Origin: Nioella sp. MMSF_3534
GTDB lineage: Bacteria; Pseudomonadota; Alphaproteobacteria; Rhodobacterales; Rhodobacteraceae
DNA: 53,270 bases
Direction of reading: 5' to 3'
NCBI RefSeq assembly: GCF_030732985.1
Contig: NZ_JASHJX010000029.1
Coordinates: forward strand, 1 to 53,270
Each line of letters opens with the position of its first letter. The stretch's first letter is position 1. Of the stretch, positions 1-53,270 are shown in pieces. The position numbers and the translations under genes are program-made. The notes under the pieces were generated by a model that was given only the letters and a program-made list of their open reading frames with translations, was not told the DNA's origin and did not search any database.

Positions 1-11
1 CGCCCCCACCC

Positions 12-28
12 GCAGGAGACTCTCCTGC
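12..28. terminator. Small hairpin upstream of tRNA-Phe
   Basis: GCAGGAG and CTCCTGC form a perfect 7-bp inverted repeat around a 3-nt loop, just before the tRNA gene. There is no clear T-tract, so it may be the end of an upstream transcript or a processing structure rather than a true Rho-independent terminator. Confidence 0.35.
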
Positions 29-34
29 TCCCGT

Positions 35-109
35 GCCCGGGTAGCTCAGGGGTAGAGCAGTGGATTGAAAATCCTCGTGTCGGTGGTTCGATTCCGCCCC
101 CGGGCACCA
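35..109 (+). tRNA. tRNA-Phe (GAA)
   Basis: A full cloverleaf can be drawn. The acceptor stem pairs 35-41 with 99-105, the D stem 44-47 with 55-58, the anticodon stem 60-64 with 72-76, and the T stem 82-86 with 94-98. The anticodon GAA is at 67-69, and CCA is encoded at 107-109. The second pair of the anticodon stem is a U-U mismatch (61/75); the rest is canonical. It decodes UUY phenylalanine codons. An integrase gene begins 122 bp downstream, so the 3' half of this tRNA is the likely attachment site of the island. No second copy of the tRNA 3' end was noticed in the window, so the other island end is probably outside it. Confidence 0.97.
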
Positions 110-110
110 T

Positions 111-217
111 TTGTCCAAAATACAGACGGACTTCCGCCCCTAAAGGCTTGATTTCATTAGATGCAGTGTGATCCCGCGTTCAGCTGGAATCGGCCAGTCT
201 GGACAAATTCTGGACAA
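111..217. repeat. Candidate attL arm sites: three TGGACAA repeats
   Basis: TGGACAA occurs at 200-206 and 211-217, exactly 11 bp apart (one helical turn), and in inverted orientation at 111-117, directly after the tRNA CCA. Short repeats of this kind between a tRNA 3' end and a tyrosine integrase are typical of integrase binding sites. That role is inferred; the repeats themselves are plain in the sequence. Confidence 0.45.
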
Positions 218-231
218 GGGATTCCCGTCTC

Positions 232-1524
232 ATGTGGGGTACGCATCTCAAACAGAAAGGTCGCTGGTGGCACTATTATCGTGCGGTGCCTCGAGAATTT
301 CATGACGTCGAACGCAAGCGCCTGATCAGCTTTACCCTAAAGACCGGCGATTTTGTTGAAGCTCGCCGCCGTGCGGCAGAAATTTCTGCTCAGATGGAGC
401 AAGACTGGCGAGAGGCCAAAGCGCGAGGTGTTTCACTTTGCGCACAGGATGCGGCGGAACGGTATCGGGCGGCGTGCCAGGTTCAGCGAAACGCTGGGTT
501 TGAGCCACGGACCGCAATGGACTTGTCGGATGCAGAATTGCTCGACCGCCTTCGGGTCCTGATCAACGGCCATGAGACGGCACCGGAACAAAAAGCCGTG
601 CTGGGTCTGGTCGAGGAACCAGAGTTTTCCCTGGGGGATGCCTTTGACCGGTTCTGGGATTACATCAAGGATGAATGGACGCTACTCAGCCGCGATCAAC
701 AGCGCGTGAAACGCAACATCTACCTCAAGGCAATCCGCAATTTCGAGGAGGCCATCGGCCCACTCTCCTTTCACAAGGTGGAGCGCGGGCATGCGGTTCG
801 CTTCCGCAGTTGGTGGGTGGATCGGGTGCAGGCCAAAGGCCTTAAGCCGTACACAGCCAATCGGGAAATCAACTCCCTGCGCCGGATGTATTCGGTGAAC
901 TTTGATATTGTTGGATTGTCCAAAACCAACCCCTTCAGCGGAGTCCGATTGAAGGAAGTTGCAGAGGTGTCACGGATCCCTTTCGAAACCGAACAAATCC
1001 AGACAATCCTGAGACCCATTGCAATGCCCAAGCTGGATGACAGTTTCAAATTGCTGATCCGCTTGCTGGTGAATACTGGCATGCGACCGGTTGAGGCGAT
1101 CGGATTGGAGTTGGGCGACGTGATCCTTGATCACGACGTGCCGCATGTACATGTGCGCAAGAACTCTGTCCGGGGCCTTAAGACCGATCACTCGGAACGG
1201 CTCCTGCCGCTTTTGGGCGTGTCTATGCAGGCCGCAGAAGAACTGATTGCGGCCAGTGGCTGGGGCAAGCGGTTGGGCAAGAACATGTACGCGACCAGCG
1301 TGATCAACCGGAACCTGCGTGACAGTGGCATCGTGACGGACAAGCGCCAGAGCCTCTATTCTCTGCGGCACTGGTTTCAGGACCAACTGACCAAACGCGA
1401 TGTCGTTGATCGGGCGCAGGCGCAACTGATGGGTCACAAGTTCCAGCGCCCAAAATACGGCTATGGCAAGGATCTGGCCGAATTGCGCGACATCATTGCC
1501 CCCTTCGCGATTGAAGCGCCTTAA
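232..1524 (+). CDS. int: Tyrosine integrase next to tRNA-Phe
   Basis: A 430-residue phage-type tyrosine recombinase, expected to integrate and excise the island at the tRNA-Phe site. The N-terminal ~60 residues (KGRWWHYYRAVPREF) look like the DUF6538-type arm or core-binding region common in alphaproteobacterial island integrases. A SAM-like core-binding domain follows (~130-230). In the catalytic domain the first Arg lies in NTGMRPVEA, the second Arg-His block is YSLRHWF (the first His of the usual HxxR box is replaced by Tyr), the third motif is LMGHKF, and the nucleophile is probably the Tyr in KYGYGKD. Length and motif order are complete, so it should be active. The ATG start has only a weak upstream AAGGGA. 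It is convergent with a small minus-strand gene whose 3' end overlaps it by 32 nt. Confidence 0.93.
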   Translation: MWGTHLKQKGRWWHYYRAVPREFHDVERKRLISFTLKTGDFVEARRRAAEISAQMEQDWREAKARGVSLCAQDAAERYRAACQVQRNAGFEPRTAMDLSDAELLDRLRVLINGHETAPEQKAVLGLVEEPEFSLGDAFDRFWDYIKDEWTLLSRDQQRVKRNIYLKAIRNFEEAIGPLSFHKVERGHAVRFRSWWVDRVQAKGLKPYTANREINSLRRMYSVNFDIVGLSKTNPFSGVRLKEVAEVSRIPFETEQIQTILRPIAMPKLDDSFKLLIRLLVNTGMRPVEAIGLELGDVILDHDVPHVHVRKNSVRGLKTDHSERLLPLLGVSMQAAEELIAASGWGKRLGKNMYATSVINRNLRDSGIVTDKRQSLYSLRHWFQDQLTKRDVVDRAQAQLMGHKFQRPKYGYGKDLAELRDIIAPFAIEAP

Positions 1525-1687
1525 GCCGATTTCGAGAGACACCCAGGCCACTTCGCTCGGCCTGAATACTCACCAGTCGAGCATGCAGGCGCAAAAGCAT
1601 GGCTTCCTCGCTCGGGTCGCAGCTGCCCATAAGGTCAGCCAGCAATTGCTCCATCGCCGCGAATTCCGTCTGTGTGATTGGTCGCAT
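1493..1687 (-). CDS. Small hypothetical protein (64 aa)
   Basis: A 64-residue open frame starting MRPITQTEFAAMEQLL, with an amphipathic helical N-terminus and a basic C-terminus (NRLKALQSRRGQ). No family was recognised. It lies downstream of, and on the same strand as, a 53-codon gene at 1744-1905, so the two may form one short transcript. The composition looks coding rather than like an antisense shadow, but its 3' end overlaps the integrase gene by 32 nt, which lowers confidence. Confidence 0.45.
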   Translation of the reverse strand: MRPITQTEFAAMEQLLADLMGSCDPSEEAMLLRLHARLVSIQAERSGLGVSRNRLKALQSRRGQ

Positions 1688-1743
1688 GCATTGGGTCTAA
1701 CGCAGCCCCAAGAACGCCAGCAGAGACGGAGTTCCGCTTTGGT

Positions 1744-1905
1744 CTACTCTCTTTGCAGGCGAGCGAGATGCCAATTTCGGAATTGTTCCAACAAGTCCGG
1801 GCTCATTCCTCGCTTGCGGCGTTCCTCCACCAGATCATCCAGCTGGGCTTCGGTCATGATGGTAATATCGGACCGGGCTTCGAAACTGTAGGCTTGGGTG
1901 AACAT
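1744..1905 (-). CDS. Small hypothetical protein (53 aa)
   Basis: A short frame of 53 codons. It reads MFTQAYSFEARSDIT at the start, MTEAQLDDLVEERRKRG in the middle and ends WHLARLQRE. It is strongly charged and helical, in the style of small mobile-element antitoxin-like or regulatory proteins, but matches nothing known by eye. The start is fixed by in-frame stops just upstream. A near-palindrome (TTTCGCTTTTGACAAAAGC read on this strand) lies 20 nt before the start codon. The same 19-bp word precedes the recombinase gene at 2093, suggesting shared control. Confidence 0.5.
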   Translation of the reverse strand: MFTQAYSFEARSDITIMTEAQLDDLVEERRKRGMSPDLLEQFRNWHLARLQRE

Positions 1906-1925
1906 GACAGCCCGACGATACCCTT

Positions 1926-2074
1926 GCTTTTGTCAAAAGCGAAATCGGTCTGAGCCTGTTTCTTCATGTAATCTTCATGTATCATGGGCCTGTCTCCAGT
2001 GCTGGAGCGGCAAAACAGCGCCTTTGCTCCGGACTTAAAATATCAAAATACTTTCGCTTTTGACAAAAGCGAAA
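1926..2074. promoter_or_regulatory. Pair of inverted 19-bp palindromic sites around a divergent intergenic segment
   Basis: TTTCGCTTTTGACAAAAGC occurs on the minus strand at 1944-1926 and on the plus strand at 2052-2070. The plus copy extends to a perfect palindrome at 2052-2074: arms of 11 bp around a single A. Each copy sits about 20 nt 5' of a start codon, that of the 53-aa gene and that of the 218-aa recombinase, so the two sites face outward. They could be operators for one regulator, or recombinase half-site pairs bounding a 107-bp segment. The segment also holds the hairpin CTCCAG-TG-CTGGAG. Confidence 0.6.
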
Positions 2075-2092
2075 CTCTGACCCCCTCTCCAA

Positions 2093-2749
2093 ATGAGCAC
2101 CCCTCTCCGGCCACAAAAAAAGGCATGGAATGCGGGCGTGATCGTGGGCCAGAAGCGGGCGTTTACGTTGGACGAGATTGCCGTCATCGAAGCCCGTTTG
2201 TTGACCGAAGAGAACCGGCACGATCTGGCGTTGCTCAGTTTTGGCCTGGATACCATGTTCCGTGCCAGCGACCTGCTGACCACGCAGGTGTGGCAGGTCA
2301 AGTATCCGAGTGGCCCCATCCGGTCATTGATTGCTCGAAGGCAGCAGAAGACACGGCACATCGTCAATCCGGTGCTGACGCCTGCGACAAGGCAGTATTT
2401 GCTGGCTTGGATCGAAGCGAGTGGCAAGAAACCCCAAGATTATCTGTTCACGCGCAGCAAACCGACCGGCGCAATGCCGATCAGCCGCCCGCATTATGCC
2501 GAAATCATCAAGACTTGGGCGGTCTGGCTGGGTCACGAACCTGCCGAGTTTTCGAGCCATTCCATCCGTCGCAGCAAACCCGCTCACATGTATTGGCAGG
2601 GCGAGGACATCGCCCTGATCTCGCGCCTTCTGGGTCACAAATCGATCGCCAACACCATCGAGTATCTGGGCATCACGCAACACAAAGCGGAGGCAGCTGC
2701 GCTTCGACATTCGATGATGGGCGGAAGGCAGAACATCACCAATCGTTAA
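2093..2749 (+). CDS. Short tyrosine recombinase (catalytic domain only)
   Basis: A 218-residue tyrosine recombinase lacking the usual SAM-like N-terminal domain. The catalytic set is complete: Arg in TMFRASDLL, the HxxR-type box HSIRRSKPAHM, the third-motif His in LLGHKS, and the Tyr nucleophile in TIEYLGI. Short recombinases of this type act as plasmid or transposon resolvases or as DNA invertases; which applies here cannot be told from the protein. The ATG at 2093 follows the palindrome at 2052-2074 by 18 nt, so the protein may act on, or be regulated at, that site. It is a different lineage from the 430-aa integrase. Confidence 0.88.
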   Translation: MSTPLRPQKKAWNAGVIVGQKRAFTLDEIAVIEARLLTEENRHDLALLSFGLDTMFRASDLLTTQVWQVKYPSGPIRSLIARRQQKTRHIVNPVLTPATRQYLLAWIEASGKKPQDYLFTRSKPTGAMPISRPHYAEIIKTWAVWLGHEPAEFSSHSIRRSKPAHMYWQGEDIALISRLLGHKSIANTIEYLGITQHKAEAAALRHSMMGGRQNITNR

Positions 2750-2847
2750 TCGGGCAATTGCGTCAAGCTGGCAAGAACGAAGCGGCCCGCTTGGGAATCC
2801 GACTGGTTAAAACTCGTCGGCGTCAAACTATTTTCTGTCAAGAAAAT

Positions 2848-2877
2848 TTGACGAAATCGCTGTTTTCGTTAGATAAT
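2848..2877 (+). promoter_or_regulatory. Sigma70-type promoter for the exported EF-hand protein
   Basis: TTGACG (2848-2853) and GATAAT (2872-2877) are separated by 18 bp, and the ATG follows at 2902. The inverted repeat GTCAA-N6-TTGAC (2837-2852) overlaps the -35 box and could be an operator. Confidence 0.5.
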
Positions 2878-2901
2878 AAGATCGTTTCCTCACTACTCTC
2901 T

Positions 2902-3366
2902 ATGGCAAAATTTGGAACTCTGGCTGCCGGAGCACTTGCTCTTACCGTCGCGGCGGGTGCGGCCGAACAGGCAGACGCTCAAGCGAGTGAGCTGGCGCTA
3001 CCTCACCCCGATGGTGAAATCGTGATCGACGTGACGCGCGTGGCTTTGGACACACAAATGCAGATTCTGGAACAGCTGCAGGCCTGTTTGCAGGAGGGCT
3101 TTGAATTTGCGGATGCCGATGGCAACCAGCAAATTGAAGGCGATGAACAGTTTGACTGGGATGATGAGCGTGGTTTTTGCGCGGAGAGCGCACGAAGCGA
3201 TTTCCGACAAGCTGCCTTGCGCGAAGAAATCCAGATGGCGAATGCCGAGCAATCGGAGTTGCGTGATGAACAAGCGGCACTGATTGCGAGAAGAAACGAA
3301 GCCAATGCAGCCATTAGCGCTTTGACAGAGGGTGCAATGGCAGAAATCCAAGAGGAAGGGTTGTAG
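2902..3366 (+). CDS. Exported protein with one EF-hand-like loop
   Basis: A 154-residue protein. The N-terminus (MAKFGTLAAGALALTVAAGA, then a cleavage-like ADA-QA) is a good Sec signal peptide. About residues 72-83 contain DADGNQQIEGDEQF, which fits an EF-hand calcium-binding loop (Asp at positions 1, 3 and Asn at 5, acidic at 12). The C-terminal ~55 residues are a Glu/Ala-rich predicted coiled coil. The start at 2902 is chosen because the signal peptide and the upstream promoter agree with it, although the frame is open much further upstream. No family name is offered. It probably forms a pair with the next gene, which starts 57 nt later. Confidence 0.72.
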   Translation: MAKFGTLAAGALALTVAAGAAEQADAQASELALPHPDGEIVIDVTRVALDTQMQILEQLQACLQEGFEFADADGNQQIEGDEQFDWDDERGFCAESARSDFRQAALREEIQMANAEQSELRDEQAALIARRNEANAAISALTEGAMAEIQEEGL

Positions 3367-3400
3367 GTCGATTTGGATGTTTGGGTAAGTTATGTTAAAA

Positions 3401-3406
3401 TATAAT
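3401..3406 (+). promoter_or_regulatory. Consensus -10 box before the 498-aa gene
   Basis: TATAAT lies 17 nt upstream of the ATG at 3423. The best -35 candidate (TTGGGT, 3381-3386) is only 14 bp away, so the promoter is incomplete by eye. No Shine-Dalgarno sequence precedes the ATG, so translation may start on a very short leader. Confidence 0.4.
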
Positions 3407-3422
3407 GACTTAGCCTTTCTTT

Positions 3423-4919
3423 ATGAACGAAATAGTACCCGGCTCCGGAGATGTTGCTCCCGGTGGTGCAGAGCGACGCCGCCCCCACGATGAGGTTATC
3501 GCGGAGGGCGAAGCGGCAGCGGTGGCTTTGCATGAGATGGAAGTGAGCAACGCTTTGGCCGAAGACCCTGAGCACCGTTGTGCCGATATCAAAATCTGGG
3601 TTGAGGCCGAGTGTGATTACTTTGGGATTGAGCCGAAGAATGATCCCGTCGCGGATCAGATCACCCAAATTTTGTATGACCACGAAAACAGACAGCACGA
3701 GCGTGGTCGTGACGCGTACGATGTCACCGATGAAGACCGGCGGCGGCTGGATCGGGTAATTGAGCGTGGCATAGCGGCAGCGGCGGATGAACGCGACGAG
3801 GTAGCTCTGGAGTTGGCGGCCGAAACTGAAGTGGCAGAGACTGCCGCCGAGGTTAGCGCAACAGAGGCTGAAGCCAGTGCCACCGAAGAAGCGGAGACAA
3901 ATGAAGAGAGCTACCGTGCGTTGCTAGGGTCAGTTGAGTACCGCAACGCCTCAAACGCCGAAAAGATCGCAATGATGTCGAACCACCCCGACGTGCCAGA
4001 GAGCGAACGAGCGAAGTGGCAATCATTCGGTCGGATCTTGTCCATCGCAGCAGCAGCGCCAGAAGACCACGCCGTCATTGCAACGCGTTTGAACCAGCTT
4101 GATTTGAGCCAGGGCGCGCCGGACCCCGTAGGCTTCGCTCGGGCGTTCATTTTCGACAGTCCAAACAGCCAGCTGTCATCGGGTATTTCTGAGGCCACGC
4201 AGGCGGCGATTGCCGAAACGCTCGGCATCGAGCGTCCTGCACTCGATGTGACCACCGGCAGCGACATGACCGATGTGTTTGAAAACGGTGTCGGCACGCG
4301 CACCGTTGTTGATCCGGAAACCGGCGAAACCCGCGAAGAGCCGATATTTCTGCAACCGGGCGAATTCGAAGAAATTCGTGATGGGCAATCCATAGGACTG
4401 ACCCCGACCGGCGACCGTGCCATGCGCTTTGAGGAAGAGGCTGGGGATTTCACCATCCGGTTACCCGACAATGCCACGGCGGAGGACATGGCACTCTACG
4501 GCCTGACTGGCCAGATGATGAGTCGGCTGCACGCGGTGAATATGGGTGAGATCTTCTTCCCTGGACGCTCTCAATTGGAACGCGGCGGTGGAACGTTGGA
4601 CATCCGCATGCCGGGCGACTTCCACCGCGCCCAACGGTTGAGCCAGATCTTCTTTGGTGGTTTGGCCGGGCATGATGGCGAATTGCTGGATCAATCCGAC
4701 CTGAACCGCATCCCCTACCTGATGCAGTTCCAGAACGAACGCGGTGACGCCGTGATCGGCGATGTCGATCCGGAGCGCATGATGGCAGACTATCGGCAGC
4801 AAGGCCTGGTCGACGCCTCAAATCAACTCGACTGGGATCGTTTCGCGGAAATGGTCGAAGCTAACCGCATGAACCTGTGGACGGAGGAGAACTTCAGCCA
4901 TACGGCACAGGCAGCTTAG
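3423..4919 (+). CDS. Acidic hypothetical protein (498 aa)
   Basis: A long soluble acidic protein with no recognised domain. Residues ~110-165 are an Ala/Glu-rich low-complexity helix (TEVAETAAEVSATEAEAS). Residues ~165-230 resemble an alpha-helical repeat. The C-terminal half contains FEENGV-like beta-rich segments and a Gly-rich turn (LERGGGTLDIRMPG). There is no signal peptide or membrane segment. It follows the exported EF-hand-like protein on the same strand but has its own TATAAT box. Function unknown. Confidence 0.7.
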   Translation: MNEIVPGSGDVAPGGAERRRPHDEVIAEGEAAAVALHEMEVSNALAEDPEHRCADIKIWVEAECDYFGIEPKNDPVADQITQILYDHENRQHERGRDAYDVTDEDRRRLDRVIERGIAAAADERDEVALELAAETEVAETAAEVSATEAEASATEEAETNEESYRALLGSVEYRNASNAEKIAMMSNHPDVPESERAKWQSFGRILSIAAAAPEDHAVIATRLNQLDLSQGAPDPVGFARAFIFDSPNSQLSSGISEATQAAIAETLGIERPALDVTTGSDMTDVFENGVGTRTVVDPETGETREEPIFLQPGEFEEIRDGQSIGLTPTGDRAMRFEEEAGDFTIRLPDNATAEDMALYGLTGQMMSRLHAVNMGEIFFPGRSQLERGGGTLDIRMPGDFHRAQRLSQIFFGGLAGHDGELLDQSDLNRIPYLMQFQNERGDAVIGDVDPERMMADYRQQGLVDASNQLDWDRFAEMVEANRMNLWTEENFSHTAQAA

Positions 4920-5062
4920 GGCATTCCGATTTGCCTGTTTCGCGCCTCAAGGCATAATAGGCACAACTAACCCTGCATATCATCCAAGATCCGAACCAAC
5001 CGCATCTGTACCATGGCAAAGATGGGCTTGTTTACATCGGCTTTGGTGAAAGCAAGTGCCTG

Positions 5063-5908
5063 ATGAAACTGGATCTGATCCTGCCAGAGGCTTTGAGAGG
5101 CATGCCTTATGACGAGGTAAAACCCTCGCAAAAAATCGGCCAGTACTTCGAACTGGCGAATTTGGTGTTGATCTCTTCGGAGGCCATGATTGCGCATATC
5201 AAAGCGACTGACATGACGGGGGCGAGTGAGGCAAACTCGGCCAAGGTCCGACTGCCCTTTGCCGATCTTGATTACCTCCGTTTGCGGGACGAACAGGGAC
5301 GCTTACTCCCCAAGCAAACAGAAGCGGTGTTTTCGATTGTTCAGGCCTATTGGGAGGGGCGTCAGAACCTCGGCCTGGGGCCCGGTCTGGTCGCGAGTCT
5401 ATGGCGGCGCGGCATGAGCACCCCAGATATTATCCGGTCGATTTCAGCCTCAACTGGTCCAGATGGGAGGCTGATCAAACCCTCGGGTCGCGGGCGTGAC
5501 ATCATGCAAGTCGTGATAGAGGCCTATCTGGAGATGAAAAGCCTGCCGAATGACGCAGAATTGTCCGTGTCTGAGGCGGGCCAACTGGTGGAACGTTGGC
5601 TAACAGCAACGCGAAGCACACCCCTGGACGCAGCAGAAAGCGGCAACTCCGTCCTTCACTGGTCCGATTACCGCCGCCTTGGACTGGTCAATGAGGCGGG
5701 CCATGCCAATCTTGCGCAGGTGCGGCTCATCACCAAGAAGGTCTTCTCTATCAATGGCCAGATATCTTTCAGAGCCCTGTCCGCCTGGATCGACAAATAC
5801 CACCCACCGCAACCTCAACCAGCTAAGCCAAATGGCCAAGCAGTCCGTGCGTTGCTGAAAAAGAAACGCAAACAAGGGCGGGTGAATCGCAAGCGTGGGC
5901 GGCGCTAG
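5063..5908 (+). CDS. Hypothetical protein with basic C-terminal tail (281 aa)
   Basis: No family recognised. The protein has a helical body and a strongly basic tail (LLKKKRKQGRVNRKRGRR), suggesting contact with nucleic acid. The frame is open upstream of this ATG to 4961 and reads plausible protein there (HIIQDPNQPHLYHGKDG, then YIGFGESKCL). The real start may therefore be further 5' at a non-ATG codon, for example CTG at 4973, adding ~30 residues; no in-frame ATG exists there. The gene converges on the Fic gene, with which it overlaps by 4 nt. Confidence 0.65.
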   Translation: MKLDLILPEALRGMPYDEVKPSQKIGQYFELANLVLISSEAMIAHIKATDMTGASEANSAKVRLPFADLDYLRLRDEQGRLLPKQTEAVFSIVQAYWEGRQNLGLGPGLVASLWRRGMSTPDIIRSISASTGPDGRLIKPSGRGRDIMQVVIEAYLEMKSLPNDAELSVSEAGQLVERWLTATRSTPLDAAESGNSVLHWSDYRRLGLVNEAGHANLAQVRLITKKVFSINGQISFRALSAWIDKYHPPQPQPAKPNGQAVRALLKKKRKQGRVNRKRGRR

Positions 5909-7010
5909 AGGGTAGGAAGATTGAGATAGTACCGCGTGTAGCGCCGTTCGCCGGTTTTTTGCAGCGCGCCTTTCTCGACGAGATCGGTCAGATCGCGTGT
6001 AGCTGTCGTGGCGATTGCACCAGTGATCTGGCGGTAGTTTGCGGCACTCAAGCCACCCTCAAACCTGTCGGGCTCTGCGCGGAACAATCGCAGGAGCACC
6101 TTTTCCTGCCGTTCGTTGAGCTGTCCGCGAAGCCGGTCGAACATCTTCACCTTGTCGATCAGGCGCGTGAGCTTGTTTTCGCTGTAGGTCAGCGCTTGCA
6201 GCACGGTTTCGCCAAACCACACCAGCCACGGCGTGATCTCCAGAGACCTATTTGCAGCCTCAAGGGCGTCATAATATCCGCGCTGATTGCGGGCGATCAT
6301 TTGAGAAAGTGCAATCAGGCTGGGCTGGCCGAGGCTTTGCGCCAATGCCTTTTCTGACAGCGCGCGTCCGATCCGGCCATTGCCGTCCTCGAATGGATGG
6401 ACGCAGACGAAATAGAAATGAGCGATCCCTGCGCGGGTCAACGCCGGTAGATCGCGACTGGCGTTGAGCCAGCCGATGAAGGCGGCCATTTCCGCCTCCA
6501 TTGCTGCTGGGGGCGGCGCTTCATAGTGAACCTTTGGCGCGTAATCCGCCCCCGAAACTACCTGCATCGGTTCCGCATGTTGTCGCCAACCGCCAATGAC
6601 ATCCACATCGCGCCGACCGTTCAACACCATGCGGTGCCAGTCAAACAAAGTCGCCTCTGTCAGCGGCACATCGAACTCCCGATAGAGCGCGACCATCATT
6701 TCGGCAATTCCTGCCTCACGCGGCCCCGATCGGCGGCGATCCGTCTTCAAACCAAATTGGCGACGCACCGAAGACTGCACCGCGTCCCGATCCAGCAACT
6801 CCCCTTCGATGGCAGAGGTTTCCATGGCCTCTTCACTGAGCCAATCGATCCGAGGTCATCGCGGTCCTTTTCATCCAGATGTGCTGACGCCCCCACTAAC
6901 CGCCCGGATCCAGTCAGAAACCGTTTTTCCAGGGACGTCAAATCTTGCTCATCCCAGGTAAACTGGGGCCAGTCCGGAAGTTGCCAAAGCCAGGGTGTGT
7001 TTTGCGTCAT
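5905..7010 (-). pseudogene. Fic-domain AMPylase with DUF4172 N-terminus, frameshifted
   Basis: Fic proteins transfer AMP or similar groups to target proteins. The last 306 codons (from ATG 6825) carry the Fic core HPFEDGNGRIGR (residues 143-154 of that frame) and, at its very start, TSAIEGE, which fits the [ST]xxxE[GN] autoinhibitory motif. Just upstream another frame (from ATG 7010) encodes PWLWQLPDWPQFTWDE, the hallmark of the DUF4172 domain normally fused in front of this Fic type. The first frame runs to ...KDRDDL (codon at 6852-6854). The second resumes as IDWLSEEAMETSAIEGE from 6849, leaving two bases where a codon should be. One missing base thus splits a ~370-aa gene. Translation from ATG 6825 could still give a Fic core, but without the DUF4172 domain. 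Confidence 0.85.
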
Positions 7011-7265
7011 GAGCCATAGGATGCGTTTCTATAGCTCATAATTTAGCCAATTCATGGCGTATAGCAAGTCGATCTATAGCTCATTGCCGGTGTTCGCGTG
7101 TCATCCATCTCATTCTGAGGTTCGGAAAACCGCACGTTTCGGACACTGCCCGGCGCGCTCGAAAGTCAAGGATTTGCCCCTCGTGCCTCGGGTTCCTCCT
7201 TCGACTTTCTCACTGAAACGCCGTGCAAAGGCCGACGTGCTCAGTATTTCCTAACCCTAACTATC

Positions 7266-7568
7266 ATGAGCTTTGCAAATCATTGTCCGGCATTTGACTT
7301 TCCGTATTCTTGGGAAGACGCGTTTTCCAAATTTGGCTTCGACGATGGCGATCACTGTTTCACAGAGGTTGTTGTTCATGCCTTGGAGGCATTTGGTGCC
7401 GAGGTTGAGACAGAACAGTGGGTGATGCACAACGAAATCATCACTTCGATCAAAATCGACGGGCGTGAACAGATCCCCGAAGACGTTAGAGAGTTTCAGA
7501 TCGGATATGATGATCCGCGTGACTATCTGCCGTGTGAGCTGATTTCCTATCTCGACAAGCGCTTTTGA
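7266..7568 (+). CDS. Small hypothetical protein (100 aa)
   Basis: An acidic 100-residue protein (MSFANHCPAFDFPYSWEDAF to ISYLDKRF) with no recognised domain. Composition and codon use look coding. It stands alone on the plus strand, ahead of a minus-strand block of mobile-element genes. No membrane segment. Confidence 0.55.
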   Translation: MSFANHCPAFDFPYSWEDAFSKFGFDDGDHCFTEVVVHALEAFGAEVETEQWVMHNEIITSIKIDGREQIPEDVREFQIGYDDPRDYLPCELISYLDKRF

Positions 7569-7578
7569 AGCAGACGGG

Positions 7579-8301
7579 TCAATCCCGCTGAAACCGTCTG
7601 TGGGCGTCCATCGCAAGTTTGACGTCCACAGATGGCAACGCGGTAACCTGGGCTGGTTGGCCTGAAGCGCGAAGGCGCTCAAGGGCGCCTTCCAAGCGGG
7701 TAAGTGTCGTCCATGGATCATTTTGGTCCAGATGGTGACGAAGAAGGCAAACCGCCCGCCCCGCATCATCAATGTCTTCCAGCACCTTTTCTGTGTCTTC
7801 GTCTGGCCGGTTTCCGCAGAGTGCGGCGATTTCTTCTTCAGCACGATAGAGTGCGCCTTCGAGATCGGCCAGAATCTGCCATTCACGGGGCCGCACCGAG
7901 GTGTCCGGCACGGCGTTGAATTTGGCGACTGCCTCCTGGATTTCCCCTGCAAAAACTTCGACATCACCGCGACCACGCTCATAGCTTGGGCGGGTAATGG
8001 TCAGCATCACGCGCGACACACAGTTTTCACGCAGTGCCTCGATCCGGTAGTGGAAGTCCCGGTCACCATGCGCTTCGGCGTCTTTGGTCAGATAGGTCGA
8101 GCCGCCGCGATCTTTCAGAACGGCGATGATGGCTGCCGCAAAGTCTGCCGCTTCAAATCGCGGAGGATCCCAAGCCAGCCGCCTTGCCATGGCGACATGA
8201 CGGACAAGGCCGAAAGGACCGTCAGGATAGCCGTCATGGTGTTGATAGATGTCGAAGCTGTCTTTCTCGTCAGCAACGGTGATGGTGGCGCGGGTGGACA
8301 T
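7579..8301 (-). CDS. Conserved mobile-element protein (MSTRATITV family, 240 aa)
   Basis: The start MSTRATITVADEKDSFDIYQHHDGYP is a conserved N-terminus I have seen in phage and plasmid proteins of unknown function. It looks like a compact alpha/beta domain (~residues 1-120) followed by a helical, Glu-rich tail (~130-240) that may be specific to this copy. It begins the last gene of a minus-strand run that also contains the methyltransferase and the DUF3768 gene. No catalytic motif is evident. Confidence 0.75.
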   Translation of the reverse strand: MSTRATITVADEKDSFDIYQHHDGYPDGPFGLVRHVAMARRLAWDPPRFEAADFAAAIIAVLKDRGGSTYLTKDAEAHGDRDFHYRIEALRENCVSRVMLTITRPSYERGRGDVEVFAGEIQEAVAKFNAVPDTSVRPREWQILADLEGALYRAEEEIAALCGNRPDEDTEKVLEDIDDAGRAVCLLRHHLDQNDPWTTLTRLEGALERLRASGQPAQVTALPSVDVKLAMDAHRRFQRD

Positions 8302-8312
8302 GTTACTTGGGG

Positions 8313-9212
8313 TTAAGAGCTTTCTTCGAAGGCTTGGATGAAGGCGGCAGCGACCTGCGGGACGATGGCATTACCGTAGGCGCGCAATCGTCCCACGCGG
8401 CTGGGAAACCCATCAGCCAACGGGCAAAGCCCGGGTTCAGCCGGTCGCCATTTATGGTCCTGGCACCAGATCCAGTCCGGGGCATCCCACGGGGCGCGAC
8501 CAGCCAGACTTGTCGGCCGAGCAGGCCGTTTGTGGTAACGTTGCTTTTGCGCCCGTCTTTGTGATCGCGGGCGGTTGGTGTTGCCCAGCCGACGAGAACG
8601 ATCTGATCCTGCAACCCGATCTGGCGACCGATCTTCTTCCGCTCCTGAAACTGCCTGAACGTCTTGCAGCCTGTTCGAGATCCGTGCGCCATCGGCGTTC
8701 TCCAGCCCGAGCAATTCGGCACCGAACCAGAGCCGTTGCCGGATATGCGGGGCGCCAAGGCCCGCAGCGCAGATATCTGCCGCCCCGACGGTGTAACCCG
8801 CCGCTTCCAGGTCAGCCGATACAAGATCGAACCAGTCAAGCGCAGGTTTTGATGCAACCTGTTCTCCAAAGACTGTTGCCGGCATGCAGGCTTGGACGAG
8901 CCTGAACCAGACGGGCCAGAGGTGGCGGTCGTCATCGAAGCCACGCTGCTGACCAGAGCTTGAGAAAGGCTGGCAGGGGCAGGATCCGGTCCAGACGGGT
9001 CGGTCATCGGGCCATCCGGACTGGCGGAGCGCGAGGGACCAGCCGCCGATGCCTGCGAAGAAGTGGAGTTGTGTGAAACCATCAAGGTCTTGGGGTGAAA
9101 TGTCTCGGATATCGCGTGTGTCGACCACGCCCGGCGCGATGTGCCCGGCCTTGATCAGCCGTCGCAGCCAGTCTGCCGCGAACGGGTCGATCTCGTTGTA
9201 CCAGGCTGTCAT
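8313..9212 (-). CDS. DNA (cytosine-5-)-methyltransferase
   Basis: A C5-cytosine DNA methyltransferase of 299 residues. The conserved motifs come in order: motif I FAGIGG (~52-57), motif IV GSCPCQPFSSSG with catalytic Cys ~80, motif VI FGEQVA, motif VIII region IRQRLWFG, and motif X YGNAIVPQVAAAF near the end. The target-recognition stretch between VIII and X is short, as in phage-type enzymes. The start at 9212 (MTAWYNEIDPF) is preferred over the open 45 codons before it, which are low in coding character. No cognate restriction endonuclease is visible nearby, so it is probably an orphan methylase of the mobile element, protecting it from host restriction. Confidence 0.9.
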   Translation of the reverse strand: MTAWYNEIDPFAADWLRRLIKAGHIAPGVVDTRDIRDISPQDLDGFTQLHFFAGIGGWSLALRQSGWPDDRPVWTGSCPCQPFSSSGQQRGFDDDRHLWPVWFRLVQACMPATVFGEQVASKPALDWFDLVSADLEAAGYTVGAADICAAGLGAPHIRQRLWFGAELLGLENADGARISNRLQDVQAVSGAEEDRSPDRVAGSDRSRRLGNTNRPRSQRRAQKQRYHKRPARPTSLAGRAPWDAPDWIWCQDHKWRPAEPGLCPLADGFPSRVGRLRAYGNAIVPQVAAAFIQAFEESS

Positions 9213-9235
9213 AGGAAAGCGGGTGAAAAGAAAAA

Positions 9236-9604
9236 CTACCACCAGCAGGAATAGAAGACCTGTCGGCGTGTTTGCAGGATGGTGTGTGCCCAGGCGCAGA
9301 ACTCGAGGTCTTTTTCCCGGTAGTCGGCGGCGTTTTCGTCCTGCCATTGATGGCCGAAAAAGAATCCGCCGGGACTTTGGGGCAGTTCACCCCGCTCGAC
9401 CATGTCCTGCAAAGTGGCAATATCTTCGGCCTGAAGTTCCAGTTCGCCGCAGTTCAGTTGATCCCGCGACTGGCCGGTCCGGGCTTCATAAAGCCGTTCC
9501 ATGAACTCCTGCAGCTTGGCGTGTTTGCGCCAGACGAACTTTGGCTCGACTTCACATGGTTTCTGTTCCGGCAGCCGGGTGTAGGCGTATTGGTCAAGGC
9601 CCAT
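9236..9604 (-). CDS. Conserved mobile-element protein (MGLDQYAY family, 122 aa)
   Basis: The protein starts MGLDQYAYTRLPEQ and contains FVWRKHAKLQEFMERL and FFFGHQWQDE. This is a small conserved family seen in phage and plasmid regions, of unknown function. Trp, His and Asp residues recur, as if forming a binding pocket, but no catalytic motif is evident. It sits 23 nt upstream of the methyltransferase start and 23 nt downstream of the DUF3768 gene, so the three are probably co-transcribed. Confidence 0.75.
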   Translation of the reverse strand: MGLDQYAYTRLPEQKPCEVEPKFVWRKHAKLQEFMERLYEARTGQSRDQLNCGELELQAEDIATLQDMVERGELPQSPGGFFFGHQWQDENAADYREKDLEFCAWAHTILQTRRQVFYSCWW

Positions 9605-9627
9605 GGGTTTGATGAGTAAAAGGCAGG

Positions 9628-9996
9628 TTAGTATTCTGACATCAGTAATACGGTCATCACGCGGGTGGTCACTTCCGGGTCGGTGGGATCCGGGGAGCCG
9701 TATTCCAGATTGCGATCATAAGCGTCGATGGCGAACATCATCCGCTCACCATCGATCTCGAAGAAGCCCTTCTCATGCGTACCCCAGGGATCGTTTTCCG
9801 GTGTGAAATCGTCATAGTTCCGCACGGCAGCAAAGACACGCGCTTGCACGTCAAAGCTCAATGCGGCGACCCCTTGGGTCATCAGCATCTGTCCGCCGAA
9901 CCCGGTCTGTCGCAGCCGGTCGTTCAACTCGCGAATGATACGCTGTTGATCCAGTTCTGCGGATGCTTCGGTCTGTCGCTCCGGAGTCTCTGACAT
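9628..9996 (-). CDS. DUF3768 family protein
   Basis: A 122-residue protein with the DUF3768 signature: FGGQMLMTQGVAAL, then WGTHEKGFFEIDG, YDRNLEYGSPDPTDPEVT and the terminal RVMTVLLMSEY. The family is common on alphaproteobacterial plasmids and islands and has no established function. It is the first gene of the minus-strand group ending at 7579. Confidence 0.88.
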   Translation of the reverse strand: MSETPERQTEASAELDQQRIIRELNDRLRQTGFGGQMLMTQGVAALSFDVQARVFAAVRNYDDFTPENDPWGTHEKGFFEIDGERMMFAIDAYDRNLEYGSPDPTDPEVTTRVMTVLLMSEY

Positions 9997-10318
9997 GGGA
10001 TGAGGTTAGCTTCAGGGTAAGCCTAGCTCGGCTTGGAATACGCGTCGAGTATTGCACAACCCTCGAGTCCGCGAAGCCCGGAATGCGCACCTCGAGTTCG
10101 GCTGCCCGTTGCTCCCGCTTGTTTGGGCCGGAACAAGAACCGACCAAGCCTGCCACGCCCTGGGTTCAGTCAACAGTTTGCCGCGCCTTTGTGGTCGAAT
10201 TTCTGACGGAAAAGTCTGCAACTTTTCCTGAAATTCTCCGCGCGTTTGCCTGTTTTGACAGCCCCCTTTCCGGGGCGTGGCGCGTGGTTGGTGTCTTTAT
10301 CCTTTAACCCAAACTGAC
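9997..10318. other. Intergenic stretch without a credible gene
   Basis: 322 bases between divergent genes. Only short chance frames are present. A GCCCC-N6-GGGGC hairpin lies at 10261-10276, about 40 nt before the next start codon. Promoters for both flanking genes must lie here, but no strong -35/-10 pair was recognised. Confidence 0.4.
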
Positions 10319-10624
10319 ATGACCAATACAACTGACCAACTTCGCGAGACCTGCCGTGCATTCGTCCACGACTTGGAGGCGCCGAGCAAGACTTCTCAGC
10401 GCGATATGATCGACAACGCCCTAGATCTGGAGTTCACGATCAACAGCCGAGGTGATTTTTTGGGCGCCCGCATTCTGGTTGCCTTCGGCGGGCCCAATAT
10501 CTGGATCGATACACGCTTTGACCGAGTCGAAGGGTTCTGGGGTGACGACCGCGTAGACCAATCGTATCACGATGAAAACAACGTGCATGAATACTGCGAG
10601 GACCTTTTGAACTGCGTCAGATAA
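10319..10624 (+). CDS. Small conserved mobile-element protein (101 aa)
   Basis: The protein starts MTNTTDQLRETCRAF and contains the motif-like block LEFTINSRGDFLGARILVAF with GGPNIWIDTRFDRVEGFWG. This looks like a small alpha/beta fold of the kind often next to DUF3768 genes on plasmids. Function unknown. It converges on the toxin-antitoxin pair at 10634-11196. Confidence 0.65.
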   Translation: MTNTTDQLRETCRAFVHDLEAPSKTSQRDMIDNALDLEFTINSRGDFLGARILVAFGGPNIWIDTRFDRVEGFWGDDRVDQSYHDENNVHEYCEDLLNCVR

Positions 10625-10633
10625 TGCGAACGC

Positions 10634-10918
10634 TTATCGTTCTTCCCGGGCGTGCCAGATACGTACGATCACAACCTGATCGGCGTATTCACGGTAGCGG
10701 ATAACATAGCTGCCCGCGCCGAAGGACACGGAAAGTTCCCGAAATGCCCGATCCGGTTGCCATGGTCGGCCCTTTTGCGGAAAATCGAGCAGGGTTTCGG
10801 CGGCGGTCACCAAGGTCATCATCGCCCGTGCCGCAGCCTCCTCTGAGTGGGGCGCAATGAATTCATATAGCCGACGCAGATCGTCCTGCGCCTCCGGCAA
10901 CCAAACGAGATCAACCAT
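10634..10918 (-). CDS. parE: ParE/RelE-superfamily toxin
   Basis: A 94-residue toxin: LVWLPEAQDDLRRLYEFIA at the start, then PFPQKGRPWQ-type and YVIRYREYADQVVIVRIWHAREER at the end. These are the hallmarks of ParE/RelE folds (a basic C-terminal strand ending in H-x-R-E). ParE members poison gyrase; whether this one does or instead cleaves mRNA cannot be told by reading. Its ATG overlaps the TGA of the upstream antitoxin (ATGA at 10915-10918), so the pair is translationally coupled. Confidence 0.88.
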   Translation of the reverse strand: MVDLVWLPEAQDDLRRLYEFIAPHSEEAAARAMMTLVTAAETLLDFPQKGRPWQPDRAFRELSVSFGAGSYVIRYREYADQVVIVRIWHAREER

Positions 10919-11196
10919 CAGCTCTGACTATGATCAGACTTCGCTGCCAGACCCGCCGCCCAAGCTTTCACATCGTCATGGGTAACGGTTTCTCCGGTCA
11001 ACTCAAACCGTTCCCAACGCGCCTGCATCAGATCGCGCTCGGCCTCCAGCGCCTCCTCCGTCGCCAGATACTTCTCTACTGCCTCCTTCATCAGATAATG
11101 CGGCGAGCGATCCCGGCGCTGGCCAAGCGCCTTGAGACGGTTCTGGGTGTCTTCGTTTAAACGCAGCGCAACAGTCGGGTTTGGCATCGGGGTCAT
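10918..11196 (-). CDS. Ribbon-helix-helix antitoxin
   Basis: The cognate antitoxin. The N-terminal PNPTVALRLNEDTQNRLKAL and DRSPHYLMKEAVEKYL match the CopG/ParD ribbon-helix-helix DNA-binding fold (RSPHYLMKEAV is the typical second helix). The C-terminal half is the toxin-binding region. The frame is open to an ATG at 11232, but that start lies on the far side of an inverted repeat with a -10-like box. I therefore choose ATG 11196 (92 aa); ATG 11187 is a possible alternative. Confidence 0.85.
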   Translation of the reverse strand: MTPMPNPTVALRLNEDTQNRLKALGQRRDRSPHYLMKEAVEKYLATEEALEAERDLMQARWERFELTGETVTHDDVKAWAAGLAAKSDHSQS

Positions 11197-11213
11197 TTTC
11201 CAGTTGGGTAGAT

Positions 11214-11230
11214 GTTGTACAAAGTATAAC
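11214..11230 (-). promoter_or_regulatory. Operator/promoter of the RHH-ParE pair
   Basis: GTTATAC-TTT-GTACAAC (minus strand) is an inverted repeat with 6 of 7 matching arm positions. It contains TATACT, a good -10 box, with TTGCGT 18 bp upstream as a possible -35. Overlap of palindrome and promoter fits autorepression by the antitoxin. Confidence 0.55.
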
Positions 11231-11264
11231 ATATGATCTCCATAACACGCAAATCAGATCGCGA

Positions 11265-12287
11265 TCACTTTCGTCTCAGGAGCAGCGCCGGCCCAAAGAG
11301 CGCGCCCAACTCAAGGCTGATCGCGAGAAAAAGCGGCAACCAGATCTGGCGGCCGTTGCCGAACAAACCGAGTTCCTCGAATGTGGTCACCATCCGCGCC
11401 AAAAGTTCCGAATTCCCATGCTCCGCTTCGGTCAAGGCCACGATCTGATTCAGAACCTCCTGCGCCTCAGAAACGGTGCGCTGAAATTCTGCTTCCAATT
11501 CCTGTGCGATCGGACCACATCCCCCTCGTGCGCATTCCTGCCGCCAGGCAGCTTCGTTCTGGGCTGCACGTTGAAGCAGGTTCTCATGTTGAACCCGAAG
11601 CGCTTCCCGAGTGGCCGCGCGGGTCTCGGCATCGGTGTTGAACTCCGCGCCCAGAAGAAACGAGGCAGACAAAATGGACGTGGTTGAGAGAACCGAAACC
11701 GGAGACAGAACCAGAGCGATGGCCAGTGCAAAACCACCCAACGCCCTGTGACCAGTGCCGCTCAGCCAAAACCCCATCAGGACAAAGCCCGGTCGCATCA
11801 TGTCAAGCGCCGTCACACCCATGGTGAACAGAATCTGGAATTGCGCAGCTTCGCGCCCCAACTCCCAGGCAAAGCTGGCGTTCAACCCAACCAGCGCCGT
11901 CAGAAGGATCAGGCAGGCAATCGCGCTGAAACTCAATCGACCAAGCTCAGCCCACCAATCGGTTCTGCTGGGTTTCAGAACCGCAACCGGCGCTGGATCA
12001 GTAGAAAGCAAAGGCAGAGTTCTGTGCGGAAGGCGCATCTGGCCGAGCGTGCTCAGTGACCAAGCCCCGGAAGGGGCATCATACTCAATGATCCCCTGCC
12101 GCTTCAGGAATTGCATCGCCCCTCGCACCAGATCGCCATCGTTGGCCTCGTTCAAACCGGCATCCAGCAATGCTTGCGCGAATTCGGTTTTTGAAAAGCC
12201 CGAGGTCGGCAGCTTCTCTAACGCCGCGATGAACAAGGCTTCGTTCAACGTGACGCCTTTGATTATGGTCGAAAGAGATTGTGACAT
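11265..12287 (-). CDS. Membrane protein with winged-helix-like N-terminus (340 aa)
   Basis: Residues ~1-90 look like a winged-helix domain (LNEALFIAALEKLPTSGFSK, then LKRQGIIEYDAPSGAWSLS). About residues 120-230 contain three or four hydrophobic segments (for example LSFSAIACLILLTALVGLNA and ALALVLSPVSVLSTTSILSA). A Glu/Gln-rich coiled coil follows (~235-310), and a last membrane helix (IWLPLFLAISLELGALFG) sits near the C-terminus. Start 12287 is chosen for the strong AGGAGGTGA 4 nt before it. The gene begins 15 nt after the primase-like stop codon, suggesting co-transcription. Not assigned to a family. Confidence 0.75.
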   Translation of the reverse strand: MSQSLSTIIKGVTLNEALFIAALEKLPTSGFSKTEFAQALLDAGLNEANDGDLVRGAMQFLKRQGIIEYDAPSGAWSLSTLGQMRLPHRTLPLLSTDPAPVAVLKPSRTDWWAELGRLSFSAIACLILLTALVGLNASFAWELGREAAQFQILFTMGVTALDMMRPGFVLMGFWLSGTGHRALGGFALAIALVLSPVSVLSTTSILSASFLLGAEFNTDAETRAATREALRVQHENLLQRAAQNEAAWRQECARGGCGPIAQELEAEFQRTVSEAQEVLNQIVALTEAEHGNSELLARMVTTFEELGLFGNGRQIWLPLFLAISLELGALFGPALLLRRK

Positions 12288-12301
12288 GCCGTCACCTCCT
12301 G

Positions 12302-13492
12302 TCACAGCCAGCCGCGATCACGCAGCCATTGCAGTTGTCTCAAAGAAAAGTCCGCGAGGTCCTGAACCTCAGTCGGGATGAAGACATCGCCTTTGGGACC
12401 GCGCGCCATGGCGGTGTTCCAGTCGAAAATCTCGATCTCCAGTCCGAGCGCCGATAGCTTTTCTGCGGCTTTGGCCGCACCTTGTTGCCCGGCTTCGTCG
12501 CGGTCATAGGCAATGCGGATCCGGTCTGCGCCCAACTCCCTAGCCATTGCTGCGAGTTTCAAAGCTTGAGCCTTGGACAAGGCCGCGCCGAATGATCCCA
12601 CGACATTGCGAAACCCGGCTTCCACAGCCTTGGCAACGTCAAACGGCCCCTCCGTCAGCAGGATTGCACCGGTTGATCTCACCTGTTCTGCTGCATCCTC
12701 GTGCAATAGCAGGATCTCCTGTGCGTGTAGCTCAGCCGACTTATGAAAGCCTTGATAGAAAAGGTATTTGGGATCGGTTTCATCGCTGATCGCACGGCCA
12801 AGATGACTCAGGATCACACGATTAGGTTCGCCGCTGCTCTTTTTCGTCACCCGAGCGTCTGCAACCTGAAACACGATCCGCCCCTTCAGCGGCGATCGTC
12901 CCTGCGGCAGATACCCGATGCCGAGAAACGCGCAGGTTTCCTCCGATATTCCCCGCGCCTCAATCGCCGGATGGTACTCGCACAGCTTGAGCAGATCCTG
13001 CCGGATTGGATCATTCACGGGAGGTTCGGCGTCGTTTCCACCTGTCACAGCGCTTGTGACGCCCCGGCGCACGCTGTCACGGGTATATGTGACAGGCTTT
13101 CCAAGTTCGATCGAAGCATGTGCCCAGCCGCTTTCCAGGATCTGGCGGCCAGCCTCGTAACAATTCCCGCCTTCCAGACGCTGTACCAATTCAATCGGGC
13201 CACCGCCTTCGCCAATCGAAAAGTCGTACCAGACCCCGCCAGCCGCCATATGGAAACTCGGCGTCTTCTCCTCATGAAACGGTGAGTACGCCCACCAGTC
13301 ATTCGGCTTGCTCTTCTGCTCAGCTTTTTTCAGCCCAAGACCGGTGAAGAGCGCCTGCCAGTTGATGGAGGCCCGGATCTCATCCAGGTTTTCCGGCCCG
13401 AGCCGCCCCCGCAAATGCCCAGCAGAAGTGGGCACCGGTTCTGCGGCTCGGGCATGCGGCCTTGAAACGATATCGGTTGTGCGTTTGTTCAT
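12302..13492 (-). CDS. Primase-like protein with TOPRIM domain and degenerate zinc ribbon
   Basis: A 396-residue DnaG-related protein. The N-terminal region (~60-115) keeps the CHC2-type frame SPFHEEKTPSFHM and WYDFSIGEGGGPIELV, but the zinc-binding cysteines of classic CHC2 fingers are replaced (SPFH for CPFH, DFSIGEG for CFGCG). A TOPRIM domain follows: ILLTEGPFDVAKAVEAG supplies the Glu and RIRIAYDRDEAGQQGA the DxDxxG motif. The DnaB-binding tail of cellular DnaG is absent. Such proteins on mobile elements prime the complementary strand after conjugative transfer or plasmid replication. It lies between the mobilisation genes and a cluster of hairpins at 13729-13874 that could be its site of action; this link is inferred. 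Confidence 0.85.
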   Translation of the reverse strand: MNKRTTDIVSRPHARAAEPVPTSAGHLRGRLGPENLDEIRASINWQALFTGLGLKKAEQKSKPNDWWAYSPFHEEKTPSFHMAAGGVWYDFSIGEGGGPIELVQRLEGGNCYEAGRQILESGWAHASIELGKPVTYTRDSVRRGVTSAVTGGNDAEPPVNDPIRQDLLKLCEYHPAIEARGISEETCAFLGIGYLPQGRSPLKGRIVFQVADARVTKKSSGEPNRVILSHLGRAISDETDPKYLFYQGFHKSAELHAQEILLLHEDAAEQVRSTGAILLTEGPFDVAKAVEAGFRNVVGSFGAALSKAQALKLAAMARELGADRIRIAYDRDEAGQQGAAKAAEKLSALGLEIEIFDWNTAMARGPKGDVFIPTEVQDLADFSLRQLQWLRDRGWL

Positions 13493-13532
13493 GAGAGGAG
13501 ACTTGGCACGGGCCCCTCTCCCCCATCAGGGG

Positions 13533-13542
13533 CGGAGTTCCG
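13533..13542. repeat. Dispersed intergenic word CGGA-NN-TCCG (one of eight copies)
   Basis: Cores at 127-136, 1727-1736, 13533-13542, 21534-21543, 25028-25037, 25666-25675, 26706-26715 and 41822-41831 share the consensus RRCGGARYTCCGYC (NN is CT, GT, AC or AG). None lies inside a gene I accept. Copies precede the MobC, relaxase and TraG genes. Most are followed by C-rich YCC and can form a 4-6 bp stem. Looser relatives with longer loops occur at 33655-33674, 32175 and 34278. Confidence 0.6.
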
Positions 13543-13728
13543 TCCAGATCACCTTCAAGCGTACATGGCCAGCGCGGTCTTCCAAGTCTTTCGCTGGATT
13601 GTGCAAAGCATGACATCGGTGCGTGCCCCGAAAATTGACGGGCAAAGCCCGAACCCGCGCGCTGTATCAGCATAGCAGAATTCCTTCCTCAAAGCGGAAC
13701 GCGATGCTTATCTGGCAGAGCCACAGCG

Positions 13729-13874
13729 GCGGTGCATTTGCACCGCGCAAGTTTGCATGTCTGCACAAACAGCCCGGTCGCAGAGCGCACCGAGGCTGTT
13801 TGACGCGACATGCAACTTGCCAAGGGAGGGCCCTTGGAACCCCGGAATTGAGCGGCAAGAGCTGCAAGTGCAGC
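13729..13874. ncRNA. Four consecutive hairpins in a gene-free stretch
   Basis: Reading 5' to 3': GCGGTGCA-TT-TGCACCGC (13729-13746, perfect); a long stem pairing 13747-13774 with 13794-13820 (GCAAGTTTGCATGTC against GACATGCAACTTGC and CAAACAGCC against GGCTGTTTG, with one bulge and a 3-bp internal loop); CCAAGGG-N4-CCCTTGG at about 13820-13837; and GCTGCA-AG-TGCAGC (13861-13874, perfect). The surrounding 13493-13968 holds no credible gene. The cluster could be a structured RNA, a single-strand initiation or transfer origin, or a folded mobile repeat. The pairing is seen directly; the role is not known. Confidence 0.6.
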
Positions 13875-13968
13875 GAATGTTGGCTGGCACAAAAATGTTC
13901 AAGATGTTTGTTGAGTGCTGACACCTACCGCGCACTCATTGCGTGCCTCCGCAAGACCCAAAGCAAAC

Positions 13969-14373
13969 CTATGTCGGCTCTTCGTTGCCGCGATTGCGTG
14001 AACCGATTCCGATGTTCGATTGCGTGGATGGTCTTCCTCCCCGACACCAAGTGATCTGCCCGGTCTTAATCCAGAAATGGCATCCACACTCGTTCTTTTG
14101 ATGAATAGACGGATGTATTGTTGGCCGTGCCCAAAAGTCTTCCGAAACCTGCCAGCGTGGTCGCTGGTTGGGGTTGAGCGAAAGACTGATGATTTCACCG
14201 CAGCCACCGGGACACTTCATGCACGCCCACTTTTTGACATCGCCACTTTCGACGATGGTGAGCTTACTGGCTTCAAGCATCGACCGGTCTGGCAAGGTTG
14301 ATGCGCGTGTTGTCAGAACATCAAAACGTAGGAGGTGCAGCCGTCGTAAAAGGCGCGAGATGATATTTTTCAT
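13969..14373 (-). CDS. DUF6527 family protein (ubiquitin-like operon)
   Basis: A 134-residue protein with the DUF6527 pattern: WACMKCPGGCGEIISLSLNP, then RPRW, TIHPSIHQKNECGCHFWIKTG and TW. Four or more cysteines and His residues are arranged as a zinc site. The family regularly accompanies bacterial operons that encode ubiquitin-like, E2, E1 and JAB proteins; its own role is not established by sequence. The ATG (14371-14373) follows the TGA of the JAB-E1 gene after a single base, so the two are translationally coupled. It is the last gene of the six-gene operon. Confidence 0.82.
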   Translation of the reverse strand: MKNIISRLLRRLHLLRFDVLTTRASTLPDRSMLEASKLTIVESGDVKKWACMKCPGGCGEIISLSLNPNQRPRWQVSEDFWARPTIHPSIHQKNECGCHFWIKTGQITWCRGGRPSTQSNIGIGSRNRGNEEPT

Positions 14374-14374
14374 T

Positions 14375-15766
14375 TCAGCTCACCATGTCCAGAAAGGGGT
14401 GCAAATCCCCACGACCAAGCGTAGCTGCTTGGTTGCAGCAGGGGCAGTGCGGCTGCGTTTCGACCAAGGGTCTACGCTCATCTCTGGCGTGAAAGCGCCG
14501 CATGCGGGTGGGGACCATACCAGCCTCTCCAGCAAGCCCAGTCACACCGTCCAACCACTCATTGACCGCCATTGCCGCCGCTTCAGTCGTGAAGGTTACC
14601 ACGGCGGGAGAAGGATCGCCTTCGCCCAGAACGTACGCTTCTTCTTTCAACCTCTCGTAAGCGTCAGGGTCGTCGCGTCTTGTAGCTTCTTCGCGCGCGC
14701 GGCGGAGATCCACGTAACCGCCGCAAAGCAGGCAAGGATGCCCAGGCACAAGTGTCGAAACGCGGGCGAAGAGATCATATGCTGTGTCGGTGCGCCGCTG
14801 CATGGCAAGCCCCACATCGATAACGGGGATGCCGTAGAACCGCGCGAAGCGATTGAGAAACAACCGTCCGGCGTGGTCATCTGTGCAACAAAAGATCACA
14901 TCGCACGCTTTCAGCGCGTCCCGGGTTTCAGGGTCTCCGGCCCAGGCATCCACACTCACCAGTGTCATACCGAGTCCGGATTCCTCTACGGTTCGCGTGT
15001 GAATAGCGATCTTCGGTAATTCGGAATCCACATCCGAGCGCCGCGCGCCATGAAGGCGGTTGAGATTTGTCTCGTCCACGATGTCCTTGTCGATTTGGAT
15101 GGCCTCTTGAACCCCGAGCCGCAACAGCAGGGGCAAAACAGCACTTCCGGTCGCGCCGCCGCCAGCGATCCCACATCGGAACCCAGCAATTTGACGCGAG
15201 GCTTCCTTCCCGAAGAGCCGGACCTGGCGATCCAGAAAATCGGCCGGCGTTCCTTTCAGGCCCGAGATACGCATACGAGGTCCGACATGGAGGATCCGAT
15301 CGATGTCATCTGTTTTGTCCGACTGCGTCCAAATCCGTGCAGCGAGATCGCCATTGCCGGCGATAACGACACTTATCAATCCTGGCGTCCCCTTCAGAAG
15401 TGCGGTGCGGGCCAGCTCGGATTCGTTGCGGTCGTCCTGCTCAGAGAACTTGGCCTGGCCTTTGGGGTGGGTATGAACCAGCGCAGGAACGAGACCCATC
15501 ACCTTAGCCTTGTTCAGGAGGTGCATGAAGTCATCGGTCTGCCAAGTGACGTGCCGCGCTGACGCTGACACAAGCTCGTCACCGCCGATAGCATGGAAAT
15601 GATGCGAAACCAGCCGACGCCGCGATTGACGTGTCCACGGATCGACTTCGATATCGGCAATGCCAAAGAGCATGTAGCCGGAGCGCTCCGACCCGGCCCC
15701 TGCCGCCAGCAGGGACCGAATCTGCGCCTCGTGCGGGTCCAACAGGATGAGATCCAATGCCTCCAT
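14375..15766 (-). CDS. JAB deubiquitinase-like / ThiF-type E1 fusion
   Basis: A 463-residue fusion. Residues ~1-150 are a Mov34/JAB metallopeptidase with the JAMM set: Glu ~27, HTHPKGQAKFSEQDD with His 98 and 100, Ser ~108 and Asp ~111. Residues ~175-400 are an E1/ThiF adenylating domain: RQVRLFGKEASRQI, the nucleotide loop GIAGGGATGS (~199-208), IDKDIVDETNLNR, and CTDDHAGR. CLLCGG and the terminal CPCC supply a likely zinc site. The E1 part should adenylate a ubiquitin-like C-terminus, and the JAB part should cleave such conjugates or mature the modifier. The start ATG shares its A with the TGA of the E2 gene (TGATG); a GTG just before is an alternative. Confidence 0.92.
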   Translation of the reverse strand: MEALDLILLDPHEAQIRSLLAAGAGSERSGYMLFGIADIEVDPWTRQSRRRLVSHHFHAIGGDELVSASARHVTWQTDDFMHLLNKAKVMGLVPALVHTHPKGQAKFSEQDDRNESELARTALLKGTPGLISVVIAGNGDLAARIWTQSDKTDDIDRILHVGPRMRISGLKGTPADFLDRQVRLFGKEASRQIAGFRCGIAGGGATGSAVLPLLLRLGVQEAIQIDKDIVDETNLNRLHGARRSDVDSELPKIAIHTRTVEESGLGMTLVSVDAWAGDPETRDALKACDVIFCCTDDHAGRLFLNRFARFYGIPVIDVGLAMQRRTDTAYDLFARVSTLVPGHPCLLCGGYVDLRRAREEATRRDDPDAYERLKEEAYVLGEGDPSPAVVTFTTEAAAMAVNEWLDGVTGLAGEAGMVPTRMRRFHARDERRPLVETQPHCPCCNQAATLGRGDLHPFLDMVS

Positions 15767-16620
15767 CACGCCCGGGCCCCCGCCAACGCTGTTTGCACAC
15801 GGGCGACCATAGTCTGAAGCCCGTCAACGCCCGGACGCCATGCATTATTGTGCCGAGACCACCGCTGCCATACGCGACCTCCGAAGCGGTGCTCAACAGT
15901 ACAAGCCTTTGGCACTTGCCCGGTGCCTGCCAAAGTCAGCTTCGGTGCGACATAGAACATGTCAGGCGGGCAGTCCGGGTATCCCCTGGGAAGCAGGATC
16001 AGAACATCTGCCACCGTGTGGTTAAATTTGCCGACCGGCAGCGGCAGGTTTTTCAGGATGATCCCTGTGTTGCCACATTCCGTCACCACTTCAAACTCGT
16101 AGCCATGACCAGAAAGATAGATCTGATCTTTCGACGGAAGGGCATCCCCCTCCGTCGTGTGGTCGATCAGCGAAACGAACCGCTCAACCCCGGCATCGGC
16201 CAGGTTGATCACATCCGTATCCGCGATCCTCTTGTCGTGTTGCCCAGGGATTTCTTGCCAGAGGTTGTAGTTCGGCGGCAACTTGGCCAACTTGCGCAGC
16301 ACGAAGCCGCTGATGCACGCCCGAGGCCATTCGAGATCGGCGTCGTCGATCTTGAACTTGAAGCTCCGATCGGAACGGGCGACGAGCACCTTTTCCACAC
16401 CACGGCCACGAAGGTCAAAGCTTTCGTCGAGCCGGATGTCTTCGAAGTCGCCATTGGGTAGGATCGCGATGGCCGCATGCTCGTCGACGGGGCGACCACC
16501 TGCAGCCTCGATAAGCTGGCGCCCCAAGACCTTTGGATCGTCGAAGACGTGCTTTCTGAAGTTGAGGTCCTCATCGGCGATGAGGACAGGGAAGCGAGGA
16601 GTGTTTCCTTGCGATTTCAT
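15766..16620 (-). CDS. Tandem ubiquitin-like domains fused to an E2-like domain
   Basis: A 284-residue protein. Residues ~8-80 (FPVLIADEDLNFRKHVF to VEKVLVAR) and ~82-150 (FKFKIDDADLEWPR to ERFVSL) read as two beta-grasp multiubiquitin-type domains. The C-terminal ~120 residues fit a prokaryotic E2/UBC fold: YEFEVVTECGNTGIILKNLP, then DVLILLPRGYPDCPPDMFYV, then ACTVEHRFGGRVWQRWSRH. The Cys in KACTVE (~240) lies where an E2 active site would be expected, though this is inferred. The frame is also open to ATG 16659; 16620 (MKSQGNTPRF) fits the domain start better. No separate modifier with a free Gly-Gly end is encoded in the operon. Confidence 0.88.
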   Translation of the reverse strand: MKSQGNTPRFPVLIADEDLNFRKHVFDDPKVLGRQLIEAAGGRPVDEHAAIAILPNGDFEDIRLDESFDLRGRGVEKVLVARSDRSFKFKIDDADLEWPRACISGFVLRKLAKLPPNYNLWQEIPGQHDKRIADTDVINLADAGVERFVSLIDHTTEGDALPSKDQIYLSGHGYEFEVVTECGNTGIILKNLPLPVGKFNHTVADVLILLPRGYPDCPPDMFYVAPKLTLAGTGQVPKACTVEHRFGGRVWQRWSRHNNAWRPGVDGLQTMVARVQTALAGARA

Positions 16621-16689
16621 AGTTTTAGACCTTGTACATTTTGAGGTCACAGACACCATGTCTGCGCCTTCACAAGGACAATCGCGGCG

Positions 16690-19600
16690 TCAGGAAGAAT
16701 CCGGTAAGCCTGATCCGATTTTTTTTCTGAGGGTGCCGGATGGTGGCGGATTACAGATGAAAAAGTAGGGGCATCGCGCACATCGGTCGTTGCGGTTGGG
16801 TGGAAATCGGCCCTCAATGATTGAGATCGCAGCGTCTGCGATCTTCTTTTTTCGGGTTTTGATTTTACCTTCGGACATACTCAGGCGATCCAGATCACCG
16901 CCTGTCAAGTACACGAATTCCGCCTCCCCGCGTCCTTCAGCTGCAATCTGAAACGCGGCAGCATCAAGAGCATCCAACGCCGTGCTTGTCTTGCGACCTG
17001 TGCGGATACGCCGGAACACCGTCGAGTGACCGGTCTCGATTTGCTCATGCGCAGTCACCAAGACCTCGGCGTCCCCGAAGCGAAGAGAGAGAGATTGCGG
17101 CACCCGCCGGTGCTCGCCCTGCCGGAGTTGTATAAAGAATTGCAGCAACTCATCGGAAATCTGCCGATACTCGGTGGCATAGCCGTGGTCAGTCGGGCCG
17201 TGCGCTGCCCAAGCGGCATCGATAATAGTACGCATCTCGGTCTCGCCGGGGGCGTAGTTTGGGCGAGTTGTCAACTCATCGACAACAGCCTGTACGGCGT
17301 TGTGCATGCGCATGGGTGCGGACTCCATGCGCCGTCCACCAACCTGCAGCACATGGGCGAAGAAGAATCGCCGCGGACATTTGTCGAAAGTCGCGAGTTG
17401 AGACGGCGACATGCGGGCAATTCCATCGACCTCCAATGTGAAGCGCTCAGCCTCGCCTGTGACATCTCTCACCGCGGAAATCGGGGCTTGATCGGACAAA
17501 TAGCCCGAAATGTCGTCGAAAAACCTGGACCGGCTCTGCCGATGACCATTGGATTTTTTGTTGGGCGCGTACAGGAACAAACCGTCTTCCGCCCGGGATA
17601 GCGCTACGAAGAACAAACAACGCTGTTCCTCATCGTGGCCAGCATCTATTGCGTCGCATCCTCGAAACACCGGGCCCTCGATCATGCCGTCGGGTGGAGG
17701 AAGGCCACGGCTCTGTTTGGCCGAGCGTGGGATCGAGCCGCTTGTCAAAGACGGGAGATGAAGCACCTTGAACTCAAGCCCCTTGCTTCCGTGGATCGTC
17801 ATCAGACGAACAGCGTCTATGCTCTGGGCAGCGGCAGGCAGATCGCGTAAATCCCGTTCGTCCGACAGGATCACCAGACGCCGGATATGTTCCAGGAGAT
17901 CGCGGATAGGGTAGCCTGATTTTTCGGGAAGGGTTGAGCGCAGGAAGTTTTGGAATTGCCAGAGGGCAAGCGCAGGGTTGGCTTTCCCCTCACGCGCCTG
18001 TTTAGCGATGTCGGCGGCAAGGCGGGTGCGATCCAGATAGATTTTCGTGATCACCTGCCACGCGGTTGTCGTAGGCTCGATTCCCTCAAACGCATCAATA
18101 AGAGCTTTCGCTGAGGCCCGACCCCGCTCGCCCATCCCTAGTGCTGTTGCTAATATGGTGCGCCAGTCGAGCGGCAGAGGCTTCTTGCCGGCCCGAACTG
18201 CTTCGATGGCGATGGCGACGTCTTCGATAGACATCTGAAATGGCGACATCGAAGCAATGCATGTCAGCCCCATAGCCCTTGGATCGATCACGAGCGATAG
18301 GAGGGACAATGCTTCCTTGATCTCCGGCCGGTCGAACAAAGGGCCGAGGAACAGCACCGGGATCCCACGCGCCTCGAGGCCCGCAGCTATTTCTGCCAAA
18401 CGTGCATTTCCCTTGCAGATCACGGCCTGGTCGCTAAAAGCGGTCGTATCATCGCAGGCAGCCATTATGCGTGCTGCGATTTCGTCAATCTCGTGATCTT
18501 TGGAGTCAACAGAAACGAAAGAGGGCGATACACCGCTTTTGCCCTTGAAGGCATTTGCCTGAAAACCCGTAGCCGCCATGCGCGTCGCCGCGAAAGCGCT
18601 GAACGTGTCGCAGATTTCCTGAGACGATCGGTAGTTCATACTGAGTTGCATCGACGTCCCACCCGGGAAGTCTTCGGCCTCGAACCGGTCGATATTGTAT
18701 GAGGACGCGCCCCGAAAACGGTAGATCGATTGCTTGGCATCTCCAACGACCCAGAGGTTCTTGCCGTCCGGTTTGAGAGCGCGCAGAAGCCGAACGCTTG
18801 CGCGGTTCACGTCCTGATACTCGTCCACAAGGACGTGTTCATATCGCCCTCGCAACTCCTTTCGCACGGCCTCGTCGGATTCGACCAAGGCCGTTGGGCG
18901 GGCGACAAGATCGCCGAAATCGACCGCACCGCGCTCGGATTTCAATTGTTCATAGAGGTCGTAAACGGAGGCGATCTCGAGGCATTTCTCCGCAGCTATC
19001 TTGTCTTCTTCCGCCTCCGCCGCATCAGCCATCTGCTGCGCCAGCTCGCGGTAGCGATGTTGATCGACAACTTCGTCTTTCGCCCGGGAGATTGCCGAAA
19101 GGATGGATCGCAAATTGTCGGTTGGGTCCCAAAGATCGTTGAAATGCTTTAGCCTCAGGCGCGGGAATTCATCCTCAAGAAGCGCTATGGCTTCCGTGGC
19201 ATCGATTAAGCGCGGGTCTGGAGACAATCCTGCCCGATCATGGAACCGGCGCAGAAGGTCGAGCCCAAAAGAGTGAAATGTTCCGATCCACGCAGACCCG
19301 GCTGCTTCCGGCCAGGCCAGCATGGCACGATCCGTCATTTCACCGGCCGCCTTGTTGGAGAAGGTGAGCAGCAAGATGCTCTCTGGATCGACGCTTCGGT
19401 CCTTCAATACCGACAGCCGGCCGACGAGCGTCTGAGTTTTTCCGGTGCCAGGCCCAGCTTTCAGGAGCAAGGCCTTGCCTTCATGTTCAGCCGCGCGTCG
19501 CTGTTCTTCGTTCAAGGGTTTGGGCGGCGAGGCCGCATCCTCATCCGGCTCAAACTGCGGAAGAAAGAGCGCATCAAAAAGCTGAACCGCCACCATCGGA

Positions 19601-20103
19601 TAGGGGGCACCCAGCTTCTTGGTGATGTCACTAGCGCTCAAACCTTCGTCGATATGCCACGACCGGGCCAATGCGCGTGGAAACAGGAACTCGCGTGCAA
19701 AGAGGTCCATTTGGACCTCCTCGCGAGCGCGATTGCTATAGTCGACTACTCGATCAGCGCCGACAGATGACGGGTCTGCAGACCGCGCTGGATCGACCTC
19801 CATGGTTGGAGGTATGTCTACTTCACCACCAAATTCGTGGTGCCCGATTTCGTGCGCGACCAGGAAAGCGTCGAGAAATTTATTGCCCGTGTCCTCATGC
19901 AGGATGGTGGCAGATGCCCGTTGCAGAAGAGCTTTGCCGCCTTTGAGCTGCGGATGACCCGCTGGAAGTCTTCTCACCTCAAGATCGCGAACTCCGGCTT
20001 CAGCCAAAACGAATTCATAAGGCTGTGTGGGATCGCCGCCCTTGTTCACACGGTGATTATGAAGATCGGTCGCCCGTGCGCGTATCGCTTCAATCCGATC
20101 CAT
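16690..20103 (-). CDS. ImmA/IrrE peptidase - UvrD helicase - Fe-S nuclease-like fusion
   Basis: A 1137-residue fusion. Residues 84-90 (HEIGHHE, within [15 protein letters not shown]) form a gluzincin zinc site as in ImmA/IrrE peptidases. A UvrD/Rep superfamily-1 helicase follows, with Walker A AGPGTGKT (~217), motif [37 protein letters not shown] and [12 protein letters not shown]. The last ~200 residues resemble an AddB/Cas4-type PD-(D/E)XK domain with the four-Cys cluster (DKCPRRF, then [10 protein letters not shown]). The expected catalytic D-x-K strand, however, reads FRRIRTG, so the nuclease may be inactive. Start 20103 ([11 protein letters not shown]) is chosen because it overlaps the upstream gene by only 14 nt. 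In this operon it probably senses or remodels invading DNA, and the peptidase may cleave a regulator. Confidence 0.9.
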
Positions 20104-20638
20104 CGTCAGATAGCAGCGACTGCAACACGCGCTGCTCCTCCTCGGAAAGCCCGGCGCGACCAACGTAATCTTGGAAGTCGATCGGTGGCACGGCTCCTGG
20201 CTTTACATCTGATTTCATCGAAACGGCGTGCCCATCCCCTTGTTGCATGCCGCTGATGACATCCTGCATGTGTACGCCGAGCTTATTTGCCAGAGTTTTC
20301 AACAGGCTCGTTGGCATCGACGCGATATGGACAACTTCGGCGGTCAAGCCGGTGAAGAAGGCTCGAGGAAGACCGAGGTCACGGGCAAATTCCCTTACAC
20401 CTGTTCCAAAAAGGGATTGTCGGACGTGTTGGACGCGTAGCGCTTCCGCGCTTACAGCCTTGGTTTCAAGTGGAAGACTTGCCTCAGCCGACGCCAAATC
20501 GCTCATCGACAGTTCGTTGAAGAGCGCGAGGAGGTCCTGGGTGAATTCCGGGAAACGCTGGAGGTATGCCTTGAGAATTGCAGGCGACATCTCCTCTTCC
20601 ACGGTGAAGTCGTTGAGGACGTCTTCTCTATTGGCCAT
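20090..20638 (-). CDS. Unassigned regulator-like protein (182 aa)
   Basis: A helical, acidic protein of 182 residues ([18 protein letters not shown] to LLSDDGSD). The block [19 protein letters not shown] with [19 protein letters not shown] could be a helix-turn-helix or a structural helix pair. Its start overlaps the sigma-like gene and its end overlaps the helicase-peptidase gene, which tie it tightly to both. By position it could be an anti-sigma factor or repressor that the ImmA/IrrE peptidase cleaves, by analogy with ImmA-ImmR. That is inference only; no cleavage site or family match is visible. Confidence 0.6.
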
Positions 20639-21434
20639 CACCAACCTCCAGTTCCAGCGCTTGCCGAATTTTTTTAAAAGCACGATCTCGTCGGTTGCGC
20701 ACAGTCTTTTCAACGCAGCCCAAAAGTTCCGTCATCGAGGGTTCGCCATCTTTGTTCGTCTCAATAGGAATGTCTGCGAGTATCAAATCAATTACCTCTC
20801 GTTCGTCTGTCGGTAGAGCGTTAATCGCGTCACGCAGATGAATCCGGTAATCGAGATCCTCTTCAGCCGTGAGGCCGACTTTCTTGTATCGGTCGAGAGC
20901 GGCTTCGACGACAGCACGCACCTCGCCGGTGATTTCGTCCTCGATGTCCTCGCTCGCGTTTTCCCGTCGGCTTACTTTGCGGAGCTTCGTGATGTGCGCC
21001 GCGCGAACAGCCTTGTCGAAGACAACTTCATAGATATCGAGTTGTTCGTCATAGTCCTGCCGGTCGGTGAACATCAGCTCCGTGACATGATCGACAGTTG
21101 CGTCACGAATTTCAGAAAGACGCGCATCTTCATGGACTTTTTCACCCATGCGCCGGTTTGCCCTCGGACACGCCGCTTCGACTCGATCGCGCAGAATGTC
21201 GTAGAGCTGAATGAACCGACCATCCGAATTGTCCGACTTCGTCTGGCGTAGATAATAGACGAGCACTTCAGACGGGACATACTCGCTGTGACGTCGATCC
21301 CTTATCGATGCGCGGTTAAGCAATTCGTCGAAAGGCCATTGGACGCTCTTCTCGATGTACTGCATTGTTGGCGGTCGCCGCGTGTAGAGTTCGCCGCCAA
21401 TTTTGCGTTTCTTAAGTGGCTGGACAACCATCAA
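20628..21434 (-). CDS. Sigma-70-like factor heading the ubiquitin-like operon
   Basis: A 268-residue protein. The C-terminal block RDAINALPTDEREVIDLILAD, followed by TELLGCVEKTVRNRRDRAFKKIR, is a sigma region-4-like helix-turn-helix. The middle (MFTDRQDYDEQLDIYEVVFD, then KLRKVSRRENASEDIEDE) fits region 2 and a linker of ECF-like or phage-type sigma factors, although region 2 is weak. A factor of this sort could direct RNA polymerase to the operon itself or to other island genes. It is first in the transcript, and its TGA overlaps the start of the next gene. Confidence 0.78.
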   Translation of the reverse strand: MMVVQPLKKRKIGGELYTRRPPTMQYIEKSVQWPFDELLNRASIRDRRHSEYVPSEVLVYYLRQTKSDNSDGRFIQLYDILRDRVEAACPRANRRMGEKVHEDARLSEIRDATVDHVTELMFTDRQDYDEQLDIYEVVFDKAVRAAHITKLRKVSRRENASEDIEDEITGEVRAVVEAALDRYKKVGLTAEEDLDYRIHLRDAINALPTDEREVIDLILADIPIETNKDGEPSMTELLGCVEKTVRNRRDRAFKKIRQALELEVGDGQ

Positions 21435-21451
21435 TCATTGCTCTTTTTTCG

Positions 21452-21479
21452 ATATTCTTAAATAAGCCAATAAGTTCAA
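21452..21479 (-). promoter_or_regulatory. Candidate promoter of the ubiquitin-like operon
   Basis: On the minus strand TTGAAC (21479-21474) and GAATAT (21457-21452) are 16 bp apart, in an AT-rich leader 18 nt before the sigma-like ATG. It could be read by the housekeeping sigma; whether the encoded sigma-like protein also uses it cannot be seen. Confidence 0.35.
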
Positions 21480-21615
21480 TCGATGACGGCATCAGGGATA
21501 ACAAATTCTACTATGACGACAGCCCAAGCGCAACGGAACTCCGCCCCTAAAAGACACGTGAATTCTGCACAAAATTTGCCGCCAATAGCTAACAGCGGTA
21601 AATTGGCAGCATATC

Positions 21616-22125
21616 ATGACACTTCAATCAAGCGGGATCGGGCGGGTTCTGAGCCAGAACCTTCATTTGTCGTCAGACGAAACCCACGAGCGCGAAAAAG
21701 CAGAAGAGGCCGATCGTGCCTCCTATCGCCGAAATTACTGGCAAGGATACACCAAGAAAATCAAACGGATCTTCGGGACGGTTACTCCTGCAGAATACCA
21801 AGCGGTAAAGTCGAGAGCTGACGAAACCGAACGATCCGTCTGGGGACAGGTCTGGGCCGAGGCGCAGGCTTACAATAATGGGCGCAATCTGGCCTCTGGT
21901 GAGATCGCAGATCAACAACGCCTATTGATTGCTGAATTGCGCCGGATTGGGAACAACTTGAACCAACTTGCTCGTCTTGGGCACATCCAGAATAGAAAAC
22001 ACGGTAGCATCAAAGCAACTGACGATGCGATTACCGCTGACGCAATGCTACAACTGGCCAAGCTGGAAGAGGCAGTCACCAAGTTCGACGATGGGGTGGC
22101 GATCCGCGTCCAGCAGCAAGATTGA
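21616..22125 (+). CDS. mobC: MobC-like relaxosome protein
   Basis: A 169-residue protein. The C-terminal block LLIAELRRIGNNLNQLARLG is the signature of MobC-type accessory proteins, which open the transfer origin for the relaxase. The N-terminal ~60 residues are highly charged (SSDETHEREKAEEADRASYR) and followed by YWQGYTKKIKRIFG. Its TGA overlaps the ATG of a truncated relaxase gene (TGATG, 22123-22127), showing the ancestral mobC-relaxase coupling. The intact relaxase now lies 3.7 kb further on. Confidence 0.85.
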   Translation: MTLQSSGIGRVLSQNLHLSSDETHEREKAEEADRASYRRNYWQGYTKKIKRIFGTVTPAEYQAVKSRADETERSVWGQVWAEAQAYNNGRNLASGEIADQQRLLIAELRRIGNNLNQLARLGHIQNRKHGSIKATDDAITADAMLQLAKLEEAVTKFDDGVAIRVQQQD

Positions 22126-22265
22126 TGATCATCAAATCCATGTCTCGCAAAGCGCCGACGTTTGGCCAACTGGTGGACTACATCGCGCGCGGTTCAAATG
22201 TGCAGACCGGCACCAAATCACCAGTTCGAACACTCGTTTTCTACGCGGCGAAAGATCGTGAATGA
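22125..22265 (+). pseudogene. Truncated 5' fragment of a relaxase gene
   Basis: A 46-codon remnant starting MIIKSMSRKAPTFGQL, identical apart from one residue to the first 30 codons of the intact relaxase at 25802. Similarity ends abruptly after QTGT (about 22215). The frame then reads unrelated sequence to a TGA. It is coupled to the MobC-like gene. The fragment marks the left edge of an insertion or duplication. Confidence 0.85.
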
Positions 22266-22329
22266 GCCCATTTTCCGGATGCTGCGCTCTGATCGATGTC
22301 GGCTATTTTAGGTTTAGTGTATATCTTCA

Positions 22330-22348
22330 AGCCCAGCTTACTTGGGCT
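22330..22348 (-). terminator. Hairpin at the end of the HExxH cassette
   Basis: AGCCCA and TGGGCT pair around a 7-nt loop and overlap the stop codon of the 213-aa gene. There is no U-tract, so termination is only possible, not shown. Confidence 0.3.
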
Positions 22349-22979
22349 CGTGCTCATTGGAGTATTTTTCTTTGATCAAGTCAGTGGTCGCCAAAGAAAT
22401 CCGGTGTAGGTCGCGTGGATCTGGGCGGATGCAGTCGGGATGGACCGGCGCATAGCCTTGTCGTTCGGTTAATTCCTGCCCGTCTTTGAAGAATTTTCGG
22501 TCGTCGTGGGGGAATTGGAAATAGGGGTAGCCCTCGTCGGCCTCAAACCGTAGCAGTTTTCCAGGGTACCCGAACAGATTCTCGATGCCGTTGTCTTCGC
22601 ACCATCCGCAGCCAAGCGAGGACCGGCTGTTGGTGCGTTCGCGTTCAAGGCAAATCTGACAGGGTTCCGTGAAATAGTCGTAGTCGAACTCTTCCGCTTT
22701 GCGCGCCCTGTTGGCCGCCACTTCGGCCCGGTCTTCTTGGACGGAATTGATCCGCGGGCGATACAAAAACCAGATGTCGCCACGGTGCGTGTCGTGGACC
22801 TTGACGTTCAATCGCCCCGCCAATTCGTGGGGCTGAAGACCCGCCCATTTGTGAAAATCTAGCAATTCGTCGTCTTTGCGCCAGTCGCGGCCTGTGCCGT
22901 CACACTTTCCGCACTCAAGGTTCACATTCGAATAGGTGCCGTCTTCGTTGCATCTCATACAATGGAGGAAATATGGCAT
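22338..22979 (-). CDS. Zinc-ribbon protein of the HExxH cassette (213 aa)
   Basis: Start MPYFLHCMRC is chosen because it overlaps the preceding gene's stop by 7 nt. Near the N-terminus CMRC and CGKCDGTGRDW resemble DnaJ-type CxxCxGxG zinc ribbons. A second set, CQICLERE and CGWCEDNG, lies ~110-140. The rest is Trp/Tyr/His-rich and acidic (HDDRKFFKDGQEL). The protein probably binds zinc and a protein partner. It is the last gene of a three-gene minus-strand operon with overlapping starts and stops. No family assigned. Confidence 0.72.
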   Translation of the reverse strand: MPYFLHCMRCNEDGTYSNVNLECGKCDGTGRDWRKDDELLDFHKWAGLQPHELAGRLNVKVHDTHRGDIWFLYRPRINSVQEDRAEVAANRARKAEEFDYDYFTEPCQICLERERTNSRSSLGCGWCEDNGIENLFGYPGKLLRFEADEGYPYFQFPHDDRKFFKDGQELTERQGYAPVHPDCIRPDPRDLHRISLATTDLIKEKYSNEHEPK

Positions 22980-22986
22980 TTTGCTC

Positions 22987-23478
22987 TCATATAATGTTGA
23001 TAATATTGCCCTTTTTAAAGAGCTTATTGCACCTGAGACGGCCTGCATCGTCGACCAGCACACCGGCCTCAATCAGCCACTCGAAGAACTCTGGCGTAAG
23101 GTCTGAGTTCTCAAGATAGGCGTAAAGATCGGTTTTGCAGATGTAGAACTGTTCGATCTCATTGTCATAATCCAGCTGGTCGATGAAATCGTCCACCGCC
23201 CATCCTTTGAGAACCCGTATATCGACGACGCCGGAGGCCGCGAAAAGGACAGCAGCCAGAACACCGGATGTTGTCGATAAGCTTGGCCCTGCTTCGGCCA
23301 GTCCCATTGAGGCCAGCACGGCTGCCGCGATGTCGCGGATGGACGCCTTTTGTGTCTTTACCAGGATCTGAAGCTCGGCCCTATGGGTACTATCATTTGC
23401 GGCGGCATCGTGGAGCAAAGCCCCGAAAACTGACGAGGTTTCGAATTCCACAACCAGGGTTCTGGGGTCTTGGGTCAT
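22987..23478 (-). CDS. Middle gene of the HExxH cassette (163 aa)
   Basis: A 163-residue protein. An N-terminal segment of helices (VVEFETSSVFGALLHDAAAN) is followed by the Ala/Val-rich stretch SGVLAAVLFAASGVVDIRVL, which could be a buried helix or a weak membrane segment. It ends in a winged-helix-like part (LTPEFFEWLIEAGVLVDDAGR) and the hydrophobic tail GNIINII. Its ATG overlaps the TGA of the 437-aa gene (ATGA, 23475-23478). Function unknown. Confidence 0.68.
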   Translation of the reverse strand: MTQDPRTLVVEFETSSVFGALLHDAAANDSTHRAELQILVKTQKASIRDIAAAVLASMGLAEAGPSLSTTSGVLAAVLFAASGVVDIRVLKGWAVDDFIDQLDYDNEIEQFYICKTDLYAYLENSDLTPEFFEWLIEAGVLVDDAGRLRCNKLFKKGNIINII

Positions 23479-24788
23479 CGTTGAAAAACCTTCTCACCAG
23501 GGGGCAGATCAAGCCGTTGAAGGCTGCGGCTAATCCCCTGACTAGAATTACATTTTAAGGCATCATTCCAGTCTTCAGGCCCGTGATCAACACAATTCAA
23601 AAACCAGTCCTGAGCGGCCGCGTAAGGCGTAGCCTCTAACGTGCGCAGAGCGAAGTCGCCAAGCCTTGCGATATCTGCGGATGATGTGGTGCAGTCAAGT
23701 GTCGCAGCTAAGATCTTGCCAAATTTCTGGTCTCGCATCGCAGCCGAGCACAGCGCCAAAGGCACATTCAGTTCTGCTACGTCTCCCCATCCTGTGCCTT
23801 CAACGGCTTTGGCTACAGCATCGGACAGGGGTGTGTAGCGTACGCGGTTGGGGGTGCGGTTGCGCCCTAGGAGGATGTCATGGTTCACACAAGAGGCAAC
23901 GGCCACGGCAGCTGCGGCCACGGCGGCTTCGGCGTGGATAAGGGCTTCAATGTGGCGCGCAGCTTTCTTGCTGTCCCAACGGGGCATGTCGTAGTCATCA
24001 AAAACATCCAGAATGAAATCAGAGTAATCCTCTTTGCTTGCACTAGGGTGTTCGGCCATGTGCAGATAGGTTTGCCGCAATTTGGGCCACAGTTTCGCCA
24101 GCTCTGTGATCTGTTTGAACCGGTTTTGGTCGCCAAAATCCGTGGCCCGCAAAACTGGGTCGATGGCCGCAACAAAGATATGATGATCGATCAGGTCAAG
24201 TGAATGCCCATTGTGGCTGGCAATAAAATCATGGGTTCGAGTGTAAACGACAGGCAGCTGTATGAAGGCCTGTTCGGGCAGAGCATTAGTCGACACCGCC
24301 TGAAAAGAAACGGCCATCGCCTCGGTCAGTGAGACCAGGGAAGCGGGTTTTTGATCGTGAAATTCGCGGAGCTGGAGGGCGTCATACCGATTTTGGATAA
24401 TGGCGGATGACCAGATTTGGCGTCCTGCGTCTCCTGTACGCATACTAAAGGTCTCCAGACCTTCGCCTAAGCGAAAGCTGATCTCATCTGGGGCTGTGCG
24501 CACCGCATCATAGATTGCCTCGGCTCGGCGCCAAAGGTAATTTGTGAAGTTGCCAAAATATGGATACTGCAACGCCTGAAGGACATGACAGCATTCATGA
24601 GCCACTTGTTGGCGCACACGAAGAGAGGGGAGCGCGTTCAACCGAAAAGAGGCGGTGTTGTCGCCACTGAACCCATCGGGCAGCCGCATGGCAAACAACG
24701 AAAAGTCGAAATAAGCGTCTGGAAGATCCGGCGCGGCCATGTGCACCAAACGTTCGCGATCCAAGAATTTGATGTTTGGTGACGTCAT
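23475..24788 (-). CDS. Predicted HExxH metallopeptidase-like protein (437 aa)
   Basis: Residues 64-68 in RQQVAHECCHVLQALQYPYF form an HExxH zinc motif on a helix, as in gluzincin peptidases. A Glu in LVSLTEAMAVSFQAV ~100 residues later could be the third ligand. The rest is helical, with an Ala-rich stretch (~285-305, AEAAVAAAAVAVASCV). There is no signal peptide, so it would act in the cytoplasm. It leads the three-gene operon 24788-22338. Proteolytic effectors in compact operons on islands are often defence or toxin systems, but no known system matches by eye. Confidence 0.72.
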   Translation of the reverse strand: MTSPNIKFLDRERLVHMAAPDLPDAYFDFSLFAMRLPDGFSGDNTASFRLNALPSLRVRQQVAHECCHVLQALQYPYFGNFTNYLWRRAEAIYDAVRTAPDEISFRLGEGLETFSMRTGDAGRQIWSSAIIQNRYDALQLREFHDQKPASLVSLTEAMAVSFQAVSTNALPEQAFIQLPVVYTRTHDFIASHNGHSLDLIDHHIFVAAIDPVLRATDFGDQNRFKQITELAKLWPKLRQTYLHMAEHPSASKEDYSDFILDVFDDYDMPRWDSKKAARHIEALIHAEAAVAAAAVAVASCVNHDILLGRNRTPNRVRYTPLSDAVAKAVEGTGWGDVAELNVPLALCSAAMRDQKFGKILAATLDCTTSSADIARLGDFALRTLEATPYAAAQDWFLNCVDHGPEDWNDALKCNSSQGISRSLQRLDLPPGEKVFQR

Positions 24789-25097
24789 TTGTCGTCTTGT
24801 CCTTCGGTGCCCTTCCCGCGCCCAAGTGCGAACATTGAGGATCTAATTCGATAAAGCGCCTTTTAGTTGCAACGCTGAAATTAACTTATGCCAACTCTTT
24901 TGGGTTGCCCACAGTTTAATAGATACCGACCTTAGCGCAGCCGCAGCGAAAGCTCACTTGGTCCCGCTATTTCCCCGTTCAAGATTGGCGCGAGGAAGGC
25001 CCGATCAGCGCTTGAACAAGCCCGGAACGGAGTTCCGCCCCTCGACCCTCTTTGCTGATTTCTACATGCTTGGGTGAATTATCGAGGAACGTTTTCA
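24789..25097. other. Intergenic stretch between divergent genes
   Basis: 309 bases with no credible gene. It holds the fifth CGGA-NN-TCCG copy (25028-25037) and must carry promoters for the HExxH cassette (leftward) and for the small gene at 25098 (rightward). The AT-rich part near 24840-24920 is the best place for them. Confidence 0.4.
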
Positions 25098-25328
25098 ATG
25101 TCGGTCGATCACGAAGATGCATTCACACAAGGTCGGGAAGATGGTTTTACCTCTGGTCTGGCTGGCGAAGCGAAGGCACCTGAACCTGATCCGATTTTGG
25201 CTGCGCTCGACCTCGAATATGAGGGGCACTACCAGCAAGGAGCGGCTTTGGGATTTGTTCGCGGAAAGGAACGCCGGGAAATGGTGCGACGTCGGGCCGA
25301 GCAACAGATCAAAGATCGAGAGAAATAG
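25098..25328 (+). CDS. Small transfer-region protein (76 aa)
   Basis: Reads MSVDHEDAFTQGREDGFTSGL, then GHYQQGAALGFVRGKERREM, ending in basic RRRAEQQIKDREK. The spaced aromatic-xx-Gly pattern (GFxxG, GyxxG) is shared with the two small genes after the coupling protein (28462 and 28703), suggesting related small mobilisation proteins. Function unknown. Confidence 0.6.
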   Translation: MSVDHEDAFTQGREDGFTSGLAGEAKAPEPDPILAALDLEYEGHYQQGAALGFVRGKERREMVRRRAEQQIKDREK

Positions 25329-25414
25329 AAACCATAACCTTTCCCGAGGCGGGGCAAGCCAAAGTGGCGCGGTTCGCTCTCGCCACGCCGGGATTTGTGG
25401 TAGGATGTCGTGAC

Positions 25415-25660
25415 ATGAAGCCCTTTATTCTACGGCAATGCGACATTGATGATCTTGGTCAGGCGATGGACCTGTACAATGACCGGGTCGAGCGTGGCAG
25501 GATGTACGCAAAGATCGCCTGTCGCCACGGTGAGCGCGGCCTCAGTCCTGAGGGGTTGATCCGGCTTGCGGACATGTTCGATGATGGCTCGATTGTTACC
25601 TGTGCGGCTTGGATGCACCAGATGAACATCCGACGGAAACGGACATTCCGAAGAGGATGA
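25415..25660 (+). CDS. Small hypothetical protein (81 aa)
   Basis: Starts MKPFILRQCDIDDLGQAMDL and ends MNIRRKRTFRRG, with a helical acidic body and basic tail. Start 25415 is preferred because the upstream 17 codons read poorly. It lies between the 76-aa gene and the relaxase on the same strand and may belong to the mobilisation transcript. Confidence 0.55.
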   Translation: MKPFILRQCDIDDLGQAMDLYNDRVERGRMYAKIACRHGERGLSPEGLIRLADMFDDGSIVTCAAWMHQMNIRRKRTFRRG

Positions 25661-25800
25661 CAGGACGGAACTCCGCCTCTCTCAGTTTTCGATGAACCCA
25701 CTGCACAAGGATTGCTGGGGGCTTTCCCCCTAGTATCCTTGAGGTTGAAACATGGACAAATCCTGGACGGCTCACGGCAGTGATTTTGGGCATTGCTGCT

Positions 25801-25892
25801 CATGATCATCAAATCTATGTCGCGCAAGGCGCCAACGTTTGGCCAACTGGCGGACTACATCGCACGCGGTTCGAATGTACAGACCGGCACCG
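25801..25892 (+). repeat. Direct repeat of relaxase 5' end (right copy; left copy 22124-22215)
   Basis: About 92 bp starting TGATCATCAAAT correspond to 22124-22215 at close to 90% identity by eye, ending at CAGACCGGCACC in both. Differences are mostly third-codon changes, so the copies have diverged as coding sequence rather than being a very recent duplication. Confidence 0.8.
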
Positions 25893-26692
25893 CCTTTGTG
25901 CGCAATCTTTATGCCAGCGGGCGGGATCGAGACGCTGTAGTTGGCCAATTTCTGGACAACTATCGGCACTTGCCAGTGCGCAAGGGCGGCAATGCGCTTT
26001 ATCATGAAGTCGTTGTGCTGGAGCCTCAGCCGCACCTTTCGACAAGCGAAATCGAGGCCGCGTTGCACGACTTGGCCGAGCGCTATTGCGAGAAACGGGC
26101 GCCGCACCAATTGGCTTGGGGGCACGTCCATCATGACACTGACTTTCCACATATCCACTTGATGATTTCTGCCAATGCAGTGCGGTCAGAACGCCGGGTT
26201 CGGATGGAGAAAAGCTATTTTGCCAACGTTCAGCGTGATCTGGAGCGATGGCGATCAGAGCACCTGCCCGAAATTTCCGCGCGGGTGGTTTATGACAAGC
26301 CTGCTGACAAGGAGACACCCAAGCAACCGATCCAAGAAGGCGAACTTGTGCGCCGAACCGGGGAACCATCGCGAAAACAGCAGGTCTTCACCCGGCTGAA
26401 GCCTGTTTTTGAAAATGCACCGGACCGGGCAGCATTGTTTGAGAAGCTTCAGGAAACTGGGTTCGAGCTCTACCAACGCGGCCAGAACTGGGGTGTCATT
26501 GAGCACTGTTCTGGACGGCGATATCGATTACGGACCTTGGGGCTGATCGCATCCTTCGATAGGCTACCAGACAAGGAACGACCTACGCCTCCCAAAACAA
26601 ATGACGATCCACGCGCGCACGAAATGCTCCGGCGGCGAATGGCACGGCGCGCCGATGACGTGATTGATCGTTTCGATCGCGACGAGCATTGA
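25802..26692 (+). CDS. Relaxase (HUH-type mobilisation nuclease)
   Basis: A 296-residue relaxase that nicks the transfer origin and leads the strand into the recipient. The three-histidine metal site is GHVHHDTDFPHIHLMISANA. The Tyr in QLADYIARGS near the N-terminus is the likely nucleophile. The protein is short, lacking any helicase or primase extension, as in VirD2-type MobP/MobQ relaxases of mobilisable islands. A TTG nine bases upstream is in frame, but ATG 25802 matches the start of the truncated copy at 22125. It is followed by the coupling-protein gene; no type IV secretion genes are seen. Confidence 0.92.
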   Translation: MIIKSMSRKAPTFGQLADYIARGSNVQTGTAFVRNLYASGRDRDAVVGQFLDNYRHLPVRKGGNALYHEVVVLEPQPHLSTSEIEAALHDLAERYCEKRAPHQLAWGHVHHDTDFPHIHLMISANAVRSERRVRMEKSYFANVQRDLERWRSEHLPEISARVVYDKPADKETPKQPIQEGELVRRTGEPSRKQQVFTRLKPVFENAPDRAALFEKLQETGFELYQRGQNWGVIEHCSGRRYRLRTLGLIASFDRLPDKERPTPPKTNDDPRAHEMLRRRMARRADDVIDRFDRDEH

Positions 26693-26804
26693 CTTCAGCG
26701 ACAGGCGGAACTCCGTCCCTCATCTGAGCGAAGCAAACCCGTTACCCCGAACCTTGCCTGCACAAACCGGTGCAGAGCTGGACGAATTTCCGGGAGAGCG
26801 AACA

Positions 26805-28451
26805 ATGAAAGCGTTTAATCAAGGTTTTTTCAAATTCATCATCATCCTGTCGCTTTTGCCATTGGTCCCGGTGTTTCTTTTGTCGCTGGCCCCGGCAGGA
26901 TTGCTGATGGTCGCGGTGATCACCTATTTCGCCTGGGCACCGTTTCGGCGCGGAGTGAACAGCGTATTTCGCGGCATAGGTCGCGGGATCTCAGCCCTGT
27001 TTGGCGGGGTTTTCAAGGCCGTCTGGTTGCTCATCACCGGCGTATTCAAAGGGCTTGGCTGGGGGCTAAAGGGTTTTGGTCTCTCGCTCGGGTGGCTTTG
27101 GGGGGCACGCACGCCGCAAACACGCTTCATGGGATGGTTCGAACGCTGGCGTCTGCTGCGATCATCTCATCAGGGCCCTTTGGTCGACGGGCGCTCTTCA
27201 CGGCTATCGGAAGAAGCCGGATATGAAAGCTTGCTGGTGCAAGGCGGCATGGGGCGCGGGAAAAGCAGCGCCATCGTGTTACCCAATCTGTTGTCGCCCC
27301 CGGCAAGCCGCCCCAGCTTCGTGATTTCGGACACGTCTGGTGAGCTATACCAAGCCAGTTCGGGTTATTTGGCGTCACAAGGATACGTGATCCGCACTCT
27401 GAATCTGATGAACCCCGCGCAGTCGGAAACCTATAATCCGCTTGCCCGGGCAACAGAGCCGCAGGACCTGGCTGAATTGGCCAAAACACTTGTCAGATCC
27501 GCCAGCGGGCGCGCCGGTGGTCAGGCCGCCCACGATCCGTTCTGGGACCAATCGGCGGAAAAGCTGATACGGATCTTGGCTCAGTGCCTTCACAACCAAC
27601 CCGACCCGTCTTTCCGTAATCTGGCAAACCTGCGCCATCTCGTGACCGGCTTTGACGCCCATGTCGCGCCAAAGGGCCAGCTGGGAAAGATCGATCAGTT
27701 CGTTTTGCAAGCTACCCAGGCCGATCAGAGCACGTTTCAAAGCTATCGTGCCTTTGTCCAAGGTAATCTCAAGACGTTGCAGTCGGTGCTGATGTCGGCG
27801 GATGTGGCCCTTGATGCGGTTGCCACGCCGGAAATGGCGGCGCTCACGGCTACCAACTCGCTGGATTTTGCTGAGCTGCGCCAACGTCCAACGGCACTTT
27901 ACGTGATGGTCAATCAAACACAGATGAGCCTCTACGCCTTTCTGCTCAACCTGTTGTATGCAGATCTGTTTCGAACCTTGCTGCAGAACCCGCAAAACCC
28001 CGGCAACCCGGTTTGGCTGTTTCTCGACGAGTTCGGGCATTTGGCGGTCCCTGGCTTTGAGATCTTTGCGACCACCGCACGGAAATACAAAGTGGCCTAT
28101 GCGCTGTTCCTGCAATCGCTCGGTCAGCTTGAAGGGCGCTATGGCGCTCAGGATGCCCGCACCATCATCGATGGCCTCGGCACCGAGCTATATTTGCCGG
28201 GCGCATCCCTGGAAACCGCCCGCAACCTTGAGGCCCGCCTTGGCCGTACCGCCAAGGCCCCGCTGATGGCCGCCACTGATATCATCCGCATGGAAGAAAA
28301 CGAGGCGCTGATGCTTTATTCGAACCGGCTTCCCATCCTTCTGAAAACCAAACGCTTTTACCAGCGCGGGGACCTGCGACGGCGAGCACGTAAGACCCCT
28401 GCACCGCTGCCGCAAACCGGCGGGCAGACACCCAGATTGATCCAGCTCTGA
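26805..28451 (+). CDS. traG: TraG/VirD4-type coupling protein
   Basis: A 548-residue type IV coupling ATPase. Residues ~7-45 contain membrane helices (FFKFIIILSLLPLVPVFLLS and AGLLMVAVITYFAW). A second hydrophobic, Gly-rich stretch precedes the ATPase. Walker A is LLVQGGMGRGKSSAIVLPNL, and Walker B is VWLFLDEFGHLAVPGF, followed by YKVAYALFLQSLGQLEGRYG. It brings the relaxase-DNA complex to a secretion channel, which must be supplied in trans. Start 26805 (MKAFNQGFFKF) has GGGAG 8 nt upstream. The dispersed word at 26706-26715 lies in front of it. Confidence 0.94.
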   Translation: MKAFNQGFFKFIIILSLLPLVPVFLLSLAPAGLLMVAVITYFAWAPFRRGVNSVFRGIGRGISALFGGVFKAVWLLITGVFKGLGWGLKGFGLSLGWLWGARTPQTRFMGWFERWRLLRSSHQGPLVDGRSSRLSEEAGYESLLVQGGMGRGKSSAIVLPNLLSPPASRPSFVISDTSGELYQASSGYLASQGYVIRTLNLMNPAQSETYNPLARATEPQDLAELAKTLVRSASGRAGGQAAHDPFWDQSAEKLIRILAQCLHNQPDPSFRNLANLRHLVTGFDAHVAPKGQLGKIDQFVLQATQADQSTFQSYRAFVQGNLKTLQSVLMSADVALDAVATPEMAALTATNSLDFAELRQRPTALYVMVNQTQMSLYAFLLNLLYADLFRTLLQNPQNPGNPVWLFLDEFGHLAVPGFEIFATTARKYKVAYALFLQSLGQLEGRYGAQDARTIIDGLGTELYLPGASLETARNLEARLGRTAKAPLMAATDIIRMEENEALMLYSNRLPILLKTKRFYQRGDLRRRARKTPAPLPQTGGQTPRLIQL

Positions 28452-28461
28452 GGAGACAGTT

Positions 28462-28713
28462 ATGGACCGGAAGGAGATTTATGATTCAGGATTCACGGCA
28501 GGATATGCCGCCGGCAGCGAAGGCGAACTCAAATTGCTCGGCTCGCCGATTGAACTGATCCTGTTGCAACCTGCCATGATCCCGGTATGGCGTGCGGGCT
28601 ATGAGGAAGGGTACGCCAAAGGCAAGTCTGACCGGCGGGCGCTAATCGCGTGGCGGGAAACGCAGCAAGCTGAGATTCAGGCCCGCGAAGAGGAAAAAAG
28701 CCATGAGCGCTGA
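28462..28713 (+). CDS. Small transfer-region protein (83 aa)
   Basis: Starts MDRKEIYDSGFTAGYAAGSE and contains VWRAGYEEGYAKGKSDRRAL, with the same Gly-aromatic spacing twice. It ends highly charged. A strong GAGGAG lies 6 nt before the ATG, and the gene begins 10 nt after the coupling-protein stop, so it belongs to that transcript. Role unknown. Confidence 0.72.
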   Translation: MDRKEIYDSGFTAGYAAGSEGELKLLGSPIELILLQPAMIPVWRAGYEEGYAKGKSDRRALIAWRETQQAEIQAREEEKSHER

Positions 28714-29116
28714 TCGCCGGGGCCAACGTGACGGCCGGCGCGATGCCGAACTCCACTGCGCAAACAATCTGCCTCGCAGACCAAACCCCAAGCTAGTTGC
28801 TTCGCTTCTGTCAGATCGCTACCGGCTAGCCTATATGACCACCTACAATCGGGTCTATGACTACCGGCAAAAACGTAATGAAAGAGCGATCGACCGGGAA
28901 CTGGCACAGAACTCAAAATTGATCACAGGTGAACAAGTCCCACGCGATAAGATGTTCGAGCGCGGTTGGCGAGATGGATATGACGGCAAGGACACCCCAC
29001 CCAAAGGGCTGTCCCACGATGAGGTCAAGACCTACGAGCGCGGTCATCGCAGTGGCAACCAGCACCGGGAATGGGATCTGGCAAGGCGACTGCGGCAACA
29101 GACCCGAGGGCGGTGA
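28703..29116 (+). CDS. Small transfer-region protein (137 aa)
   Basis: Overlaps the preceding gene by 11 nt. Contains FERGWRDGYDGKDTPPKGLS and YERGHRSGNQHREWDLARRL, again with aromatic-Gly repeats, in a very basic protein (MSADRRGQRDGRRDAELH at the start). It is likely nucleic-acid or membrane-complex associated; no family recognised. Confidence 0.7.
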   Translation: MSADRRGQRDGRRDAELHCANNLPRRPNPKLVASLLSDRYRLAYMTTYNRVYDYRQKRNERAIDRELAQNSKLITGEQVPRDKMFERGWRDGYDGKDTPPKGLSHDEVKTYERGHRSGNQHREWDLARRLRQQTRGR

Positions 29117-29121
29117 TAACT

Positions 29122-29151
29122 TTGACATGATATGTCAGTATCTGATATTAT
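29122..29151 (+). promoter_or_regulatory. Promoter with operator before ParDE
   Basis: TTGACA (29122-29127) and TATTAT (29146-29151) are 18 bp apart. The perfect inverted repeat TGACAT-GAT-ATGTCA (29123-29137) overlaps the -35 box, and TATCTGA is repeated across the -10 box (29139 and 29149). This is a strong, probably autorepressed toxin-antitoxin promoter. Confidence 0.75.
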
Positions 29152-29175
29152 CTGACCGCAACGCAGGACAATACC

Positions 29176-29418
29176 ATGCCAAATGTTCATCTCACGAAAC
29201 CGATGCAAGACTACGTCGAAGGCCAGATCCGTTCAGGCGCATATGCCAATCTTAGTGAAGTCGTGCGTGCTGGTGTGCGCCTTTTGATGGAAAAAGAAGG
29301 GGCGCGGCAGTTTTATACCCTGCGCGCCGATCTCGAAAAGGCCCGCCAAGATGTGGAAGCCGGAGACTTCGAAGAGTTCGACCCAGTGGCCTATGAGCCG
29401 AGTGCCTTTGCCAAATGA
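29176..29418 (+). CDS. parD: ParD-type antitoxin
   Basis: An 80-residue antitoxin. The N-terminus MPNVHLTKPMQDYVEGQIRS with GAYANLSEVVRAGVRLL is the classic ParD ribbon-helix-helix (YANLSEVVRAGLR). The acidic C-terminal half (EAGDFEEFDPVAYEP) would wrap the toxin. It should repress its own promoter at 29122-29151 and overlaps the toxin gene by 4 nt. Confidence 0.93.
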   Translation: MPNVHLTKPMQDYVEGQIRSGAYANLSEVVRAGVRLLMEKEGARQFYTLRADLEKARQDVEAGDFEEFDPVAYEPSAFAK

Positions 29419-29735
29419 CCGTTCGCCTTTCCCGGCGGGCACGCAAGGATCTGGATGACATCCGCAATTATACAATTGACCGATGGGGACGGGATCAATG
29501 GTTGAAATACTACCGCGATCTTGCATCAAGTTTTGAGCGTATCACAAACGATCCCTTGATCGGGCGTAGCCGGGAACTTTTCGGCGACAACATGCGGTCC
29601 CTCCCCTGCGGCAAGCATCTGATCTTTTTCGCCCCGATTGAGGCGTTGAATGGTGCACCGGTCATTTTGCGCATCGTACATCAAAGCCGATACCTGCCAG
29701 CGCTCAGTTACTATGACGACCTCGACAGTATTTAG
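29415..29735 (+). CDS. parE: ParE-type toxin
   Basis: A 106-residue ParE/RelE-superfamily toxin: VRLSRRARKDLDDIRNYTI, then GRSRELFGDNMRSLPCGKHLIFF and VILRIVHQSRYLP. Coupled to ParD by an ATGA overlap. ParE toxins inhibit gyrase. It is the second toxin-antitoxin pair of the island and probably stabilises it. Confidence 0.92.
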   Translation: MTVRLSRRARKDLDDIRNYTIDRWGRDQWLKYYRDLASSFERITNDPLIGRSRELFGDNMRSLPCGKHLIFFAPIEALNGAPVILRIVHQSRYLPALSYYDDLDSI

Positions 29736-29822
29736 ACTCTTGGCAAGCATTCCGGCTGACGGGCAAGCTGATCCGCCTCGTATTGTTTGACGTCTGCCCT
29801 TTGTCCGGTAGCATGATCAAAC

Positions 29823-30080
29823 ATGAAAACCCCGAATGCCCGGCTGACAGCACTGACGTCAGGTGATCTTGCCCGCCTGCAGCGAGACGCTGATGAATTG
29901 GCGGATTTGCAGGCGTTCCTTAACTTGCTCCCAAGCGGGTTGCTGGTCGAACAGCTCTCGGACGAAGAATTGAACCGCCTTAGTGCCATCGCCGAAGCCC
30001 CAGAAGAAACTCTTTGCGGCCCGCAAATCCTGAGCTGGCACAATATGTCTCGCCGCCCGAAATTGATTCAAACCCGCTAA
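29823..30080 (+). CDS. Small hypothetical protein before the serine recombinase (85 aa)
   Basis: Starts MKTPNARLTALTSGDLARLQ, with a helical, acidic middle (LPSGLLVEQLSDEELNRLSA). It ends six bases before the start of the large serine recombinase and so is probably co-transcribed. It could be a recombination directionality or regulatory partner, but no family is recognised. Confidence 0.6.
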   Translation: MKTPNARLTALTSGDLARLQRDADELADLQAFLNLLPSGLLVEQLSDEELNRLSAIAEAPEETLCGPQILSWHNMSRRPKLIQTR

Positions 30081-30086
30081 CCATGG

Positions 30087-31844
30087 ATGAGGATGCCCCG
30101 GCCACCTGCAGACCAACAGCGCCTTGGCGTGGCGCTTTTGCGTGTGTCGACGGAGAAGCAGTTCCAGGAAGGTGAATCGATCGAGGCACAGCGCCGCAAG
30201 GTCGAATTTGTTGCCAAGCGCCAGCACATCGACATCGTCAGTTTCTTTGTTGAACATTATTCGGGACGCAAAACTGACCGGCGAACATTGGACGATATGT
30301 TTGCGTTTTTGGAAGCCAACAAGGATGTCAGTTTTGTTCTCGTTGGCGATATTGATAGGCTGACCCGTGGCGGAACCGAGATCTATCTCGCCCTCAAACG
30401 CCGTCTCTATGAAATGGGCGTGGAATTGATCGACACGACGGGCATCATTCAACCCTCGCGCAACAGGCTGGAACATCTGGGCGTCGAGTATTCATGGGCC
30501 GTCGAAAGCCCCAGCCACTACGCCGAGATTTTCATGGCCGAAAAGGCCCGCGCCGAGGCATCGGATATCCTGACCCGTACCATTGGCGAGCAAATACAGC
30601 TGACCCGCCAAGGCTATCAGGTTCGCCCTCCCAACTATGGCTACCAGAACGTCAAGATCACCACCGAAGACGGCAAGAAGAAAACTATAATGGAGCCTCA
30701 TCCCGAGCAGGCCAGCTTCATACGGCGGATTTTCCAGCTGCGGGCGGAAGGCAAGACCACCGACGAGCAGATTGCACAGCATGTGAATGCCATGGGTTAC
30801 AAATCCCGTGTCCGGCGCGTGTTTGATCCCGTGACCCGCAAGGTCGTCGGTATGACTAAACAAACGAAGATGACTGCCAAACAGGTACAGCGGCTCGTGC
30901 GCAAGCCAATCTACTGCGGAATCCGGTTGGAGGCTTGGAACAATGGTGTACCGGTTGAGGCCCCTATTGAACCGCTAGTCTCGGTACATCTCTTCAACGC
31001 GGCCAATCGTGGCGAGGTGGTTGTTTCGAAGCAAAGCGATGGCTCGCCGAAAGTCAGCTACAATTCGGTCAAATACAAAAACCACAAGCACAATCCAGAG
31101 TTCCTGCTGCGCCATGTAGTTTTGTGCCCCGTTTGTGGAAAACCGTTTCTGGCCTCACGGTCCAAAAGTAAATCTGGTAAGTATCACGGCTATTACCATT
31201 GCAGCCGCGGCCACAAGCATCGGGGCTACGCCAAAGCAGAGTTCGAAGGGACCGTTGCCAACTATCTGGTAAGCCTCCAGGCAAAGCCCGGATTTCTGGG
31301 GCTATTTCGCGAGGTCGTGCGCGATGTCTGGATTCAGAAGAACCGCGCTCGGTTTGAGGCACAACGGACCGTCGAAGATCAGATCCAACTACTTCAAACC
31401 AAACAGGCTTCAGTGATCGACAAACTGGCGATCTGTTCCTCACCGATTGTGCTGAAACGGCTTGAGAATGAGGTCGAAGAAATCGAAGCTGCCATTGAAG
31501 AAGCTCGAAAGGCTGCACCAAATTCACAGATCAATGAGGCGGATATCGACCGTTTTTTCCAAATCGCCAAGATGCGGATGGAACACCCCGAACAAGCTAT
31601 CCTGAATGCGGTGGCCAAGCCGGAAATCGAACGTGACTGGGGCTTCATCTTTGAAACGCCACCCAGCATCGAAGAAATCCAAAATGGAACACCCCAATTG
31701 ACACTCCTCTACCGGTTTAACCGGGATTTTCCGATGGATGAAAGACAGATGGTAGCCCACACGTCCCTGCACTGGAACACCTTTGAGTGTTACTTGGCGG
31801 AGATAATCAGTCAGTTTCCGGGTCTGAATTTGGGAGATCGATAG
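30087..31844 (+). CDS. Large serine recombinase
   Basis: A 585-residue site-specific recombinase. The resolvase domain starts LGVALLRVSTEKQFQEGESI with the catalytic Ser ~21, followed by VGDIDRLTRGG. The recombinase domain reads YGYQNV and RRIFQLRAEGKTTDEQIAQH. The zinc ribbon is CPVCGKPFLAS followed by YYHCSRGHKHRGYAK. A coiled coil (VEEIEAAIEEARKAA) lies near residue 470. It is full length, so probably active in integrating or excising this part of the island. Its own attachment site was not found. The 3' end overlaps a small antisense gene by 38 nt. Confidence 0.93.
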   Translation: MRMPRPPADQQRLGVALLRVSTEKQFQEGESIEAQRRKVEFVAKRQHIDIVSFFVEHYSGRKTDRRTLDDMFAFLEANKDVSFVLVGDIDRLTRGGTEIYLALKRRLYEMGVELIDTTGIIQPSRNRLEHLGVEYSWAVESPSHYAEIFMAEKARAEASDILTRTIGEQIQLTRQGYQVRPPNYGYQNVKITTEDGKKKTIMEPHPEQASFIRRIFQLRAEGKTTDEQIAQHVNAMGYKSRVRRVFDPVTRKVVGMTKQTKMTAKQVQRLVRKPIYCGIRLEAWNNGVPVEAPIEPLVSVHLFNAANRGEVVVSKQSDGSPKVSYNSVKYKNHKHNPEFLLRHVVLCPVCGKPFLASRSKSKSGKYHGYYHCSRGHKHRGYAKAEFEGTVANYLVSLQAKPGFLGLFREVVRDVWIQKNRARFEAQRTVEDQIQLLQTKQASVIDKLAICSSPIVLKRLENEVEEIEAAIEEARKAAPNSQINEADIDRFFQIAKMRMEHPEQAILNAVAKPEIERDWGFIFETPPSIEEIQNGTPQLTLLYRFNRDFPMDERQMVAHTSLHWNTFECYLAEIISQFPGLNLGDR

Positions 31845-32058
31845 GTTGCATGTTGCCGTGATCGAGATAGGTCTCGAACGACGCCTCCGCGATCCCATAA
31901 AGGCAATCCAACACCGCCTCCAGATCCTCTCCAGAGTAGTTCCTGCCTACCATTCCTAGCATTTTGCGGGCGGCCACCGCGCTGATCCTGCGCGACGACC
32001 GACCCCCACCAGCACCCGTTTCTGACTGATCCATGATCGATGAATATTTGTTTCGCAC
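31807..32058 (-). CDS. Small hypothetical protein (up to 83 aa)
   Basis: Reads from GTG 32058, or from ATG 32034 (MDQSETGAGGGRSSRR). The C-terminal half, VGRNYSGEDLEAVLDCLYGI followed by AEASFETYL, is a plausible helical domain. It overlaps the end of the serine recombinase. No family recognised. Confidence 0.5.
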   Translation of the reverse strand: MRNKYSSIMDQSETGAGGGRSSRRISAVAARKMLGMVGRNYSGEDLEAVLDCLYGIAEASFETYLDHGNMQPIDLPNSDPETD

Positions 32059-32266
32059 AGCTTACCAAAACTGGCAGTGTTTTGAGCTGACGAAGTCAAT
32101 ATCGGCCTCATGAAGTCTTCATTAAGACGCGCGAATTGGGAACCACGTGCCGGACTGGGTTTCCTGCGCCAAAACCGGACTCAGGTCCGCTTGGAGTTTG
32201 CCAAATCCATTATACAGACACCGAGGCGAAATGTTTGGCGTCATGCTGGCGATCTAGGAAGCGAAC

Positions 32267-32482
32267 ATGGGCTGGATGAACGATGGCTTCCTGCGTTTGG
32301 TATACTGCATCGCTGTCGCACCTGCTGTGGTATATTTTCTGGCGGTACTCGACCCCATGGCACTGTTGCTGATTATGGTCATTGTCTATGTTGTGGTTGA
32401 GCCCGTGAGAGTTGTCGTCAACTTCGTGGTTGTGTTGATCTTGCGTGGGATTGCAGGGCTTGTGTTTCGAAACCGGAATTAG
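32267..32482 (+). CDS. Small inner-membrane protein (71 aa)
   Basis: Two hydrophobic helices (LVYCIAVAPAVVYFLAVL and ALLLIMVIVYVVVEPVRVVV) and a basic end. AGGAAG lies 8 nt before the ATG. It sits 56 nt before the LuxR-type gene. The region before it (32059-32266) has no gene. Confidence 0.6.
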   Translation: MGWMNDGFLRLVYCIAVAPAVVYFLAVLDPMALLLIMVIVYVVVEPVRVVVNFVVVLILRGIAGLVFRNRN

Positions 32483-32538
32483 GCCGCGTCATTCAAGTGC
32501 TATGGAAAGCTTGATGGGTTTAGAAAGGGGTAACAAGT

Positions 32539-33633
32539 GTGAGCATTGATCCAGAGTTGGTCAGGCTGGCGTTTCAAGCTGTCAAAGACCCACGGAAATG
32601 GGAAAATCTGCTTCGTCACCTGATTTCTGTAACGCCTGCAAAAGCTGCAATCATAACGCTGCGCGACAAGAAAACCTGTCAGATCGTCAATGATGATGCT
32701 CTCGAAGCCGAGTATCATTCTCCGTTGATCCAGGGCTTTGACTTCAAAGCTGTGGCTTTTTATATGACCGAATTGCGCACGATCGATCCCTGGGCGAAAG
32801 CCCAAATCCAGGCCTACCCCCATATCCCGACCGTCATGTCACGTATCGTGGATCCCAGAACTGCTTCTGATCGGCGGTTTTTCGAGTGGCTCGAACGAGC
32901 CGGTCTGCGTGATACGATTGCCTTTGAACTTGACCGGATGCCCGGCCATTGGACTGCAATCAACCTGTTCCTGCCGGAGATAGATACGCCCGCCACCGAT
33001 CACCTGATGTCCTATTGCAAAGCGCATGCCGAAATTCTTCGTGAAGCATGGCAATCGAGCCAATACGTTATGCACTGTCAGCAATCCGGTCAGGCTGCGC
33101 TTGATCATCTCAGCCAACACAGCGTTCCTGCGTGCATTTTGTCGCCAGGCAGCGAGGTCGCTTTGACCAATGACGCCTTTCGGCGATTGAAAGACGAGGG
33201 CATCGCAAAAGTGTCTCAGCCATCTGGTCGGATCAGTCTGTGTCTGAACGCGAGTTTCAAGATTGAAGGGCATGACGATGATCTGACGGTACTGCGCCAC
33301 GCGGCAACGGATAGTGACGTAACGGTGTCTGCCGTGCCCTTCGAGCCTGATCCTCTCTATTCGATGAAAAAGGAAAAGCACTGGCTTCTCCGCTTTGAAA
33401 TCGGGACGGGGGCGGCGCGATCAGTGCAGTCTATAGGGTATCCTTTGGAGCGCTTGACGCCACAGGAGCGCAGGCTGTTTGAGGCCATTAGCCAGGGCGT
33501 GAGTGTGCAGGAAGGCGGCCAGATGCTCGGGATACAACGATCCCGCACCTACGAGGTCTGGTCCCGCGTAAAGGAAAAACTCGGCATCTCCAATGCACAC
33601 GAGCTTCGGGGCCTGATGTCTGTCCTAGCGTAG
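32539..33633 (+). CDS. LuxR-type transcriptional regulator
   Basis: A 364-residue regulator. The C-terminal ~65 residues carry a GerE/LuxR helix-turn-helix: LTPQERRLFEAISQGVSVQE, then GIQRSRTYEVWSRVKEKLGI. The N-terminal ~300 residues have no clear autoinducer-binding or receiver signature; a PAS-like sensor in the middle is possible (SVPACILSPGSEVALTNDAF). It starts at GTG with AAAGGGG 8 nt upstream. It could regulate the downstream kinase cluster or the RTX operon, but no binding site was identified. Confidence 0.85.
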   Translation: MSIDPELVRLAFQAVKDPRKWENLLRHLISVTPAKAAIITLRDKKTCQIVNDDALEAEYHSPLIQGFDFKAVAFYMTELRTIDPWAKAQIQAYPHIPTVMSRIVDPRTASDRRFFEWLERAGLRDTIAFELDRMPGHWTAINLFLPEIDTPATDHLMSYCKAHAEILREAWQSSQYVMHCQQSGQAALDHLSQHSVPACILSPGSEVALTNDAFRRLKDEGIAKVSQPSGRISLCLNASFKIEGHDDDLTVLRHAATDSDVTVSAVPFEPDPLYSMKKEKHWLLRFEIGTGAARSVQSIGYPLERLTPQERRLFEAISQGVSVQEGGQMLGIQRSRTYEVWSRVKEKLGISNAHELRGLMSVLA

Positions 33634-33654
33634 ATAAAACTGAGACACTTGCCG

Positions 33655-33674
33655 GGCGGAAACGCATTTCCGTC
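33655..33674. terminator. Hairpin after the LuxR-type gene
   Basis: GGCGGAAA-cgca-TTTCCGTC forms an 8-bp stem (one G-T pair) 22 nt after the stop codon. There is no T-tract. It resembles the dispersed CGGA-NN-TCCG words but with a longer loop. Confidence 0.35.
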
Positions 33675-33731
33675 TCGCGTCACAAACAATGGCTGGCTTC
33701 ATGGAAGAGTCCTCAACAAGAGGATGAACCC

Positions 33732-34166
33732 ATGATCCAATACCAGATCTCACCTGGCGAGATTAAAACCTTCGCATCTCCGTTCCAACCGTTCCTGACC
33801 TTCAACGAGTTCGTCAACATCGTTCAATGGTACAGGGATTCTTCGTTTGCGCCTGACAACGTTCCCGGTTTTGAAAAAGATGTTGGACAGGCCTACAACG
33901 TCTGGACGCGCCGGGCCGTCAGTACTTATCACCGCCATATATTTCCTGACGAGTTGTCGGAAGATGTGACGATTGCCTTCGAAATCCCCCATCTCGAGCG
34001 TAATGCGTCGTTTCCGATCCGCGTGACGATTTTTGATACCCTTGGCGTCTATTTCGAGCACGAGCAGGAGGTTGTTGTGGAACGCTTGGTAGATGGGCGG
34101 TTTTTGCTTACCGGCTGGAGAAAAGTGCCCCAGGTCGCCAAATTTCTGCTGTCTCAACAAGGCTGA
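33732..34166 (+). CDS. Hypothetical protein (144 aa)
   Basis: Starts MIQYQISPGEIKTFASPFQP; aromatic-rich, with a beta-rich C-terminal half (FPIRVTIFDTLGVYFEHEQE, then GRFLLTGWRKVP). No signal peptide or membrane segment. It stands between the LuxR-type gene and the vWA-PP2C-kinase triad. Not recognised. Confidence 0.6.
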   Translation: MIQYQISPGEIKTFASPFQPFLTFNEFVNIVQWYRDSSFAPDNVPGFEKDVGQAYNVWTRRAVSTYHRHIFPDELSEDVTIAFEIPHLERNASFPIRVTIFDTLGVYFEHEQEVVVERLVDGRFLLTGWRKVPQVAKFLLSQQG

Positions 34167-34187
34167 TCAATCAGTGCAACAGAAGGG

Positions 34188-34221
34188 CTCCGACTGCGGT
34201 TCATTTGAACCCTGGTCGGAG
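34188..34221. terminator. Nested hairpin after the 144-aa gene
   Basis: CTCCGAC (34188-34194) pairs with GTCGGAG (34215-34221), and inside it GGTTC pairs with GAACC around a 4-nt loop. It lies 21 nt after the stop codon. It is a plausible transcript end without a T-tract. Confidence 0.45.
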
Positions 34222-34379
34222 ACCGGGCGCGGCTGCCATTCGCAGCGAAAGAAAAAGTTGAAACGTCGGATGCGAAGCCGGACTTGAGTCCGTTGTTGCC
34301 GCAGAGGTCTCCCTGCCAAAAACGCCCTGACAGCGAGCTCCCATTTGGCCCGCTGAGTCAGAAACTGAGGGAGAATTCC

Positions 34380-35057
34380 ATGAATGACATGATTGATTTT
34401 GACGCTTTCGACGCTGAAGATTTTGCAGACAATCCCGAGCCGCGCTGCCCATGTGTTCTGGTTCTCGATTGTTCATATTCGATGACGAGCAACGGCGCTA
34501 TCGACGAACTGAATCGAGGGATTGAGACATTCAAGAGCGCGATCGAAGGCAATGACCTTGCTGCCAAGCGCGTTGAGGTTGCGATCGTGAGTTTTGGCGC
34601 CAATGTCGACATCAGCCAGGAATTCACTACCGTAGATGGTTTCTCTCCGAGCCCTTTGGTGGCCAACGGAGCAACCCCGATGGGTGCTGCGCTTGAGCAA
34701 GCGGTCGACTTGGTCGCACAGCGACGGCAGACCTATCGTAGCCATGCCATTAAGTCGTACAAGCCTTGGATTTTCCTTATCACCGATGGTGCCCCCACCG
34801 ATGATGTTACGAGTGCAATCGCAAGGATCAGCGATGGCGAAGATAATCGCGCGTTCACTTTCTTTGCTGTCGGGGTGGATCAGGCCGACATGAATGTTCT
34901 GTCACGTATCTCGACAAAGCGGGCACCGCTCAAACTGCGCGGTATTGCATTTGAAGAGCTCTTCCAGTGGCTCTCGGACTCCCTGACGCAGGTCAGCAGC
35001 GATGATCCCGGAACGGATTCGGTTGCCCTACCTCAGGTTAGCTGGGCCGCGACCTGA
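34380..35057 (+). CDS. TerY-like von Willebrand factor A protein
   Basis: A 225-residue vWA domain. The metal-ion site is LVLDCSYSMTSNGAI (DxSxS), and a later Asp lies in IFLITDGAPTDDV. The central ANGATPMGAALEQAVDLV is typical of TerY. It leads a triad with a PP2C phosphatase and a kinase (TerY-P type, described from comparative genomics of tellurite/phage-resistance-associated signalling). AGGGAG lies 8 nt before the start at 34380. The TGA is followed after one base by the PP2C ATG. Confidence 0.9.
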   Translation: MNDMIDFDAFDAEDFADNPEPRCPCVLVLDCSYSMTSNGAIDELNRGIETFKSAIEGNDLAAKRVEVAIVSFGANVDISQEFTTVDGFSPSPLVANGATPMGAALEQAVDLVAQRRQTYRSHAIKSYKPWIFLITDGAPTDDVTSAIARISDGEDNRAFTFFAVGVDQADMNVLSRISTKRAPLKLRGIAFEELFQWLSDSLTQVSSDDPGTDSVALPQVSWAAT

Positions 35058-35058
35058 A

Positions 35059-35850
35059 ATGTCGTCGATATGGGCAATCGGCAGTGCCAGCGTGATTGGA
35101 CAGTCGCATCTGGCAAGGGACAAACCTTGTCAGGATTCAGCGGCTGTCCGGACCATCGAGACTTCCAAAGGATCGGAGATCCTGTTGGCCGCCGTTTCAG
35201 ATGGTGCGGGAAGCGCAAAATACAGCCAGCACGGATCAAAGCTGGTTTGTGAGACCTTCATGGCGCTGGCATCGCGGCAGCTCAGGGATGCCCCCAGCAG
35301 CGTCTGGAGCTCAGATTTTTTTGAAATGTGGTTCGAGGTCTGTAGCGCCGTCCTTCAAGACGAAGCCAAGAAACTGGCCACATCGGTTTCGCAGCTTGCA
35401 GCAACGGCATTATTAGCCGTTGTCGCGGACAGGCGCGCTATGTTCTTTCAGATTGGCGATGGTGCAATTGTTCTTGACTCTCAACAAGGTCGAGCATCTT
35501 CGGAGAGACCGGTATGGGTCTTTTGGCCTGACAAGGGTGAAGAATACAGCAATGTGACGACCTTTGTGACTTCCAAGAACGCGATGGAGGTTGCTGAGGG
35601 GTGTATTTGCGAGTTGCAGGTGACGCAGCTGGCCATGTTCACAGATGGCATTGAACATGCGGCGTTGGTGGATCGTTCGCGTCGCGCGCATGCGCCTTTC
35701 TTTGAGAAGTGTTTTGACCATTTCAGAAAGTCTGAGCTCGAACGTGACCGCTGTCTGCGGCTGACCGAGATCCTGAACTCACCCAACCTTGCCAAGACCT
35801 CAGACGACGACAAGTCTCTCGTCCTGGCGGAGAGGCGTCAGCATGGGTGA
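35059..35850 (+). CDS. PP2C-type serine/threonine phosphatase
   Basis: A 263-residue metal-dependent phosphatase. It shows SVIGQSHLARDKPCQDSAAV near the start, AAVSDGAGSAKYSQHGSKLV (metal-binding DGAG), then MFFQIGDGAIVL, LAMFTDGIEHA and SDDDKSLVL. It should reverse the action of the downstream kinase. Start at 35059, one base after the vWA stop; its end overlaps the kinase start by 8 nt. Confidence 0.88.
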   Translation: MSSIWAIGSASVIGQSHLARDKPCQDSAAVRTIETSKGSEILLAAVSDGAGSAKYSQHGSKLVCETFMALASRQLRDAPSSVWSSDFFEMWFEVCSAVLQDEAKKLATSVSQLAATALLAVVADRRAMFFQIGDGAIVLDSQQGRASSERPVWVFWPDKGEEYSNVTTFVTSKNAMEVAEGCICELQVTQLAMFTDGIEHAALVDRSRRAHAPFFEKCFDHFRKSELERDRCLRLTEILNSPNLAKTSDDDKSLVLAERRQHG

Positions 35851-37336
35851 ATACCTCAACCTCAAGAATGCACCACTCAAGAAGGATTCTGCGGCAAAGG
35901 AAATGGCGGGCGGGGAAGGTGTGGTGTGGAAAGTCGCGGATAGGGGAAAAAACTATCCTTACGGAGTAGTCGCCAAGATCTATCATTCTCCACCATCCGA
36001 GAACCAGAAGGCCAAGCTCAAGACCATGTTGAAGCTGCCTGCGAGCCAGCGCGACAATCTCTTGCAGTTTTCGGCATGGCCAGTGGATGCGGTGTTTGAA
36101 GCGCGGACCAGATCGCTCGTTGGATATGTTATGCCGCTGGCCGGCGACCACAAAGACATCCACAAACTCTACAATGCCAAAGATCGCAGAACGCATTTTC
36201 CGCAGGCGGATTGGTCGTTTCTGGGCTGTACCGCAATGAATGTGGCCCGGGCATTCGCAGAAGTGCATCGGTTTGGTCACGTCGCTGGCGACATCAATCA
36301 CAGCAATATTCTGATCAGTTCAGATGCCAAGGCGCTGCTGATCGATACAGACAGTTTTCAGGTGTCTGCAGGCGGAAAAACGTTCAGGTGCCGAGTTGGA
36401 GTGCCGGATTTCTTGCCGCCAGAGCTTTTTCACAAAGACCTGAAACAGATCACCAGGAGGGCCAATCACGACAATTTCTCGATAGCGGTGATGATATTCC
36501 TGCTTCTCTGCAATGGTCGTCATCCGTTCTCGGGCCAGGACAAGGGTGCAGGAAACCTCTCACTCCCAGAGGCTGTCGAGAGAAACCTCTATGCGTTTGG
36601 GACATCCGCATCCTTGAAAGGGGTCTTGCCCCCATCGAGGGACATGGCCATTCACCCAAGCGACTTACCTGATGAACTCGCGACGCTTTTTGAACGGGCT
36701 TTTGATCCCAAATCGAACAATGGTGGCAGACCCACAGCCGCAGAATGGGCCAATGCCATACAGCACAGTTTTCTGGGACGGCTCGAGGCATGTTCCGCAA
36801 GCGCTAGCCACCACTTTGTTAAGGGAAAAGCGTGCCCTTGGTGTCGCCTTGAAGCAAAGCGCAGCACTCCGGTGTTTGGGGCGTTGAACCCTGCACAGAA
36901 ACTCCAGAGACCGAATTCGAGAAGCGCTTCCCAGACGGCTCCACGAAATCGGGTCAGAACAAGCCGCCGACAACCGCAGACCTATGTGGCTCCAAAGCCA
37001 AAGGCGAGAACCAGTAGGCGCCGAAACAACGCAGCCGTCTCCGCTTTCACGGACGCGCCCTGGTTCCGGTTTTCGGGAACAATTGGCCGGCTCAGCTACT
37101 TTTTTCGACAGGTCGCTGTGGTCGTGTGTGCGATCGCTATCCTTGTAATTGCCGATGAAGCAAATGAACCGGCCGTGTTGTTGGGATTGTTGGGCACAGC
37201 CTGGCTCAATCTCTCCTCAACCGCGCAAAGGCTTCGCAGCATCGAATGGCACCCGGCCCTCTGCCTTGGTGTCGCGATCCCTTATCTGAATATCTTGCTG
37301 ATAGGCCTCCTGTGTCTTTTGCGAAGGAAAAGATGA
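35843..37336 (+). CDS. Membrane-anchored protein kinase of the TerY-P triad
   Basis: A 497-residue protein. The kinase core (~20-330) keeps the catalytic residues: YGVVAKIYHSP supplies the Lys, HVAGDINHSNILI the catalytic loop, and ALLIDTDSFQV replaces DFG with DTD. The activation-loop end VGVPDFLPPELF and DNFSIAVMIFLLL follow. A CPWC zinc knuckle (~330) and a basic, Ser/Arg-rich linker lead to a DUF805-like membrane part (FSGTIGRLSYFFRQVAVVV and the C-terminal LCLGVAIPYLNILLIGLLCL). It probably phosphorylates the vWA partner or a membrane target. Confidence 0.85.
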   Translation: MGEYLNLKNAPLKKDSAAKEMAGGEGVVWKVADRGKNYPYGVVAKIYHSPPSENQKAKLKTMLKLPASQRDNLLQFSAWPVDAVFEARTRSLVGYVMPLAGDHKDIHKLYNAKDRRTHFPQADWSFLGCTAMNVARAFAEVHRFGHVAGDINHSNILISSDAKALLIDTDSFQVSAGGKTFRCRVGVPDFLPPELFHKDLKQITRRANHDNFSIAVMIFLLLCNGRHPFSGQDKGAGNLSLPEAVERNLYAFGTSASLKGVLPPSRDMAIHPSDLPDELATLFERAFDPKSNNGGRPTAAEWANAIQHSFLGRLEACSASASHHFVKGKACPWCRLEAKRSTPVFGALNPAQKLQRPNSRSASQTAPRNRVRTSRRQPQTYVAPKPKARTSRRRNNAAVSAFTDAPWFRFSGTIGRLSYFFRQVAVVVCAIAILVIADEANEPAVLLGLLGTAWLNLSSTAQRLRSIEWHPALCLGVAIPYLNILLIGLLCLLRRKR

Positions 37337-37340
37337 AACC

Positions 37341-37886
37341 ATGTCCGACCGACCAGAACATGAAGACCCCCCGGTGCATAATAGTCTGAAAGATTTGGCA
37401 AAGGCGCGTGGAGCTCGCTACACCTTGCTAAACTTTGGATCTGACCGACGTGGGAAGCCGACTGTGGAAAGCTCGCTCGGCCCTGTGACGCCCCCTCAAG
37501 CGACGTCTGGTTTTCGCGAGCCCAGGCTCGTATGGGCGGGAAAGGAAACGCTACAGTGTCAGGAAGAAAACATTCATGGGGCAAAGCGGTCCGTATCTAG
37601 AAGCGACGCGCCAAGTCCAGCATCTGTGAATCTATCCTTTCCATTCGGCGCGATTTTCCTGTGCATCGCTCTTCTTGTGCTCCATGCGTTTCCGGATGAG
37701 ACGAGCGTGGCTCTAACGAGCGCCCTTGGACAAGCCGGGCAGGGCGAAGAGATGCGAACCTTGAGTGCGCCGAATATGACGATACCTCTCATCGTGTTTG
37801 GCTTCACGGCCGTGCTCGCCGCGGGATACTTCCTTGCCTGGGCTACGCGCGCTGTTAGAAAGCTCTTTCGTTTTGTGAGAGGTTGA
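37341..37886 (+). CDS. Membrane protein following the TerY-P triad (181 aa)
   Basis: A soluble N-terminal ~95 residues and two membrane helices (FGAIFLCIALLVLHAF and IPLIVFGFTAVLAAGYFLAW), ending basic. It begins 4 nt after the kinase stop and so is co-transcribed. Not recognised; possibly a target or anchor for the signalling triad. Confidence 0.68.
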   Translation: MSDRPEHEDPPVHNSLKDLAKARGARYTLLNFGSDRRGKPTVESSLGPVTPPQATSGFREPRLVWAGKETLQCQEENIHGAKRSVSRSDAPSPASVNLSFPFGAIFLCIALLVLHAFPDETSVALTSALGQAGQGEEMRTLSAPNMTIPLIVFGFTAVLAAGYFLAWATRAVRKLFRFVRG

Positions 37887-37932
37887 AGTCGGTTTGAAAA
37901 TGGGGATCAACCTATTGAAAATACGAACAAAT

Positions 37933-37961
37933 TTGCAATCACCCCTATTCTATGTTAGAAT
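37933..37961 (+). promoter_or_regulatory. Promoter before the 90-aa gene and CHAT gene
   Basis: TTGCAA (37933-37938) and TAGAAT (37956-37961) are separated by 17 bp in an AT-rich block and precede the ATG at 37990 by 28 nt. Confidence 0.5.
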
Positions 37962-37989
37962 GGTTTATCATCTTCTAACCAATCAAACG

Positions 37990-38262
37990 ATGAAAAACCT
38001 TTATTCAAACCCTCCGGTTCCGTATCGCGTTGCCGTTTTTCGAAACGGCCCCGAAACAAGTTCTGAGCACCCCGATCCGCTAGATGCCGTTCGCGCCGGC
38101 GTAGTCGGAGACCTTGCTGATCTTCAGCAAGATGTTGAGCAGGAGGCAGAAAGGGGCAGCACTCTCTCCTCTGCTCTAAACGCTTGGGCGCAGGGGCCGA
38201 TTGTTGGCCCAGTCCGTCTTTGGCGACGAATTCGTTCAAACGATCGAGACGACAACGAATAA
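37990..38262 (+). CDS. Small protein upstream of the CHAT protease (90 aa)
   Basis: Starts MKNLYSNPPVPYRVAVFRNG; acidic helical middle (VVGDLADLQQDVEQEAERGS) and basic end. Start 37990 agrees with the promoter at 37933-37961. By position it may be a partner or substrate of the CHAT protease; there is no direct evidence. Confidence 0.55.
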   Translation: MKNLYSNPPVPYRVAVFRNGPETSSEHPDPLDAVRAGVVGDLADLQQDVEQEAERGSTLSSALNAWAQGPIVGPVRLWRRIRSNDRDDNE

Positions 38263-38370
38263 ATCGTAGCTCTGCACCGGTTTCCAGGGGTGGCGTTGTG
38301 CCTCAATCTCATGAACGGTACTCGGCAAGATCGAGCGTTGAACTGAATTCAATGTGGATGGGGCGGCTGG

Positions 38371-40761
38371 TTGAGAATTCCAACGGAAAAGGAAGCAAAG
38401 GCCGCCTTTTCGGCCCTGTCAAACGCTGATCCGGATCGAGCGGCCGGGTGCTGGATCATCCTCGGAAACTTTCTCTTAGAGTATGATCGGGCGCCTTGGT
38501 GTGAGTTCGGAGCAAAATACTGCTTCGAACGCGCCCTACACGATTTGGAAGAGGGTAAAGCACTGCCGCGTCAACTTGCTGATGCCCTGTTGGGTTTTGG
38601 CGCGGCTTTGACTGACGAAGGCAGCGGGTACAGAGACAAGGTGCTCTTCGAAGCGATTCGGCATCTCGATCGAGCAATCGCGATCTATCAAGAGTTGGAA
38701 GACAATGTTGCGATCCTCAATGCGCGCTTTTACCGTGGATATGCGCTTAGTGAAATTGTGGGGCCGGAACGATATTCTGCCGCACAAAGCGCTGTCGACG
38801 AGCTCAAAGAGGTTCGAGCTTCCTTCCGCGCCGGTGATGATCGTATTATTCGGGCGAATGTAGATAGCATTTTGGGCAGCGCCTATCTCGACCTCGTCGA
38901 GGGCGATCCATGGGAAAATCTCAGCTTGGCGGAGCAGGCTTTTCGGAGCGCCCTCCACGTGTTCAGTCGCGCACAGAATGATGAGGGGATGGCACAAGGC
39001 TATCTCAACCTTGCGGTTGTTTACAACATGCGCCAGATCCTTGGGGATGCAGCATGCACGCCAAAGGCGATAAAATACGCTCGGAGATCCCTCAAGCATT
39101 CAACGAAAACTCTCCCGCCGGAGGTGCTTTCGAGCACGTTGAGTAACCTTGCACGCGCTCTGGCGGATTCGGGTGGTCGCCAGCAAGCTTCAAACATACG
39201 CAAGGCCGAAACGCTGCTTTCTGAAGCAATCACCGCCAGTGACACGGCAGGTGTCGAGGGCGGTGATGTTTTGAGATTGGTACGCGCGGGGCTTATTATT
39301 GAGCTTTGCCAATATCATGGCGCCAACCGGATGGGCGATGCGATGGCAGACATCGTTGCCACCAAAGGGAAGTTCGATCCCCTTGAAACCACGCAATGGT
39401 GGTTGGAGTGGCACGAACTCGAGGCCCTATATCTCTCGATTTCGCGCGACTTCGCTGAGGTGATCAAAATCGCGGAACATGTGCTGGAGCAGACACGAGG
39501 CATCGTCGAACAAACATCAACCTTCGCGGAGCAATCTCATCAACTAGGATTTGTCAGCGTCATAGCTGATTTGGGCGTTCTGGCGTATCTGAAAGAAAAA
39601 GGTCCTGCTGCTGCGCTGGAATATGCGCGCAAAGCTTTTGGCCGACTGCTGGGATTCAACACCAAACCAAACGTACAGCCGGAAGGAACGGCTGAGCTGT
39701 ATCTCCTTAACCCGGTTGTCGAAGGCTGCGCAGACGTCCTTCTGGCGGAAGGTGGATTTGTTGAGCGCTACACACTGGAAGGTGTGGGGAAATCCTTCTG
39801 GACGAAGGCAACCGACCGTCTAGAAGCTGGGTTTTTTGCTGGCATGGAAGAATTCCTTCAGCATGGTCGCCGTCGGCCAATGGCGATCGCTTTGGAAGAG
39901 TGGATCCTCAAAATTTCTGACGCTCTTGGCCCGGTATTGTCAAATTTGCGGGATCGAGACTTCGAAGAAGTCGTGATCTTCGCTTTTGGAGGCTGGTGCA
40001 CAGTCCCGATTGCGGCGTTACAATTTCCCAGAGAGCATGGGGCTGCTAGGCAAGTGATTGACGATATGTCTGTCGCCTTTGGTCCTGATCAATATTTGCC
40101 ACACCCGATAGACTTGGGTCATGCGCTTCATATCGTGGATTTTGATCTTTGTGAGGCGCGGCAGGAAGCCAGAACGCTGCAGGACCAGTTGCGCCAATAC
40201 ACAGCCTGTTCCACGCTGCGCAAAGTGCAGCAACATCTATCCGGTTCTTCAGCGTTCGACGTCATTCATTTCACCACGCATGGGTCGCACGATTTCGACT
40301 ATCTCGAAGGTGCCGGAATCCGGTGTGCTGATGGCGAGGTTCTGACCGCCCGTTGGGTGTTTGAAAACGCTAAATTAAAGGGCGGACCACTGGTGTGTCT
40401 GGCGGCCTGTCAGACCGGCCTGCCGGATTTCTCCAATTTGCCACATGAGACCTTTGGTTTGCCCACTGCGTTCCTGGTTGCCGGAGCCAGCGCAGTGATC
40501 AGTACCCAATGGCCGGTTGATGATGTTGCCAGCAGACACCTGATGCACCGCCTCTATCAATACATCGGCCAGGGGCAGCCCGTATCCGCCGCCCTGCGCG
40601 CAGCTCAAATCTGGTTGCGCGACGCTGAGGCACGGGATCTGGATGCGATCAGCACTGGAAAGTCGAGATTTTCCAGGCAAGGGCAGGGGCACCTTAGCGG
40701 CGGCCGCCACCCATTTTCCCACCCCTATTTCTGGGCCGGTTTCCAACTTCATCGGGCGTAG
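38371..40761 (+). CDS. TPR-repeat CHAT-domain protease
   Basis: A ~796-residue caspase-like protein. Residues ~30-480 are helical pairs of TPR type (AILNARFYRGYALSEI, GYLNLAVVYNMRQI, LSSTLSNLARALADSGG). The C-terminal ~270 residues form a CHAT domain with the His in VIHFTTHGSHDF (~637) and the Cys in LVCLAACQTGLPD (~680), then STQWPVDD and the terminal HPYFWAGFQL. CHAT proteases act as effectors, often of cell suicide or defence, gated by partner sensors. There is no in-frame ATG near the start; TTG 38371 is used, with the frame open back to 38347. The 3' end overlaps the convergent gene by 68 nt. Confidence 0.88.
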   Translation: MRIPTEKEAKAAFSALSNADPDRAAGCWIILGNFLLEYDRAPWCEFGAKYCFERALHDLEEGKALPRQLADALLGFGAALTDEGSGYRDKVLFEAIRHLDRAIAIYQELEDNVAILNARFYRGYALSEIVGPERYSAAQSAVDELKEVRASFRAGDDRIIRANVDSILGSAYLDLVEGDPWENLSLAEQAFRSALHVFSRAQNDEGMAQGYLNLAVVYNMRQILGDAACTPKAIKYARRSLKHSTKTLPPEVLSSTLSNLARALADSGGRQQASNIRKAETLLSEAITASDTAGVEGGDVLRLVRAGLIIELCQYHGANRMGDAMADIVATKGKFDPLETTQWWLEWHELEALYLSISRDFAEVIKIAEHVLEQTRGIVEQTSTFAEQSHQLGFVSVIADLGVLAYLKEKGPAAALEYARKAFGRLLGFNTKPNVQPEGTAELYLLNPVVEGCADVLLAEGGFVERYTLEGVGKSFWTKATDRLEAGFFAGMEEFLQHGRRRPMAIALEEWILKISDALGPVLSNLRDRDFEEVVIFAFGGWCTVPIAALQFPREHGAARQVIDDMSVAFGPDQYLPHPIDLGHALHIVDFDLCEARQEARTLQDQLRQYTACSTLRKVQQHLSGSSAFDVIHFTTHGSHDFDYLEGAGIRCADGEVLTARWVFENAKLKGGPLVCLAACQTGLPDFSNLPHETFGLPTAFLVAGASAVISTQWPVDDVASRHLMHRLYQYIGQGQPVSAALRAAQIWLRDAEARDLDAISTGKSRFSRQGQGHLSGGRHPFSHPYFWAGFQLHRA

Positions 40762-41758
40762 CGAGTTGAAACCGCCGAATGCCAACTATCGGAGGTGAGG
40801 CCATCATCGACTGTTCCAGCACACAGCGGGTCAGTGAACGTAAATCCTCATCCGACAGGCAGAACGGATCAAATCCAGTTGGAAGCAACTCATCCAAAGC
40901 CTGTCCCAGACCAGAAATTGCGCAGAACCCATAGCACCCCTCCTCGGATCCCATTTCCAGCGGCTGGTTTCGCTCTTCGGAAACGCGCCAGGGGCCTTCT
41001 CGATCATCGGACCGCACCACATGTCGTAGAATTTGCGCGCGGGCAGGGCGCCCGTCTTCTGTTCGGCCCTCGCCTGCGCCAAAGAACTCAAACACAATCG
41101 GCTTTTCGCGGGCGATGGTTTCGTCCAGAAACAGGCGATACTCCATTTCCGTGGTGAAAACGTCTGTCGCATATACTGGAGGTTTCGGCTGAATCCCGCC
41201 ATTTTGCTTGCTCCAGCGGGTTCCCGTGAAGTTCTCGATCTCGATCGTCAGACAAGGGTCTGCTGCCAGCGCTACGGCTTCGAGTGCAAGGATTGGATCG
41301 ATGTCCACCCAATCCAGGTCGATTTGAGCACCGTTCAAACTCTTCAGTAGTTGAAACATCGTACCATTGAGAAGAAACTCATCGGAGACGTGCCCCATCG
41401 CATTGTCGCCGAACAGCCTCGCAAAGCATTGCCGCAGAAAATCAAGCTCTTCCCGGATCAGAGATTTGCAGTTGGGACCTTCTCTACAGGTATTGTCCAG
41501 CCTGCCGTAAGCCGTCGCGTCATTGATGGTCTGAATTTCCTTTGACACACCGCTGCGTTTGTCGATCTCGGTTTCCCGGAATGTCGTCGTCTCATACATG
41601 CGTCGGCAAACCGTATGGAGATTTGCCTTCTTTCCGAAGACCCCTAGAGCGATCAAGAAGTTGTACTTCTGGCGGAGCTGAATGCAGCAACCCAGATGCG
41701 GCCCGGTTTTGGTTTTGTCCTGAGAGATACGAGGCAGGATTTCGGGTGCAGATTTCAT
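40694..41758 (-). CDS. Hypothetical protein convergent with the CHAT gene (354 aa)
   Basis: A soluble protein of 354 residues. It has FTTEMEYRLFLDETIAREKP, IVFEFFGAGEGRTEDGR and SEEGCYGFCAISGLGQALDE. GGAGG lies 5 nt before the ATG, supporting this start. It shares a 68-nt antisense overlap with the end of the CHAT gene. No family recognised. Confidence 0.72.
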   Translation of the reverse strand: MKSAPEILPRISQDKTKTGPHLGCCIQLRQKYNFLIALGVFGKKANLHTVCRRMYETTTFRETEIDKRSGVSKEIQTINDATAYGRLDNTCREGPNCKSLIREELDFLRQCFARLFGDNAMGHVSDEFLLNGTMFQLLKSLNGAQIDLDWVDIDPILALEAVALAADPCLTIEIENFTGTRWSKQNGGIQPKPPVYATDVFTTEMEYRLFLDETIAREKPIVFEFFGAGEGRTEDGRPARAQILRHVVRSDDREGPWRVSEERNQPLEMGSEEGCYGFCAISGLGQALDELLPTGFDPFCLSDEDLRSLTRCVLEQSMMASPPIVGIRRFQLATPDEVGNRPRNRGGKMGGGRR

Positions 41759-41861
41759 TGGGTCCTCCAGTCGTCTATATCAACCTCACGTCTATCAACT
41801 GAAGAGTGTTCCGTCCCCGGACGGAAGTCCGTTCGCAGCAGAGTGTTCGCTCAGTTGCTGG

Positions 41862-44838
41862 CCTTGCCCCCTGAACATGGTCCAAACTGACTACGAAATT
41901 TTGGGTCATATTCTCGTCACCCAAGTACTAGAATATCATCGCTCAGTGCGGCTAGATCCGTGTTCAGTACAGTCAGCGTATCCCCGTTTCCGAAGTCAAA
42001 CACCACGTTTGAGCCACTCTGAGTAGCATGCGACAGGGCGTCCTGGGCATCGGTTAGCCCGAAGTTTCGGAAGATCAGAGTGTCCTCGTCATCCGCAAAA
42101 TCCATGACTCGATCATGGTCCCACCCGCGATTGAAGTTGAAAGAGTCTGATCCCTCGCCCCCATACATCCAGTCATTGCCGTGCCGGGCATGGATTTGGT
42201 CACTACCATTCCCGCCCCAGATCACATTGTTTCCGGAGTCCCCGCGCAAATTGTCATTGCCGCCACCACCATAGAGATTTTCGATGCTGGTATAGGTATC
42301 CCCCGCTGCAACGCCCGTATTGTGCTGCGAATACTGCAGGTCCGCTACAAAGCCCGTGTCAGTCCCGTAGTATTGAGCACGATCAATTCCTGCTCCTCCA
42401 TCCATGTGGTCGGCTCCTGCGCCTCCCCACATGATGTCATTTCCATCCCCACCCAAAAGGGTATCGTTCCCTCCTCGGCCATGGATATGATCATTTCCAT
42501 CCCCACCCCAGATTGTGTTGCCTGTACTGTCACCGCGAAGGTTGTCGGCATGAGCGGAACCAAACAGGTTCTCTATACTCTCGAAGGTGTCTCCCGCTGC
42601 CTCGCCTGTGTTTAGCTGAGCATACTGAAGGTCTACCAGGACGGACGACGTCGCATTGCTATACTGAGCCCTGTCGACCCCTTCTCCGCCGATGAGGTGA
42701 TCAGCACCTGTCCCACCGAACAGGATATCGTCCCCTTCACCGCCATCGAGCCGGTCAATTCCATCATTCCCATTGATCAGGTCATTGCCTTCTGCGCCGA
42801 ATAGGTCATCGTTGCCACCTCGACCATAAATCTGGTCGTCTCCGTCGGCCCCCCAGATCACGTTGCTTCCATGGGTGCCGTAGATTCGGTCGTTATGATC
42901 AGATCCATAGGCGTTTTCGATATCAGTGAAGCTATCGCCAGCGGCTTCACCGGTGAAGTTTCCCGCCCACGAATTATCCAGAGAGAAATACACGCCCACC
43001 GTGGCATCGGCATAGCTCACTGCATCAACACCACTGCCGCCATTCAGAGTGTCCGCCCCTGAGCCACCATTCAACACATCATTTTCATCGCCACCGAGCA
43101 GCAGGTCGTTGCCGCTGCCACCCATCAGAATATCATTGCCATCGCCGCCACTCAGCGTATCGGCCCCACCTATCACAACGCCGTCCGCACCTGGTTCGCC
43201 GTCCCCGATCAGCACATCCTGACCGGCCCCGCCATCCATGCTGTCGGCGCCAGCACCGCCAACCAGGTAGTCGTTGCCAGCACCGGCCAGCACTGTATCA
43301 TTGCCGTCACCACCAAACAGCTGATCATCACCAAGGTCGCCGTCAAGAAGGTCATTATCACCACCGCCGAGCAGCAAGTCTGAGCCAGCTCCGCCGTTCA
43401 ACTGATCTGCGCCAGCGTCACCAGAAAGGCTGTCTCCGCCTTCACCACCGTTGAGGGTATCGCTTCCGTCCCCTCCATGGATCGCATCTGAGCCGCCATT
43501 TCCATTGAGGATGTCGAGGCCCTCTCCTCCTCTCAGGATATCCCCTCCGGCCCCGCCGTGTAGCTGATCATTGCCGTTGCCTCCCTCAAGCACATCTGAT
43601 CCGTCCAAACCGAAGAGACTGTCATGTCCTTCGCCGCCGCGCAGCAGATCAGACCCGCTCCCTCCGTCAAGACGGTCGTTGCCACCTTCGCCAAGAAGAA
43701 TGTCATTCCCATTCTCTCCGGCCAGCTGATCTGCCCCAAGCCCCGCCAGGATCACGTCATCGCCATCTCCTCCGGCCACGGTATCATTGCGCCCGACGCT
43801 CCCGTGAGGTTGGTTCAGATAGTACCAATGCCCGGTATTATCCGCCTGAATAGTGTCGTTTCCAGAGCCACCATCAATAGTATTCGCGGTGCCCGCATAT
43901 CCGTAGATAACGGAATTGGGGTCGGTTTCGTCGAGATGAGTTGCCCAATAGAACGTGTCAGAGTTGTCCTCTTGAGCATTGACATGATTGAGAAGAACAA
44001 CTGAACTCGCTGCGGCATTATTCTGCAACCAGGAGGCCCATTGGGTATCTGTTAGAGCTCCGTTCCGTGGGTCGTCTGTCCGCCCTTCGGTCCTGCCCCA
44101 CCGAATGTAGTGCATCGTCGCAGCTGACAGGTCTGAGCCATAGGCGTTTCTCAAATCACTGTAGTTGCGAAGATACTGTTCAGCATCAAAATCACCGGTA
44201 TTGCGCCCTTCGGTCCTGCCCCACCGAATGTAATGCTCAGTTGCTCGAACAAGATCCATCCCGTAAGCGTTATAGATATCGGGGTTGGCAGCCATATACT
44301 GCAACGCATTGAAGGTGACTTCGCGATTGGTTCCCTGGCCGTAGTTGTCCCAATGGATGCTCCCGTGCGTCCAGTTCGTCCCCATCGCATTAATGAGATC
44401 CCCGTAGGAAGCGATATAAGCGAGGCTGAACTCCTGGCTCGATTGCTGGTCCAGATGAGACCAGTAGGTCTCGCTACCCGTACCGCTGAACTCTACCCGC
44501 TCAATATCCTGTACCTGGATATGGGCATCAGCAGACCAGAAGATGTACTGCCCGACGCCATATTCAGTGGCAGTAATACCATCGCCACTGGTGACCTGGC
44601 GAACCTCCCGGACGTAGTCCCAGTTCCACTGATCTGCGCTGCCATTGAGCACCAGCGTATCAGTGCCTGTTCCCCCCTGAACGACGTTATTGCCCCCGTA
44701 AGTTGTCAGGACAAACCAGTCATTGCCGTCGCCGCCGCGATAGAAATCATCCCCCAGCCCGTCGTGAAACAGGTCGTTCCCAGCCCCGCCATGGGCATAG
44801 TCATCTCCTGAGCCGTCATAGACTGTATCATTCCCTTC
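41862..44838. repeat. Near-identical long repeat, left copy (right copy 50290-53270)
   Basis: The 3' part of the first RTX gene plus about 55 bp beyond its stop matches 50290-53270 at a constant offset of 8432 bp, with only scattered single-base differences. Divergence is higher in the ~50 bp outside the coding region. The right copy continues past the window edge, so the true length is longer. Confidence 0.9.
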
Positions 44839-46869
44839 ACCCCCGAAGAGATCATCGTCTCCTGCCTGGCCTTCCAGCCAGTCATTTCCATCACCGCCGC
44901 GAACCTGATCATCTCCTGCCGCGCCACGGAGAATGTCATCCCCCGCACCGCCATCGAGATAGTCATCTCCTGTTCCGCCCCAAAAGACATCATTGCCGTC
45001 GCCACCAAGCAGCATGTCATCGCCAGTGCCGCCGTCCAGGGTGTCGCTGCCTTCTCCGCCAAGCAGCATGTCGTCCCCGACATCACCGCGTAGGTTGTCA
45101 GCACCGAGGCCCCCGATGACCATGTCATCTCCGGCCCGGGCATTGATGGTGTCGTTTCCATCATCTCCAGACAGGACATCATCGGTACGACTGGCATTCA
45201 GCAGGTCGTTGCCGCCCCCGCCATACATTGTGACTGACTGATCAGTGTAGTCGCCATGAAGAACATCATTGCCATCACCGCCATAGGCGGCCTCGAACTC
45301 ACTGGCCACCAGGTCAAAGGTTATCCCCACAGACCCAGCATAAACCGCCGTGTCGTAGCCGGAGCCGCCCATCACGACGCTGTCGTGCTCATCGAAGAAG
45401 ATCTGGTCATTGCCTCCATGACCATAGAGCGCATCCGCTCCCGCATCGCCGGACAGCAAATCCCCGACCTGCCCCCCCTGAAGGGTGTCTGCACCGTCAC
45501 CACCGCTCAGCTGCACCAAGCGCGTGTGATTGCGCGCGTCCAGATGGTTGGCCCGGCCATCCCCTATTGCGCCGTCAAGCCAGTCCGACACCAGGTTGAC
45601 CCAGCTGTTGCCCGCCCCGTCCAGAACGGCGTACTGATAGGATTGGCCATTCTCGAACTCGATCAAATAGCCCTTCGCAGTTTCAACCCTCCGCCAACCA
45701 GCACTGTTGTAGGCAAGCGATACGTCCCCGACGCCCCCTTCCACGACGGTTCCGTTCATGGTGAAGGAGGCCAGCCCGTGCAGAGTGTTGCCGAAGATCG
45801 AGATATCATCGCTCGTATCGGCATAGGCGGAGCCATCGTCATAGCCCAGACTGATCTCAGTGATCCCCCAATCCGCCAAAGTGCGCAATTCGCCCGCATC
45901 GGTCTCGCCGTCCTGGTCGAGGTCCTGCCAGACCCTGAGTTCTGACCAAACACTATCCTGTGCGTTCAGAAGTCCGTCGTTGTTGTTGTCGAAGGCCCGT
46001 CGCAATGCCTGCAGATCGGTGTCTCCTGCATTTCCCCATAGCGCAAAACCCAATTCTCGCGCTTGGTCGATGATCCCATCGCCTGCACCACGGGTGCCAT
46101 TGGCGTTCAGGTCAATCACCAGAAATCCATCATCCGGCGCGACCCAGCTTCCCCGTTCGAGAAACCCGTCGCCATCAACGTCGAAGCTCACATCGCCATC
46201 AATCGCGATCTCAACGCCATCCCCGTCAAGGTCAAGAATAACAGGCTTGCCGCTTTGGGTCTCTCCTCCATACGAGGGGTTTGGAATGGGAATGGGAGAG
46301 CTTGGCAACGGACCGCCATTCACATTATTCGTGGATTGCTCCTGAAGCCATCCATCGTAATCATCACTTAGATCAAGAGTGTAGTCATAGGCAAATCCAT
46401 CGCCAAAAGCATTGTCGCCAAACGCCCCGTCTCCCAATACACCCGTAAGCTCGTATCGAGCCTCAGCCACGGCGTTCATCGCATTCAAAAAGGACTGATG
46501 TGGCCGGACAATTGGACCGCCTCGCGTATTTATGATTTCAAGAAAAGCTCCGGTACTACTTAATTCGACGAGTCTTTCGGCAACAAGATCGAGTTCTGCA
46601 AGTGAAATCTCCTCACCCACGAGAGTATTTTCAATATCCCTTAGAACATCTTCAATTTGAGTCATTTCAGCGAATGTAGTGTAGTCGCTACGCAACAAAT
46701 TAAATGGGAGTTCAATAATTGCAAGTGGAACCCCTCCTAAAAACTCTACAACATTTCTTGTAATACTAGTTGCTGCGCCCAATCTGTTGCCCAAGATACC
46801 TTGCACCTCATCCACGAAGCTTCTGATTTCTTGAATATTGGCCGATTCCTCAATATTTAACGTTGTCAT
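41917..46869 (-). CDS. Giant RTX calcium-binding protein, copy 1 (1650 aa)
   Basis: The N-terminal ~200 residues are unique. About residues 205-335 contain acidic EF-hand/dockerin-like loops (DLDGDGVEIAIDGD, DNNNDGLLNAQDS, DLDQDGETDAGE). Blocks of RTX nonapeptides (GGxGxDxLx) fill ~455-770 and ~1040-1585. Between them ~900-1010 carries repeats of the form YIRWGRTEGR preceded by MAANPDIYNAYG or LRNYSDLRNAYG. The end, VLNTDLAALSDDILVLG, is a typical secretion-signal region. RTX proteins fold on calcium outside the cell after type I secretion; no ABC transporter or membrane fusion gene is in the window. It is last in a five-gene operon and begins 4 nt after the preceding gene. Confidence 0.93.
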   Translation of the reverse strand: MTTLNIEESANIQEIRSFVDEVQGILGNRLGAATSITRNVVEFLGGVPLAIIELPFNLLRSDYTTFAEMTQIEDVLRDIENTLVGEEISLAELDLVAERLVELSSTGAFLEIINTRGGPIVRPHQSFLNAMNAVAEARYELTGVLGDGAFGDNAFGDGFAYDYTLDLSDDYDGWLQEQSTNNVNGGPLPSSPIPIPNPSYGGETQSGKPVILDLDGDGVEIAIDGDVSFDVDGDGFLERGSWVAPDDGFLVIDLNANGTRGAGDGIIDQARELGFALWGNAGDTDLQALRRAFDNNNDGLLNAQDSVWSELRVWQDLDQDGETDAGELRTLADWGITEISLGYDDGSAYADTSDDISIFGNTLHGLASFTMNGTVVEGGVGDVSLAYNSAGWRRVETAKGYLIEFENGQSYQYAVLDGAGNSWVNLVSDWLDGAIGDGRANHLDARNHTRLVQLSGGDGADTLQGGQVGDLLSGDAGADALYGHGGNDQIFFDEHDSVVMGGSGYDTAVYAGSVGITFDLVASEFEAAYGGDGNDVLHGDYTDQSVTMYGGGGNDLLNASRTDDVLSGDDGNDTINARAGDDMVIGGLGADNLRGDVGDDMLLGGEGSDTLDGGTGDDMLLGGDGNDVFWGGTGDDYLDGGAGDDILRGAAGDDQVRGGDGNDWLEGQAGDDDLFGGEGNDTVYDGSGDDYAHGGAGNDLFHDGLGDDFYRGGDGNDWFVLTTYGGNNVVQGGTGTDTLVLNGSADQWNWDYVREVRQVTSGDGITATEYGVGQYIFWSADAHIQVQDIERVEFSGTGSETYWSHLDQQSSQEFSLAYIASYGDLINAMGTNWTHGSIHWDNYGQGTNREVTFNALQYMAANPDIYNAYGMDLVRATEHYIRWGRTEGRNTGDFDAEQYLRNYSDLRNAYGSDLSAATMHYIRWGRTEGRTDDPRNGALTDTQWASWLQNNAAASSVVLLNHVNAQEDNSDTFYWATHLDETDPNSVIYGYAGTANTIDGGSGNDTIQADNTGHWYYLNQPHGSVGRNDTVAGGDGDDVILAGLGADQLAGENGNDILLGEGGNDRLDGGSGSDLLRGGEGHDSLFGLDGSDVLEGGNGNDQLHGGAGGDILRGGEGLDILNGNGGSDAIHGGDGSDTLNGGEGGDSLSGDAGADQLNGGAGSDLLLGGGDNDLLDGDLGDDQLFGGDGNDTVLAGAGNDYLVGGAGADSMDGGAGQDVLIGDGEPGADGVVIGGADTLSGGDGNDILMGGSGNDLLLGGDENDVLNGGSGADTLNGGSGVDAVSYADATVGVYFSLDNSWAGNFTGEAAGDSFTDIENAYGSDHNDRIYGTHGSNVIWGADGDDQIYGRGGNDDLFGAEGNDLINGNDGIDRLDGGEGDDILFGGTGADHLIGGEGVDRAQYSNATSSVLVDLQYAQLNTGEAAGDTFESIENLFGSAHADNLRGDSTGNTIWGGDGNDHIHGRGGNDTLLGGDGNDIMWGGAGADHMDGGAGIDRAQYYGTDTGFVADLQYSQHNTGVAAGDTYTSIENLYGGGGNDNLRGDSGNNVIWGGNGSDQIHARHGNDWMYGGEGSDSFNFNRGWDHDRVMDFADDEDTLIFRNFGLTDAQDALSHATQSGSNVVFDFGNGDTLTVLNTDLAALSDDILVLG

Positions 46870-46872
46870 AAG

Positions 46873-47241
46873 TCAGCTCCATATAACACTCACTAGCACT
46901 ACAGCCACCCCAGAAAAGAGGAATCCAAACAAGCATTCCCAAGCTTTCTCATAGTTTGTGGTTGAGTGTGTGTTGATTTCTTTGAGTGGCAGTGCAAACA
47001 AATAGACGCATGTCATCACTGCAACTGAGAAGTGGCTCTCCATTGCCCAGGCAACTAGATTAGTCTCCGCTTCCCCCTGAGCCGAAAACAAATAGAAAAA
47101 AAACAATCCAACCCAGTAAGCGCGGCGTGATCCTGGGCTGCTGCGAGAAGAGCTAAATCTTCTAGACACAATGATTGAGAAAACAAGAAAAGACACTGTT
47201 AAGAGAAGAATAGAAACAACAAAATCCTCCATTGCCATCAC
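46873..47241 (-). CDS. Small membrane protein of the RTX operon (122 aa)
   Basis: Hydrophobic helices FVVSILLLTVSFLVFSIIVS, YWVGLFFFYLFSA, VAVMTCVYLFALPL and LFGFLFSGVAVVLVSVIW: four predicted membrane segments. Starts four bases inside the preceding gene's end and stops four bases before the RTX start. Function unknown. Confidence 0.72.
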   Translation of the reverse strand: MMAMEDFVVSILLLTVSFLVFSIIVSRRFSSSRSSPGSRRAYWVGLFFFYLFSAQGEAETNLVAWAMESHFSVAVMTCVYLFALPLKEINTHSTTNYEKAWECLFGFLFSGVAVVLVSVIWS

Positions 47242-48035
47242 ATCCCCCGAGGAATGGGTCGAGGAGACGTGGGCGGCGCATAGTTGCCGTCTCCATTCGG
47301 GTCCGTGATTAACTGCCCATTTCCGTCATATGGCTGTGTGCCAGTGCCATTCGTATAGTCGTAGGCAAATCCATCGCCGATAATGTTGTCACCGGTATCA
47401 CCATCGTACTCCGAGACCGGTATTAAACCCCCGCCATCGGCATCGATGAGATAGAGTTCATCTCCCAGGCGGTACACGCCACCATCAAGTGCAATCAATG
47501 CCTCATCATAGGTATAGGGTGTTACACGACCGCCATGAGCAGCATTTGTGGCAATCTCAAGAACGACCTGGTTAACAAAATCGATGCTTTCTTGCGTTGT
47601 CAAGCCGTAAGAGCGGGGATCAGAAAAGATGTTGTCCAAAGTCGATTGCGCAATGATCTCGTAGAAACCGCCAGCGAGACCATCCCAAGGCGAACTCATT
47701 CCTTGGGCAAGCTCAAGAGCTTCTAGTTGTTGCCTTAGATCGTCATATTCATTCTGTAGCGACGAATTGCTAGGGTCAGAATGCAACTCCTCAACGAGGT
47801 CGTTCATTCTGCTTGCAATAACTCTTGCGCCTACAACGACCTGAAGCGATGCAATATCTGATAGACCACGTGAACCACTGTATCCGGTTGTCTCCAGTCT
47901 TCCGGTAAGGTGATTGGTTTGAAGGGTTAGTGCGTCATCGAAGATTGCGGCAGCACTACCTGCGGGCGCTGAACTGGAGCCCTCGAAGTCCATGGAGACC
48001 GATCCATCGGAATTGAAACTCACCGAAAATGTCAT
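47238..48035 (-). CDS. RTX-operon protein sharing a motif with the RTX N-terminus (265 aa)
   Basis: Start 48035 (MTFSVSFNSDGSVSMDF) overlaps the preceding stop as ATGA. The C-terminal block IIGDGFAYDYTNGTGTQPYD closely resembles FGDGFAYDYTLDLSDDYDG in the N-terminal region of the 1650-aa RTX protein, suggesting that the two share a module or bind the same partner. A helical middle (RMNDLVEELHSDPSN) precedes it. No signal peptide; possibly a type I substrate itself. Confidence 0.75.
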   Translation of the reverse strand: MTFSVSFNSDGSVSMDFEGSSSAPAGSAAAIFDDALTLQTNHLTGRLETTGYSGSRGLSDIASLQVVVGARVIASRMNDLVEELHSDPSNSSLQNEYDDLRQQLEALELAQGMSSPWDGLAGGFYEIIAQSTLDNIFSDPRSYGLTTQESIDFVNQVVLEIATNAAHGGRVTPYTYDEALIALDGGVYRLGDELYLIDADGGGLIPVSEYDGDTGDNIIGDGFAYDYTNGTGTQPYDGNGQLITDPNGDGNYAPPTSPRPIPRGM

Positions 48036-48706
48036 TGCGCGGTGCTTTCCATACATGAGTGAAACATAACAGATTCCAAAACACGCTCCGGCGCGACATT
48101 ATGGATATCCGAACGAACGAAGCAGTTGTATTCTTGGATGGTTTCAAGCTGAGCAGATGCCCCATATGCTCTTGCAAAGTCCAAAAGAGGTGCAATCGCG
48201 AAGCTTGCATCCACGCTTGGAATCTGAATGAACTGACGAACAATCCATCCACGATAAATGTCAAACCGTCTTTGATTTCCATCGCCTATGGACAAAAGCG
48301 CCGCAAGGAGGAGGCTAAATCTGGTCTCACTAGACACATCCTCCCAGCCCATTGATTCAATCAATAGATAGTATCTAGTATTCTGATAGTATCCTCCACC
48401 ACCATCAAACGCTTGAATTACGTCTCTTGTCTCTTGGATGTCGGCGGAAGCTAATGGATGTGCGAGAACGAACTCTTCACCCCACACTCCCATTCCAAAA
48501 AGATATCCTTCCGGCCAGCACGGCGTCGGAAGTTCTTCTGCATCGACCCTATAGTCGAGTAGGTCTGCATTTTGCAAACAGCCTGGTGAATTTTCCTGCC
48601 AGGCATGGGCAAGGTTGCCATTGCACAGAGTGAAGAAAAGCGCAAATAGAGTGGCCATCAGGCCTCTCCCGGCTAGTGGCGTCTTCTTACCCCAAAGTCT
48701 TAACAT
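48032..48706 (-). CDS. Exported protein of the RTX operon (224 aa)
   Basis: The N-terminus (LAGRGLMATLFALFFTLCNG with a cleavage-like AHA-WQ) is a Sec signal peptide. The mature part has three or four cysteines (GCLQNAD, TPCWPEG, YNCFVRS, FHSCMES), probably in disulfides, and helical repeats. Not recognised. Overlaps the GNAT gene by 20 nt and the next gene by 4 nt. Confidence 0.75.
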   Translation of the reverse strand: MLRLWGKKTPLAGRGLMATLFALFFTLCNGNLAHAWQENSPGCLQNADLLDYRVDAEELPTPCWPEGYLFGMGVWGEEFVLAHPLASADIQETRDVIQAFDGGGGYYQNTRYYLLIESMGWEDVSSETRFSLLLAALLSIGDGNQRRFDIYRGWIVRQFIQIPSVDASFAIAPLLDFARAYGASAQLETIQEYNCFVRSDIHNVAPERVLESVMFHSCMESTAQ

Positions 48707-49220
48707 AGTTTCCTCCGAGCATTTGAAACCCGGCTCGGCCTGCGAGCCTGTGGGTCGTGTGTAGATTGACCCCTGAAGTCACATGAAACAGGATCCTGTC
48801 GATCCCTCTGGCGCGAGACCAGGATTCCACTCCACTGAGCAACCCGAGAGACGCCCGACCTCCCCCGAGGGATTGACGTTCGTCCTTGCGAACATAGAAT
48901 GCGCGAATCGTTGTCATCGAGGCATTGGTTGACAGAAAGTAATCGCCAACGGTGCAGTAGAGCACACCAACGATCCTGTCGCCCTTCTTCGCGATCAGGA
49001 TCCCATGTGTCAAAGGATTATCCAACGCGTGTTTGATCGCGTTCTCGACCTTCGCTCCACTAAACCGATACTCAGAAAACAGACTTTCTTGATGCGCCAC
49101 ATGCGCCAGTGCCACCAGGTCATCGATTAACCGGCTGTCCGAGAAAACAAAAAAATCCAATCCGGATGGAGTAGCATCGATGTAGGAGCTAGCATCATAC
49201 AATGTCTTGAGGGAACTCAT
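48687..49220 (-). CDS. GNAT-family acetyltransferase
   Basis: A 177-residue GNAT fold: ILIAKKGDRIVGVLYCTVGD, then TIRAFYVRKDERQSLGGGRA (acetyl-CoA loop) and RLAGRAGFQMLGGNYVKTL. First gene of the RTX operon. The acyl donor and substrate are unknown; it might modify the RTX or a partner, but it is not the HlyC-type RTX acyltransferase by motif. Confidence 0.82.
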   Translation of the reverse strand: MSSLKTLYDASSYIDATPSGLDFFVFSDSRLIDDLVALAHVAHQESLFSEYRFSGAKVENAIKHALDNPLTHGILIAKKGDRIVGVLYCTVGDYFLSTNASMTTIRAFYVRKDERQSLGGGRASLGLLSGVESWSRARGIDRILFHVTSGVNLHTTHRLAGRAGFQMLGGNYVKTLG

Positions 49221-50348
49221 TACGTGTCACATTCTGTGAATTGGGGTGGTTTTTCTTAAACAGCACCGGTTTGAGTTTGCTCGGCAGGGTAGCTGCGTGT
49301 GGGAGAATAGCTGCCACCACCTCCCCCGACGCCAGAGCTGCCGCCGCCACCACCAAAGCTGAACTTGCTGTTGAGGTCAATCAATTCCCCCTCTGCACAA
49401 AACGACATGTTCTGCCTCTTTCCCTTTACGGCTATCCTGCCGCTGTTGTGGTTTGCCGGGCTTCCCCGCCTGGCAGTTCATTCAGATGGAGGAATCTTGA
49501 CCATTCCTTCATCCATATACGCGTTTACCTGGATGAGTTCTCATTCGGACAGTGATTTCTGAGGAAATCATAGCTGCGAGTCGCGCTTTCAGGAAGTGAA
49601 TATTTAGAGACTGTCATATAGTTTGCGCTCTGTTGTTATGTGTCAGGCAATTGGGAAGCGGTCTTCGAATGTGATGTAGGACTGAGATCTGACATAATGT
49701 CATTCGCGGATCGAGCGCTTCCACATCGGTGGATATAGGATCTGGGCTTCGGTAACGGGGCAACCTCAGTCAAGCGATTTTGCGCAGTCAAATTGATCCA
49801 CCAAGGCGGTTAGATCGGATCGAGTATGCCTGCCTCTGCTTTCTGGCGGCCTTCGGCTCAGGCCCTTCGGGTACATGCTTCGGTTCGTGGTCAACGCGAC
49901 ACCTTCTCCTCGTCCGACCAGAACCGCTTCTTGCTGCCCCTCTTCGCCCCCATAATGCGCCTCATAATGTCCACTATCGATGGTGGACATTATCAAGGCA
50001 CTCTATCGACCGTCAGAGCACCCAGACCGGACGCTTACGTTGTTTCCCAACCTCAATAGCATCATACATGAGCGCGATGCTTTGTTCATCCGGCTTAATG
50101 GTTCCGCTTTCGGGATTCGACACGGCCGGCAACGGAAGCGGCAGTTCGTACGTCGCTCGGCGAACTCACCGAATTTACCAAAATGCCGGATGCTGTGTAT
50201 CGAACATTGCTTCTTATTATGTGGTGTATCGGTGGTGAAAGATACGTAGCCTTGCGCAGGATACAGTGCTCGAGAGTTCCCCAAGTTTTTTGGTCTTTGC
50301 CCCTGAAGATGGTCCAAATTGAGTCCGAAATTTTTGGTTATATTCTCG
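49221..50348. other. 1.1-kb gene-poor spacer between the RTX units
   Basis: No intact gene was found. It contains the promoter region of the RTX operon (49221-49300, no clear boxes seen), an IS66-type end fragment (49903-50038) and, at 50040-50160 on the minus strand, a short protein-like frame (AVSNPESGTIKPDEQS, then ALMYDAIEVGKQ) that may be the stub of a gene cut by the insertion. The last ~55 bp are homologous to the sequence after RTX copy 1. Confidence 0.5.
49903..50038 (-). mobile_element. Truncated IS66-family left end with start of its first transposase ORF
   Basis: On the minus strand GTAAGCGTCCGGTCTGGG (50038-50021) matches the IS66-family terminal repeat style. About 55-75 nt further in, ATG 49965 opens MRRIMGAKRGSKKRFWSDEE, which I recognise as the N-terminus of the small IS66 OrfA protein. 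The match ends near 49903. The 11-bp inverted repeat ATAATGTCCAC-N8-GTGGACATTAT (49964-49993) lies just before the ORF and is probably its leader hairpin. Confidence 0.7.
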
Positions 50349-53270
50349 TCACCCAAATACTAGAATATCATCGCTTAGTGCGGCCAGATCTGTGTTTAGG
50401 ACAGTCAGCGTATCCCCGTTTCCGAAGTCAAACACCACGTTTGAGCCACTCTGAGTAGCATGCGACAGGGCGTCCTGGGCATCGGTTAGCCCGAAGTTTC
50501 GGAAGATCAGAGTGTCCTCGTCATCCGCAAAATCCATGACTCGATCATGGTCCCACCCGCGATTGAAGTTGAAAGAGTCTGATCCCTCGCCTCCATACAT
50601 CCAGTCATTGCCGAGCCGGGCATGGATTTGGTCATTACCATTCCCGCCCCAGATCACGTTGTTTCCAGAGTCCCCGCGCAAATTGTCATTGCCGCCACCA
50701 CCATAGAGATTTTCGATGCTGGTATAGGTGTCCCCCGCTGCAACGCCCGTATTATGCTGCGAATACTGCAGGTCCGCTACAAAGCCCGTGTCAGACCCGT
50801 AGTATTGAGCACGGTCGGTTCCTGCTCCTCCATCCATGTGATCAGCTCCTGCGCCTCCCCACATTATATCATTTCCATCCCCCCCCAGAAGGGTATCGTT
50901 CCCTCCTCGGCCATGGATATGATCATTTCCATTCCCGCCCCAGATCACGTTGCCCGCAATGTCACCGCGAAGGTTGTCGGCATGAGCGGAACCAAACAGG
51001 TTCTCGATGCTCTCGAAGGTGTCTCCTGCTGCCTCGCCTGTGTTGAGCTGAGCATACTGAAGGTCTACCACGACAGACGATGTCGCATTGCTATACTGAG
51101 CCCTGTCGACCCCTTCTCCGCCGATGAGGTGATCAGCACCTGCCCCCCCGAACAGGATATCGTCCCCTGCACCGCCATCGAGCCGGTCAATTCCATCATT
51201 CCCATTGATCAAGTCATTGCCTTCTGCGCCGAATAGGTCGTCGTTGCCACCTCGACCATAGATCTGGTCGTCTCCGTCTGCCCCCCAGATCACGTTGCTT
51301 CCATGGCTGCCGTAGATGCGGTCGTTATGATCAGATCCATAGGCGTTTTCGATATCAGTGAAGCTATCGCCAGCGGCTTCGCCGGTGAAGTTCCCCGCAC
51401 CCGAATTATCTAGAGAAAAATACACGCCCACCGTGGCATCGGCATAGCTCACTGCATCAACACCACTGCCGCCATTCAGAGTATCCGCCCCGGAGCCACC
51501 ATTCAACACATCATTTTCATCGCCGCCGAGCAGCAGGTCGTTGCCGCTGCCACCCATCAGAATATCATTGCCATCGCCGCCGCTCAGCGTATCGGCCCCA
51601 CCTATCACAACGCCGTCCGCACCTGGTTCGCCGTCCCCGATCAGCACATCCTGACCGGCCCCGCCATCCATGCTGTCGGCGCCAGCACCGCCAACCAGGT
51701 AGTCGTTGCCAGCACCGGCCAGCACTGTATCATTGCCGTCACCACCAAACAGCTGATCATCACCAAGGCCGCCGTCTAGAAGGTCATTGTCACCACCGCC
51801 GAGCAGCAGGTCTGAGCCAGCTCCGCCGTTCAGCTGATCTGCGCCAGCGTCACCAGAAAGGCTGTCTCCGCCTTCACCACCGTTGAGGGTATCGCTTCCG
51901 TCCCCTCCATGGAGCGCATCTGAGCCGCCATTTCCGTTGAGGATGTCGAGGCCCTCTCCTCCTCTCAGGATATCCCCTCCGGCCCCGCCGTGTAGCTGAT
52001 CGTTGCCGCTGCCTCCCTCCAGAACATCTGACCCGTCCAAACCGAAGAGACTGTCATGTCCTTCGCCGCCGCGCAGCAAATCAGACCCGCTCCCGCCTTC
52101 AAGACGATCGTTGCCACCCTCGCCAAGAAGAACGTCATTCCCATTCTCTCCGGCCAGCTGATCCGCCCCGAGCCCCGCCAGGATCACGTCATCACCATCT
52201 CCTCCGGCTACGGTATCATTGCGCCCGACGCTCCCGTGAGGTTGGTTCAGATAGTACCAATGCCCGGTGTTATCTGCCTGAATCGTGTCGTTTCCAGAGC
52301 CACCATCAATAGTATTCGCGGTGCCCGCATATCCGTAGATAACGGAATTGGGGTCGGTTTCGTCGAGATGGGTTGCCCAGTAGAACGTGTCAGAGTTGTC
52401 CTCTTGAGCATTGACATGATTGAGAAGGACAACTGAACTCGCTGCGGCATTATTCTGCAACCAGGAGGCCCATTGGGCATCTGTCAGAGCTCCGTTCCGT
52501 GGGTCGTCTGTCCGCCCTTCGGTCCTGCCCCACCGAATGTAGTGCATCGTCGCAGCTGACAGGTCTGAGCCATAGGCGTTTCTCAAATCACTGTAGTTGC
52601 GAAGATACTGTTCAGCATCAAAATCACCGGTATTGCGCCCTTCGGTCCTGCCCCACCGAATGTAATGCTCAGTTGCTCGAACAAGATCCATTCCGTAAGC
52701 GTTATAGATATCGGGGTTGGCGGCCATATACTGCAACGCATTGAAGGTGACTTCGCGATTGGTTCCCTGGCCGTAGTTGTCCCAATGGATGCTCCCGTGC
52801 GTCCAGTTCGTCCCCATCGCATCAATGAGATCCCCGTAGGAAGCGATATAGGCGAGGCTGAACTCCTGGCTCGATTGCTGGTCCAGATGAGACCAGTAGG
52901 TCTCGCTACCCGTACCGCTGAACTCTACCCGCTCAATATCCTGTACCTGGATATAGGCATCAGCAGACCAGAAGATGTACTGCCCGACGCCATATTCAGT
53001 GGCAGTAATACCATCGCCACTGGTGACCTGGCGAACCTCCCGGACATAGTCCCAGTTCCACTGATCTGCGCTGCCATTGAGCACCAGCGTATCAGTGCCT
53101 GTTCCCCCCTGAACGACGTTATTGCCCCCGTAAGTTGTCAGGACAAACCAGTCATTGCCGTCGCCGCCGCGATAGAAATCATCCCCCAGCCCATCGTGAA
53201 ACAGGTCGTTCCCAGCCCCGCCATGGGCATAGTCATCTCCTGAGCCGTCATAGACTGTATCATTCCCTTC
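50349..53270 (-). CDS. Giant RTX calcium-binding protein, copy 2 (5' part outside window)
   Basis: The last ~974 codons of a second RTX gene; the frame is open to the window edge. It matches copy 1 with roughly 20 amino-acid changes over the compared 911 residues, many of them alternative residues at variable RTX positions (for example SWAGNF/SGAGNF, GGTGAD/GGAGAD, DSTGNT/DIAGNV). It has the same central YIRWGRTEGR repeats and the same C-terminal region, ending LVFG instead of LVLG. By analogy it should be a ~1650-residue secreted protein, but its N-terminus cannot be judged here. Confidence 0.92.
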   Translation of the reverse strand, partial: EGNDTVYDGSGDDYAHGGAGNDLFHDGLGDDFYRGGDGNDWFVLTTYGGNNVVQGGTGTDTLVLNGSADQWNWDYVREVRQVTSGDGITATEYGVGQYIFWSADAYIQVQDIERVEFSGTGSETYWSHLDQQSSQEFSLAYIASYGDLIDAMGTNWTHGSIHWDNYGQGTNREVTFNALQYMAANPDIYNAYGMDLVRATEHYIRWGRTEGRNTGDFDAEQYLRNYSDLRNAYGSDLSAATMHYIRWGRTEGRTDDPRNGALTDAQWASWLQNNAAASSVVLLNHVNAQEDNSDTFYWATHLDETDPNSVIYGYAGTANTIDGGSGNDTIQADNTGHWYYLNQPHGSVGRNDTVAGGDGDDVILAGLGADQLAGENGNDVLLGEGGNDRLEGGSGSDLLRGGEGHDSLFGLDGSDVLEGGSGNDQLHGGAGGDILRGGEGLDILNGNGGSDALHGGDGSDTLNGGEGGDSLSGDAGADQLNGGAGSDLLLGGGDNDLLDGGLGDDQLFGGDGNDTVLAGAGNDYLVGGAGADSMDGGAGQDVLIGDGEPGADGVVIGGADTLSGGDGNDILMGGSGNDLLLGGDENDVLNGGSGADTLNGGSGVDAVSYADATVGVYFSLDNSGAGNFTGEAAGDSFTDIENAYGSDHNDRIYGSHGSNVIWGADGDDQIYGRGGNDDLFGAEGNDLINGNDGIDRLDGGAGDDILFGGAGADHLIGGEGVDRAQYSNATSSVVVDLQYAQLNTGEAAGDTFESIENLFGSAHADNLRGDIAGNVIWGGNGNDHIHGRGGNDTLLGGDGNDIMWGGAGADHMDGGAGTDRAQYYGSDTGFVADLQYSQHNTGVAAGDTYTSIENLYGGGGNDNLRGDSGNNVIWGGNGNDQIHARLGNDWMYGGEGSDSFNFNRGWDHDRVMDFADDEDTLIFRNFGLTDAQDALSHATQSGSNVVFDFGNGDTLTVLNTDLAALSDDILVFG

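Follow-up and report, generated by a model that had tools for sequence, protein, structure and literature searches.

The Bub-type ubiquitin-like (Ubl) conjugation operon of Nioella sp. MMSF_3534 appears to be placed under a dedicated sigma-factor switch. We assign a probability of roughly 0.6 to this reading as a whole, including the parts given to protein X (gene 2), to the peptidase-helicase fusion (gene 3) and to a DNA trigger. The window, i.e., the complete stretch of 53,270 nucleotides that was analysed, carries all six open reading frames on its minus strand, in the order originally reported (Table 1). The claimed operon is real and conserved as a unit, as seen from the reading frames, the Pfam matches and the loci of relatives. 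A duplicated two-box site (P1 and P2), which the earlier reading had missed, accompanies these genes.

Table 1. Features of the six-gene locus in the window.
Feature	Position	Strand	Basis or remark
Sigma-70/ECF-like factor, gene 1, 268 aa	20628..21434	-	ORF, Sigma70_r4_2, NCBIfam, AF2/Foldseek
P1 two-box site TTACCGGATTCATCTGCGTGACGCGATT	20823..20850	-	spacer 17, near-fixed wobble positions in homologues
Protein X, gene 2, 182 aa, helical	20090..20638	-	alignments, AF2
Conserved KSDxKP of X (residues 142-147), putative site of cleavage or binding	20198..20215	-	conservation, AF2
IrrE/ImmA (M78) peptidase-UvrD-type SF1 helicase-PD-(D/E)XK-like Fe-S domain fusion, gene 3	16690..20103	-	
HEIGH zinc motif, peptidase domain of fusion	19840..19854	-	alignment of 65
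Walker A GPGTGKT, helicase of fusion	19435..19455	-	alignment of 18
Degenerate PD-(D/E)XK domain of fusion	16750..17415	-	PF12705, residues 917-1138
P2 two-box site TTACCGGATTCTTCCTGACGCCGCGATT	16680..16707	-	upstream of Ubl cassette, overlaps fusion gene end
Tandem Ubl domains + E2-like domain (Ubl plus BubB type), gene 4	15766..16659	-	probable start 16620
JAB peptidase-E1 fusion (BubCD type), gene 5	14375..15769	-	
DUF6527 protein, gene 6	13969..14373	-	Pfam

Genes 4-6 are the known Bub operon, polyUbl type 6e. In Pfam, gene 4 matches Multi_ubiq (1e-27) and Prok-E2_E (5e-45), gene 5 Prok-JAB (2e-9) and ThiF (2e-26), and gene 6 DUF6527 (3e-24). Solved multi-ubiquitin relatives match the tandem Ubl of gene 4 down to 2e-30, and its E2 part matches Citrobacter BubB (3e-11), the stretch QRWSRH being common to both. 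Gene 5 is similar to Citrobacter BubCD (3e-23) and retains the motif HTHP...S..D, which we take to be the JAMM motif; the E1 matches from PADLOC are weak, the best one reaching 2e-6. The E1/E2/JAB/Ubl operon with DUF6527 seen in the preliminary description is thus recognised as Bub-type through Pfam and the PDB relatives BubB and BubCD. Its Ubl-E2 gene is present, though it probably starts at 16620, which gives the length annotated in Roseovarius, and not at 16659.

The sigma factor, X and the fusion form a triad that belongs to the same system. The linkage was determined on the fusion's best 80 of 301 relatives, found by a search blind to their neighbours. The sigma and X genes are located upstream of the fusion in 80/80 loci, which are not independent of each other (56 sigma genes are left after the removal of near-duplicates). 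The sigma-like, X and fusion genes also co-occur with the E2 and E1 genes, as the six-gene set is complete in 72 of the 80 loci; the other eight comprise five contig ends, two truncated fusions and one different Ubl cassette. A Ubl cassette is present in all 75 loci where the fusion ORF is long and the sequence extends far enough downstream. Other Ubl cassettes accompany more distant triads, and the link is kept in the divergent layouts of Robbsia and of the second cassette of Rhizobium beringeri. The gene set recurs in several bacterial phyla, and the cluster is mobile. At one locus (L022), an IS66 element is located between the triad and the Ubl-E2 gene, which follows ~6 kb on. Nuclease genes are found near some triads. 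The preliminary description had considered that Bub operons lacking the first three genes, together with lone copies of those genes, would point to a chance juxtaposition. The former exist, many of them with other regulators, which are present in the triad-free Bub loci that were fetched; as to the latter, no intact triad without nearby Ubl genes was seen among the loci examined.

Gene 1 has the appearance of a sigma factor, as claimed beforehand. The Pfam match of the window's protein to region 4 (Sigma70_r4_2) is weak (1e-3) and below the curated cut-offs, and the support comes from its homologues, 47/55 of which fit one NCBIfam sigma model and 38/55 the Pfam family. None of the 55 homologues matches sigma region 2 in Pfam. 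The AF2 model (pLDDT 83) has a helical N-terminal part, and the nine top Foldseek matches of this model appear from their titles to be sigma factors, with a best E of 0.007 and nothing at E <=0.001. No motif common to all loci was detected upstream of the sigma gene. Loci L131 and L136 have stand-alone sets of sigma, small protein and IrrE genes, to which sigma and X showed no detected homology.

The two-box site has the consensus TTACCGG-N16-CGATTR. One copy is found between the fusion and the Ubl cassette, a second one within the sigma gene or upstream of it. Across 28 genomes that carry loci of the set of 80 (~163 Mb), this strict form gives 51 matches, 46 of them in these loci and five outside, against two for the control. 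The form TTACCG-N16/17/18-CGATT has a best match of 10 or 11 of 11 positions in 86/93 fusion-to-Ubl gaps and also in 86/93 sigma genes; this score is reached by 2.4% of 1860 stretches of 170 nt picked at random from these loci, the true sites having been left in. The seven gaps scoring below 10 are those of L027 and L028 (site absent), L029-L031 (variant), and L084 and L091, in which broken fusions made the scan look in the wrong place. The site is also absent at Robbsia L019, and in Bub loci without the triad its score never exceeds 9 (0/11). The wider pattern TTHCCG-N17-CGAYT shows no enrichment in the window's own genome (14 versus 22 in the control), and restriction to the operon is seen for the TTACCGG form alone. 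A purine follows 9 nt after the second box in 34/34 dereplicated gap sites. Ordinary sigma-70 promoters and terminators within the operon are not above the level of shuffled sequence.

P1 is located inside the sigma gene, towards its 3' end, ~185 nt upstream of X and also upstream of the fusion, an odd position for a main promoter. Copies upstream of the sigma gene are good in three loci (L025, L064 and L112) and variant in two (L029 and L030). Extra copies precede, at a distance of ~50 nt in each case, the second Ubl cassette of L026 and the CBASS gene set of the planctomycete locus L077. Coding constraint was considered as the sole cause of the site within the sigma gene and was rejected, since silent positions are nearly fixed, Tyr-to-Phe changes keep a box and a few loci have a copy outside the gene. 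In this in-gene copy, Ile204 is ATT in 47/51 cases against a background of 33%, and Tyr196 is TAC in 43/44 against 51%, wobble counts whose p-values overstate the evidence because homologous loci are related. The change from TAC to TTC, observed in 7/57, yields TTTCCG. From the sequence, we strongly infer that this sigma factor uses the two-box sites as promoters, and it very probably acts on private promoters within the operon. Self-regulation by an own sigma factor, as first suggested, agrees with the private sites (46/51 in these loci) and with the 11 triad-free Bub loci that do not have them.

Protein X gives nothing credible in Pfam and has no match in the PDB at E 0.001 by fold; its AF2 model has a pLDDT of 69. 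Its KSDxKP motif sits in a low-confidence loop (residues 135-149) in which K142, K146 and P147 are conserved in 54/55, 51/55 and 55/55 members, respectively. X, which carries no anti-sigma signature, may be an anti-sigma factor and the substrate of the peptidase. Two HTH families match one member each (perhaps the same member) of the 55, and a profile search matched a chain named dh434 at E 1.1. These HTH matches would also suit a DNA-binding repressor that sits on the two-box site as its operator and is cleaved as CapH is by CapP, a logic already known (PMC13373217 section 5), with the sigma-like protein as an ordinary activator. We consider this unlikely, as two unlike boxes with a 17-nt spacer and a purine 9 nt on have the shape of a promoter and form no palindrome, and gene 1 resembles a sigma factor. 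An anti-sigma-like X is the more likely target of the peptidase than a classical repressor.

The fusion matches UvrD (6e-63), PDDEXK_1 (3e-12) and Peptidase_M78 (6e-5) in Pfam. Its frame is readable from 20163, but translation probably begins at Met21 of this longest ORF, the position at which the 17 other sequences in alignment A3 are annotated to start. The HExxH motif of the peptidase is intact, H104, E105 and H108 each being conserved in 65/65 fusions; so is Glu149 (65/65), presumably the third ligand of the M78 peptidase. In the Walker A motif of the helicase, G237, P238, G239, G241, K242 and T243 are invariant in 18/18 sequences. The M78 peptidase is not a stand-alone protein here, nor in the 17 relatives of the alignment, all selected for being fusions with a helicase. 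The designation as Fe-S nuclease-like is valid for the four cysteines, which are kept, but not for the catalytic Asp of DYKTG, which is lost: Arg replaces it in 46/65 fusions, and it is non-Asp in 25/25 of those displayed, unlike in AddB-like neighbours, which retain DYKTG in 9/10 cases. The nuclease domain alone gave six phmmer matches in the PDB (best E 0.14), with no nuclease among them. Four viral contigs were found in the search for phage-borne copies, matching the helicase end of the query only. The fusion is similar to GajB and RecB-like helicases, which, together with the nuclease genes near some triads, could make it an effector against invading DNA that is co-expressed with the Ubl system and senses nothing. 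This is quite improbable given that the nuclease Asp is missing in all 25 displayed fusions while the peptidase motif is invariant, and that sigma and X go with the fusion in every one of the 80 loci. The peptidase could also cut the sigma factor itself, for activation of a pro-form or shut-off, X being an adaptor between the two. The position of the X gene between the sigma and peptidase genes and the sigma linker (residues 162-177), modelled with low confidence, would suit such a cleavage, but this linker, unlike the KSDxKP loop of X, is below 80% conservation except for V176-E177 at its end, and we find this explanation improbable. A chance meeting of unrelated genes on a mobile element, which the other regulators of the fetched triad-free Bub loci would suit, is ruled out by the 80/80 linkage and by private sites common to several phyla.

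In the sigma switch that we favour, the sigma factor would recognise the private promoter TTACCGG-N16-CGATTR. Transcription from P1 would cover X and the fusion, plus the sigma gene in some relatives, and transcription from P2 the genes for Ubl-E2, JAB-E1 and DUF6527. X would keep the sigma factor inactive in resting cells. The fusion would load onto broken or single-stranded DNA via its helicase and inactive nuclease parts, which would turn on the IrrE peptidase and lead to the cleavage of X, probably at the KSDxKP loop. The released sigma factor would then transcribe the conjugation genes, and new X would later close the loop. Proteolysis is plausible as the switch. Damaged or invading DNA may be the trigger, by analogy with CapP, which is activated by ssDNA (PMC13373217 section 5), and with PprI, which senses ssDNA according to PMC10904395. 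The purpose may be defence; phage protection has not been shown for Bub (PMC13373217 section 14). The fusion suggests a path from DNA unwinding over proteolysis to transcription inside one protein. Because the sequence of a private promoter-like site beside its sigma factor is known, the trigger of a Ubl system becomes directly testable, and the site before a CBASS operon (one case, L077) connects the control of Bub with an immune pathway that is already established. That a DNA-sensing helicase-protease destroys an anti-sigma factor, freeing the sigma factor for the Ubl genes and the CBASS genes of L077, and so represents a new class of controller, is a tentative proposal at slightly less than even odds.

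CapP, like the peptidase domain of the fusion, is an IrrE-like peptidase. The preliminary description knew of no system with the full gene set; genes 4-6 are less novel than it claimed, being of the known Bub/6e type, and the novelty stays with the controller. Among the papers listed by a literature search, judged by titles and the beginnings of abstracts and with key Bub papers outside it, none describes the triad controller. Iyer et al. 2006 (PMC1779556) describe polyUbl, inactive E2/RWD, JAB-E1 and a metal-binding protein, some on mobile elements; its row 6e and the Bub operon have in common the tandem Ubl plus E2, the JAB-E1 and the DUF6527-type metal-binding protein. The terms "sigma factor", "helicase" and "UvrD" have no occurrence in its main text, whereas the triad is present here. 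The controllers that PMC13373217 reports beside Bub operons are CapW or CapH+CapP (219/544) and CapK+CapS (59/544), the sigma-X-fusion triad not being named. CapK+CapS (PMC13373217) also places operons, those of Bub and CBASS among them, under DNA-damage-gated control, but with a kinase and a STAS repressor and neither a protease nor a sigma factor. The likeness to CapH+CapP, an HTH repressor with an ssDNA-activated peptidase, is a peptidase that adjoins an immune or Bub operon and a regulator cut on DNA damage (PMC13373217 section 5), the latter being proposed here. In contrast, an SF1 helicase is joined to the peptidase of the present locus, whose output would be a sigma factor acting at its own promoter rather than derepression. 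In the IrrE/PprI-DdrO pair of Deinococcus, a peptidase of the same name family cuts a regulator and is responsive to ssDNA (PMC10904395), but DdrO represses a multi-gene regulon (PMC5552922), whereas the candidate regulon here consists of two or three sites. AddAB, AdnAB and RecB share with the fusion a UvrD-type helicase that ends in a PD-(D/E)XK-like domain, in which Cys residues are conserved; the fusion differs by the Asp, mostly swapped for Arg, and by the added N-terminal IrrE peptidase. In ECF sigma/anti-sigma pairs, the sigma gene is followed by a small gene, the promoters are private and release occurs by (membrane) proteolysis. The protease proposed here would differ from these pairs in being an IrrE domain on a helicase and not a membrane protease.

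All six minus-strand genes of the preliminary description are present as stated. Domain searches gave a weak sigma region 4 match for gene 1 (the sigma-like factor), no credible match for gene 2 (protein X), M78 peptidase, UvrD and PDDEXK_1 matches for gene 3 (the IrrE-helicase-nuclease fusion), Prok-E2_E plus two Multi_ubiq repeats for gene 4, JAB and ThiF for gene 5, and DUF6527 for gene 6. Among solved structures, gene 4 is closest to multi-ubiquitin proteins (2e-30) and Citrobacter BubB (3e-11), and gene 5 to Citrobacter BubCD (3e-23). Genes 4-6 are of a known kind, the polyUbl type 6e described by Iyer 2006 (PMC1779556) and called the Bub operon in PMC13373217.

The search for relatives of the fusion in genome contigs used a profile limited to the IrrE part and the helicase start, and was blind to neighbouring genes. 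The best 80 of 301 were analysed, and neighbouring genes were scored with HMMs built from plasmid homologues. The preliminary description had joined genes 1-3 to the ubiquitin-like (Ubl) genes as one unit, and the neighbourhood count bears this out: sigma and X lie directly upstream of the fusion in 80/80 of these best loci, and all six genes are present in 72/80. Among the eight incomplete loci, the contig ends before the cassette (L047, L056, L062) or before DUF6527 (L052, L093), the fusion is truncated (L061, L084), or a different Ubl-E2/JAB/E1 set follows the triad of genes 1-3 (L063, from reading of translations and an E1 HMM match). Thus, a Ubl cassette is found in 75 of the 75 loci, among the best 80 of 301, with a long fusion ORF and sufficient downstream sequence. 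The 80 loci include close copies, 56 sigma genes being left once near-duplicates are removed. Genes 1-3 belong to the operon. Several genes of L091, which is counted among the 75, are split between frames; at L091:8419-15371, sigma, X, fusion and E1 are all apparently split into overlapping frames, probably through poor sequence or decay.

The six-gene unit is rare. Sigma matches occur in 4/385 genomes of the Alphaproteobacteria, own genome included, one of the four being weak and partial, with none of the other genes present. According to record titles, hosts of the best 80 loci include Alpha-, Beta- and Gammaproteobacteria, Acidobacteria, Planctomycetes and Verrucomicrobia, and one contig carries an archaeal MAG label; a cyanobacterium is represented among the plasmid loci. 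In the plasmid collection, sigma matches 78 records, X 60 and the Ubl-E2 protein 179, and the fusion is matched along 80% or more of its length in 81. The window itself carries mobilizable-element genes. It also encodes a TPR-CHAT protein that PADLOC matches weakly to BovA (38371-40758), a possible further defence gene, and a long protein rich in RTX calcium-binding repeats (50352-53084).

Features in the window and in related loci
Feature	Position	Remark
CHC2/Toprim protein	window 12305-13492	
MobC/NikA-like protein	window 21616-22122	
T4SS coupling protein	window 26664-28448	
Serine recombinase	window 30087-31841	
CBASS gene set	L077:15910-19021	PADLOC: SAVED-HNH effector, oligonucleotide cyclase, E2
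Sigma-like/unnamed + small + ImmA/IrrE set	L131:2893-4630; L136:2959-4747; L148:2392-4129; L150:2442-4257	divergent, without helicase

AbiEi/AbiEii-type toxin-antitoxin genes, at times overlapping the sigma gene, lie near the triad (L017:3739-5615, L018:3783-5599, L015:2971-4600). AbiEii-like genes occur in 29/80 and AbiEi-like genes in 22/80 of the best 80 of 301 genome loci. Nuclease modules are seen downstream (L017:13077-17441, L018:13033-17438, L027:12393-15267, L063:9792-13417), AddB-like genes being present in 8/80 and SbcD/YhaN-like genes in 5/80 of the same genome loci.

One NCBIfam sigma model matches 47/55 sigma homologues and Pfam Sigma70_r4_2 matches 38/55; sigma region 2 was matched by Pfam in 0/55. 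The AF2 model of the sigma-like factor (pLDDT 83) has sigma factors, judging by titles, as its nine best Foldseek matches, the best E value being 0.007 and none reaching 0.001 or below. Protein X is modelled (pLDDT 69) as helical throughout save isolated bridge residues, with no PDB match in structure comparison. Its conserved stretch K142-S-D-x-K146-P147 sits in a low-confidence loop, and two HTH models match one X member each of 55, possibly the same one. Purely from its position and the logic of the system, we infer that X is an anti-sigma factor.

A CCGG-N16-CGAT pair occurs in 28/43 dereplicated gaps between fusion and Ubl genes, the highest count for any pair in ten shuffled sets being 4 to 6. 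Scored against TTACCG-N16/17/18-CGATT, the gaps reach 10 or 11 of 11 in 86/93 loci, with 17 as the best spacer in 90/93; the sigma genes, a larger search space, also reach 10 or 11 in 86/93, the spacer being 17 in 87/90 of those scoring at least 9. The scored loci are a non-random set, drawn from 80 genome loci, 16 hand-picked plasmid loci and the window; the 93 exclude L019 and four loci in which a long fusion match, or 200 nt beyond it, was lacking. Restricting dereplicated sites to spacer 17 and a score of 9 or more leaves 34 in gaps and 32 in genes, of which 34/34 and 30/32, respectively, have a purine 9 nt after CGATT. The in-gene copy encodes YR..AI of sigma, and in 57 dereplicated sigma genes Tyr196 is TAC in 43/44 (background 51%), Arg197 CGG in 42/~50 (24%), Ala203 GCG in 47/50 (34%) and Ile204 ATT in 47/51 (33%). 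The background comes from the same sigma and fusion genes, denominators are sums of the listed synonymous codons, and binomial values range from 4e-12 to 4e-19, kinship ignored. A copy with 10 or 11 matches stands upstream of sigma in L025, L064 and L112 (L112 with spacer 18), and a variant copy in L029 and L030; L025, L030 and L112 lack a good copy inside the gene (8/11). Because codon choice is near-fixed and some loci have a copy outside sigma, the in-gene site is more than coding sequence, and coding constraint as its sole cause is ruled out.

Across the 4.15 Mb of the own genome, the wide pattern TTHCCG-N17-CGAYT shows no enrichment (14 matches vs 22 in the control); the TTACCG form among these 14 is found only at 16680-16707 (P2, before the Ubl cassette) and 20823-20850 (P1, inside the sigma gene), both on the minus strand. 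In 28 genomes hosting loci from the set of 80 (~163 Mb), the strict form TTACCGG-N16-CGATTR gave 51 matches, and 2 in the control. By contig and place, 46/51 fall within operon loci and 5/51 elsewhere; three of the 28 genomes have no strict match. The second Ubl set of L026 has an extra copy ~50 nt ahead of it, and in the planctomycete L077 a third copy lies ~50 nt ahead of a CBASS gene set directly after DUF6527 (best PADLOC models: endonuclease effector 4e-137, oligonucleotide cyclase 1e-113, E2 2e-57). This single locus suggests that one controller may serve two pathways, Bub and CBASS.

Other cassettes also follow the triad. Among plasmid triads, six more distant ones (L025, L027-L031) are followed, according to annotation and HMMs, by two small proteins, then JAB and ThiF/E1; the first small protein reads as having a beta-grasp-like start and the second is DUF7665 in L029. 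In Rhizobium beringeri (L026), the triad is followed by a multi-Ubl/JAB/E1 set and flanked on its opposite side by a divergent, complete 6e set. The Ubl set of Robbsia is divergent from the triad, and in Pseudomonas koreensis (L022) an IS66 element follows it, the Ubl-E2 gene lying ~6 kb further. The converse fails: Bub operons occur without the triad. Eleven such plasmid loci, lacking the helicase triad, were hand-picked from the best 40 Ubl-E2 plasmid matches and typed by annotation; none exceeds 9/11 for the two-box site. Five (L132-L135, L151) have HTH and ImmA/IrrE genes, four (L131, L136, L148, L150) a small gene and a stand-alone ImmA/IrrE beside a gene that is sigma-like or unnamed, L137 CapK/CapS-like genes, and L149 an S8 peptidase and AAA ATPase. 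No homology was detected between the sigma and small protein of L131 and L136 and the triad's sigma and X; these sets are perhaps a parallel design. AAA ATPase and S8 peptidase genes adjoin Ubl operons at L029:712-3973 and L149:1546-4341. Ubl-E2 matches occur in 9/149 Rhodobacteraceae genomes, own included; in the other eight, no triad gene is visible in the upstream stretch covered (1.5 kb at most), one having almost no upstream sequence.

In the fusion, H104, E105, H108 and Glu149 are invariant in 65/65 dereplicated members, and helicase motifs GPGxGKT and DEYQD in 18 aligned ones. The nuclease domain keeps C929 in 64/65 and C1128, C1131 and C1137 in 62/65. Counting the commonest letters only, the catalytic Asp position holds Arg in 46/65 and Lys in 5/65, and the catalytic Lys position Arg in 37/65 and still Lys in 9/65. 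When AddB-like neighbours (DYKTG kept in 9/10) are aligned alongside, the Asp is absent from 25/25 fusions displayed. These residues would be more in keeping with a sensor that engages DNA than with an enzyme that degrades it.

Sigma is predicted, with a probability of about 0.9, to act at the putative promoter P2. In the favoured model, sigma would be held by X in the resting state; the IrrE-helicase would engage broken or single-stranded DNA, upon which X would be cleaved, and the freed sigma would fire P1 and P2, so that the Bub enzymes would be made. It is somewhat likely that X is both inhibitor and cleavage substrate. A single-stranded DNA trigger is proposed because of the analogy with CapP (PMC13373217) and PprI (PMC10904395), and DNA would be the probable trigger. 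Phage defence has an even chance of being the main, putative purpose.

PMC13373217 reports that 219/544 Bub operons adjoin CapW or CapH+CapP and 59/544 CapK+CapS, and that phage protection by Bub was not demonstrated; its main text contains no word beginning "helicase". In the literature searched, mainly titles and abstract starts, no description of the controller was found, and the two main Bub papers, Ye 2026 and Gong 2025, may mention it. The preliminary description knew of no system with the full gene set: the Ubl core (genes 4-6) proves to be known, and the sigma-X-fusion controller looks new.
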